Positions 1 through 38,882 of a stretch of DNA of 38,882 nucleotides are shown piece by piece. This DNA comes from an uncultured Clostridia bacterium (GTDB lineage Bacteria > Bacillota > Clostridia > Oscillospirales > Ruminococcaceae): the NCBI GenBank assembly GCA_947627875.1, contig CANQXS010000024.1:1-38882 (forward strand), written 5' to 3'. The notes under the pieces were generated by a model. It made no database searches. It worked only from the letters and a program-made list of their open reading frames with translations, and was not told where the DNA came from. The position numbers and the translations under genes are program-made. Position 1 is the first letter of the stretch; the number at the start of each line of letters is the position of its first letter.

Positions 1-58
1 CGGTTCGGACAGATACGCCGCAGAGCTTTGCCATTTCTCCTGTCGTGTATTTTGACAT
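1..58 (-). CDS. MerR-family transcriptional regulator, N-terminal fragment (runs off the window)
   Basis: Only the first 19 codons are inside the window, read on the minus strand from ATG at 58. The peptide begins MSKYTTGEMAKLCGVSVRT, the typical start of a MerR DNA-binding domain, where the TGEMAKLCGVS stretch forms the first helices of the winged helix. A strong ribosome-binding site (AAAGGAGGT, about 67-75) precedes the ATG. The upstream promoter has the long 19-bp spacer typical of MerR-controlled promoters, which supports the call and suggests autoregulation. The effector domain lies outside the window, so the signal it senses is unknown. It sits in the mobile-element remnant at the left edge. 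Confidence 0.75.
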   Translation of the reverse strand, partial: MSKYTTGEMAKLCGVSVRT

Positions 59-81
59 AGCTTTTACCTCCTTTCGCTCTT

Positions 82-112
82 ATTCTACTTCATTACGCTG
101 CGTCACAAGCAA
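82..112 (-). promoter_or_regulatory. MerR-type promoter with 19-bp spacer and central dyad
   Basis: On the minus strand a -35 TTGCTT (112-107) and a -10 TAGAAT (87-82) are separated by 19 bp. The spacer contains the dyad ACGC-N-GCGT (95-103). An over-long spacer with a dyad between the boxes is the hallmark of promoters untwisted by MerR-family activators. It reads into the MerR gene start at 58. Confidence 0.6.
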
Positions 113-252
113 TACCTTACGCAAGGGGATTTTTTTGAATTTCAAGATTTTATTCAACTTCATCTGCTCAATTTCGTTTTCTGCATTTTATTTGCTCTAT
201 CAATGCGGCCTTCCTTGCATAACCGTTGAACACGCCTAACAGATTTTGCAAA

Positions 253-459
253 TCAGAAGAAAAATAAGTCTTCAAATTTTTTATCCAGGGCAATACATAA
301 AATGAGAGCAAGTTTGGCAGTAGGATTGAACTGTCCTGTTTCGATAGAACTGATTGTATTCCGGGACACACCAACCATTTCGGCCAGTTGGGCCTGTGAC
401 AGTTTCAGTTCTGCCCGTGCTTCTTTAAGACGGTTTTTTAATATAAGTTTGTCATCCAT
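253..459 (-). CDS. Small XRE-family HTH regulator
   Basis: A 68-aa protein that is almost entirely one Cro/C1-type helix-turn-helix: LSQAQLAEMVGVSRNTISSIE is the recognition region, followed by a conserved hydrophobic tail ending FEDLFFF. Single-domain regulators of this size are common in clostridial mobile elements and often pair with a small membrane protein, as here. ATG at 459 is preferred because AAGGTGG lies 8 nt upstream; an in-frame GTG at 471 is possible but badly placed. It follows the 111-aa membrane protein gene by 13 nt, so the two are co-transcribed from the promoter near 856-884. The likely function is autorepression through the CCAAG-N4-CTTGG palindromes; this is inference. 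Confidence 0.85.
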   Translation of the reverse strand: MDDKLILKNRLKEARAELKLSQAQLAEMVGVSRNTISSIETGQFNPTAKLALILCIALDKKFEDLFFF

Positions 460-472
460 ATCATCCACCACC

Positions 473-808
473 TTACAGGATTGTAGATGATACGATTAGA
501 TTATAAATATGATATCCAGCGCTTACTGCAACAATTACTGTATATGCAATCGCTATCAAGAGCTCATGCTTACGTTGCAGCTTGATATATTTCATCCAGG
601 ATGCGGCCATACTGGGACTGAAAACAAGTGCCCACATCCCCCAATTTTGACCGCCACCCACAAAGATTTGTACGGAAAAAAAGATTAAGGCAAGAACTGC
701 CATCACGATAATCCCACACGAATTTGCCTGTTTTAACACCTCGATTTCATAGACATCTTTGTTTTTGTTCTCGGCTCTGCTTTTTGCTAAAATTTCTTCC
801 TTGTTCAT
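473..808 (-). CDS. Small membrane protein (DUF6442-like) paired with XRE regulator
   Basis: A 111-aa protein: a charged N-terminus (KSRAENKNKDVYEIEVLKQ), then three hydrophobic segments (about residues 30-50, 54-70 and 82-105 of the ATG-808 form), ending NLIVSSTIL. From memory it resembles the DUF6442 family, whose members sit beside small XRE regulators. The function is unknown; a membrane sensor or anti-regulator for the neighbouring HTH protein is possible. Start 808 has GGAGG 8 nt upstream, better than the upstream in-frame codon at 823. It is the first gene of a two-gene minus-strand operon whose promoter region carries three operator palindromes. Confidence 0.75.
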   Translation of the reverse strand: MNKEEILAKSRAENKNKDVYEIEVLKQANSCGIIVMAVLALIFFSVQIFVGGGQNWGMWALVFSPSMAASWMKYIKLQRKHELLIAIAYTVIVAVSAGYHIYNLIVSSTIL

Positions 809-832
809 AATGGAAACCTCCAACTTATGCTG

Positions 833-907
833 CCAAGTTTTCTTGGCGCATCCTCATTATAGCACCGCCAAGTTTTCTTGTCAATATATATTGCCAAGTT
901 TTCATGG
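833..907. repeat. Three CCAAG-N4-CTTGG operator palindromes
   Basis: Three copies of one palindrome: 833-846 (CCAAGTTTTCTTGG, perfect), 868-881 (last base T instead of G) and 894-907 (CCAAGTTTTCATGG, one change in the right arm). Starts are 35 and 26 bp apart. Copy two fills the spacer between the -35 and -10 of the operon promoter, copy three lies just upstream of the -35, and copy one lies downstream of the -10. This is a repressor-operator arrangement, most likely bound by the XRE protein at 253-459. Confidence 0.75.
856..884 (-). promoter_or_regulatory. Strong sigma-A promoter of membrane protein/XRE operon
   Basis: On the minus strand TTGACA (884-879) and TATAAT (861-856) both match consensus and are separated by exactly 17 bp. 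The spacer contains an operator palindrome, so a bound protein would block RNA polymerase. Confidence 0.8.
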
Positions 908-1004
908 ATTTTTGTTTGCAAGTCTGCAAGGCAGTAGAAATGCCTTGCGGTGTTGTTTTCTGATTGGAAGCTATAATCGCCTATATATAGAAATTTCATA
1001 GCGT

Positions 1005-1172
1005 TCAATAAGCGCCCTTGTTTTCGCACATAATTTGTTCCAGAAGTCCGGCATATTCTTCACGCAAAGATTTGACGGAGGGCAGCTTTGTGATCCCCAG
1101 GCCGTCAAAATATTTCTTTGCCGCCTGATGAATGATTATATCCGCCTCATGCTCTGACCGGTTTTTTTGCTG
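1005..1172 (-). pseudogene. Relaxase (MobA) C-terminal remnant
   Basis: An open minus-strand frame of about 55 codons with no start reads KNRSEHEADIIIHQAAKKYF, continues through GLGITKLPSVKSLREEYAGLLEQ, and stops at 1005-1007. It lines up with the C-terminal part of the intact relaxase at 36637-38223 (RKQHESEFIIMESAQKYF, then HGVTKIPSYKTLQTEIEQL). This is a fragment of a related relaxase left by decay or recombination of an older element. It overlaps, in another frame, the end of a TetR-like start (1136-1252), so the fusion point lies near 1160-1175. It cannot encode a relaxase because the catalytic domain is missing. Confidence 0.7.
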
Positions 1173-1252
1173 TACCCGGCCTTGCGTGTCAGGTTCAGTG
1201 CGGCGCTTGTGATCTCGTCCCGTGTGAATTTGAATTTTGGCGGCATACTCAT
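1136..1252 (-). pseudogene. TetR-family regulator N-terminal remnant (38 codons)
   Basis: ATG at 1252 has GGAGGAAC directly upstream. The product begins MSMPPKFKFTRDEITSAALN and continues LTRKAG, which matches the first helix of TetR/AcrR repressors (usual form MPPKxKFTREEI..AALxLVREKG). After about 26 residues the frame leaves the TetR pattern and stops at 1136, because the DNA has switched to relaxase-tail sequence. The promoter and operator upstream are intact, so a truncated peptide may still be transcribed. A complete TetR protein would be near 190 aa; this is a broken gene. Confidence 0.65.
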
Positions 1253-1619
1253 GTTCCTCCCATCATAGCACATCTGTCGTTACGCAACCTATGTTGCTTA
1301 TTATACGCATTTTTTGAAAAAGTCAAGATAGAAGAAGGCACACAAAATTTATTTGGCCAGTTACCAAAAAAGAGCGATGATCTGCGATGGATATTGCCGG
1401 GTACAATTCCGCTTGTAACGCACTAACCGCCAAAGGGAGACTTGCCGGTATAACAAGCCTCCCTCTGATATTCTTATGTCTGTATTGCAATATTTGTCAG
1501 GCTTTCATGCCCGCAAAGCGTTACTGCGAAGTGGGTGTTGCCGTTTTGCGACACCCCCCGATTATCGGCTCCTCAGAGGAGACTGTTTCGTCTACCCCTG
1601 CCAGTTGAATCAGACCATA
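1253..1619. other. Non-coding element remnant with hairpin at 1533-1556
   Basis: There is no convincing gene in this 367-bp stretch between the TetR fragment and tnpV. Besides the promoter/operator at 1284-1326 it contains the hairpin GGGTGTTGC-CGTTTT-GCGACACCC (1533-1556; one G-T pair), which has no T-run and lies downstream of tnpV on the minus strand. AT-rich sequence around 1300-1375 and GC-richer sequence from 1390 suggest a junction between two element pieces near 1375. Confidence 0.45.
1284..1326 (-). promoter_or_regulatory. Promoter and operator dyad of the truncated TetR gene
   Basis: On the minus strand TTGACT (1326-1321) and TATAAT (1305-1300) are separated by 15 bp. The palindrome GCAAC-CTAT-GTTGC (1284-1297) lies just downstream of the -10, a normal site for a TetR autorepressor. 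The 15-bp spacer is short, so activity is uncertain. Confidence 0.5.
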
Positions 1620-2006
1620 TCACACATAAATCATTTCAATTTTGATTATCTCCTCCGCACGGCCAACAATACTATTCATGGCCTGAATCCATTCCCACTG
1701 TGACCGGCGCTTCAAATCTTCATCCACGCCCTCGGCTCTGGCCATCTGCCGGATGATAAGCTGGCAGCGTTCCTGTGCCTGTTCGTTGATGTCGGCAAGA
1801 TAAGTGTACAGCTTGCCTGTCAGAATCAAATGGTTGAGCATTGACTGGTTCGTTTCCTCCAGATATGCCCTGTGCATCCGTCCCCATTTCCCGATAGGGC
1901 GGGAATCGTTATCCGGCAGTTCGATAGCCGGGATGTAGTAGTCTTCGGCGAGGACGTAATCAAGGCCGTTCGTGTTGTCATGAATTCTCGGTTTCAATTT
2001 GCTCAT
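1620..2006 (-). CDS. tnpV: Transposon-encoded protein TnpV
   Basis: A 128-aa protein. It starts MSKLKPRIHDNTNGLDYVLA and has the landmarks YIPAIELPD, RPIGKWGRMHRAYL, LILTGKLYTYLADINEQAQER and MNSIVGRAEEIIKIEMIYV. I recognise this as TnpV, a small accessory protein of Tn4451-type and related clostridial elements; its biochemical role is unknown. ATG at 2006 has GGAGG 8 nt upstream and is preferred over upstream in-frame starts. Full length for the family, so apparently intact. It is oriented away from the recombinase fragment at 2065-3345, and the abrupt change from its upstream region into the recombinase body around 2060-2095 marks a rearrangement breakpoint. Confidence 0.85.
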   Translation of the reverse strand: MSKLKPRIHDNTNGLDYVLAEDYYIPAIELPDNDSRPIGKWGRMHRAYLEETNQSMLNHLILTGKLYTYLADINEQAQERCQLIIRQMARAEGVDEDLKRRSQWEWIQAMNSIVGRAEEIIKIEMIYV

Positions 2007-2064
2007 GTCTTTTTCCTCCATATTATGATGTTGCCACCGTTTCGCCGGAAGTAATCGACCGCCA

Positions 2065-3345
2065 ATGCACTGCTGTGATGTCATTCTTTATGCAAGATTG
2101 ACTAACGAGTGGTACGCCAAGGACACGAGCAAGAAAATCCGAGCGGTGATGAAGTCAAAAGGCGAAGCGGGAGAGTACCTCTGTACTAATCCTCCGTATG
2201 GATACTTAAAAGACCCCGACAATAAGAAATGGTGGATAGTCGATGAGGAAGCTGCCAAAGTCGTCGAGGACATCTTCAAATTATGTGTCGCGGGAAACGG
2301 GCCGACGCAGATTGCAAGAATACTGCAAGAGCGCAAAATTCCCACGCCGACCGTTCATGCTCAATCTCTCGGACTTGCAACGAGAAACCCAATGCCAGCT
2401 GACCCGTATCACTGGGTAGGCGATAGCGTGTCGTACATTTTGGAGCAGCCAGTCTACCTTGGACATACGGTCAACTTCAAAACGCATAGACAGTCGTACA
2501 AAATAAAAAAGGCTGTTGACAACCCCAAAGAACAGTGGCGAGTTTTTCCCAATACTCACGAGCCGATTGTTGACGAAGAAACATTTAACCGTGTGCAGGA
2601 GCTTCGCAAGAACAAGCGCCGACCGACGAGAACAGGTAAGACGAATATGTTTTCGGGCATTGTTAGGTGCGCGGATTGCAAGGCAAAGATGTACTACTGC
2701 ACAACAAACAACTTCGAGAAAAGGCAAGATTACTTTATCTGCTCGACATCGAGGACAAAGGGCAAAGAAGTCTGCAAAACCCATTTTATTCGAGCCGTAA
2801 TACTTGAGCAAGGCGTCTTGCATAATATCCGCACCGTTATGTGGCTTGTCGCCAATTACGAGGAAAAATTCAGAGCTGCTCTCGGTGCTATGCAGAAATC
2901 CGAAATGAAAAAGGCTCTTGCGAGCAAGAAAAAGCAGGTCAATCAGATTGGGCGTAGGATTGACGAGCTTGACAGGCTTTTCAAGAAAGTCTATGAGGAT
3001 TATGCCAATCAAAGGCTTTCGGAATCGCGGTATGAAATGCTTTCGGGCGACTATGAAGCCGAACAGTCTGAACTTCGTGAAAAACTGCAAGCGTTGACAA
3101 CGGAGATCGAGCAGCAGGAGGAGCAAGCGGAAAACATCGACAAATTCATCGCTAAAGTCAAGAAATATTTGGAGATGACCGAGCTTACACCAGCGATACT
3201 TAATGATTTAGTCAAGGCGGTATACGTTCACAAGTCTAATAAAGTCGATGGCAAGCGTGTTGTGGACATAGACATTTCCTATGATTTTGTAGGAATCCTG
3301 CCGAAAAGCCTGTTTGAGGACATAAAAAACGAACCGATGCAGTGA
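2065..3345 (+). pseudogene. Large serine recombinase, C-terminal two-thirds only
   Basis: The 426-codon frame carries the post-catalytic part of a TnpX/TndX-like large serine recombinase. From about residue 12 it reads RLTNEWYAKDTSKKIRAV, then the recombinase domain (NPPYGYLKDP, VDEEAAKVVEDIFKL), a zinc ribbon (VRCADCKAKMYYC, later YFICS and VCKTH), and a long charged coiled coil (about residues 290-375). The N-terminal resolvase domain with the catalytic serine (about 130-150 residues) is absent. The first 10 or so codons do not match the family and come from the junction with the tnpV side. It cannot catalyse strand exchange alone. It reads to the right, as expected for the last gene of an element whose right end would lie just beyond 3345. 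The missing N-terminal type is seen in a different recombinase starting at 38569. Confidence 0.85.
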
Positions 3346-3356
3346 TACATCGGTTC

Positions 3357-3410
3357 GGAAAACAATCAAAAGTTGTTTTATTAGGGGCGACCTTCGGGCG
3401 CTCTTTTTGT
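3357..3410 (+). terminator. Probable terminators after the recombinase remnant
   Basis: Two adjacent hairpins: AAAACAA-TCAAAAG-TTGTTTT (about 3358-3379) and GCGACC-TTC-GGGCGC (about 3385-3402; one mismatch) followed by CTTTTTG. The second has the stem-plus-T-run form of an intrinsic terminator. Confidence 0.5.
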
Positions 3411-3448
3411 ATATAAGCGCAATTTTAAAAGTTTTAGGTCAAGCGTTT

Positions 3449-3600
3449 TTACTTCCACACCCCCTAATCCCCCTCTCCCTCAAAGAGGAAGAGGGGGACT
3501 TCACCCTGTCACCCGGTCGTTCACCGTTCGGCGAACGACCGACCCCTCCCCTCAAGGGGAGGGGTATTTGGGCGCCTTAAAAGCAAGTAGCGCGGTCAAA
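3449..3600. repeat. Dispersed multi-hairpin intergenic repeat, copy 1
   Basis: Begins CTTCCACACCCCCTAATCCC and folds into three consecutive hairpins: TCCCCCTCTCCCTC against GAGGAAGAGGGGGA, GGTCGTTC against GAACGACC, and CCCCTCCCCT against AGGGGAGGGG. It recurs at 6298-6455 over nearly the whole length and in short form at 29587-29631. Homology extends past the third hairpin, since AAGTA followed by a GCGGTC-like block is shared. It lies in the 359-bp gap between the recombinase remnant and cotH. No gene is seen in it. Confidence 0.8.
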
Positions 3601-3636
3601 GCTCGGTGTTCCCTGCCGTTTTTCCGTAATTTTCTG

Positions 3637-3665
3637 TTTACAACGCTCTGATTTTGTGATATAAT
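3637..3665 (+). promoter_or_regulatory. Sigma-A promoter of cotH
   Basis: TTTACA (3637-3642), a 17-bp spacer, and TATAAT (3660-3665). The start codon at 3705 follows a GGAGGTG ribosome-binding site. Confidence 0.7.
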
Positions 3666-3704
3666 GTTTGTATCTGCAATCCCGAAATTTACGGAGGTGC
3701 CGCG

Positions 3705-6212
3705 ATGAAACCGAAAGCAAAGAAAATTATCCTTGCCCTGTCGCTCGTTCTGATCCTCGGGGCGTCGGCTGCCGCCGCTGCCTGGGCAGACGCTTATGTT
3801 GCGGCGAATCCCCTGCCCGTCGTTTCTGACGCGGTTGACCCTTCCGCCGAGGAAGTTGCTGCCGAGATACCCATCGGCTCTACCGACGGCGAAGCGGTGA
3901 GCTTTTCGCTCCGCGCGGGGTTTTATTCCTCCTCCCAAAAGCTGACGATCTCGGCAGAAGGCGCAGACGAGATTTTATATACCCGCGACGGCTCTGACCC
4001 GACCGTCGACGGCAGAAAGTATTACAACGGCATCGATCTGAAATGCGGCGACGAAATTAAGATATATACGATATCCGCGGCGGCGAAATACCCCGACGGC
4101 ACCTTTAGCGAGCCCGTCACCCGCTCTTATATCTGCGGAAGAGACGTTGCGAACCGCTTCGACTGCCTTGTTTTTTCCGTCTCGATAGACCCCGATTACC
4201 TCTATAACTACGAAGACGGCATTTTTATCGCGGGAAAGATGCGCGACGACTACCTCGCCACCGAGCCGACGCGCGAAATCCAGCCCACCGACCCCGCCAA
4301 CTGGAACCAGCGCGGCAGAGAGGGCGAACGTCCGGCTTATGTCGAGGTTTTCGAGTATGACGGCGAATGCGTTATCTCTCAGGACTGCGGGCTCAGGATA
4401 TTCGGCGGCTGGAGCCGCTCGAACGACCAAAAAAATCTGCGGCTCTACGCCCGCACGGAATACGACGAGGTGAACAACCGCTTCAGATACGAATTCTTCC
4501 CCGACGCTTTAGATTCCGGCGGCAACAAGATAGTCTCGTATAAAAAGCTGTCGCTCAGAGCCTGCGCCAACGACAACGGCGCTATGTTTGAGCGCGACGA
4601 CGCGATTTCCGCGCTCGCAGAAGCTGCCGGTCTCGAGGTAAAAAAGAGCCGCCCCGCGGCGGTGTTCCTCAACGGCGAATACTACGGCTTCGCGTGGTGT
4701 CAGCAGGTATTTTCCGAAGATCTGCTCGACCACAAATACGGCGTCGAGGACGGCGAATGGGATATCCTCAAGGGCAGCGAATATCTTATGACCGAAGATC
4801 CCGAGGACCCGAACTGGGCGGCGATGAACGCCGACTGGCACAGAATGTATGACTACGCCTATAAAGACCTCACCGTCGACGCTACCTTCGCCGAGCTCGA
4901 GGAGCTTCTGGACATCGACAACTTTTTGACTTACTACGCCTTTGAATCATACGTCGGCAACGGCGACTGGCCGACCAACAACTATAAAATTTTCCGCTAT
5001 AAATCGGGGTCGGTCCCGATGAGCGGCGAAGCCCCCTTCGACGGCAAATGGCGGTTTATGCTCTTTGACACCGATTTCGGGCTCGGGCTCTACGGCAACG
5101 ATGCCTTGTCAACTCATATGCTCGACCTCTTCGACGAGGAATATTTCGGGCTCTACCCAAACGACTGGCGCGACGACGTCCACGACCAGAGCGAAAAATA
5201 CAAGCGCAGCGACCTTTTGATTTCGCTCTGCAAGCGCGAGGACATAAGAGACCGCTTCCTCGCAATTCTTTCAGACATCTCGGGGTATTACCTAAGCGCC
5301 GAGCGCACGTCGGAATATCTTGACAGCTTCAACACCCTGCGGCTCCACGAGCTCGTAGCCGCCTCAGAAGAGGGTACCGCAAACGTCTGGAGCGTTTCGC
5401 GCGAGCTCGACACCGCGAAGGATTGGATAAAAAAGCGCCCCAACGCCGCGAAGCTTCATATGGCGAGGGTCTTTCCGGAATACAGCGCAGAAGAGTGTTA
5501 CAGCGTTTACTGCGAACCCGCCGACGGCGCGGTAATAAATCTCAACACCGCAAAGATCGCCCCCGACGGGACTGCGTTCGACGGCTGGTATTTCAAAGGC
5601 ATAGAGGTCCCGCTCGGCTGCACTCTCGAGGACGGCGTTGAATTTTTGAGCTGGGAGATAAACGGCAGAGAGATCAAAGACCGCGACACCGTGATTTCCT
5701 CCGAGCTTTACGGCGAAAGCATCGAAATAAAGCTGAATGTAAAGCGGACAGGCGGCATAAGGATATATGAGACCGCCTATAAGGGCAGCGCCGGCGGGGA
5801 TTACATAACCCTTAAAAACTACGGCGGCGAGCCCGCCTCGACCTCGGGAATGACCTTGAGCGACGGCTCGAACGAATTCGTTCTGCCGACTACGACTATC
5901 CCCGCGGGCGGAACGCTTAAGCTCATCGGAAAGAACTACACCCGCCCCGACGCGATAGGCACTGTCGAATGCGGGTTCAACCTTAAAGAGGGAGAGACCG
6001 TAACGCTCACTTCGTCAGAGGGCGAGGAGCTTTCGAAAGTAGAGCTCAGGCAGGCGCACAAGCGCACCGCACTCCGCCTCGACCCTTACGGCGGGAGGTA
6101 TATTGAGGTCTCCTGCAACTATAAGGACCGCCTGCTCGAAGCCGAGCTGCCCGAATGGAACTGGGGCGGCTGGGGAGGCTGGGGCGATTGGGGCGGCGGC
6201 TGGGGATGGTAA
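3705..6212 (+). CDS. CotH-family protein kinase with chitobiase-like and lamin-tail domains
   Basis: An 835-aa secreted or membrane-anchored protein. Residues 7-27 form a signal peptide/anchor. Residues 65-142 resemble a chitobiase/beta-hexosaminidase C-terminal domain (ILYTRDGSDPTVDG). Residues 150-520 are a CotH kinase: FLNGEYYGFAWCQQVF (321-336), GNGDWPTNNYKIFRY (418-432) and the metal-binding stretch KWRFMLFDTDFGLGLYG (448-464). About 690-800 resembles a lamin-tail domain (YITLKNYGGEPASTSG). CotH proteins are atypical kinases that phosphorylate spore-coat or extracellular proteins; in non-spore contexts the substrate is unknown. The last 18 residues are a Trp/Gly tail (WGGWGGWGDWGGGWGW), perhaps a wall- or glycan-contact motif. 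It is a single gene with its own promoter, flanked by two copies of a palindromic repeat. CotH genes often neighbour VTC/DUF4956 genes, which here lie 20 kb away. Confidence 0.88.
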   Translation: MKPKAKKIILALSLVLILGASAAAAAWADAYVAANPLPVVSDAVDPSAEEVAAEIPIGSTDGEAVSFSLRAGFYSSSQKLTISAEGADEILYTRDGSDPTVDGRKYYNGIDLKCGDEIKIYTISAAAKYPDGTFSEPVTRSYICGRDVANRFDCLVFSVSIDPDYLYNYEDGIFIAGKMRDDYLATEPTREIQPTDPANWNQRGREGERPAYVEVFEYDGECVISQDCGLRIFGGWSRSNDQKNLRLYARTEYDEVNNRFRYEFFPDALDSGGNKIVSYKKLSLRACANDNGAMFERDDAISALAEAAGLEVKKSRPAAVFLNGEYYGFAWCQQVFSEDLLDHKYGVEDGEWDILKGSEYLMTEDPEDPNWAAMNADWHRMYDYAYKDLTVDATFAELEELLDIDNFLTYYAFESYVGNGDWPTNNYKIFRYKSGSVPMSGEAPFDGKWRFMLFDTDFGLGLYGNDALSTHMLDLFDEEYFGLYPNDWRDDVHDQSEKYKRSDLLISLCKREDIRDRFLAILSDISGYYLSAERTSEYLDSFNTLRLHELVAASEEGTANVWSVSRELDTAKDWIKKRPNAAKLHMARVFPEYSAEECYSVYCEPADGAVINLNTAKIAPDGTAFDGWYFKGIEVPLGCTLEDGVEFLSWEINGREIKDRDTVISSELYGESIEIKLNVKRTGGIRIYETAYKGSAGGDYITLKNYGGEPASTSGMTLSDGSNEFVLPTTTIPAGGTLKLIGKNYTRPDAIGTVECGFNLKEGETVTLTSSEGEELSKVELRQAHKRTALRLDPYGGRYIEVSCNYKDRLLEAELPEWNWGGWGGWGDWGGGWGW

Positions 6213-6619
6213 GTTATAACCTTTTCCCGCATATGCCAAGCCTGATATGAGCGCGCCGCCTTCGGCGGGGGGCAATTTCAGCGATTGCTGTGACTTTTTC
6301 TTCCACACCCCCTAATCCCCCTCTCCCTCAGGAGAGGAAGAGGGGGACTTCACCCTGCCCCTCTGGTCGTTCACCCTTCGGCGAACGACACGACCCCTCC
6401 CCTCGAGGGGAGGGGTACCAAGCTCCCCGAAGACAAGTACAGCGGTCCGAATTAAACGCAGCTCTATAAATCGCGTTTGAGCGTCGCTCGTTTGAATCGA
6501 GCTAAATAGCGTTTTGGTCACGAACAAGGCAAAGCGGCGTAGCCCTCCCTCATCGGAGAGCGGGAGGGGGCAGCTTTCCCCTCAAAACCCGTTACTATTT
6601 ACCACGGAGGTATCACCAT
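6213..6619. repeat. Dispersed multi-hairpin repeat, copy 2, within a gene-free gap
   Basis: The gap holds the second long repeat copy at about 6298-6455, with the same three hairpins as at 3449-3600 and small indels. Its stems include GGTCGTTC against GAACGAC and CCCCTCCCCTC against GAGGGGAGGGG. A further GC-rich inverted stretch around 6541-6571 (CCCTCCCTC against GCGGGAGGG) may be related. The rest shows no gene. The two long copies bracket cotH in the same orientation. Confidence 0.75.
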
Positions 6620-7471
6620 ATGTCAAAAATCAAAATCACCTGCGACTCCACCTGCGACCTCACCGCAGAGCTCTACCGGCGCTGCAACGCCGACGTTATC
6701 CCCCTCGGGGTTCTGTTGGGCGACGAGCTTCGCCACGACGGCGTCGACGTTACCGTCCGGGAGCTCTACGACTACGTCGCGAAAACCGGCGTTCTGCCGA
6801 AGACCTCGGCGATATCGCAGTTTGAATATGCGTCGGTCTGGAAACCCTACCTCGAAGAGGGCTACAGCATTATACATATCAACATTTCGAGCGCCATTTC
6901 CGCCTGCCATCAGAACGCGAGAATGGCGGCTGCCGAACTCAAAAACGTCTATCCCGTCGACTCGCTCAGCCTTTCGAGCGGCTCGGGAATGCTGGTTTTA
7001 AAGGCTGCCGAGCTCGCCGAGCAGGGGCTCGAAGCCCCCGATATCGCAAAAGAGCTCGAGCGGCTTCGCGGGCTTTTGGACGTAAGCTTCGTTTTGCAGA
7101 CTCTCGAATACCTCCAGAAGGGCGGGCGCTGCTCGAGCGTCCTCGCTTTCGGCGCAAATCTTTTAAAACTCAGACCCGAGATAGTCTTACAGCCAGACGG
7201 CTCGATGGACGTAGGCAGAAAGTACCGCGGCAGCGCCGAAAAGTCGATAATCGACTACGTCCACGGCAGGCTAAAGGGCAGGGACGACATCGACAAATCG
7301 CTTATATTTGTCGTTAATACCTATGCCGACCCGCAGACCGTCGAGGAGGTAAAAAGGATAGTAAAAGAGGAATACGGCTTTGAGGCGGTCTATGCAACCG
7401 AGGCGGGAAGCACCATTTCGAGCCACTGCGGAGCCGGAACCCTCGGGATAATGTTCTATAAAAAAGCCTGA
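6620..7471 (+). CDS. DegV family fatty-acid-binding protein
   Basis: A 283-aa protein of normal DegV length. Landmarks are the N-terminal KITCDSTCDLTAELY, the central HINISSAISACHQNARMA that lines the lipid pocket, LQTLEYLQKGGRCSS, and the C-terminal SHCGAGTLGIMFYKK. DegV/FakB proteins are cytosolic and hold a single fatty acid, presenting it to a FakA-type kinase for phosphorylation and phospholipid synthesis. The gene 16 nt downstream is a PlsC-like acyltransferase, so the pair points to lipid assembly. The start follows GGAGGT. It is one of several paralogues usual in clostridia; which fatty acid it binds cannot be read from the sequence. Confidence 0.92.
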   Translation: MSKIKITCDSTCDLTAELYRRCNADVIPLGVLLGDELRHDGVDVTVRELYDYVAKTGVLPKTSAISQFEYASVWKPYLEEGYSIIHINISSAISACHQNARMAAAELKNVYPVDSLSLSSGSGMLVLKAAELAEQGLEAPDIAKELERLRGLLDVSFVLQTLEYLQKGGRCSSVLAFGANLLKLRPEIVLQPDGSMDVGRKYRGSAEKSIIDYVHGRLKGRDDIDKSLIFVVNTYADPQTVEEVKRIVKEEYGFEAVYATEAGSTISSHCGAGTLGIMFYKKA

Positions 7472-7487
7472 AAGGAGAACTTGCAGT

Positions 7488-8777
7488 ATGAGCGGTAAGA
7501 AAAGCAGCCAAAAGTTCGATACCAAGCGCAAGCCATCAAAGCCCAAGCCCTATCTTATGCCGATAGAATGGGGCGGGACCACATATTTCTCGAAGATCGC
7601 CGGCGGCGCGAAAATAGAGCGCGTAAACTGCGAAGGCTTGAAACCGCCGTATCTTATCCTTTGCAACCACGGCTCATTCTTCGATTTCCCGCTCGTCGTA
7701 AAAGCTATCTTCCCCCACAGATGCAGCTGGGTAATCTCGATAGAGGAATTCATCGGCAGAGAATGGCTAATGCGGAACGTCGGCGGAATTTATAAGCGTA
7801 AATTCACCCAGGACCTCACCGTCGTAAAACATATTTTAAACGCCCTGACCCGCCAGAAGGTCTGCTGCACCATTTACCCCGAGGCAAGATTCTCCCTCGC
7901 GGGGATAAACGAGCAGATCGACGGCGCCCTCGGAAAGCTCGCCAAAACCGCGAAAGTCCCCGTAGTTATCTTTATAACCAAGGGCAACTTTATCCGCTCG
8001 CCGCAGTGGAACAAACACCCCTACCGCAAAGTCCCGATAGAGGGAACGTTTAAGCAGATAGTCACCCGCGAAGAGGTTACAAAGCTCTCGGCGGCGGAGA
8101 TACAGCGGCGCATCGAGGCGGAATTCATATACGACGACTACGCCTATATCCGCGACAACAAGCTCTCGATGCAATGCGACAAGCGCGCCCAGAATATCCA
8201 TAAGATACTCTATCAGTGCCCCGTCTGCAACACCGAATTTTCGACCGATTCCAAAGACTCCCGAATCTGGTGCTCTCATTGCGGCGCGAGCTGGGAGATG
8301 GACAACTACGGTCAGCTCCACCGCGAAAACGGTCCCGACGTTTTCACCCACGTCCCCGACTGGTATCGCTGGGAGCGCGAAAACGTCCGCCGCGAGGTCG
8401 AGGAGGGCAGATACCGCTTCGAGGATATGGCGCGGCTCGAAAGAATGGAAAACGGACACATCGGCTTCAAGACTATCGGCACCGTCACCTTGACCCACGA
8501 CAAAAACGGCTTTACGATGCACGGAGACTTCGGCGACGGTCAGACCTTCGACTTCAACCGCACCGTTGCTTCGATGCGCTCGGTCCATATCGAATACGAC
8601 TTCAAGGGGAGGGGCGACGCCCTCGACCTCTGCACCCTTGAGGACACATATTTCGTCTTCCCGCTTACCGCGCGGAACGTTCTGACAAAGATACACTTCG
8701 CGACCGAGGAGCTGCACAAGCTCGAAGAAAAGGAAAAAGCCGAAGAAAAGGCAAAAGCCCTTGCGACCTCGGAATAA
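7488..8777 (+). CDS. PlsC-like 1-acylglycerol-3-phosphate acyltransferase with zinc-ribbon extension
   Basis: A 429-aa protein. The N-terminal half is a PlsC/LPLAT acyltransferase: NHGSFFDFP is the HX4D catalytic motif (about residues 60-68), and YPEARFSLAG corresponds to the substrate-binding EGTRS-type motif. These enzymes esterify lysophosphatidate at the membrane face. Around residues 240-270 there is an added zinc ribbon, CPVCNTEF...WCSHC (two CxxC pairs), followed by a further domain of unknown role and a Lys/Glu-rich helix at the end. The zinc-ribbon extension makes it longer than ordinary PlsC (about 240 aa). It follows degV by 16 nt with GGAG before the ATG and ends at an intrinsic terminator, so degV and this gene form a small lipid operon. 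Confidence 0.82.
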   Translation: MSGKKSSQKFDTKRKPSKPKPYLMPIEWGGTTYFSKIAGGAKIERVNCEGLKPPYLILCNHGSFFDFPLVVKAIFPHRCSWVISIEEFIGREWLMRNVGGIYKRKFTQDLTVVKHILNALTRQKVCCTIYPEARFSLAGINEQIDGALGKLAKTAKVPVVIFITKGNFIRSPQWNKHPYRKVPIEGTFKQIVTREEVTKLSAAEIQRRIEAEFIYDDYAYIRDNKLSMQCDKRAQNIHKILYQCPVCNTEFSTDSKDSRIWCSHCGASWEMDNYGQLHRENGPDVFTHVPDWYRWERENVRREVEEGRYRFEDMARLERMENGHIGFKTIGTVTLTHDKNGFTMHGDFGDGQTFDFNRTVASMRSVHIEYDFKGRGDALDLCTLEDTYFVFPLTARNVLTKIHFATEELHKLEEKEKAEEKAKALATSE

Positions 8778-8783
8778 AAGCCG

Positions 8784-8813
8784 AAAATACAGGGAGAAAT
8801 CCCTGTATTTTTT
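8784..8813 (+). terminator. Intrinsic terminator of the degV-acyltransferase operon
   Basis: Perfect 10-bp stem AATACAGGGA-GAAA-TCCCTGTATT continuing into a T-run (to 8813). Confidence 0.9.
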
Positions 8814-8861
8814 ATAAAATAACAGCTTGTCTGTTCTTTTGATGTTTTTGCAAGAAAAATA

Positions 8862-8890
8862 TTGCAATAGGGGCAAAAGTGTAGTATAAT
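8862..8890 (+). promoter_or_regulatory. Sigma-A promoter of zapA-U32-dut
   Basis: TTGCAA (8862-8867), a 17-bp spacer, and TATAAT (8885-8890), 32 nt before the zapA start. Confidence 0.75.
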
Positions 8891-8922
8891 GAATATATAT
8901 ATTCACCGAAGGGGACGGTAAA

Positions 8923-9279
8923 ATGGAAAACAAGGTGAAAGTCAGGATAATCGGAAGGGAATACACCCTCGGAACGGACAACACGCCGGAATATACCCAG
9001 GCTCTTGCGGCAGAGCTCGACGAAAAGATGAACGCCATGCTTTCCGAGAGCAAGACCCTCAGCGGGATCGACGTCGCCATTCTCTGCGCGCTCGACGCTA
9101 TGGACGAGTCGCGGAGGGCGGGCGCCAACGCCGACAACATAAGGCTCCAACTCGGGGAATATCTCTCGTCGGCAGAAAGGGCTCAGGCGAGCGTCGAGAC
9201 CTATAAGCGCGAGATATCCTCTTTAAAGCGCAGGATCGAGGAGCTTGAAGACAGAATGGAGCAGAAGAGCGTTTTCTGA
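8923..9279 (+). CDS. zapA: Cell division protein ZapA
   Basis: A 118-aa protein with the ZapA pattern: a short beta-rich head (VKVRIIGREYTLGTDNTPEY) followed by long helices that form an antiparallel coiled coil (about residues 70-112, SVETYKREISSLKRRIEELED). ZapA binds FtsZ and bundles protofilaments at the division ring in the cytoplasm. Length and layout are normal. It has its own consensus promoter and is followed after one base by a U32 peptidase-family gene (TGA-T-ATG), so the two are translationally coupled; I recall this pairing from other clostridia. Confidence 0.88.
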   Translation: MENKVKVRIIGREYTLGTDNTPEYTQALAAELDEKMNAMLSESKTLSGIDVAILCALDAMDESRRAGANADNIRLQLGEYLSSAERAQASVETYKREISSLKRRIEELEDRMEQKSVF

Positions 9280-9280
9280 T

Positions 9281-11335
9281 ATGGGAAAAATCGAGATACT
9301 GTCGCCCTGCGGGGGTCCGGAGTCGGTCGACGCCGCCCTTCGCACCGGCGCGGACGCCGTATATCTGGGGGCTCGGAAATTCTCCGCAAGACATAACGCC
9401 GTCAATTTTTCGGACGAAGAGCTTTTTGCCGCCGTTCGGGAATGTCACCGACACGGCGTTTTGGTTTATTTGGCGTTCAACACCGTACTGCGCGACTCGG
9501 AATTGGAAGAAGCCGCCGGTCTTTTAAAGCTTGCCTGCGAGGCGGGCGCCGACGGGCTTATAATTCAGGATATGGCGGTCTATGAAATGGCCCGCGCCGC
9601 CTGCCCCGATATGCCGCTCCACGCCTCTACCCAGATGACGGTCCATACCCCCTGCGGGGTCGATTCCGCCGCGAAGCTCGGCTTTAAAAGGGTCGTAGCC
9701 GCGCGTGAGCTCAGCCTTGAGCAAATAAAAGAGCTCTGCGGAAGGGGCGTTGAAATCGAAGTCTTTGCCCACGGCGCGCTGTGCATGTGCGTGTCGGGGC
9801 AATGCTATCTCAGCGCGATGATAGGCGGAAGGAGCGCCAACCGCGGGCTGTGCGCGGGGGCTTGCCGCCTGCCTTTTTCCGCCGCCGGAAAGCCTTCGGA
9901 GCGCGATTTTGCGCTCTCTTTAAAGGATATGTCCTACTGCGGTCATATAAGCGAGCTCGAAGAAGCGGGGGTAACGTCGCTTAAAATCGAGGGCAGAATG
10001 AAGCGCCCCGAATACGTCGCCGCCGCCACCGACGCGCTTTTTAGGGCGAGGAGCGGAGACGAGGTCGATTATGGCGCTCTGCGGGCGGTGTTTTCGCGAA
10101 GCGGCTTCACCGACGGCTATTTAACGGGAAAGCTCGGCTCCGAGATGTTCGGCGCAAGGGAGAAGGAGGACGTAACGGCGGCTGCGTCGGCGCTGCCGAA
10201 GCTCCAAAAGCTCTACGAAAAGCCCGAAAAGCGCTTTAAGCTCGATATCCGCTTCACCGCGAAGCGCGGCGAACCGATGAGGCTCGAGGTCTCGGACGGC
10301 GAGCTTAGCGCAGCCGTTTCTGGAGATATTCCCGAAGATGCAAGAACGAGGGAAACCACGGCTCGCGAGATAGAAGCCCAGCTTATAAAGCTCGGCGGGA
10401 CCTTATATTACGCCGACCGCGCCGAAGTTGCCGCCGACGGCGGGCTCGCGATCCCCCTCTCGAAGATAAACGCCCTGCGGCGCGAAGCGGTAGAGCGCCT
10501 CGACGAAGCGCGCATAGAAAAGCTCTCTCAGCCTAAGAGCTTTAACGGCAGCGGGCTCAGCTTTGCGTTCCCGCTCCCGCTGATAAGAAAGCGCCCCGAA
10601 TTCAGAATCAGGGTCGAGCGCATCGAGCAGCTCTCAAAGCTCGAGCTTCGCGGAGAAGATATCGTCATTCCCCTCGGAACCGAGGAGGAATACCTCTCGG
10701 CGGGGTATGACCCCGAGCGGGCGGTAATAGCCCTCCCCCGATTCGATAACGACGAAAAAATTACCGCCGCGCGGCTGAAAACCGCCAAAAATCTCGGCTT
10801 TTCGGCAGCGGAATGTGGTAACATAGGTCATATAGAGCTCGCCTCGAAGCTCGGATTTAAGCTTTTGGGCGGCTTCGGACTGAATATAGCCAACTCCCTC
10901 GCGGCGAGGTATTATTTCTTAGAGGGGCTCGAGACCATTACGCTCTCGCCCGAGCTTAAAGCCTCGCAATGCTCAAAAATCGCCTGCCCCGGGCGTCTCG
11001 GAGCAGTGATCTACGGCAGGCTCCCGCTTATGCTCACAAGAAATTGCCCCATAGCCGCGCAGGTCGGCTGTAAAAACTGCACACGCAGGCTTAAAGACCG
11101 CACCGGCGCGGAATTCCCGATAGTCTGCCGGCGCGAGTCGGGGTATTTCGAGCTGCTGAATTCGCGCCCGATTTGGCTTGCCGACAGGCTCGACGACTTC
11201 AACCTCGATTTCGGCGACCTTATGTTCACGACCGAGACCCCCGAACAGGCGGCGCGGGTGCTGAGGGCATACCGCTCGGGCGCCGAGCCCCGGGGCGAAT
11301 TTACGCGCGGAATGTATTACCGAGGCGTTGAATAG
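9281..11335 (+). CDS. U32 family peptidase / RNA-hydroxylation-type protein (DUF3656)
   Basis: A 684-aa protein if started at ATG 9281 (MGKIEILSPCGGPESVDAAL); an upstream in-frame start lies inside zapA and is unlikely. The U32 signature is clear: EVFAHGALCMCVSGQCYLS, then GRSANRGLCAGACRLPF, supplying the conserved cysteines. The N-terminal half is a TIM-barrel-like U32 domain; the C-terminal half resembles the collagenase-like DUF3656 region with more Cys (CSKIACPG, CPIAAQVGCKNC). Relatives such as RlhA and TrhP/YrrO are now known to be needed for hydroxylation of 23S rRNA or tRNA rather than proteolysis; the conserved Cys cluster suggests an Fe-S cofactor. Which RNA is modified here is not readable. 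It is coupled to zapA and followed 33 nt later by dut. Confidence 0.87.
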   Translation: MGKIEILSPCGGPESVDAALRTGADAVYLGARKFSARHNAVNFSDEELFAAVRECHRHGVLVYLAFNTVLRDSELEEAAGLLKLACEAGADGLIIQDMAVYEMARAACPDMPLHASTQMTVHTPCGVDSAAKLGFKRVVAARELSLEQIKELCGRGVEIEVFAHGALCMCVSGQCYLSAMIGGRSANRGLCAGACRLPFSAAGKPSERDFALSLKDMSYCGHISELEEAGVTSLKIEGRMKRPEYVAAATDALFRARSGDEVDYGALRAVFSRSGFTDGYLTGKLGSEMFGAREKEDVTAAASALPKLQKLYEKPEKRFKLDIRFTAKRGEPMRLEVSDGELSAAVSGDIPEDARTRETTAREIEAQLIKLGGTLYYADRAEVAADGGLAIPLSKINALRREAVERLDEARIEKLSQPKSFNGSGLSFAFPLPLIRKRPEFRIRVERIEQLSKLELRGEDIVIPLGTEEEYLSAGYDPERAVIALPRFDNDEKITAARLKTAKNLGFSAAECGNIGHIELASKLGFKLLGGFGLNIANSLAARYYFLEGLETITLSPELKASQCSKIACPGRLGAVIYGRLPLMLTRNCPIAAQVGCKNCTRRLKDRTGAEFPIVCRRESGYFELLNSRPIWLADRLDDFNLDFGDLMFTTETPEQAARVLRAYRSGAEPRGEFTRGMYYRGVE

Positions 11336-11368
11336 CGCCTTTATCCTTTAAAAGAAAGGGAATAAACA

Positions 11369-11809
11369 ATGAAACTCACCTTTAAAAAGCTCCGCGAGAC
11401 CGCGCAGATACCCTCTGCCGCCACAAAGCAGAGCGCCGGTCTCGACCTCAGAGCCTGCATTTCGGAACCGACGGCGATAAACCCCGGGGAAATAGTAAGC
11501 TTCCCGACGGGGCTCGCGGTCTGTCCGGAGCGCAGCGACGTTGTTATGCTTTTATTTATGCGCTCGGGACTCGGCTCTAAATTCGGGCTGACTCTGCCCA
11601 ACGCCGTCGGAGTGGTGGATTCCGACTACCGCGGAGAGATTACCGTCCCGATAATCAACCTCGGAAAGGAGCCCTATATCATGATGCCGGGCGAGAGAAT
11701 GGCTCAGCTCGTCACTCTGCCCGTGATCTTTCCCGAGGTCTGCGAAGCCGAGGAGCTCCCCGAGTCGGAGAGGGGCGAACGCGGCTTCGGTTCGAGCGGG
11801 AGAATGTAA
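11369..11809 (+). CDS. dut: Deoxyuridine 5'-triphosphate nucleotidohydrolase (dUTPase)
   Basis: A 146-aa trimeric dUTPase with all five motifs: I AGLDLRA, II RSGLGSKFGL, III NAVGVVDSDYRGE, IV GERMAQLVTLPV, and V RGERGFGSSGRM. It hydrolyses dUTP to dUMP and pyrophosphate, keeping uracil out of DNA and feeding dTMP synthesis. Length is normal. It is the last gene of the zapA-U32-dut run. Its final 98 bp, including motif V, overlap the 3' end of the convergent AGCS symporter gene on the other strand, an unusual tail-to-tail coding overlap with no terminator between them. Confidence 0.95.
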   Translation: MKLTFKKLRETAQIPSAATKQSAGLDLRACISEPTAINPGEIVSFPTGLAVCPERSDVVMLLFMRSGLGSKFGLTLPNAVGVVDSDYRGEITVPIINLGKEPYIMMPGERMAQLVTLPVIFPEVCEAEELPESERGERGFGSSGRM

Positions 11810-13088
11810 GCTTTATCTCCCGACGGAGCAGAATAAGCGCCGTAAGGCAGGGTATCGCCATAAGCCCGTTGAAGATGTCGCTTATCTGCCAAACCGCCCC
11901 TGCCCCGAAGAGCGTTCCGCAGAACGCCGAGAGGATAAACGCGGCTTTATAAACGCTTTTGCCCTTCTTTAGGAGGAAATCCGCCGCCGAAAGACCTATC
12001 TGTGACCAGCCGACCGCCGTAGCTATCGCGAAGCCCGCGGTCTCGGCGGCAACGAGCTTTCCCGAAAGCCCGCCGAATACCGTCTTTGCGCTTCGGGCGA
12101 CCATCTCCGCGCCCTCGGCAGTTCCGGGGTAAGCCCCCGAGCAGAGCAGCGCGAGCGCGGTGAGGGTGCAGATAACGAAGGTGTCGACTATGACCTCAAG
12201 CATATTCATCATTCCCTGCCTTTCGGGGTCGTCGACCGATGAAGCGCCATGAACCGGCGCCGTCGTCCCGAGACCCGCTTCGTTTGAAAACACTCCCCTC
12301 CTAAAGCCCACGCTCACCGCCGCCGCAAAGCCCACTGCCCCGCCGGCAGCCTGTTTTAATCCGAACGCGCAGGCAAATATCTCGGAAAAAACCGGGGGCA
12401 GCGCCGAAAAATTCGCCGCGATAACTGCCGCCGCCCCCGTTACATAAAGCCCCGCGAGCAGCGGGACCGCCCCTTCGCAGAGTTTCCGCGCAAAGCCGCC
12501 CGAGTCCGCCATACAGCAGGCGATGAGAGCGGCGCAGGCGAGCCCGCATATCGGCTTCGGAAGGGAAAATTCCCCCAAAAGCGCCTCTGCGGCGGAATTG
12601 GTCTGAGCCATCGAGCCCATTCCGAACGATGCCAAAAGGCAGAAAAGCGCGTATACCGCAGCCGTCCGCCCCGCGCCGAGACCGTCTCTCAGGGCGAACC
12701 ATATTCCTCCCCTTCGAGAGCCGTCGGGCAGGTTCTGCCGGTATTTAACCGATAAATACCCCTCGGCGTAGGCTACCGCCATTCCGAAAAACGCCGAGAC
12801 CCAAAGCCAGAATATCGCCCCCGGGCCGCCGAGAGTAAGCGCCGTTGCAACTCCGGTGACCGACCCCGTCCCGACCGTAGCGGCAAGAGCCGTCGAGAGC
12901 GACTGAAAGGGCGAAGCCGCTTTTTCTCCCGAGCTTTCGCCCCCGCGCCAGCTCCCGAATATGCTCTTAAGGCGGAGCTGCGGCAGCCCGAGGCGGAGGG
13001 TGAAATATCCCCCTGCGCCGACTATCAGCGCGACCGTCGGCAGCCCCCAGACCGCCCCGCTTATGAATTCAAGTATTTTGTTAAACAT
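11712..13088 (-). CDS. Sodium/alanine-glycine symporter (AGCS family)
   Basis: A 458-aa integral membrane protein with about 10-11 hydrophobic segments. AGCS landmarks are TALAATVGTGSVTGVATAL, the GPGAIFWLWVSAFFGMAVAY segment and the signature RRGVFSNEAGLGTTAPVHG. The family imports alanine, glycine or glutamine with Na+. ATG 13088 follows GGTGAT, which can pair with the 16S tail. After the last membrane helix and LLRREIKLTF, the final 25-30 residues are Arg/Ser/Pro-rich (SRSNRSRVRPSPTRGA), because they are encoded antisense to dut; this tail is probably an extension created when the original stop was lost. It is divergent from ydbS, with start codons only 27 bp apart. Confidence 0.88.
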   Translation of the reverse strand: MFNKILEFISGAVWGLPTVALIVGAGGYFTLRLGLPQLRLKSIFGSWRGGESSGEKAASPFQSLSTALAATVGTGSVTGVATALTLGGPGAIFWLWVSAFFGMAVAYAEGYLSVKYRQNLPDGSRRGGIWFALRDGLGAGRTAAVYALFCLLASFGMGSMAQTNSAAEALLGEFSLPKPICGLACAALIACCMADSGGFARKLCEGAVPLLAGLYVTGAAAVIAANFSALPPVFSEIFACAFGLKQAAGGAVGFAAAVSVGFRRGVFSNEAGLGTTAPVHGASSVDDPERQGMMNMLEVIVDTFVICTLTALALLCSGAYPGTAEGAEMVARSAKTVFGGLSGKLVAAETAGFAIATAVGWSQIGLSAADFLLKKGKSVYKAAFILSAFCGTLFGAGAVWQISDIFNGLMAIPCLTALILLRREIKLTFSRSNRSRVRPSPTRGAPRLRRPRERSRAE

Positions 13089-13115
13089 AAATATCACCGC
13101 CGAAAGGAGACCCCT

Positions 13116-13562
13116 ATGAGAAAATACACCCTTAAGCCCGCCGCGCTCTATTTTATAGCGGGAGCTATGCTCGTTCTGTCCGCCGCGGCGACTCTGCTTC
13201 TCAGAATATATCTTGTCTCCTTTGAAATTCTTATGTATTCTCTTATCGGATTATTCTGGGGGCTTTCGGTTTTGTTCGGGCTTATCCTTCTGCCGATGTT
13301 CTTCCGCAGGAGCGTTATTTATATCTCTTCCGAGGAAATAACCTTCCATACCGGCTTGATAATGCTTCGGCGCATCCATATGAAGATGTCGGCGGTGCAG
13401 TATGTTACCAGAATATCCGTCCCCCTGCTCACCCTTTTGGGGTTCAATTTCATAATAATCCGCGCCCTCGGCGGGAGCATTATCCTCCCCTTTCTCAGCG
13501 CCGCCGACAGCGACGCGATAACGGATATACTTCATCTTGAGATCAACGGTCACCGCGAATAG
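13116..13562 (+). CDS. YdbS-like PH-domain (bPH2) membrane protein
   Basis: A 148-aa protein: two N-terminal membrane helices (about residues 10-30 and 37-60), then a bacterial PH-like domain (FRRSVIYISSEEITFHTGLIMLRRIHMKM...IRALGGSIILPF). It resembles YdbS of Bacillus, which occurs with YdbT; in B. subtilis that pair has been linked to protection against amylocyclicin-type bacteriocins. AAAGGAG precedes the ATG. It is followed 24 nt later by the larger YdbT-like gene, the usual order. Its promoter must lie within the 5' end of the divergent symporter gene, as only 27 bp separate the two starts. Confidence 0.78.
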   Translation: MRKYTLKPAALYFIAGAMLVLSAAATLLLRIYLVSFEILMYSLIGLFWGLSVLFGLILLPMFFRRSVIYISSEEITFHTGLIMLRRIHMKMSAVQYVTRISVPLLTLLGFNFIIIRALGGSIILPFLSAADSDAITDILHLEINGHRE

Positions 13563-13586
13563 AATTTCTGCGCAAGGAGTGAAACG

Positions 13587-15059
13587 ATGGAACGCGTCGG
13601 CAGACAGCACCCCGTGAGGCTGTTATCCTATACGACAAGATATTTCTGGCTTCTGATAATCCCTCTTATCCGAAGCCTCTATTCGCTGAGCCTTGAAATC
13701 GACGCCTTCCGCGCCTGGATAAAGGGCGCCTGGCTCGACCTTTTGGTCCTCGCGGCGATAATCTGCTTCGCCTGGATACGCTGGCTGAGCGTTTGGTTCT
13801 CTTTCGACGGCGAAAAAATAGTCCTCCGCAGAGGGGTCTATCTCAACGTTGAAGACACCGTTTATTACTCACAAATCACTACTCTGAGTATAAAACAGAA
13901 CTTAATATACAGATTGTTGGGCGCAAGTAAGGTTTATATCGCTACAAACGCCGGAAATTTCAACTCCGCCGACGTCACCGTCACTATGAAGCGCGCCGAC
14001 GCCGACCGCTTTTATGAAGCCGTAAAGGGCTCTCGCCAAAAGAGCCTCAACTACTCTATCTCGCCGAACAAGCTGCGGCTTTTGCTGTTTTCGCTTTTAT
14101 TCAGCTCTACTCTCTCCGGCGTTCTTATAATTATCGCCCTGCTCTTGGAGACCGGCGAGGTTTTCGACCGCGAGATCGAGGCGCGTATAATCCTCGACAC
14201 CCTTACCGAAGCAGTGAACAGGGTCGCGCAATACCTTCCGCCAATCATCTCGCTTATAATCATCGTACTTGCGGGGGGCTGGGCTCTTTCCTTTATCTCG
14301 AACCTCACCGGTTTCTGGGGATTTATCCTCACAAAATGCTCCGATTGCCTTTATGTAAAGAGCGGTATTTTAACTAAGAGCCGCCATGTTATTCTGCGCT
14401 CGAAGATAAACTACTTCGACCTTAAGCAGAGCTTCGCGAGCAAGGTATGCAACCTTAGCTCTCTTCATGTCAACTGCTCGGGCTACGGCTCGACGGGCAG
14501 AAACGAGATGACCGTTATTCTCCCGATAACCACCCGAAAGGAGATAAACGGCACCCTTAAAGAGGTCTTTCCGGAATACCCCCGCCCGAAGGTCGAGCTC
14601 AAATCCGACCCTCGCAGCTACGGCGGATTTTACTTCTGGCCGGTCGTCTTTGCTATCCTCCCCGTCGCGGGATTTATCGCTATCTATTACCTCCTGCCGA
14701 GCTGGTATGTCGTTGCATACCCCGCTGTAGCGATAACCGTTATCCCCGCGATATGGCTCGCTATGTGCAAGACCCTTTCGATGTTCATAACCGGTCTCGG
14801 CTTTAAAGACGGCTATCTCACGATGAGATATTCGCGGCTTTTCACCTTCCATACGATAGTCGCCCCGAAGGACCGCATAACAAAGGCGGTCATAAGGCAG
14901 TCGCCGTTTCAGAGAATGGGCGGCTCCTGCTCGGTTATCATCTATACCAGCTCCGACGTAAAGACAAAACACTACATTTACGGGCTCAGGCTCGACAAAG
15001 CCCTTGCGTTTTTCGAGAAAAACGGCATCGACCTCTACTATTCCGAAAAACCCGCATAA
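13587..15059 (+). CDS. YdbT-like membrane protein with tandem PH-like domains
   Basis: A 490-aa protein with three blocks of paired membrane helices (about residues 20-70, 165-245 and 350-395), each followed by a bacterial PH (bPH2/DUF304) domain, for example SFDGEKIVLRRGVYLNVEDTVYYSQITTLSI and SDCLYVKSGILTKSRHVILRSKINYF. This is the normal YdbT layout, and it directly follows the YdbS partner. The function in this organism is unknown; a membrane complex affecting envelope stress or bacteriocin resistance is plausible from the Bacillus pair. The ATG has AAGGAG upstream. It ends just before a strong tRNA promoter at 15078. Confidence 0.8.
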   Translation: MERVGRQHPVRLLSYTTRYFWLLIIPLIRSLYSLSLEIDAFRAWIKGAWLDLLVLAAIICFAWIRWLSVWFSFDGEKIVLRRGVYLNVEDTVYYSQITTLSIKQNLIYRLLGASKVYIATNAGNFNSADVTVTMKRADADRFYEAVKGSRQKSLNYSISPNKLRLLLFSLLFSSTLSGVLIIIALLLETGEVFDREIEARIILDTLTEAVNRVAQYLPPIISLIIIVLAGGWALSFISNLTGFWGFILTKCSDCLYVKSGILTKSRHVILRSKINYFDLKQSFASKVCNLSSLHVNCSGYGSTGRNEMTVILPITTRKEINGTLKEVFPEYPRPKVELKSDPRSYGGFYFWPVVFAILPVAGFIAIYYLLPSWYVVAYPAVAITVIPAIWLAMCKTLSMFITGLGFKDGYLTMRYSRLFTFHTIVAPKDRITKAVIRQSPFQRMGGSCSVIIYTSSDVKTKHYIYGLRLDKALAFFEKNGIDLYYSEKPA

Positions 15060-15077
15060 AAAAAGATTAAAAAGGGC

Positions 15078-15106
15078 TTGACAAACAAAAACAAATCGGG
15101 TATAAT
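15078..15106 (+). promoter_or_regulatory. Consensus promoter of the tRNA-Met/tRNA-Glu operon
   Basis: TTGACA (15078-15083), a 17-bp spacer, and TATAAT (15101-15106): a perfect sigma-A promoter placed 17 nt before the first tRNA. Confidence 0.9.
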
Positions 15107-15122
15107 AATCAAGCTGTCAAAT

Positions 15123-15199
15123 GGCTGTATAGCTCAGTTGGCTAGAGCATCCGGTTCATACCCGGAATGTCACCGGTTCAAATCCAGTTACAGCCACCA
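15123..15199 (+). tRNA. tRNA-Met (CAU), elongator type
   Basis: 77 nt including an encoded CCA. Acceptor GGCTGTA pairs with TACAGCC; the anticodon arm is TCCGG-TTCATAC-CCGGA with anticodon CAT. The G1-C72 pair rules out initiator tRNA, and the TTCATAC loop matches elongator Met rather than lysidine-type tRNA-Ile. The T-stem ACCGG/CCAGT has one C-A mismatch, a small oddity. Confidence 0.93.
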
Positions 15200-15201
15200 A
15201 C

Positions 15202-15276
15202 GGCCCGTTGGTCAAGCGGCTAAGACACCGCCCTTTCACGGCGGAGACATGAGTTCGATTCTCGTACGGGTCACCA
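15202..15276 (+). tRNA. tRNA-Glu (UUC)
   Basis: 75 nt including CCA, two bases after tRNA-Met. Acceptor GGCCCGT pairs with ACGGGTC (one G-T); the anticodon arm is CCGCC-CTTTCAC-GGCGG, anticodon TTC; the T-arm has GTTCGATT. Confidence 0.95.
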
Positions 15277-15279
15277 GAA

Positions 15280-15306
15280 GAAGCCTCGCCGCAAGGTGAG
15301 GCTTTT
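15280..15306 (+). terminator. Terminator of the tRNA operon
   Basis: GCCTCGCC-GCAA-GGTGAGGC (one G-T pair) followed by TTTTT. Confidence 0.85.
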
Positions 15307-15341
15307 TCATTTCTGTTTTTCTTTTCCAAGGAGGCGTCGGA

Positions 15342-16328
15342 ATGAATTACATCGGCTCAAAGCTTTCTCTCCTCGGTTTTTTAACCGAAACCGTAACGGC
15401 AGTTGCCGGAGACGTCTCGGGCTGCGATTTTGCCGACCTCTTTGCCGGAACGGGAGCGGTCGGGAGCGCATTCCGCGCGAAGGGCTGCCGCGTTGTATCC
15501 AACGACATTCAGTATTACAGCTATGTCCTCAACCGCCACCTCATAGAAAACACCGATTCGCCCGCCGGCGATATCTTCGACCGCCTCAACGCCCTACCCG
15601 GCGCAGACGGCTTTGTTTATAAGAATTTCTGCCCCGGCTCGGGCAGCGGCAGGAGCTATTTTTCCGACGAAAACGGGCGCCGCTGCGACGCCGTCCGCCA
15701 AGAGGTCGAAAGGCTCCGCCCTCAGCTCGGCGAGGACCTCTATTTCCGCGTCCTTGCGAGCCTGATAAGCTCTATCGACAAATACGCCAACACCGCCTCG
15801 GTCTACGGCGCGTTCCTCAAGAACATAAAAAAGACCGCCGCGAAGAGCTTTTATCTCGAACCTCTGCCGGTGATCCCCGGGGAGCGCGGCAAGGTTTACA
15901 ACGAAGATATCCTCGGGCTCGTGAAGCGGGTAAAGGGAGATATCCTCTACCTCGACCCGCCCTATAACGCGCGGCAGTATTGCACCAACTACCACGTCCT
16001 CGAAACCGTCGCCCGCTACGACAACCCCGTCCTCCGCGGAGTAACTGGGCTTCGGGAGTATTCCTCGCAAAAGAGCGAGTTCTGCTCTAAAAAGACCGCC
16101 GCCGCGGCGCTCGACCGCCTTCTTTCCGAGGCAAACTACAAATACGTCTTTCTCAGCTACAACAACGAGGGGTTGTTGCCGCTCGGGGTAATTGAGGAGA
16201 TAATGAAGAGGCACGGCAGATACGAGGTTTTCACCACCGACCACCGCCGCTTCAAGGCGGACACCGACGAAAACCGCTCTCATAAGGCGGACAAGACCAT
16301 GGAGTATCTGCACTGTATGGTGAAATAG
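15342..16328 (+). CDS. Orphan N6-adenine DNA methyltransferase (D12 class)
   Basis: A 328-aa protein. The N-terminal NYIGSKLSLL fits the Dam/FokI-type YxGxK opening; motif I for S-adenosylmethionine is DLFAGTGAVG (32-41); the catalytic motif IV is LDPPYNARQY (about residues 205-214). It transfers a methyl group to N6 of adenine in a short DNA target, which is not predictable from sequence alone. There is no restriction endonuclease or specificity subunit beside it, so it is a solitary methylase, perhaps regulatory or protective. It lies directly after a tRNA operon terminator with its own ribosome-binding site (AAGGAGG). Codon use matches the chromosome, not the AT-rich XRE gene that follows. 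Confidence 0.88.
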   Translation: MNYIGSKLSLLGFLTETVTAVAGDVSGCDFADLFAGTGAVGSAFRAKGCRVVSNDIQYYSYVLNRHLIENTDSPAGDIFDRLNALPGADGFVYKNFCPGSGSGRSYFSDENGRRCDAVRQEVERLRPQLGEDLYFRVLASLISSIDKYANTASVYGAFLKNIKKTAAKSFYLEPLPVIPGERGKVYNEDILGLVKRVKGDILYLDPPYNARQYCTNYHVLETVARYDNPVLRGVTGLREYSSQKSEFCSKKTAAAALDRLLSEANYKYVFLSYNNEGLLPLGVIEEIMKRHGRYEVFTTDHRRFKADTDENRSHKADKTMEYLHCMVK

Positions 16329-16482
16329 GGAAGCCGGCGTGAGGGCGGATTGCTAATATGACAGGCAATATGATAGATCGGTATTTATTGAGCAGAACGC
16401 CGTTAATCACTTGTTAAAACTCCTGTTCTATGCACTAAACCATGACTAAACTAACAATCGGGCAATCTAAACTGTCGGTCGG

Positions 16483-16512
16483 TTGAATATTAAGCGGAGG
16501 AAATGTTATAAT
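16483..16512 (+). promoter_or_regulatory. Promoter of the XRE gene at 16544
   Basis: TTGAAT (16483-16488), an 18-bp spacer, and TATAAT (16507-16512). The -10 overlaps the upstream in-frame ATG at 16511, which supports choosing the downstream start. Confidence 0.6.
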
Positions 16513-16543
16513 GCAGTCATCAAATGAAAGGAGCAACACCACA

Positions 16544-16948
16544 ATGAAAAAACAATCTTTTGGAGCTATGATTGCAGCTATGCGTAAAGAACAGGGAATG
16601 ACACAGCTTGAACTTGCAGAAAAAATGGGCGTTACAGATAAAGCGGTATCAAAATGGGAACGAGATTTATCCTTTCCTGATGTAGATTCGATTCCAAGGT
16701 TGGCGGAAATTTTTGATGTAACTGTTGATGAGCTTATGCAGGTAAAATCAGATAGTAAGGAAAATAGGAAAGTAAACAGAATTTCCGAAATTGTCTTGAA
16801 AGGTATACCTTTGGCAATGGGAATTGATGTCGTAGTTCTATCGCTTATAGATGTGATTGAAGCAAAGGATGCGATCATTATGTTGGGAATTGGATTGGCT
16901 TGTATGGCGACTTATATGGCGATTACACATTTTCCAAAAAAGGACTAA
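16544..16948 (+). CDS. XRE-family regulator with C-terminal membrane segments
   Basis: A 134-aa protein. Residues 8-62 are a Cro/C1 helix-turn-helix (MTQLELAEKMGVTDKAVSKWERDLSFPD). Residues 85-130 hold one or two hydrophobic segments (GIPLAMGIDVVVLSLIDVI and IIMLGIGLACMATYMAI), so it is probably membrane-tethered. Such proteins with the AVSKWERG-type motif are frequent in clostridia, usually with unknown ligands. ATG 16544 has AAAGGAG 10 nt upstream; ATG 16511 falls in the promoter -10. Codons are markedly AT-rich compared with both neighbours, a sign of recent acquisition. It stands alone, with its own promoter and terminator. Confidence 0.85.
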   Translation: MKKQSFGAMIAAMRKEQGMTQLELAEKMGVTDKAVSKWERDLSFPDVDSIPRLAEIFDVTVDELMQVKSDSKENRKVNRISEIVLKGIPLAMGIDVVVLSLIDVIEAKDAIIMLGIGLACMATYMAITHFPKKD

Positions 16949-16976
16949 ATTCCCGTTTACCGGCGGGATAAATGCA

Positions 16977-17004
16977 AAAAGCAGACGGATTTTCGTCTGC
17001 TTTT
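16977..17004 (+). terminator. Terminator of the XRE gene
   Basis: GCAGACG-GATTTT-CGTCTGC followed by TTTT, preceded by an A-run. Confidence 0.88.
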
Positions 17005-17072
17005 GCCGTTTATGCGGGACCGCCTAAGGCGGATTTGTCGGTATGCGGTCCGGAATCGTCACCTCAGCATAA

Positions 17073-17320
17073 GCGTTATTTCTTGCCGCTCGCACTTCGC
17101 GCCCGTCTCGTATTGGGCGCTCGTGCTTGCGGAGAAATAATCGCGTATAGCATAAGCGTAAAAAGCTATCTTTTCGGGCTTCGCAATCGTTACGGATTGA
17201 TTGCTCGCCCTCAAAGAGTTTTTACGCGTATGCGCGTTCAAAGCGCCCGAACTTCCGTATGTTTTAAAACATCGTCGCAATCGTGACTTTGTATGTTTTA
17301 ACAGCTTCGCAGGCGCTTTG
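17073..17320. repeat. Three successive large inverted repeats in a gene-free stretch
   Basis: Between the XRE terminator and tRNA-Arg (about 345 bp) there is no credible gene but strong secondary structure. (A) 17073-17144: GCGTTATTTCT...CGCGCCC against GGGCGC...GAGAAATAATCGC, imperfect. (B) 17150-17233: GCATAAGCGTAAAAA against TTTTTACGCGTATGC (14 of 15 positions), with an inner stem of GGGC and GCAATC blocks. (C) 17239-17320: CAAAGCGCC against GGCGCTTTG. AGCATAAGCG is also a direct repeat at 17066 and 17149. This may be a palindromic repeat element or a structured RNA. Confidence 0.55.
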
Positions 17321-17349
17321 AGGGGCAGATTCTCAACCTATCAAGCAAT

Positions 17350-17387
17350 CCAAATAAAAAGCACCCTGTCGGGTGCTTTTTATTTGG
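17350..17387 (-). terminator. Terminator of the tRNA-Arg operon (symmetrical)
   Basis: A near-perfect long palindrome: AATAAAAAGCACCC-TGTC-GGGTGCTTTTTATT. On the minus strand it directly follows tRNA-Arg and ends in a T-run; it would also stop plus-strand transcripts. Confidence 0.9.
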
Positions 17388-17459
17388 TCTGTCCGACAGG
17401 AATCGAACCTGCGCGCATGCGGTCGGAGCGCATTGCTCTATCCACTGAGCTACGGACAG
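17385..17459 (-). tRNA. tRNA-Arg (CCG)
   Basis: 75 nt including an encoded CCA. Acceptor CTGTCCG pairs with CGGACAG (a C1-G72 pair); D-arm GCTCAGTGGATAGAGC; anticodon arm ATGCG-CTCCGAC-CGCAT, anticodon CCG; T-arm GCAGG-TTCGATT-CCTGT. Its first base directly abuts the stop codon of the GNAT gene, so it must be cut out of that mRNA. Confidence 0.93.
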
Positions 17460-18005
17460 TTATCCCTGCGGCGGGTCTCCCCTGCCGCCGAGTTTTTTGG
17501 ATAAATACATCACGAGATCGTCGTCGTTGCGGCAGCTCTCATATTCGCCGCAGACCTTATCGCGGTACCAAACGCCGCTCCCGTCGGGGATATACCCACG
17601 CTTTGCATAAAGCCGCTGGGCGCTGCCGTACCCGGGATGAAGCCCCACGCCGAGACCGACCTCGTCGGCAAACTGCCCTGCTATATCTTCGGCGACGTCC
17701 ATCAGCTTTCCGCCGACGCCCCGCCTGCGGAATTTTTCGAGCACCGCGAAGTCGACTATCATCGGCATTCGCCCCGCAAAAGCGCCGTGCTCATATTTCG
17801 GGTAGACGCTCACATATCCCGCCGGCTCGCCGCAGAAGTCCGCCGCAAGGCAGACCGCCCTGCCCGACGCCGCGTCGCTTAGGCGCTTTCTGAGCTTCGA
17901 CCCGTCCTCCTGCCAGCCCTGCTCGCGCTCGGCTGCGGCAAAAATCTCGGGGTCGCGCTCTTCTAAGTCCCGAACGGTGATCTTACCGTCAGAATAATAT
18001 ACCAT
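17460..18005 (-). CDS. GNAT-family N-acetyltransferase
   Basis: A 181-aa protein with the GNAT acetyl-CoA-binding core: VDFAVLEKFRRRGVGGKLMD is motif A (the R/Q-x-x-G-x-G/A loop as RRRGVG), preceded by AGYVSVYPKY, and followed by SAQRLYAKRGYIPDGSG, the motif B region. It moves an acetyl group from acetyl-CoA to an amine; the substrate is unknown. It is the third gene of the metG-kinase-GNAT-tRNA-Arg run. The start at 18005 has AAGGAG 11 nt upstream. Its stop codon (17460-17462) immediately precedes the 5' end of tRNA-Arg with no gap. Confidence 0.85.
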   Translation of the reverse strand: MVYYSDGKITVRDLEERDPEIFAAAEREQGWQEDGSKLRKRLSDAASGRAVCLAADFCGEPAGYVSVYPKYEHGAFAGRMPMIVDFAVLEKFRRRGVGGKLMDVAEDIAGQFADEVGLGVGLHPGYGSAQRLYAKRGYIPDGSGVWYRDKVCGEYESCRNDDDLVMYLSKKLGGRGDPPQG

Positions 18006-18043
18006 TTGTTGATTTTCTCCTTATTATACATTTAGTAACAAAG

Positions 18044-18592
18044 CTACAGCCCGAAATGCTCCTTTATCTGCCTCGCCGCCTCGGTCGCGGGGAGGTCGGT
18101 GTTGTCGATTTTCAGATAATTTTTGAACCCCGTCTCGTCGGGGATGCTTTCAATGCGGCAGGTCTTCTCGTCGTAAATGAGCGCCTCGGAAAAATCGAGG
18201 TCGCGCTTGCCGGGCTTATTTTCAAGGCGGTTCTCGGTGCGGTTCCTGCGGAGCCTTTCCTCAAAATCCGCGACAAGCTCGACAAGATACACCTCTGCGC
18301 AGGCGTCTTCAAATATCTTCGCGACGCTTCTGATATATTCGCCGTCGCGGGGCGAAGAAAAGTCCCAGATATAGGTGAAAACGAGCCCGTAATTGCCGCT
18401 TTTGGCGAACTCCTCAAAGACGACCCGACGAAGCCTCGTTATCGTTTCGCCGTCGTAATATCCGAAGACGCGGGTAACGAGGTCTATGGTCATATGATTG
18501 TGGAACAGCCGCAGGTCGGTGATCTTGCAGAGCTCCTGCCCGACGGTCATCTTGCCGACCGCCCCGCCGCCTATTATGACGACGAGCTTCAT
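18044..18592 (-). CDS. P-loop small kinase-like NTPase
   Basis: A 182-aa protein. It opens MKLVVIIGGGAVGKMTVGQE with a Walker A variant GGGAVGKMT (8-16), where Met replaces the usual Ser. It then has FHNHMTIDLV, and a mid-region typical of shikimate/adenylate-kinase-like folds (VELVADFEERLRRNRTENR, a lid-like Arg-rich stretch). The substrate cannot be named; relatives are annotated as AAA-family ATPase or shikimate-kinase-like. Its ATG (18592-18590) directly follows the metG stop codon (18595-18593) with no gap, so translation is coupled to metG. Confidence 0.75.
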   Translation of the reverse strand: MKLVVIIGGGAVGKMTVGQELCKITDLRLFHNHMTIDLVTRVFGYYDGETITRLRRVVFEEFAKSGNYGLVFTYIWDFSSPRDGEYIRSVAKIFEDACAEVYLVELVADFEERLRRNRTENRLENKPGKRDLDFSEALIYDEKTCRIESIPDETGFKNYLKIDNTDLPATEAARQIKEHFGL

Positions 18593-20548
18593 TTATCTTA
18601 TCTTCGAGCCTGCGGGGACGGAGCCGTCGAGGAAGCAGACCTTTGCCGAGCCGTCGGGCATATCCGCGGCGCAGATCATTCCTTCGCTCATCTCTCCGCA
18701 GAGCTTCGCGGGCTTCAGGTTTGCAACGAACATAACCGTCTTCCCGACGAGGTCTTCGGGCTTATACCACTTCGCGATGCCCGAGAGTATCCGGCGCGTC
18801 CCGAAGCCGTCTTCGAGGGTCAGCTTCAAAAGCTTTTCGGAGCGCTTCACCTTTTCGCAGGCGATAATTTTTCCCACCCGCAGGTCAACCTTCGCGAAGT
18901 CGTCAATAGTTATCTCCTCGCCTATCGGCGGGAGCTCGGCGGCTTCTTCCTTAGCCTTTTCGGCGGCGGCTTTGGCTTTGAGCGCCTCCATCTCGGCAAC
19001 GAGCTCGTCAAGTATCTTCGGGTCTATCCTCGCAAAGAGCGGAACGGCGTCGCCGACCTTGTTTCCCGCAGGATAACCGCCGAACTCGGCAAGCGAATCG
19101 AAGCTTTCGGCGCGGCAGTTTATCTGCGCGAATATCTTTTCGGCAGTTTCGGGGATAAAGGGCGACGAGAGCGCGGCGATAAAGCGTATCGCCTCTATAA
19201 GCTCATAGAGAACAGTCTGAAGGCGGGGCTTTGAGCTCTCCTCCTTGGCAAGGACCCAGGGGGTGGTCTCGTCGATATATTTATTCGCGCGGCGGGCGAG
19301 CGACATAACGTCGTCGACGGCGTCGGCGATGCGGTAGGCGTCGATATGAGCCTGCATCTTTGATACGGCTTCAAGGCATTTCTGCTCGAGGTCGGCGTCG
19401 GTCTCGTTTTTATCCGACGGCGCGCCGACAACTCCGCCGAAGTATTTGTTTACCATAGCGACGGTGCGGTTCACGAGGTTGCCGAGGGTGTTGGCGAGGT
19501 CGGTGTTATAGCGGTCGATAAAGGTCTCATAGCTAATCGAGCCGTCGGCGGCAAAGGGCATTTCCGAAAGCATATAGTAGCGGGTAGCGTCGGCTCCGAA
19601 GCGCTTTACCATCTCGCCGGCGTAGATAACGTTGCCCTTTGATTTCGACATCTTATCCTCGCCGAAGAGGAGCCACGGGTGGGCGAATATCTGCTTCGGG
19701 AGCTTTGCGCCGAGCGCCATAAGCCAGGCTACCCAATAGACCGAATGGAATCTCAGGATATCCTTGCCGATGATGTGAACGCAGTTGTCCCAGTATTTAT
19801 TGTAGGTATCCGACGGGTGGTCGGGGTCGTAGCCGAGGGCGGTGATATAGTTGTTGAGCGCGTCTATCCAGACATAGACGACATGCTTCGGGTCGAAATC
19901 GACGGGGATTCCCCATTTGAAGCTCGAACGGGTGATGCAGAAGTCCTGGAGCCCGGGCTTGATGAAGTTGTTTATCATCTCGTTCTTGCGGCTTTCGGGC
20001 TGGATAAAGGCGGGGTTCTGCTCAAAGAATTCCTCGAGCTGCTTCTGATATTTCGAGAGCCTGAAATAATAGGCTTCTTCCTTCGCCTTTCTTACCTCGG
20101 CGCCGCATTCGGGGCAGCGCCCGTCCTTGAGCTGGACCTCGGTAAAGAAGCTTTCGCAGGGCAGGCAATACCAGCCCTCGTATTCGCTCTTATAGATGTC
20201 GCCCTGCTCATAGAGGCGGTCGAAAGCGCGCTGAACGGCCTTTTCGTGCTCGGGGTCGGTGGTGCGGATAAACTTGGAGTAGCTTATAAAGAGGGAGTCG
20301 AGCTCGGAGCGGATCTCCCCCGAAATTTTGTCGACGTGCTGCTGAGGGGTTATACCCTGCTTTTCGGCTTCCTCTTCGATTTTCAGACCGTGCTCGTCGG
20401 TTCCGGTCAGGAAGAAAACATCAAAGCCCTGCATTCGGCGGGTCCTCGCTATTGCATCGGCACAGACGTGATCGTAGAGGTTGCCGATATGAGGAAGCTT
20501 TGAGGCATAGGCTATCGCCGTGGTGATGAGATAGGGCTTTTTTTCCAT
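18593..20548 (-). CDS. metG: Methionyl-tRNA synthetase
   Basis: A 651-aa class I synthetase that charges tRNA-Met. PHIGNLY (19-25) is the HIGH motif and KMSKS (299-303) the second ATP-binding motif. A zinc knuckle lies in the connective domain (C128, C131, C145, C148: YCLPC...RCPEC). Residues 395-505 form the anticodon-binding helices, and the C-terminal 100 residues (from about 548, FAKVDLRVGKIIACEKV) are the EMAP/Arc1-like tRNA-binding dimerisation domain. Full length. It has a near-consensus promoter about 50 bp upstream and no room for a T-box leader. It heads the operon with the P-loop kinase, GNAT and tRNA-Arg. Confidence 0.97.
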   Translation of the reverse strand: MEKKPYLITTAIAYASKLPHIGNLYDHVCADAIARTRRMQGFDVFFLTGTDEHGLKIEEEAEKQGITPQQHVDKISGEIRSELDSLFISYSKFIRTTDPEHEKAVQRAFDRLYEQGDIYKSEYEGWYCLPCESFFTEVQLKDGRCPECGAEVRKAKEEAYYFRLSKYQKQLEEFFEQNPAFIQPESRKNEMINNFIKPGLQDFCITRSSFKWGIPVDFDPKHVVYVWIDALNNYITALGYDPDHPSDTYNKYWDNCVHIIGKDILRFHSVYWVAWLMALGAKLPKQIFAHPWLLFGEDKMSKSKGNVIYAGEMVKRFGADATRYYMLSEMPFAADGSISYETFIDRYNTDLANTLGNLVNRTVAMVNKYFGGVVGAPSDKNETDADLEQKCLEAVSKMQAHIDAYRIADAVDDVMSLARRANKYIDETTPWVLAKEESSKPRLQTVLYELIEAIRFIAALSSPFIPETAEKIFAQINCRAESFDSLAEFGGYPAGNKVGDAVPLFARIDPKILDELVAEMEALKAKAAAEKAKEEAAELPPIGEEITIDDFAKVDLRVGKIIACEKVKRSEKLLKLTLEDGFGTRRILSGIAKWYKPEDLVGKTVMFVANLKPAKLCGEMSEGMICAADMPDGSAKVCFLDGSVPAGSKIR

Positions 20549-20595
20549 AACGTTTTGTTCCTTTCAGATTTCTTCGGCTTTCGCCGCGTTAATTT

Positions 20596-20623
20596 ATTAT
20601 ATCCGTTTTTATAAAAATGTCAA
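20596..20623 (-). promoter_or_regulatory. Sigma-A promoter of metG operon
   Basis: On the minus strand TTGACA (20623-20618), a 16-bp spacer, and TATAAT (20601-20596). The leader is only about 40 nt, too short for a T-box or S-box riboswitch. Confidence 0.82.
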
Positions 20624-20639
20624 GGCTTGGGAATCCCTC

Positions 20640-21581
20640 TTACTCTCCCAGCTCGAAATATTCCCTTATTTCGGTGCGGAAGTCCTCGCCGACCATAAAA
20701 TACCCTCTTGCGTCCCATAATCCCGACGGCATTCTGTATGTCGCGGGAGAAGGGTTCGACGAGATCAGGTGCTCATAAGCTTCCCTTACGTCGGCAAAGC
20801 CCTTCGAGGTGAGGTCCGAGTCGGAATTATTGTATATCTCGTTGAAAATAGTCTGGATATTCCCGACCACTGCGCCCGAGTTATAGGTGCAGGCGGAGTT
20901 TATAAGCGATACCGCAAGCTCTCCGAGGACCTGTACCTTCGCCTCGTTCCCCTTTTCATACATCGGGTAGGTGACTATCTTTCTTATGTCGTCGCCGTAG
21001 AGGGTGCGGGTCGCGGCACCCTGAGAAAAGCTCGTTATCTCGCCGGTCTCGTCGTTGCGGTAATAGAGCTCCTGCGGGAAATTGTAGTCCGAAGTCCCGC
21101 CGAGGTAATCGACAAGGCTCTTGAATCCGTCGTTGGTTATCTTTATGTATTTGTCGCAGCTCACGCCGTAGGCGTTTTCGACCGCCGTTTTGAGGTAAGA
21201 CATTCCGCCCGCGTCAAAGAGCGAAGCTATAGTCCCCTCCGTCCCGCCGGCTATAGACCAGGTATAAGGCGATATCGGGACGACCTTTACGGTAAGAAGA
21301 TCGGGCAGAACCCTTATAAGCGCCATTCCGTTTATATTTGAGCCGTCCGCGCCGACAAAGAGAATAGTCTCTCTCGCCTTTGAAAAGTCCTGTTCCTCAG
21401 AGGAGTTCTCGACTACGGCGGCATTTCCTGCTCCGGCGGCAGCCTGACGCGCCTCTCGGGGCTGGTTCACAAACACTTCGAGCAATATCATCGCCACAGA
21501 GCCGAACACCGCCAGACATATTATCATAGTTACGGCGTATACAATTAAAACGGGCGCCTGAGAAGAACGCTTTTCGGGCAT
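20640..21581 (-). CDS. LCP (LytR-CpsA-Psr) family protein
   Basis: A 313-aa membrane-anchored protein: a short cytoplasmic N-terminus, one membrane helix (about residues 10-34), then an extracellular LCP-like domain (ILFVGADGSNINGMALIRVLPDLLTVKVVPISPYTW, then GGMSYLKTAVENAYGVSCDKYIKITNDGFKSLVDYLGG). LCP enzymes attach lipid-linked anionic polymers to peptidoglycan outside the membrane. The region matching the conserved D-x-R and R-x-D arginines is poorly conserved here (VGADGSNINGMALIRV), so catalytic competence is uncertain; it may be a divergent family member. GGGGG precedes the ATG. It follows the SLOG gene on the same strand. Confidence 0.72.
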   Translation of the reverse strand: MPEKRSSQAPVLIVYAVTMIICLAVFGSVAMILLEVFVNQPREARQAAAGAGNAAVVENSSEEQDFSKARETILFVGADGSNINGMALIRVLPDLLTVKVVPISPYTWSIAGGTEGTIASLFDAGGMSYLKTAVENAYGVSCDKYIKITNDGFKSLVDYLGGTSDYNFPQELYYRNDETGEITSFSQGAATRTLYGDDIRKIVTYPMYEKGNEAKVQVLGELAVSLINSACTYNSGAVVGNIQTIFNEIYNNSDSDLTSKGFADVREAYEHLISSNPSPATYRMPSGLWDARGYFMVGEDFRTEIREYFELGE

Positions 21582-21647
21582 ATTGGGTCCCCCTTTTCAA
21601 CAAATTTCAAATTGCCGTTGCAATTTTGCGGCATATGGTGTAAAATA

Positions 21648-22220
21648 CTATATGCCGCTGCGGAACTTCCGCAGATGCTCGACGAATTCCGAGAGGTCGA
21701 GCATTTTCACCCTCAGACCAGCCTTTTTCGCGTAGGAAATGGTCTGACCGGTGCCGCTGTTCATATCGGCTACAGCCGCAAGGAGCAGCGAGGAATTTTC
21801 AACCATAAAGCGGTTTCGGCGCTGATAGCAGCCGTTGTAATATTCGCTCCCGAGAGTGACGAACCTGTCGCACCCGTCGCGAAGGGCTATATAATCCTCT
21901 TTGTCTTCACCGTGCCGCGAGAATATCTCTTTTGAATAAGGGCTCACGCATATGAGCTTTATATCGGGGTAAGCCTGCTTTGCGCGCAAAACCGCCTGCC
22001 CTGCCCAAATATCTACTCCGCGCTGCATTCCGCAGATAAAGGTGTCGAACCCTTCTTCGTAAAGCTCCAAAACGCAGCGGTGAAGCAGCGACTTCATCGT
22101 TTTGAGATAAAATTCGTTATTGACGTCGAAAGGAGCCTTCTCGGGACGGTGCCCCGAAAAACAGGCGGTCCTTGCGGGGTCGGTTATATGCCCGAGAGCG
22201 TCATGATAGTCATAATTCAT
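21648..22220 (-). CDS. SLOG-family protein (DUF1273/YpsA-like)
   Basis: A 190-aa cytosolic protein. TACFSGHRPEKAPF is the N-terminal glycine/arginine loop typical of DUF1273 proteins; FICGMQRGVDIWAGQAVLRAK and VENSSLLLAAVADMNSGTGQTISYAKKAG complete the Rossmann-like SLOG fold, which binds nucleotide-type ligands. YpsA in Bacillus affects cell division; the role here is unknown. ATG 22220 has GAGG upstream and a good promoter at 22251-22279. It is divergent from alr. The stop lies in a 9-bp hairpin (GCGGCATAT against ATATGCCGC, 21628-21658) that lacks a T-run. Confidence 0.83.
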   Translation of the reverse strand: MNYDYHDALGHITDPARTACFSGHRPEKAPFDVNNEFYLKTMKSLLHRCVLELYEEGFDTFICGMQRGVDIWAGQAVLRAKQAYPDIKLICVSPYSKEIFSRHGEDKEDYIALRDGCDRFVTLGSEYYNGCYQRRNRFMVENSSLLLAAVADMNSGTGQTISYAKKAGLRVKMLDLSEFVEHLRKFRSGI

Positions 22221-22250
22221 ATTACATTCCTCAAGCCTTGATTACCTTTT

Positions 22251-22279
22251 ATGATAACATATCGCGGGGCTTTTTTCAA
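22251..22279 (-). promoter_or_regulatory. Promoter of the SLOG gene
   Basis: On the minus strand TTGAAA (22279-22274), a 17-bp spacer, and TATCAT (22256-22251). Confidence 0.65.
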
Positions 22280-22324
22280 GCCCTGTTACCGTATTGTTAA
22301 TATTTTTATATCCGGAGGTCAACG

Positions 22325-23476
22325 ATGCAAAAGCTCAAAAAAGAAACGCTCAAGCGCGCCTGGGCGGAAATAAGCCTCACTCGGCTCAGAAAAAACGTTG
22401 AAAGCTGCCGCTCTCTTCTGCCGAACGGCACACAGATGATGTGCGTCGTAAAGGCAAACTGCTACGGTCACGGAATAGAGAATATAATCCCCTGCCTCGA
22501 GCTCGACTGCGGGGCGGATTGGTTCGCGGTCTCGAACCTCGTGGAGGCGATAGAGCTTCGCGACCTCGGCGTTGCGGGAGAGATCCTGATTTTGGGCTAC
22601 ACTCCTCCGAAAAACGCCGCTGAGCTCATTGAATACGACATTATCCAGGCGATAACCGACCTTGATTACGCAACCGAGCTTTCGCACTGCGCCCCCGTCG
22701 GGGAGAAGGTCCGCTGCCACCTCGCCGTCGACACCGGAATGACCCGCATAGGCATTCGCGGCGACGCGCGCAGCCTCGCCGACGAAGCCGAAAAGGTCTT
22801 CAGGCTGCCGTCGCTCGCCTGCGAAGGGCTCTTTACCCACCTTTCCGTTGCCGACAGCGCCGACCCCTCCGACGTTGAATACACCAATTCGCAGATTCAA
22901 AAGCTCTGCGACCTCAAAACCGCCCTTAACAAGCGGCTGATTATCGTTGAGCAGCTGCATTTTCTCAACTCCGCAGGCGCCGCCTACCACCCCGACCCCC
23001 GCTCGGACCTCGCGCGGTTCGGAATTATGCTCTACGGCTTAAAGCCCAACGGCGACCGCGAGCTGCCTGTCGCGCTCGAGCCGGTTATGGAGCTGAAAGC
23101 GGCGGTGTCGCAGGTAAAAACCGTCGAGGCGGGGGTAGACGTGAGCTACGGGCGGACCTACACCACCCGCCGCAAGACCGTCGTCGCGGTCGTGACGATA
23201 GGCTATGCCGACGGCTATCCGAGGCAGCTCTCGGGCAAAGCCGAGGTCCTCATAAAGGGCAGGCGCGCGCCGGTGATAGGAAGAATTTGTATGGACCAGC
23301 TTATGATCGACGTTACCGACATCGAAGGCGTCCGCGAAGGGGACGTTGTAACTCTCTTCGGGACCGACGGCGATGAGAGCATCACCGCCGACGACCTTGC
23401 CGCGAAAATCGGGACTATCGGCTACGAGATAGTCTGCGGAATAAGCCCCAGAGTCCCGAGGGTATGTATTGACTGA
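22325..23476 (+). CDS. alr: Alanine racemase
   Basis: A 383-aa PLP enzyme interconverting L- and D-alanine for peptidoglycan. The PLP lysine lies in MMCVVKANCYGHG (about K43). The C-terminal domain has VVTIGYADGYPRQLSGKAEVLIKGRR and GRICMDQLMIDVTDI, which includes the catalytic-tyrosine region of the second domain. Length and order are normal. GGAGGT precedes the ATG. It is divergent from the SLOG gene, with 104 bp between starts, and is followed by a GC-rich, heavily structured 368-bp gap rather than a simple terminator. A serine-racemase-type relative cannot be excluded, but there is no membrane domain as in VanT. Confidence 0.95.
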   Translation: MQKLKKETLKRAWAEISLTRLRKNVESCRSLLPNGTQMMCVVKANCYGHGIENIIPCLELDCGADWFAVSNLVEAIELRDLGVAGEILILGYTPPKNAAELIEYDIIQAITDLDYATELSHCAPVGEKVRCHLAVDTGMTRIGIRGDARSLADEAEKVFRLPSLACEGLFTHLSVADSADPSDVEYTNSQIQKLCDLKTALNKRLIIVEQLHFLNSAGAAYHPDPRSDLARFGIMLYGLKPNGDRELPVALEPVMELKAAVSQVKTVEAGVDVSYGRTYTTRRKTVVAVVTIGYADGYPRQLSGKAEVLIKGRRAPVIGRICMDQLMIDVTDIEGVREGDVVTLFGTDGDESITADDLAAKIGTIGYEIVCGISPRVPRVCID

Positions 23477-23612
23477 TACTCATATCGGAGCGCCGAGCTG
23501 AGCGGAGATTTTCGGGGAGCTTCCCCCGAAGCTTTGCAGGGCGCTTCGGCTTTTGGCGCGGCGGGCGCTTCGGTGAAAAACGGCAGGGGCTTTTAAGTTC
23601 GCGCCCCACCGA

Positions 23613-23691
23613 GGGCGAGCCTCGCCGCGCAAAGCGCGGGCGCGCGGGCTTCGCCCGCGCGCGGCTGCCTGCGGCAGCCCGAGGCTCGCCC
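23613..23691. repeat. Fully paired four-way-junction palindrome
   Basis: Outer arms GGGCGAGCCTCG (23613-23624) and CGAGGCTCGCCC (23680-23691) are perfect complements. They enclose three perfect hairpins with no unpaired base between them: CCGCGC-AAA-GCGCGG (23625-23639), GCGCGCGGGC-TTC-GCCCGCGCGC (23640-23662) and GGCTGCC-TGC-GGCAGCC (23663-23679). Only the three 3-nt loops are unpaired in 79 nt. Confidence 0.85.
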
Positions 23692-23721
23692 GGGTCAGGG
23701 AGCAAAGCCCAACGCGCCGCG

Positions 23722-23756
23722 CGTGCAAAAATATACGAAAAGTATATTTTTGCACG
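23722..23756. repeat. Perfect 15-bp hairpin with GAAAA loop
   Basis: CGTGCAAAAATATAC (23722-23736), loop GAAAA, GTATATTTTTGCACG (23742-23756). No T-run follows, so it is not a standard terminator; it may be a processing or stability element, or part of the adjacent repeat. Confidence 0.8.
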
Positions 23757-23844
23757 ATTATTTCTAAACGTAGCACATGTCATAGCAACAAATAGTATAA
23801 TATAGTCACTATTTTACCCAAAGTATAACATCGGAGGCAAAAAT

Positions 23845-24597
23845 ATGCCCGAAATCGGAAAATTCCGCGTCGGAGAGTTTGCCGTCACAGAGTACGACTC
23901 CCTCGATTCGACGAATAACCTGCTCAAAAAGCTTGCCGCCGAGGGCGCTCCCGACGGCACGGCTGCAATAGCTCTGACCCAGACCGGCGGCAAAGGCAGG
24001 CTCGGAAGGAGCTTTTTCAGCCCCGAGGGCTGCGGGCTCTATATGTCGGTCCTGCTCAGAAGGGATATCCCCGTAGGGCTTGCGAAGCTTCTGACCCCGC
24101 TCGCCGCGGTTGCCGTCGCCGAGGCGCTGGAGCGCTGCGGCTCGAAAAAAATCGGCATAAAGTGGGTCAACGACCTCTATGCCGACGGAAAAAAGGTTTG
24201 CGGAATATTGACCGAATCTCAGATCTGCCCCGACGGCTCGGCGCTGAATTGGGCTGTCGTCGGGATAGGCGTAAACCTCGTTGAGCCGCCCTGCGGCTAC
24301 CCCGAAGGCATAAAAGACCGCGCCGGCGCCGCGTTTGAATCCGCATCCGAAAACCTCCGTGAACGCGCCGCAAGGGAGATCCTCCTCTCGCTCGGAAGCC
24401 GCCTTAAAAGCCTCGGCTCGCGGGAATTCATCGAAGATTACCGCGCCCGCTCGATCCTTACCGACCGCGAGGTTACAGTCCTGCCGGAGGGCATACCCGC
24501 TCGGGTAAAAGGAATCGACGGCGACTGCCGGCTTATCGTAGATACCCCCTCGGGCGAGCGGCTCCTCGAAAGCGGAGAGGTCAGCCTGAAATTATAA
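23845..24597 (+). CDS. birA: Biotin-[acetyl-CoA-carboxylase] ligase (BirA without HTH)
   Basis: A 250-aa enzyme that makes biotinyl-AMP and transfers biotin to a lysine of biotin-carrier proteins. The ATP/biotin loop is QTGGKGRLGRSFFSP (GRGRxG-type); GIKWVNDLYADGKKVCGIL is the KWPND-type motif with Val for Pro; VVGIGVNLVEP is the conserved core strand. A short SH3-like C-terminal domain follows (REVTVLPEGIPARVKGIDGDCRLIVD). There is no N-terminal HTH, so it is the monofunctional type and does not repress biotin genes. GGAGG precedes the ATG. It converges on guaB with a shared terminator. Confidence 0.92.
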   Translation: MPEIGKFRVGEFAVTEYDSLDSTNNLLKKLAAEGAPDGTAAIALTQTGGKGRLGRSFFSPEGCGLYMSVLLRRDIPVGLAKLLTPLAAVAVAEALERCGSKKIGIKWVNDLYADGKKVCGILTESQICPDGSALNWAVVGIGVNLVEPPCGYPEGIKDRAGAAFESASENLRERAAREILLSLGSRLKSLGSREFIEDYRARSILTDREVTVLPEGIPARVKGIDGDCRLIVDTPSGERLLESGEVSLKL

Positions 24598-24599
24598 CA

Positions 24600-24635
24600 A
24601 AAAGCCCGCCCTCAGAACGAGGACGGGCGCTTTTT
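24600..24635. terminator. Shared bidirectional terminator of birA and guaB
   Basis: GCCCGCCCTC-AGAAC-GAGGACGGGC (one C-A mismatch) flanked by an A-run on the left and a T-run on the right, so it works on both strands. Confidence 0.88.
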
Positions 24636-24638
24636 CCG

Positions 24639-26312
<1,674 letters not shown>

Positions 26313-26344
26313 GATATAAACCATATCCAAAGGAGGCGCCGCGA

Positions 26345-27055
26345 GTGAACGGCTTTCGCCACGAAATAAAGCTTCTGCTGTCCCCTGCCGAAGCCGCTGT
26401 GCTCCGCACAAAGCTTGCGGCCCTTCTGCCCCTCGACCCCAACTCCGGCGAAAAGGGCGAATATTTTATCCGCAGCCTTTATTTCGACGACCTCTCCAAA
26501 ACCTCGTATTTCGAGAAGCTCGCCGGTGTGAGCGACCGCAAAAAATACCGCCTTCGCGTTTACAACCTCTCCGACTCGGCGATAAAGTTAGAATGCAAGG
26601 AAAAGCGGGGCGACCGCATTAAAAAGCGCTCCGCCTCGGTATCGCGCGAATGCGCCGAAGCGATGACAAAGGGCGATTTCTCGCTCCTCTACGGCTATGA
26701 CGACCCGCTCTGCCGCGAGGTCCTGAGCCTTGCGAGCGGAAAGGGGCTCAAGCCCTCGGTAATAGTCGATTACGACCGCGAGGCATATCTCCACCCCGTC
26801 TCGAACGTCCGCCTTACCTTCGACAAGGCTCTCCACGCCGGAATCGAGAGCACCGACGTCTTCGACGAAAATCTTATGAGCATACCCGTCTTTCCCGACG
26901 GAAGCGTTATTTTTGAGGTGAAATACGACGATATCCTGCCGAAGTTCTTGCAGCAGGTAATCGCGGGAGCAAGAGGTCAGCGCCTCGCCCTCTCGAAATT
27001 CACCCTCTGCCTCGACGGGTTGCACTGCTTCAAACCGAAGCTTCAGCATAAATAA
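26345..27055 (+). CDS. VTC-domain polyphosphate polymerase-like protein
   Basis: A 236-aa single VTC domain of the CYTH/TTM superfamily. It starts at GTG with AAAGGAGG 8 nt upstream. Tunnel-lining charged strands are visible: FRHEIKLLL (4-12), IRSLYFDD, KKYRLRVYN, IKLECKEKRGDRIKKRSA, VIVDYDREAY, VRLTFDK and VIFEVKYDDILP. In yeast Vtc4 this fold polymerises phosphate from ATP; bacterial versions are often annotated as polyphosphate polymerases, but activity is mostly unproven. It is cytosolic and first in an operon with a membrane protein and a DUF4956 protein, the usual partner. CotH-family kinases often co-occur with this pair; one lies 20 kb away here. Confidence 0.88.
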   Translation: MNGFRHEIKLLLSPAEAAVLRTKLAALLPLDPNSGEKGEYFIRSLYFDDLSKTSYFEKLAGVSDRKKYRLRVYNLSDSAIKLECKEKRGDRIKKRSASVSRECAEAMTKGDFSLLYGYDDPLCREVLSLASGKGLKPSVIVDYDREAYLHPVSNVRLTFDKALHAGIESTDVFDENLMSIPVFPDGSVIFEVKYDDILPKFLQQVIAGARGQRLALSKFTLCLDGLHCFKPKLQHK

Positions 27056-27072
27056 TTTTTAAGAGCGATTTT

Positions 27073-27711
27073 ATGGACACATTAGACATCGCCGTTGCGG
27101 CGATAATAGGATTTATCTTGGCGTTTATCCTGCAAACGGTCCTGCTTTCAAAGGCAAAAACCCGCATCGTTAAGCTTCTTCCTGCAATCATATCCGCGGT
27201 CGCAGCGCTGCTGTCCGCTTGCGCGGAGGCGATAAGCCTTTTGACCGTCGGAAGCAGCAACTTTATCCTTGCGGCGGCATTTTTCGCGGCGGGGCTTCTC
27301 GGCTGCGGAGTTGCGGCGCTAATCGGCAAAACGATGACGACAAACGCCGCGGTAATAGTTCCCGTCGCCGCAGTCCTGCTCGCAGTGGGAGCGGTGTTTG
27401 CCGCCGAATGGCGGAACGGGCGCTACAGCAATAACTGGGATCTTCAGGTAAGGATCGATGAGATCACTGCCTCGGAAAACGGCGACCTCAGCGTTGCGGC
27501 AAGCGGAGTAGGGAACGGTGCGGAATTTGACGGCGCAGATTCCGGCATCACGGGCGACATATACTGCGAAGATGAATTTTACAGCCTTTTTATACCGGCA
27601 AAGCTCGCCGAAAAATATAACCTCTATGAGGGAATGGTCCTCAACTGCAACGTAAAAGAGGAAAGCGGCAAAACTACCGTCACAAAAATAGACGGTTCTT
27701 ATAAAAAATAA
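27073..27711 (+). CDS. Membrane protein of unknown function in VTC operon
   Basis: A 212-aa protein I do not recognise. About four hydrophobic helices fill residues 4-23, 33-58, 62-84 and 90-110 (for example AAVIVPVAAVLLAVGAVFAA). They are followed by a roughly 100-residue polar C-terminal domain (EWRNGRYSNNWDLQVRIDEI, then a beta-rich YSLFIPAKLAEKYNLYEG, LNCNVKEESGKTTVTKID) that resembles an OB-like or sandwich fold outside the membrane. It sits 17 nt after the VTC gene and 40 nt before DUF4956, so it is probably part of the same complex. Its start has no strong ribosome-binding site, so coupling to the VTC gene is likely. Confidence 0.7.
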   Translation: MDTLDIAVAAIIGFILAFILQTVLLSKAKTRIVKLLPAIISAVAALLSACAEAISLLTVGSSNFILAAAFFAAGLLGCGVAALIGKTMTTNAAVIVPVAAVLLAVGAVFAAEWRNGRYSNNWDLQVRIDEITASENGDLSVAASGVGNGAEFDGADSGITGDIYCEDEFYSLFIPAKLAEKYNLYEGMVLNCNVKEESGKTTVTKIDGSYKK

Positions 27712-27751
27712 GCCGTAAACCCGGCAAAACCCATATGAAAGGAAAATAAAA

Positions 27752-28411
27752 ATGCAATCCATCCGTTCAGTCCTCCGCGAATCAATCGAGCAGCTCGGTC
27801 TTGTCGAGCACCTGACAGTAGCCTATATTTTGGTGTCGCTTATATGCGCCGCCCTCTGCGGGCTGATAATCTATCTCGTATATAAGATATTCTACCGCGG
27901 CGCGGTCTACAGCGAGAATTTCGCTGTTCTCATCGTCCTTACAACGGTGGTAACGGCGTTTATCGTCATCACCATAGGCTCAAACCTCGTGCTGTCGCTC
28001 GGTATGGTCGGCGCGCTCTCGATAGTTAGGTTCCGCTCGGCAGTCAAAGACCCGCTCGACGTGGGCTTCCTCTTCTGGGGGATAGCCGTGGGCATAACCT
28101 CGGGCGCGGGGCTCTATCCGTTCGCGCTCATCGCAACCGCCGCCATCGCGATAGTTTATATCCTCTTTACCGTTCTGGGAAGGGGCAGGCGGACCTTTGC
28201 GGTCGTCGTAAGATATGAGGACAGGGCGGAAGAGGATCTGAACAAGGTCCTTGCCGAAGTTCACCCGAAGATCAGGGGGCGCGCAAGATACAAGGACGCA
28301 AACGAGCTCACCGCCGACGTTAAGATCAAGCGCGACAGCGACCTCGTCAAAAAGCTCAACGCCGTAGAGGGAGTTATCAGCGCGGTAATGGTGGAATACA
28401 CCGGAGAGTAA
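27752..28411 (+). CDS. DUF4956 membrane protein
   Basis: A 219-aa protein with four hydrophobic helices in the N-terminal 150 residues and the family core SNLVLSLGMVGALSIVRFRSAVKDPLDVGFLFWGIAVGI. A cytosolic alpha/beta C-terminal domain follows (FAVVVRYEDRAEEDLNKVLAEV...DVKIKRDSDLVKKLNAVEGVISAVMVEY), ferredoxin-like in pattern. The function is unknown; DUF4956 genes are typically next to VTC-domain genes, as here, which suggests polyphosphate handling at the membrane. AAAGGAAA precedes the ATG. It ends the operon at a strong terminator. Confidence 0.87.
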   Translation: MQSIRSVLRESIEQLGLVEHLTVAYILVSLICAALCGLIIYLVYKIFYRGAVYSENFAVLIVLTTVVTAFIVITIGSNLVLSLGMVGALSIVRFRSAVKDPLDVGFLFWGIAVGITSGAGLYPFALIATAAIAIVYILFTVLGRGRRTFAVVVRYEDRAEEDLNKVLAEVHPKIRGRARYKDANELTADVKIKRDSDLVKKLNAVEGVISAVMVEYTGE

Positions 28412-28424
28412 AGCCGTATAACTT

Positions 28425-28463
28425 TAAAGACCGCAGACAAATAAATGTCTGCGGTCCTTTTTT
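28425..28463 (+). terminator. Terminator of the VTC-DUF4956 operon
   Basis: Perfect 11-bp stem GACCGCAGACA-AATAAA-TGTCTGCGGTC followed by CTTTTTT; an A-rich 5' side lets it act for the convergent xylanase gene as well. Confidence 0.92.
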
Positions 28464-28465
28464 AC

Positions 28466-29533
28466 TCAGAAGTCAATTACTCTCAGTAATGCCTCTTTGG
28501 GCTTATACTCTTCGTCGAACAGAAGCGGAAGGTTTTTCCTGCCCTCGCGGTTCTTGAAGGAGCTCAGCCAGGAATGCTTATCCGAAACGCCCCAGAGGGT
28601 AACGCTCTCGATAATGTCCTTCATTTCCCTGAATATTCCGAAAACTTCGCCGTAAACCTCGGCGACGCGCTCAGAAAGATGCTCGGGCGGAAGGGCGTCG
28701 GGGTTCTTCCAGTCGATGCAGTTTACGTCCATTTCGGTTATATGGAGATTCAGCCCAGTTTCGGCATACATCTCGAGCGAGCGCTTTATGTTGTCGAGCT
28801 GCTCTTGCTTCATCAGCGCGTTTATATGGCACTGACAGCCGATAACGTCGACGAGCCCGCGCTCCTTAAGCCCGTTCACGAGCCGAAGAATGCTCTCCCT
28901 CTTCTGGGGGACGTATTCGTTGTAATCGTTGCAGACGAGCTCCTGATTCGGGAAATACTTCCGCGCAAGGGCGTATATCTCGTAGAGATAGTCCTCGCCG
29001 AGCTTGTTTTTAAAGACGGTCTCACGAAGATATCCGCCGTGATCGTCGACGGCTTCGTTCACAACGTCCCAGCAGAAGCATTCGGGGAAGTGCTCCGAGA
29101 CCATTTTGAAATGCTCTTCGGTGTTGATGCGGATTTCCTCGGGGGTGAGCTGCTCGAATATGCCCCAGGGGTAGTTGCCGTGCCACATAAGGGCGTGACC
29201 GCGGACGCCGAGCCCGTTTTCGAGCGCGAAGTTGTAGATTTTATCGGCGGGAGAAAAATCCGTCTCCATAGAGGGGTGGACGAACCTCTCGCGGCGGGTT
29301 ATCTCTGGCGGCGGCGGGGGCTCGCGCTTTTCGCCCGGCTTCGGGGGACGCATATGCCTGAAATCCGGCTTGGGGTAATCGTGAGGGTGAATGAGGTTAT
29401 ACTTCATCTCGTTCTCGCAGGTGACGGTGTCGAAGTGGGTTTTCAGGGTCTCCGCCGCCTCGTCGAGCCAGTGCGCAGACACCGCCGCACCGACCTTGAA
29501 GTAGTTTTTATAGGCTTCTTTAAAGGTCTTCAT
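28466..29533 (-). CDS. GH10 endo-1,4-beta-xylanase, cytoplasmic type
   Basis: A 355-aa glycoside hydrolase family 10 catalytic domain. The acid/base glutamate is E160 in WDVVNEAVDD and the nucleophile E267 in HITEMDVN; GHALMWHGNYP, TCENEMKYN and VTLWGVSDKHSWL are other GH10 blocks. It cleaves beta-1,4-xylan or xylo-oligosaccharides with retention. There is no signal peptide from ATG 29533 (AAGGAG upstream), so it probably acts inside the cell on imported oligomers. An unusual polar, Pro-rich insertion at about residues 61-85 (PPKPGEKREPPPPPEITRR) lies after the TCENEMK strand. It is a single gene with no sugar transporter beside it. Confidence 0.93.
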   Translation of the reverse strand: MKTFKEAYKNYFKVGAAVSAHWLDEAAETLKTHFDTVTCENEMKYNLIHPHDYPKPDFRHMRPPKPGEKREPPPPPEITRRERFVHPSMETDFSPADKIYNFALENGLGVRGHALMWHGNYPWGIFEQLTPEEIRINTEEHFKMVSEHFPECFCWDVVNEAVDDHGGYLRETVFKNKLGEDYLYEIYALARKYFPNQELVCNDYNEYVPQKRESILRLVNGLKERGLVDVIGCQCHINALMKQEQLDNIKRSLEMYAETGLNLHITEMDVNCIDWKNPDALPPEHLSERVAEVYGEVFGIFREMKDIIESVTLWGVSDKHSWLSSFKNREGRKNLPLLFDEEYKPKEALLRVIDF

Positions 29534-29754
29534 TTTGTCTCCTTTCGGGTCGTAACGGTTGGTTTGCGGGTGGAAATATGCTTTAGCTTCCACACCCCCT
29601 AATCCCCCTCTCCCTCAGAGAGGAAGAGGGTGTTCCCCAAACTTAAAGACTCACAACCAATTCCCACGCTTACAACAGGCAAACCAACACCACCGACAAT
29701 GCCGGTGGTGTTGGTTGGCAAAAAGTATTCGGTCTGCCTTTCAAAGACAGCCGA
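29534..29754. other. Gap upstream of xylanase: repeat copy 3 and a 14-bp hairpin
   Basis: No gene. About 29587-29631 is the short third copy of the dispersed repeat (first hairpin only: CTTCCACACCCCCTAATCCC, then CTCTCCCTC against GAGGAAGAG). 29682-29716 is a perfect hairpin AACCAACACCACCG-ACAATGC-CGGTGGTGTTGGTT with no T-run, which may insulate the pheromone-type locus from the xylanase promoter region. Confidence 0.7.
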
Positions 29755-29802
29755 AAATTTTCATGCGGTGATATGTTATTATCCTCCGAAATCAGTTAAA
29801 AT
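29755..29802 (+). promoter_or_regulatory. Promoter of the secreted peptide gene with 23-bp regulator element
   Basis: The 23-bp element at 29755-29777 (core TTTCATGCGGTGATATG) is identical to 31022-31044. A -10 TAAAAT lies at 29797-29802, 19 bp after the element, exactly the spacing seen in the second promoter. No good -35 exists; the element occupies its place, which suggests activator dependence. The core reads as imperfect inward half-sites TTTCA-N5-TGATA. Confidence 0.75.
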
Positions 29803-29831
29803 CAAATTATACTGACTGAGGAGGTAATAAT

Positions 29832-30017
29832 ATGAGGTCTGTTTTTCTCAAGCTTTTCTGCGCAGCAGTTGCACTTACGGTGATTTTCAACGCCGCGGGC
29901 AGTCTTCCAGAGCCCGGCAGCGGACCGGCAGACGATTCTGTTGTGCAGGCAGAAGAAGGTTCCGGCGGGGTATCGCCTCTTAACGACGATGATCCGGTTT
30001 ATATTGATACAGACTGA
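29832..30017 (+). CDS. Small secreted acidic peptide, candidate pheromone precursor
   Basis: A 61-aa peptide. Residues 1-23 are a signal peptide (MRSVFLKLFCAAVALTVIFN, then AAG) with a basic start and hydrophobic core. The remaining 38 or so residues contain about 10 Asp/Glu and no Lys/Arg, ending NDDDPVYIDTD. GAGGAGGT 6 nt before the ATG is an excellent ribosome-binding site. It belongs to no family I recognise. The gene converges on an HTH/TPR-like regulator, overlapping its 3' end by 19 bp, and has the same upstream element as the ABC operon. This is the layout of RRNPP/Rgg pheromone pairs, so it may be secreted, trimmed to a C-terminal oligopeptide and sensed after re-import. That function is inferred; the acidity is unusual for known RRNPP pheromones. 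Confidence 0.8.
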   Translation: MRSVFLKLFCAAVALTVIFNAAGSLPEPGSGPADDSVVQAEEGSGGVSPLNDDDPVYIDTD

Positions 30018-30928
30018 TGATCTTTATCAAAATTATTGCGGACTAATTCTTCTAATCTCGCGACTGTATTCGGACCGGTTTTGATGTATTTTGCAAGTAC
30101 ACAGGCGTCCAATGCATACCGTTCAGCCGATTCCTTATCAAGGGGTCGGCTTCTTTTCAGTAAATCATACGACAAATTATACATTGTCTGCACAAGCACG
30201 CTGGCTTTGCCGGTCTTCTTTGCAATGTCTATACCTTCTTTGCAGATTTCTATCGCTTCGTCGTATCTTTCCGCAAGACCGAGATATTTCGACAGATTAT
30301 ATAATATCATCGGGAGAACGCGCATGGCTTCGGTTTTATCGAAAATATCGGAATTGCAATGCTCGCGCAGGTAATACAGCACATTTATTGCATTGTCTCT
30401 GTCACCGACTTCATCGGAGAATATAGCGATATTATTAAGCGCCAAGATTTCCTCGTATGTCAGCAAATGCGGAAGATTCTCCTTTGAGTAATTCGGGTGG
30501 GTAAGCCTGAGGGCGGATTCAAATCTGTTTAACGACTCGGCAGGCTCAAATTCTTTCATATGTACTATAGTATACATTATTTCGTAAAACTGCCTGTCGG
30601 AGGGCGAAAAGTGTTCCGAATATTCCGAAAGCTCGCAAAGATATTCCTCTGCCGCTTTAAAATTATTGGCAGCGTATGCCATACGCGTTTTAAGCTGAAG
30701 GTCGGTCATGTCAAGTTCAATAGAGCCGACGGCAAGGAAAAAAGCCGAGGCTGAATACCCCAGCCTCTGCAAAAGCGCCTGAGCGTGAGCTCTTGTCGGC
30801 GGGTGGGCGCCAGTTTCTACCCGCGAAAGGGTCGCGACCGAGCATATCCCCTCGCTGAGCTCTTCTTGGGTGAGCCCGAGCTCGCTGCGGCGGTATTTTA
30901 TAAACGCGCCTATATTATAGACAGACAA
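29999..30928 (-). CDS. HTH-TPR regulator, RRNPP/Rgg-like peptide sensor candidate
   Basis: A 309-aa protein. Residues 6-60 are an XRE helix-turn-helix (IKYRRSELGLTQEELSEGIC, then SVATLSRVETG). Residues 75-300 are all-helical with repeat-like motifs (AANNFKAAEEYLCELSEYSE; AINVLYYLREHCN; AERYDEAIEICKEGIDIAKK; VLVQTMYNLSYDLLKR), consistent with a TPR peptide-binding domain. The architecture is that of PlcR, Rgg and similar sensors. Translation starts at TTG 30928, with AGGGGG 7 nt upstream and no better start, a rare start that limits expression. It has its own consensus promoter (30971-30999), with a TGTGATA/TATCACA palindrome on the -10, divergent from the ABC operon. It probably activates the two promoters carrying the 23-bp element. 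Confidence 0.85.
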   Translation of the reverse strand: MSVYNIGAFIKYRRSELGLTQEELSEGICSVATLSRVETGAHPPTRAHAQALLQRLGYSASAFFLAVGSIELDMTDLQLKTRMAYAANNFKAAEEYLCELSEYSEHFSPSDRQFYEIMYTIVHMKEFEPAESLNRFESALRLTHPNYSKENLPHLLTYEEILALNNIAIFSDEVGDRDNAINVLYYLREHCNSDIFDKTEAMRVLPMILYNLSKYLGLAERYDEAIEICKEGIDIAKKTGKASVLVQTMYNLSYDLLKRSRPLDKESAERYALDACVLAKYIKTGPNTVARLEELVRNNFDKDHQSVSI

Positions 30929-30961
30929 ATTTATTACCCCCTATTGACTTTGGCGCTTTTT

Positions 30962-30999
30962 TGTGATAAAATAATATCACAGTTCAGAGAAATTGTCAA
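30962..30999 (-). promoter_or_regulatory. Regulator promoter with overlapping palindromic operator
   Basis: On the minus strand TTGACA (30999-30994), a 17-bp spacer, and TATTAT (30976-30971). The perfect palindrome TGTGATA-AAATAA-TATCACA (30962-30981) covers the -10, a natural autorepression site. Its half-site shares TGATA with the 23-bp element. Confidence 0.75.
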
Positions 31000-31021
31000 C
31001 GGCTTTGCGGTTTTTGGCTGT

Positions 31022-31069
31022 AAATTTTCATGCGGTGATATGTTCATTGGAAAAAATCCATGATATAAT
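31022..31069 (+). promoter_or_regulatory. ABC operon promoter with the same 23-bp element
   Basis: The element at 31022-31044 is identical over 23 bp to 29755-29777. -10 TATAAT at 31064-31069 is again 19 bp after the element. The position expected for a -35 holds only TGTTCA, so activation by a bound regulator is likely. The leader before the ATG at 31133 is about 57 nt. Confidence 0.78.
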
Positions 31070-31132
31070 ACCGTTGACGAAAGAATCTTTCGACCCTTTA
31101 CTTACAAAATCCAACCCGAAAGGAGCATAAAA

Positions 31133-33202
31133 ATGCATCCGATAAAGCAGCTTTTGCGCCAGCCTGTGAGAGTTATAGCGGTGATGATACTGCTTGCGTT
31201 CTCGTCTGCGTTCCTGAGCGTCGGCTGGGGGCTTTACAGGTCGGTCGAGGCTACTGCCGAAAACATCGAGAGCAGCTTCGTTACGAGTGTTTCCTTCTCT
31301 TCCCAATACCGCCCCTATCTTTGGAATTTCATAGAGTACGACCCGGTGACCTATATAGTTACGAGCAGCGAATACGAGGAAGTTATTTTGGACCCGAATA
31401 TACAGGTCAACTCCGACGGCTCGATCGGCTTGAACGGGCTGACGAAAGAAGAAGCCGAGGCGAGCATGCCGCGCGTATCCGACTTTTTGGATGCGCTCGC
31501 TGCCTGTCCCGCAATAAAGGGTATCTACCGCCAGCATTTTTCGAGCGCCTATTGCCCGCAAATAACCGCGGCGATCTCTTATTCCCGGTCCGGCGACAGC
31601 TACGACCCCGCTCTTGATGTTCCCTATAACAACGCCGTCGCCGTAATTAAGGTAACGGATATTCACAGAAGCACTCACACATACAGCGGATATACTACTG
31701 CGTTTGACCCGATCTCCCAAAAGATGCAAAGGTTCCAGAACGTCTATTACGACGTTCGCGGAGAAATAATCGAGTTTCCCGCAAGATCGCCGGGCTATTC
31801 TTCGTCGATATGCACCGATGTGGTGTTCTCGGTCGCTCAGCAGCTTTACGAAAACGGCGATGTTTTAAACGAAATACCCTGCGAGGTCGGAAAGACCTAC
31901 GCGGTCGTTCTTCACGAATGCGCCGATAAAGACCTCCTGCTGCGGAAACAAAAGGCTTTTATGATCAACAATAGCCCTAATTTTGCGCCCGCCGAGCCCG
32001 TCACTGCCGAGTCTTTAAACTGGGACGAGGTGCCCTTCGTCCTTTCTGCCTCGGAGCGCGAAGATATAAATGCGTTTTACGGCGAGCTTATTAACCTCAC
32101 CGACGTTTACGAGATGACGGGCAGCCTCGAAGAACTGCTTGCCGACCCCGCAAACAAAGGCTTGGCAGACAACATCGAAAATTATAACCGTCAGTATCAC
32201 TGCGTTTCGGTGATCGGGACCGATGAGCTCGACAGCATACATATCTTCCATGACAACACCGCCTTCGTCTCGGAGGGCAGGAGCTTTGAACCCGAGGATT
32301 ACACCGAGGGCAGAAACGTCTGCCTTATTTCCGAGTCGGTAGCCCAAAGCAGCGGGCTTTCGGTCGGGGATAAGATCGACCTCGAATTTTACGGAATGTA
32401 CGACTCGAACGCCGAGGAATTCAGCCAAAAAACCGGCGACGGCGACAGGGCTGACCTCTACATCTCCTCGGTCAGGACAGAGAAAACTTCGGAATACGAA
32501 ATAATCGGCATTTACCGCAACACGAGCCAATGGAGAGCCTCGGCATACGATTTCCTGCCCAACTCGGTGTTTGTCCCGAACGGCTCGCTCGCGGGAGTAA
32601 CGACCGGTACAAATTCCGGAAAGATGCTGAGTATGGTCGCCGAAAACGGCAGGACCGACGAGATAGTCTCGTTCCTCGAAGAAAACGGCTGGAACAGCGA
32701 AATGCTTGTATTCGATGACGAAGGCTACGCCGAGATCTCGGGCGCGTTAGCCGCTATGAAGGAGAGCGCAATTCAGATGCTCGCGGCTTCTGCGGCTACG
32801 TTTATCGTAATAGCCGCCGCATATATAGCCCTCTTCGTTATGAAGCAGCGCCGAAACGCCGGACTTATGCTCTCGCTCGGTTCGGGCAAGAGCAGGACCT
32901 CCCGATTTGTTCTGACCGTCTCCCTGATACCCGCTCTCATCGCCTCGGTCGCAGGCTCGGTTGCGGGAGCCCTGCTTCTCGGCAGAGTGGTAAAAAGCGT
33001 GTATGCAAACGTCGCCGAGAGCTCCGATTCCTTAGCCGAAGGGGTATCCTCGACGGTAGGAAGCCTCGGCGAGAATCTCGTTATAAACCCGCTTTCGGTT
33101 ATAGCGGTGTTCGCGGCGGCAGCGGCTGCATATCTTATTCTGCTCTTAGCAGTTTCGGCGGTACTTTCGCGCAAAAAGCCGCTCGCTCTTATGAAAAAAT
33201 AG
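31133..33202 (+). CDS. FtsX/MacB-type ABC transporter permease (large ectodomain)
   Basis: A 689-aa permease: one N-terminal helix (about residues 12-32, VIAVMILLAFSSAFLSVGW), a roughly 510-residue extracellular domain, then three helices (about 548-570, 596-620 and 655-682), ending KKPLALMKK. This is the four-helix FtsX/MacB layout, in which the ectodomain couples ATP hydrolysis to movement of peptides or lipids outside the membrane rather than classic transport. AAAGGAG precedes the ATG. It is the first gene of a three-gene operon with a second permease (13-nt gap) and an ATPase. It is likely induced by the neighbouring peptide/regulator pair. The substrate is unknown: antimicrobial-peptide efflux, immunity or signal export are possible. 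Confidence 0.85.
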   Translation: MHPIKQLLRQPVRVIAVMILLAFSSAFLSVGWGLYRSVEATAENIESSFVTSVSFSSQYRPYLWNFIEYDPVTYIVTSSEYEEVILDPNIQVNSDGSIGLNGLTKEEAEASMPRVSDFLDALAACPAIKGIYRQHFSSAYCPQITAAISYSRSGDSYDPALDVPYNNAVAVIKVTDIHRSTHTYSGYTTAFDPISQKMQRFQNVYYDVRGEIIEFPARSPGYSSSICTDVVFSVAQQLYENGDVLNEIPCEVGKTYAVVLHECADKDLLLRKQKAFMINNSPNFAPAEPVTAESLNWDEVPFVLSASEREDINAFYGELINLTDVYEMTGSLEELLADPANKGLADNIENYNRQYHCVSVIGTDELDSIHIFHDNTAFVSEGRSFEPEDYTEGRNVCLISESVAQSSGLSVGDKIDLEFYGMYDSNAEEFSQKTGDGDRADLYISSVRTEKTSEYEIIGIYRNTSQWRASAYDFLPNSVFVPNGSLAGVTTGTNSGKMLSMVAENGRTDEIVSFLEENGWNSEMLVFDDEGYAEISGALAAMKESAIQMLAASAATFIVIAAAYIALFVMKQRRNAGLMLSLGSGKSRTSRFVLTVSLIPALIASVAGSVAGALLLGRVVKSVYANVAESSDSLAEGVSSTVGSLGENLVINPLSVIAVFAAAAAAYLILLLAVSAVLSRKKPLALMKK

Positions 33203-33215
33203 CGCGGTGATCAAT

Positions 33216-34490
33216 ATGATGCCTTTTATGTATCTGAAAAGCAGGTTCACCCGCTCGTTTACGGGAGCTGCTATCATGCTGCTTTTGGCTGCCCTCGGGT
33301 GGTTCTCCTGTCTGTATGCCGGTCTGATAAAAAGCAAGGAATCGGAAAAGCAGGCTGCCTATTCGCTGCCCGTTGAGGTCACCGTCTGCAATCTTCAGGG
33401 TACCGCCACTGACGGGCTGATGATAGTGGGGCGCAGTTACGAAGCTCTCACGCAAGACGCTTTCAGCGACCTTTATATATCCGCCGACCCCGAATACGAG
33501 ACCGTCAAGCCCTATGTGAAGGACGTTAAGATGATGAGCGTCCCGCTTTACTACAGCATTTCCGAGGACGGCGAAATGCTCCCCGTATCCGACCAAAAAA
33601 ATACCTTCATCGGCATAACCTGCCTTGAAGCCGTCGACGATTTCGACCCCGTTATCGGCAACGCCAAGGCGACGCTTATCGAAGGCTCCGACGGCGAGGG
33701 CGTGATCGTCCCGCAGGCGGTATATGAAAAGCTTGAGCCCGACGAAAACGGCGAGCTGAAAATAAGCCTCAGGATAGCCCGCTCGACTTACGGAGAAAGC
33801 CCCTTCTATGACCTCGAATCGGTCGTTTCGGGGTATTACTCGGGCGGCGGTTCGAGCGCAATATACTGCCCCTGGGAGCTTTACGAAAGCATCGCCGCAG
33901 ACAGGCTTCCCCTCAACGGCTCCGGCACACCGGGCTATGCCGCCGCGCAGAGCTTTTCGGCTACGGTCGCCGATAACACCCGGCTCGACAGATTCAAAAA
34001 GGTATTGAGCTATACCTTTTCCGACATCGACCCTTCGGGAAAAGGAGCGGTAAACCCGAATTCCGGCAGCGGCGAGCGCTACACCCTTGCGGCAGTGGTC
34101 CACGACGAGACCCTGCGCGATACCCTTGCGAGCATCAACCGCAGCGTCGGGACGATGAATAGGCTCAGACCGGTGATACTTCTGCTCGAGCTTGTGATTT
34201 CGGCTGCTGCTTCGTATTTTTACATTCATACGCGCAAGCGCGAGCTCGCCGTCGCCCGAAGCCTCGGGACCCGCAGGTCGGCGATAATCTCAACTCTCGC
34301 GCTTGAAATGCTTATCTGGGCTGCATTGGCTTTCGCAGCGGCGTCGCTCGCCTCGGCGATAACTCCGCTCTGCGTTTTCAGCCCCGCTTATATAGCCGCG
34401 GCGGGTCTCGCCTCTGTTGCCGGAGCGGTAATATCCGGAATTCAGGTCACGGGGCGCGCGGGAATACTCGGACTTAAGGAGGAAAACTGA
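33216..34490 (+). CDS. Second FtsX-type ABC permease
   Basis: A 424-aa protein from ATG 33216, chosen because GGTGATC 4 nt upstream pairs with the 16S tail; a GTG at 33207 is the longer alternative. N-terminal helix about residues 18-38 (AIMLLLAALGWFSCLYAGLI), an ectodomain of about 270 residues, then helices near 317-335, 357-380 and 386-408. The VARSLGTRRSAIISTLALEML stretch before the last helices is the usual FtsX coupling region. It ends one base before the ATPase ATG (TGA-T-ATG). It is shorter than its partner but has the same topology, so the two probably form a heterodimer. Confidence 0.85.
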   Translation: MMPFMYLKSRFTRSFTGAAIMLLLAALGWFSCLYAGLIKSKESEKQAAYSLPVEVTVCNLQGTATDGLMIVGRSYEALTQDAFSDLYISADPEYETVKPYVKDVKMMSVPLYYSISEDGEMLPVSDQKNTFIGITCLEAVDDFDPVIGNAKATLIEGSDGEGVIVPQAVYEKLEPDENGELKISLRIARSTYGESPFYDLESVVSGYYSGGGSSAIYCPWELYESIAADRLPLNGSGTPGYAAAQSFSATVADNTRLDRFKKVLSYTFSDIDPSGKGAVNPNSGSGERYTLAAVVHDETLRDTLASINRSVGTMNRLRPVILLLELVISAAASYFYIHTRKRELAVARSLGTRRSAIISTLALEMLIWAALAFAAASLASAITPLCVFSPAYIAAAGLASVAGAVISGIQVTGRAGILGLKEEN

Positions 34491-34491
34491 T

Positions 34492-35166
34492 ATGAAACTG
34501 ACCGTTGACAACGTTTCTTATTCGTACCGTACAAAATACCAGACCGTGAACGCGGTAAAGGAGGTCTCCTGCGCCTTTGAGTCGGGAAGCTTCTACGCGC
34601 TCATCGGCAAGAGCGGCAGCGGAAAATCCACGCTTCTGTCTATGCTCGCGGGGCTCGAAACGCCCGAGAGCGGCTCGGTTTTTATCGACGGCGCAGACCT
34701 TAAAGCCCTCGACGTCGACCGCTACCGCTGCGAGACCGCAAGCGTTATATACCAGAATTTCAACCTTTTCCCGCTTCTAACGGTCCTCGAAAACGTTATG
34801 TACCCGATGCTTCTGCAAAAGAAGCCGAAGGCAGATGCCGAAAAGCGCGCTCTCGAAACGCTTGAGCGCGTAGGGCTCGGCGAAAGTTACAGCCGCAGGC
34901 TCCCCGCGATGCTTTCGGGCGGAGAGCAGCAGAGAGTCGCGATAGCGCGTGCTCTCGCCACCGACGCCGATGTTATCCTTGCCGACGAGCCCACAGGCAA
35001 CCTTGACGGCGAAAACACCGAAAACATTATCGGTCTGCTCGGCTCGCTCGCCCACGAAGACGGTCGCTGCGTTGTGGTCATCACCCACGACCCGAACGTG
35101 GCTCAGGCGGCGGACAGCATTTTCAGAATGGACAGCGGAAGGCTGGAAAACGGCGAAGCTGAGTAG
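34492..35166 (+). CDS. ABC transporter ATPase (MacB/LolD-like)
   Basis: A 224-aa nucleotide-binding subunit. Walker A is GKSGSGKST (39-47), the Q-loop lies in [16 protein letters not shown] (from 87), the signature is LSGGEQQ (141-147), and Walker [13 protein letters not shown] (161-172) is followed by the switch His in [11 protein letters not shown]. The DEPTGNLD form is characteristic of MacB/LolD-type ATPases that work with FtsX-like permeases. All catalytic residues are present. It is translationally coupled to the upstream permease, is the last gene of the operon, and is followed by a terminator. Confidence 0.93.
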
Positions 35167-35182
35167 CCGCTCCGGCAATTAT

Positions 35183-35218
35183 CGAAAAAAACCACTGGCA
35201 GTACCGGTGGTTTTTTCG
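35183..35218 (+). terminator. Terminator of the ABC operon
   Basis: AAAAAACCACTGG-CAGTA-CCGGTGGTTTTTT with flanking CG; one T-G pair. It is also roughly where chromosomal composition ends and AT-rich element DNA begins. Confidence 0.85.
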
Positions 35219-35227
35219 TGGAAATTA

Positions 35228-35506
35228 AAACAGATTCCTGTTCGTTTAAAAGCAAGAATCTGTTTCCGTCTTGAGAAAAATAAAAGCGAAATAAATCATC
35301 ATAAATGCTGACGATGATAAGTTTTGAAAATGTTTTGCGGGATATGCATAAGCAGCATTTTCAGAGCAAGATTCTACCGCGGGACCAAATTTCGCAAGTA
35401 TGCTCATTTTGTCTTGAGCGGAATCTTGTTGGGGAGTAGCCTTCCCCAAACCCTGCTTTATATAAAAATGATACCAACGTGCCAAATTGATACGTTGGTA
35501 TTTTTA
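35228..35506. other. Hairpin-rich left end of mobilizable element, oriT candidate
   Basis: Four stems: AAACAGATTC against GAATCTGTTT (35228-35265); CAAGATTC-TA-CCGC against GCGGAATCTTG with a 2-nt bulge and about 37-nt loop (35367-35428); TTGGGGA against TCCCCAA (35429-35449); and ATACCAACGT against ACGTTGGTAT plus a T-run (35471-35506), the last a good terminator. GTCTTGAG is a direct repeat at 35268 and 35411. The bulged stem upstream of mobC is where an oriT is expected, but no nic site can be assigned. Confidence 0.45.
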
Positions 35507-35641
35507 TATTTAAATTCTTTCCACGTCAGTTGCTTTTTCTCAAATTTAAGTGTTACTGAAACAAAAACAGCCACTAAAAATTGCACAACAAGCTGATTGC
35601 AAAAATCTCAGCTTTTGTATTAAACGGAGAAATTTTGAATT

Positions 35642-36265
35642 TTCGGCAAACTTTTTTGAAAATTACCCAGAAATTTGCTTAAAAAATGTCCGCTTAGGGT
35701 GATGGGGCATATAAAACTTGGACGTTGTGATTTATCTGGCGGAGAGAATTCACATAAAATTTACATTTGCCACCCCATATTTTTTCAAGAAAATGTCCGT
35801 TTAGTGTGAAAGAAAAAATTATTTTGATTGGATACCTGCTTTTTGAAGAAAAAATGTACGTTGTAATATGAAAGGCGTTTTTTCATTCACAAAAAATTTA
35901 CAAAGTTGCATATGGTCATTCGATGAAAATTTGTCCGTTGTAAAGTGAGAGGGGGATAATTTTTCAGCATTAGTGGACAAACCCGCCTTGAAATGTCCGT
36001 TATAAAGCAGAAGGATTTTTCTGATGAGATTGGCAAAAAATAATTTTTCGGTGTGGAAGGAACTGAAGGCTTGGCAAAATCGAAAAATTTGCGTTTGGGG
36101 TAATCGGAAGAATGTTGTTCACGAAAATTTTACAATTCTTATACCGATCATCTGCCAAAAAAATGTACGTTGTATTGTGAGAGGAATGTAAATTAAGTTC
36201 ATATAAAATTTACATTTCAAGTGTCACCAATCGCGCAAAAAATGTACGTTGTAAAGTGAAAGGGG
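35642..36265. repeat. Array of about eight units with conserved arms and variable core
   Basis: The right arm, roughly AAAAATGTMCGTTGTAAAGTGAAAGG, recurs with its TGT (or equivalent) at 35687, 35794, 35855, 35932, 35994, 36088 (degenerate), 36164 and 36243. The left arm, roughly TTCACATAAAATTTACA, is clear at 35749, 35886, 36118 and 36198, always 45-46 nt before a TGT; degenerate forms precede other copies. The 20-25 nt between arms are not conserved. Steps between units range from 61 to 107 nt. The last right arm runs into the mobC ribosome-binding site (GTGAAAGGGGG). No ORF fits this 1.1-kb gap. Confidence 0.7.
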
Positions 36266-36272
36266 GCTTTAT

Positions 36273-36671
36273 ATGTCAAAGAAGTATAACACGCCCAAAC
36301 GCAACATCGTTGTCAAAACCAGAATGACCGTTGAGGAGTACGCAGACTTCACTGAGCGCGCAAAGTTTTGTGGGATTAGCCAGTCTGAATTTATCCGTCA
36401 GGCCATCGAGAACGCTGTCATCAAGCCGATTATCACCGTCTCACCCGTCAATGAAAAGTTTCTTTCGGCTGTCGGTCAGCTAACCGCACAGCTTGGCAAA
36501 ATCGGCGGGAATCTAAACCAAATCGCACGGTATCTCAACGAAAACGGTGTGCCATATAACACACTTTATGTCGATGTGCAATCTGCAATTTCCGACCTTG
36601 CCGATTTGAAATTTGAAATCCTGCGAAAGGTAGGCGATGCGGTTGGCGACGTTCAAACACTTAAGCTCTAA
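36273..36671 (+). CDS. mobC: MobC-like relaxosome accessory protein
   Basis: A 132-aa protein: an N-terminal ribbon-helix-helix-type DNA-binding region (VVKTRMTVEEYADFTERAKFCGISQSEFIRQAIENAV) followed by the MobC signature QLGKIGGNLNQIARYLNENG (about residues 73-92). MobC-type proteins bind oriT and help the relaxase melt and nick it. AAAGGGGG precedes the ATG and is part of the last unit of the upstream array, so MobC or the relaxosome may bind the array. The gene overlaps the relaxase start by 35 bp in another frame, giving translational coupling. Confidence 0.9.
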   Translation: MSKKYNTPKRNIVVKTRMTVEEYADFTERAKFCGISQSEFIRQAIENAVIKPIITVSPVNEKFLSAVGQLTAQLGKIGGNLNQIARYLNENGVPYNTLYVDVQSAISDLADLKFEILRKVGDAVGDVQTLKL

Positions 36672-38223
36672 AAATGCAGATTACGGTGCCGCGGAGAAAT
36701 ATTTGGTGTTTGAACACGATGAGTTCACAAACAAGCCTATTTTCGATGAAAGTGGTAGGTTGATTCCGCGAGTAAACTGTCGCTTCACTACTCTGAATTG
36801 CGGCGATGATGATTTCGCGATCGCCTGTATGAAGTCGAATCTGCATTACGGCAAAAACCGCAGTCGGGGCGACGTTAAGTCGCACCACTACATAATCAGC
36901 TTTGACCCGCGCGACGGCATTGAGAACGGTTTGACAGTAGATAAGGCTCAAGAGTTGGGCGAGCAGTTTTGCCGTGAGCACTTCGCAGGACATCAGGCGA
37001 TTGTCTGCACTCATTCCGATGGTCATAATCATTCGGGCAACATTCATTGCCACATAGTTATCAACAGCTTACGAATTGCTAACGTGCCACTCCTGCCGTA
37101 TATGGACCGCCCTGCCGACACACGCGCAGGTTGTAAGCACCGCTGCACCGAAGCGGCTATGAATTACTTTCGGGCAGAGGTTATGGAGATGTGTCAACGT
37201 GAGGGATTACATCAGATTGTCCTTTTGGGTGGAAGTGGCGAGCGAGTTACCGAGGGCGAATACTGGACAAAACGCCGCGGTCAGGCAGAATTGTCTGACA
37301 GCGGCAAACCGACAAAGTTTGAAACAGACAAAGAAAAGCTGAGAAAAATAATCCGCTCGGCTCTTTCCTCAGCAAATGATTTTGACGAGTTTGCAGAGCT
37401 TTTGTCACAGCAGGGTGTGACAGTCAAACAAAGCCGTGGACGGTTAAGTTATCTAACGTCAGACCGCACCAAACCTATCACTGCCAGACGGCTGGGCGAT
37501 GATTTTGACCTGCCCGCAATAAATGCCGTTTTTGAGCAGAAATCGAGACAGTTGGCGCGAAACGGAGAGCAGGGCGTATCATCTCGGCCGAGTATCCTCA
37601 AGCGTTTACAAGGGGCAAAAAATGCGAAAATCGACACTTATCACGACAGTATTTCGCACATGATCGATGTAACGCCTGACAAGGGCGCGAGGTTTGAGCA
37701 TTGGGCAAAAGTTTTCAACCTTAAGCAGTCGGCAAAGAGCCTTGCAGAGCTTGAAAAGTACGGATTCCAGTCGCTCGAAGATTTGCAGAATGCTATTGCC
37801 ATTGCAAAAGCAGATGAGCGTAATTGTAGGGAGAAGCTCAAAGCTGTCGAGACTGAGCTTTATGGCAAAAAGGGGCTTCAAAAACGAGTGCTTGCGTATG
37901 CAAATACAAGGTCAATTCGGGACGAATATAAGGCGTTGAAGTCTGACCGAGCGAGGGAGAAATTCCGAAAGCAGCATGAAAGCGAATTTATCATTATGGA
38001 GTCTGCCCAGAAATATTTCAAAGAGCATGGTGTTACCAAAATACCGAGCTATAAGACTTTGCAAACCGAAATTGAACAGCTGACATCACAGCAGAATGAC
38101 TTGTATGAGGAGTTGAATGAAAAGCGCAGTGAAGTTAAACGATTAAAAACAATCAAAGACAACATTGAACGAACTTTGCATGAGGAATCAAACAAAATTA
38201 AAAACAAAGATTACGAAATTTAA
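36637..38223 (+). CDS. Relaxase / mobilization nuclease (MobA/VirD2-like, PF03432 type)
   Basis: A 528-aa protein. The N-terminal MRLATFKHLSSKNADYGAAEKYLVFEHDE carries candidate catalytic tyrosines (Y16, Y22). The metal-binding histidine motif is HSDGHNHSGNIHCHIVIN (126-143; H130, H132, H137, H139). Residues 230-285 form a conserved relaxase follow-on domain (LRKIIRSALSSANDFDEFAELLSQQGV). From about 370 to the end it is helical and charged, likely coiled coil. It nicks oriT and leads the strand into a recipient. There is no VirD4/VirB gene in view, so the element is mobilizable, needing another element's transfer machine. A decayed homologue of its tail lies at 1005-1172. Confidence 0.93.
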   Translation: MRLATFKHLSSKNADYGAAEKYLVFEHDEFTNKPIFDESGRLIPRVNCRFTTLNCGDDDFAIACMKSNLHYGKNRSRGDVKSHHYIISFDPRDGIENGLTVDKAQELGEQFCREHFAGHQAIVCTHSDGHNHSGNIHCHIVINSLRIANVPLLPYMDRPADTRAGCKHRCTEAAMNYFRAEVMEMCQREGLHQIVLLGGSGERVTEGEYWTKRRGQAELSDSGKPTKFETDKEKLRKIIRSALSSANDFDEFAELLSQQGVTVKQSRGRLSYLTSDRTKPITARRLGDDFDLPAINAVFEQKSRQLARNGEQGVSSRPSILKRLQGAKNAKIDTYHDSISHMIDVTPDKGARFEHWAKVFNLKQSAKSLAELEKYGFQSLEDLQNAIAIAKADERNCREKLKAVETELYGKKGLQKRVLAYANTRSIRDEYKALKSDRAREKFRKQHESEFIIMESAQKYFKEHGVTKIPSYKTLQTEIEQLTSQQNDLYEELNEKRSEVKRLKTIKDNIERTLHEESNKIKNKDYEI

Positions 38224-38233
38224 GGAGGACAAC

Positions 38234-38491
38234 ATGAACAATCACGACCCTATCGACCTTTGCGAGTGCTACGAACCGCTGGACTACCCTTCCAAGGAGA
38301 TTTTGAGAGAATGGAAATTGGGCAGTAAGCCAAAGCGTGAGCCATATTACGGCACCGAACCCGACGGTGAAATGTTCTTTTACGTCGGAAATTCCCGCAT
38401 TAAGGTTTCGGAGCATTTCGCAAAGGATGGTAAGCCGTTAGAGAATTTGCTCGAAGATGTAATAAAATATTCTGCAAAATCATCGCTTTAA
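38234..38491 (+). CDS. TnpW-like small element protein
   Basis: An 85-aa protein from ATG 38234 (AAGGAGG upstream, 10 nt after the relaxase stop); a longer frame from 38165 overlaps the relaxase and is unlikely. Landmarks: KREPYYGTEPDGEMFFYVGNSRIKVSEHFAKDG, then LENLLEDVIKYSAK. The IKVSEHF...LLEDVI pattern resembles the TnpW family of small proteins encoded just before large serine recombinases in clostridial elements. Function unknown; perhaps a recombination directionality or regulatory factor. Confidence 0.6.
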   Translation: MNNHDPIDLCECYEPLDYPSKEILREWKLGSKPKREPYYGTEPDGEMFFYVGNSRIKVSEHFAKDGKPLENLLEDVIKYSAKSSL

Positions 38492-38494
38492 AGC

Positions 38495-38537
38495 TTGAAA
38501 TTGTGCCGCGTTTGTAATACAATACTCTTGTATTGTA
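38495..38537 (+). promoter_or_regulatory. Recombinase promoter with dyad over the -10
   Basis: TTGAAA (38495-38500), a 17-bp spacer, and TACAAT (38518-38523). The perfect dyad TACAATAC-TCTT-GTATTGTA (38518-38537) begins at the -10 box, so a bound repressor would shut off the recombinase. Confidence 0.7.
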
Positions 38538-38568
38538 AGCGTGGGCTGTTTCCGAAAAGGAGGTAAAC

Positions 38569-38882
38569 ATGAAGCAACCCAACAATGCAAAATATTCAGC
38601 AGCGCTCTATATGCGCCTTTCCAGAGATGACGAAAATTTCGGGGATAGCATTTCCATAGAGACGCAGAGAAAAGTCCTCAGACAATATGTAAGTGAGAAT
38701 AACCTTGTAGTCTATGACGAGTACGTTGATGACGGTTGGAGCGGGACAAACTTTGAAAGACCCGCATTTCAGCGGATGATGTCGGATATTGAAGCGGGAA
38801 AAGTCAACTGCGTCGTGACAAAAGACCTCTCCCGCTTCGGGCGTGAACACGTCACTATGGACTATTATCTCGAGTTCGTTTT
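38569..38882 (+). CDS. Large serine recombinase, N-terminal part (runs off the window)
   Basis: 104 codons of the catalytic resolvase domain are visible. SAALYMRLSRDDENFGDSIS has the active-site serine in RLSRDD (about S19). SIETQRKVLRQYV, DEYVDDGWSGTNFERPAFQRM and VVTKDLSRFGREHVTMDYYLE are the remaining conserved blocks. AAAAGGAGGT precedes the ATG. This is the integrase/excisionase of a Tn4451/TnpX-like element and should continue about 400 codons to the right, ending near the element's right end. It is a different gene copy from the headless recombinase at 2065-3345: even if the window were joined end to end, about 40 residues would be missing. Confidence 0.93.
   Translation, partial: MKQPNNAKYSAALYMRLSRDDENFGDSISIETQRKVLRQYVSENNLVVYDEYVDDGWSGTNFERPAFQRMMSDIEAGKVNCVVTKDLSRFGREHVTMDYYLEFV

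Follow-up and report, generated by a model that had tools for sequence, protein, structure and literature searches.

Genes and promoters of the locus

The window, by which we mean the whole 38,882-nucleotide stretch of DNA analysed, contains a mini-gene for a small propeptide, a regulator gene that is convergent with it and overlaps it by 19 bp, and a permease-permease-ATPase operon divergent from the regulator gene:

29755..29777, + strand: element copy 1, the proposed operator of the peptide gene, with the core TTTTC-N7-GATAT; motif and spacing recur in relatives
29797..29802, + strand: −10 of the peptide gene, TAAAAT, 22 bp past GATAT, with a poor −35
29832..30017, + strand: gene for a 61-aa propeptide with a basic N-terminus, a hydrophobic stretch and an acidic C-terminal part (...VSPLNDDDPVYIDTD)
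29999..30928, − strand: PlcR-like RRNPP regulator, HTH_3 (residues 10-61) plus a helical TPR-type domain; TTG start; 309 aa
30971..30999, − strand: the regulator's own near-consensus promoter, TTGACA-17-TATTAT
31022..31044, + strand: element copy 2, between the divergently oriented regulator gene and ABC operon, and proposed as the operator of the latter
31064..31069, + strand: −10 of the ABC operon, TATAAT, 22 bp past GATAT
31133..33202, + strand: ABC permease 1, MacB_PCD and FtsX domains, 689 aa
33207..34490, + strand: ABC permease 2, FtsX-like (below the Pfam cut-off), 427 aa
34492..35166, + strand: ABC ATPase, 224 aa; closest NCBIfam families are LolD and one for bacteriocin export, neither match reaching its cut-off

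The two copies of the 23-bp element AAATTTTCATGCGGTGATATGTT have 0 mismatches between them, and at both promoters the element ends 19 bp before the −10 (22 bp counted from its GATAT), as the original prediction had proposed. They are the sole two sites in the 2.57-Mb genome at ≤3 mismatches; no third copy was found at this threshold, at which the reversed element pattern, used as a control, likewise gave 0 genome matches. Two element matches at ≤3 mismatches occurred in 0 of 100 dinucleotide shuffles. The identity between the copies ends at the element borders, with the −10 spacing preserved. The element adjoins or overlaps the −35 position, where the hexamers, assuming a 17-bp spacer, are TGTTAT and TGTTCA; therefore, neither promoter has a good −35, which bears out another part of the prediction. 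Upstream of element copy 2, the + strand carries a further promoter-like sequence (TTGACT-17-TAAAAT, 30944-30972) that may serve the ABC operon too; the scan behind it yielded 5 such sites against 2.5 expected. A symmetric operator in the window was rejected because its palindrome is not above chance (p 0.48, 100 shuffles); across loci, the operator palindrome reached p ≤0.05 in 15 of 25 (100 shuffles; rows not independent).

The mini-gene, an ORF of 61 codons with GGAGG at 29820, encodes a basic N-terminus and a hydrophobic stretch, as judged from hydropathy only. The operon resembles MacB/LolCDE/FtsX-type ABC transporters in its MacB_PCD and FtsX permease and its LolD/MacB-like ATPase, but differs from them in that its two permeases are separate and unequal and its ATPase falls below the cut-off in all 25 NCBIfam matches listed. 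No adaptor gene lies within 31133-35166.

The regulator and its paired mini-genes

To which class does the regulator belong? HTH_3 scores above its cut-off, and TPR_12 (E ~2e-4) and RNPP_C (E ~3e-4) both fall below the Pfam gathering scores; RNPP_C is found at E 0.01 in 22 of 37 regulator homologues (the 37 rows of an alignment that excludes L072, L077 and L078 as fragments or interrupted and L063 and L064 as near-copies of L062). In a profile comparison, the regulator matched PlcR (2qfc) with an E value of 8.8e-12 over positions 2-298 of 301, and Rgg2 (5w4m) at 1.6e-3. PlcR is also the top solved-structure match of the predicted fold, with 17-20% identity in structural alignments, so that similarity to the PlcR subfamily extends over the full-length sequence and the fold. 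Profile and predicted fold both place the regulator among PlcR-like RRNPP proteins. The TPR-type fold that had been anticipated is therefore borne out by prediction, and of the proposed RRNPP/Rgg class the RRNPP part stands, whereas Rgg gives way to the closer PlcR. RRNPP receptors have 250-500 aa, an N-terminal HTH and a TPR-type domain, and their propeptides are encoded by a gene of 10-100 aa at −60 to +400 bp from the receptor gene (PMC10075063); here we find 309 aa, HTH_3 and the fold match in the receptor, and 61 aa with a 19-bp overlap in the propeptide. The nearest named relative found, at 34% identity, is in a Clostridiales MAG (L008). A phage or plasmid origin of the locus has no support, since the regulator is matched by only four phage records, from human fecal samples and at 25.6-47.9% identity, and by four plasmid records, from Bacilli and at 22-26%.

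We compared 42 loci, consisting of 41 of the 48 rows of the regulator search plus L008; the seven rows left out were HTH-only matches, one fragment and G020:C8. A convergent mini-gene with a putative signal peptide lies at the regulator 3′ end in 25 of these loci (the window and 24 others), against 7 of 316 for other genes, and a regulator-adjacent one occurs in 7 of 14 loci in other genera, in line with the expectation that a small signal-peptide ORF would be conserved beside homologous regulators. The homologues of the mini-gene, the window's own not included, have dN/dS values of 0.00-0.49, which points to purifying coding selection on these peptides. Propeptide lengths across loci are 46-79 aa, the C-terminal ends are acidic, and many peptides of the larger clade contain a CxxxC segment (seen by eye); validated RRNPP propeptides have 21-50 aa (PMC10075063), and those here are mostly longer. 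A strict peptide ORF is absent beside the other 17 regulators. Two of these loci (L056 and L046) keep a peptide-like frame that lacks a proper start, and in three (L044, L072 and L078) the regulator is truncated, fragmentary or interrupted; the remainder may be orphans, receivers only or non-peptide receptors. Mature RRNPP peptides are characteristically taken up by an Opp-type permease; the genome encodes three SBP_bac_5 proteins, which may or may not act on this peptide.

The proposed operator in related loci

Of 13 related promoters, 12 have the motif TTTTC-N7-GATAT, in one case as a variant, at a distance of 22 bp upstream of the −10; three of the 13 came from a search whose pattern prescribed this distance, and of the other ten, nine show it and one has 21 bp. 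The C15 peptide promoter carries the variant TTTGC-N7-GGTAT. When the general pattern was searched in five genomes of the clade, 10 of 12 sites lay at these regulators, against 0 of 17 elsewhere. Among these 17, one (G006:C1) is ~5 kb from an HTH-only match and another (G028:C77) ~1 kb from a sequence that weakly matches permease 1.

What the relatives have in common with the window is motif and spacing, not all 23 letters. Within the DNA searched, an exact second copy above the shuffle level was found at one of 25 peptide loci, that of the window, and exact duplication as a general rule is therefore rejected. In the genus there is only one clear orthologue of the operon, in G019, and the predicted element is indeed upstream of it, in that species' own version: 17 bp identical to a G019 peptide-gene promoter on another contig. 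An element search gave 14 matches, of which the five exact ones were used; the other nine have two mismatches, against seven such matches in the reversed control, and were left aside except for G019:C23:14915, a mirror half that is part of the peptide promoter region.

The G019 regulator that adjoins this orthologue (on C1) is without a peptide gene. Two G019 regulators are 94% identical in the DNA-binding domain and 53% in the sensor, and so appear, from their sequences, to be a pair with a common operator and differing sensors; at L041, L042 and L043, which have the same operator, the HTHs are 90-94% identical. The genus has up to four regulator matches per genome, and G174, from another genus, has six. 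The neighbours vary by locus (an ABC importer, a radical-SAM maturase, peptidases, FtsX permeases), and the convergent mini-gene recurs across these otherwise differing contexts. We tentatively suggest, at rather less than even odds, an undescribed PlcR-like subfamily with separable DNA-binding and sensing modules, in which paralogues retain or swap a nearly identical HTH together with its shared operator as their sensors diverge. Several signals, those of receivers lacking a peptide gene such as that of G019 C1 among them, could then converge on one pump, and other members would have been re-wired to RiPP maturases, peptidases or importers.

Probable quorum sensing, rival readings and known systems

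We consider, with a probability of about 0.75, that the locus is a PlcR-like RRNPP quorum-sensing module controlling the peptide gene and the ABC operon. The propeptide would be exported via Sec and matured, and its acidic C-terminal fragment would be imported and bind the convergent regulator at its TPR-type domain. The regulator would then bind the element, adjoining the degenerate −35 at a fixed 22 bp from the −10, and recruit RNA polymerase to the peptide promoter, giving positive feedback, and likewise to the divergent ABC operon as the output. The module would thereby sense cell density, and transcription of the two overlapping, convergent genes may in addition feed back negatively on the regulator. 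For the positive-feedback peptide switch originally envisaged, pairing, operator and fold support the outline well; the peptide ligand, DNA binding, activation and density sensing are its presumed parts.

The direction of control could be the reverse: the regulator without peptide might sit over the −35 region and so repress both promoters, with the peptide relieving this, as in PrgX- or Rgg3-like systems. The position of the element would allow a protein bound there to obstruct polymerase, and two element-bearing target promoters, those of the G019 ABC operon and the divergent G000 C15 promoter, may need no activator because they have a full TTGACA. We nevertheless regard repression as rather unlikely, in that all five clade peptide promoters examined have a poor −35 (TGTTAT, TGTTCA twice, TAGTCA twice), which is what activator-dependent promoters would show, and PlcR, the closest protein by profile and fold, is deposited as a transcriptional activator. 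It is more doubtful still that the regulator senses, for example, a drug or pump substrate, the mini-protein being an effector (a bacteriocin or pump partner) and not a signal. The peptides, at their length, acidic and often with CxxxC, are unlike short hydrophobic pheromones, several loci adjoin FtsX-type pumps, and 17 regulators have no strict peptide ORF; against this, the receptor's fold and profile match peptide receptors, and the mini-gene recurs while the remaining neighbours differ.

It is very improbable that the element is the site of a different, global regulator and stands here incidentally: the genome has no more than two window-type sites, the general pattern is concentrated at these regulators, and the HTHs at loci with the same operator are nearly identical. 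Least credible is a chance repeat or a recent functionless segmental duplication: identity of all 23 letters might suggest one, but the shuffles gave no such pair, identity is confined to the element with the −10 spacing preserved, and the motif stands at equal spacing in other species.

How does the proposed activating module compare with described systems? Among solved structures, the closest in both profile and fold belongs to PlcR-PapR of the Bacillus cereus group, a five-TPR RRNPP system with TprA as its streptococcal branch. It resembles the locus in its HTH and TPR-type domain, its adjacent propeptide, putatively of Sec type here, and the expectation that one regulator drives peptide gene and targets. 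The papR-type gene lies downstream of plcR on the same strand, and the PlcR box is TATGNANNNNTNCATA. Here, in contrast, the peptide gene is convergent and overlapping, the peptide ends are acidic, the bacteria are different and the operator is TTTTC-N7-GATAT 22 bp before the −10. PlcR proper was therefore rejected, the peptide gene being convergent in 25 of 42 loci and the element misfitting the palindrome by eye. In Rgg/SHP group III (Streptococcus thermophilus rgg1299; PMC13361665), the peptide gene is convergent and overlaps the regulator end, as in the window, and the neighbours of L043 include a radical-SAM peptide maturase, like streptide loci. However, SHPs are hydrophobic, whereas the peptides here are longer and acidic, and this group was rejected because the regulator matches PlcR far better than Rgg2 and the peptide ends are acidic. 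Qsr-Qsp of Clostridium acetobutylicum (PMC7376267) pairs HTH-TPR regulators with downstream small propeptide genes, several per genome, and is similar in being clostridial; Qsr is predicted to have 6-8 TPRs, whereas the receptor here is PlcR-sized, and Qsp, at 39-50 aa, conserves Leu, Pro and Trp at its C-terminus, whereas the ends here are acidic.

In an RRNPPA survey, the matches fall in several genera, all but one in Bacilli (PMC9765709, section 5). Words beginning with Ruminococc, Oscillospir or Lachnospir are absent from the main texts of a 2023 and a 2025 analysis that include Clostridia, where other naming is possible, and we found no described system of this kind among open-licence PubMed Central papers. 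The locus family is of the known RRNPP type, and its PlcR-like subfamily appears to be new. A natural pair with the same HTH and different sensors provides a model for the re-wiring of signalling circuits. Genomes can carry several of these regulators, with paired mini-genes and varied neighbours, and the readable operator allows targets to be predicted genome-wide; peptide quorum sensing thereby becomes directly testable in this group.

Layout of the locus

The locus consists of the following genes in the window.

29832–30017, + strand: peptide ORF, 61 codons, signal-peptide-like
30928–29999, − strand: HTH/TPR-type regulator, convergent with the peptide ORF
31133–35166, + strand: ABC operon (permease-permease-ATPase), divergent from the regulator

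The original prediction described this arrangement correctly, including the 19-bp overlap of the convergent regulator with the peptide ORF and the divergent operon. The 23-bp element claimed for both promoters (29755–29777 and 31022–31044) is indeed identical in the two and lies 19 bp from each −10, and the −35 positions are poor, as had been stated. No further copy with up to three mismatches was found in the whole genome, and two matches arose in 0 of 100 shuffles. The regulator gene has its own near-consensus promoter, which would be compatible with constitutive expression. Two signals, both recognised by consensus match only, would count against a simple picture of the locus: a promoter-like site on the + strand (30944–30972) ahead of element copy 2, and a terminator-like stem (30125–30151, + strand) within the regulator gene, which could terminate the peptide transcript.

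A strong hairpin (CCAACACCACCG...CGGTGGTGTTGG, 29683–29720) lies between the peptide promoter and a divergent GH10 xylanase gene starting at about 29533; this opposite-strand gene follows a VTC-domain gene, an unassigned gene and a DUF4956 gene (26345–28411).

The element and the operon in relatives

We consider the element likely to be the operator of the family. In the clade nearest the window in the regulator tree (loci L038 and L041–L045), the peptide promoters carry TTTTC-N7-GATAT, or at L038 the variant TTTGC-N7-GGTAT, at the same distance to the −10 as in the window. Counted from GATAT, this distance is 22 bp in 12 of 13 promoters and 21 bp in one, with an equally scored hexamer at 17 in two of the 12 (the peptide promoter on contig C15 of genome G000 and the ABC promoter of G019); ten of the 13 were located without using the spacing, and nine of these lie at 22. 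The pattern TTTTC-N7-GATAT-N22-TANNNT occurs at 29 sites in the 31 genomes of the genus, against one for the reversed control. The five clade genomes with any site hold 12, ten of them at regulator loci (G000 4/4, G019 3/3, G017 2/2, G024 1/2, G022 0/1); eight of the 12 had been identified before this pattern was drawn up, and three of the four new ones are at regulator loci. G030, with a more distant regulator, has no such site, and none of the 17 sites outside the five genomes falls at a regulator locus retrieved; many of these may be ordinary promoters.

Contig C15 of G000 carries a paralogous system with two of these sites. One precedes a solute-binding lipoprotein gene that diverges from the peptide gene; the other, one letter different from the window core, lies about 2 kb from the regulator and ahead of another lipoprotein gene. 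Also on C15 (~11570–13644, L038), a third element-like site is followed by a lipoprotein gene with an early in-frame stop. A palindrome (p ≤0.05) precedes the peptide gene at 15 of 25 peptide loci and, judged by eye, often lies between outward-facing promoter-like sequences in the larger clade.

Within the genus, G019 alone has a clear orthologue of permease 1 of the operon; two further matches have E 2.5e-5 and 3.5e-4. G019 holds the whole operon (29, 36 and 70% identity to the window proteins) behind a related same-strand regulator, at which the peptide gene is absent; by eye, the operon likely starts about 110 bp past the regulator stop, and the longest frame would begin inside the promoter. 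The element expected before orthologous operons is present there in the species' own version, TTTTCACGAAATGATAT, 22 bp from TACACT. The exact 17-mer has only one further occurrence in G019, on another contig before the peptide gene of a second system. Window and G019 elements differ at 4 of 17 letters, and both promoters agree within each species. Operon and element thus appear to go together, in one independent case because there is one orthologue. G022 contains a single exact copy of the G019 17-mer, before a lipoprotein gene whose homologue in G019 (by eye) follows the promoter that diverges from the peptide gene.

The regulator and its partner peptide

Regulator matches at E 0.001 were found in 21 of the 31 genomes, some of them HTH-only. 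As predicted, a small signal-peptide-like ORF accompanies many homologous regulators: 25 of 42 matches with flanking DNA (41 from the genus, one from a Clostridiales MAG) have a convergent ORF of 35–100 aa with a Shine-Dalgarno-like sequence, a basic start and a hydrophobic stretch, ending −60 to +100 bp from the regulator stop. Twenty-four overlap the regulator by 4–37 bp, and that of the MAG lies at +51. Of the remaining ORFs at these loci that are 200 aa or longer, 7/316 pass the same filter, and by eye these seven are unlike the peptide family. A search of 247 genomes of the bacterial family at 1e-20 gave regulator matches in nine genomes, which belong to 5 of the 126 genera; the small ORF is present at 7 of 14 loci from other genera, ending −8 to +6 bp from the regulator stop, and in three of the four other genera (under a slightly laxer filter).

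The dN/dS values range from 0.00 to 0.49 across 19 peptide pairs (>50% identity), which are not independent and, when very close, little informative; the window peptide is in no pair because it is too diverged, and the last 13 codons were omitted because of the regulator overlap. By eye, the peptides resemble one another in their signal-like start and acidic C-terminal part, with P-x-C-[DE] in many and SPLNDDD in the window peptide.

In G019, identity between the two regulators is 94% over residues 1–62 and 53% in the TPR part, a contrast lacking in L042/L043 (HTH 92%, TPR 96%) and L042/L044 (95 and 90%); in the tree, the operon-linked regulator groups weakly with L038/L045 (83/55). HTH exchange or homogenisation would be the simplest reading of this pair, and the contrast supports the HTH as the putative reader of the element. 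In G022, a regulator copy with an abnormal C-terminus (L044, 7622–8700) ends 73 bp before a tRNA-Ser gene, has no peptide gene, and looks as if it had been cut by an integration event; contig C1 of this genome carries a second, short regulator fragment.

Proposed mode of action, neighbours and possible mobility

How might the locus work? We favour, at roughly three chances in four, a module with peptide-dependent activation and positive feedback. The fixed distance and the poor −35s suggest that the regulator would contact polymerase next to sigma; maturation, import, binding and density dependence would be further, putative features of the module. That the peptide instead relieves repression by the regulator seems to us unlikely. 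The locus is an RRNPP system near PlcR that differs from PlcR proper, having neither its box nor its gene arrangement, and from Rgg, whose peptide type it does not share. The comparison drew on PMC10075063, PMC9765709, PMC12700828, PMC7376267, PMC12445099 and PMC13361665. RRNPP_detector is reported to have found 12,050 pairs under strict criteria and tens of thousands under looser ones (PMC10075063), and this subfamily may be among them.

Neighbour genes vary between family loci; their position would make them candidate targets of the regulator.

Neighbours of regulator loci, and the mobilisation module of the window
L057, L058, L059, L071: FtsX-type permeases
L070: ABC ATPase
L038: binding-protein-dependent importer
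L045: solute-binding protein
L051, and L049 just below cut-off: C39-like peptidase, beyond the peptide gene
L052: M23 peptidase, beyond the peptide gene
L077: trypsin-like protein, below cut-off, beyond the peptide gene
L043 (G024), 9203–13201: radical-SAM/SPASM peptide maturase, small Cys-rich ORF, S41-type protease-like gene
Window, 35363–38223: mobilisation module, directly after the ABC operon
Window, 36273–36671: MobC/NikA-like gene, in the module
Window, 36637–38223: relaxase, in the module

The recurring peptidase-like genes (L049, L051, L052, L077) are perhaps targets or peptide-processing enzymes. Searches with the 135-aa secreted protein of L042 and the 395-aa protein of L067 gave no match. 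The L043 genes, which diverge from the peptide gene and lie behind the operator's mirror half, form a possible peptide-controlled RiPP cluster, the maturase having a Clo7bot maturase as best match, below cut-off.

The non-coding end of the mobilisation module contains pieces 73–84% similar to DNA at L041 13312–13849, directly behind the operon orthologue of G019, and at L043 7049–7699, immediately next to the regulator of G024; a relaxase piece (91%) is present at the G024 site too. A mobilisable element may carry these switches or lie next to them.
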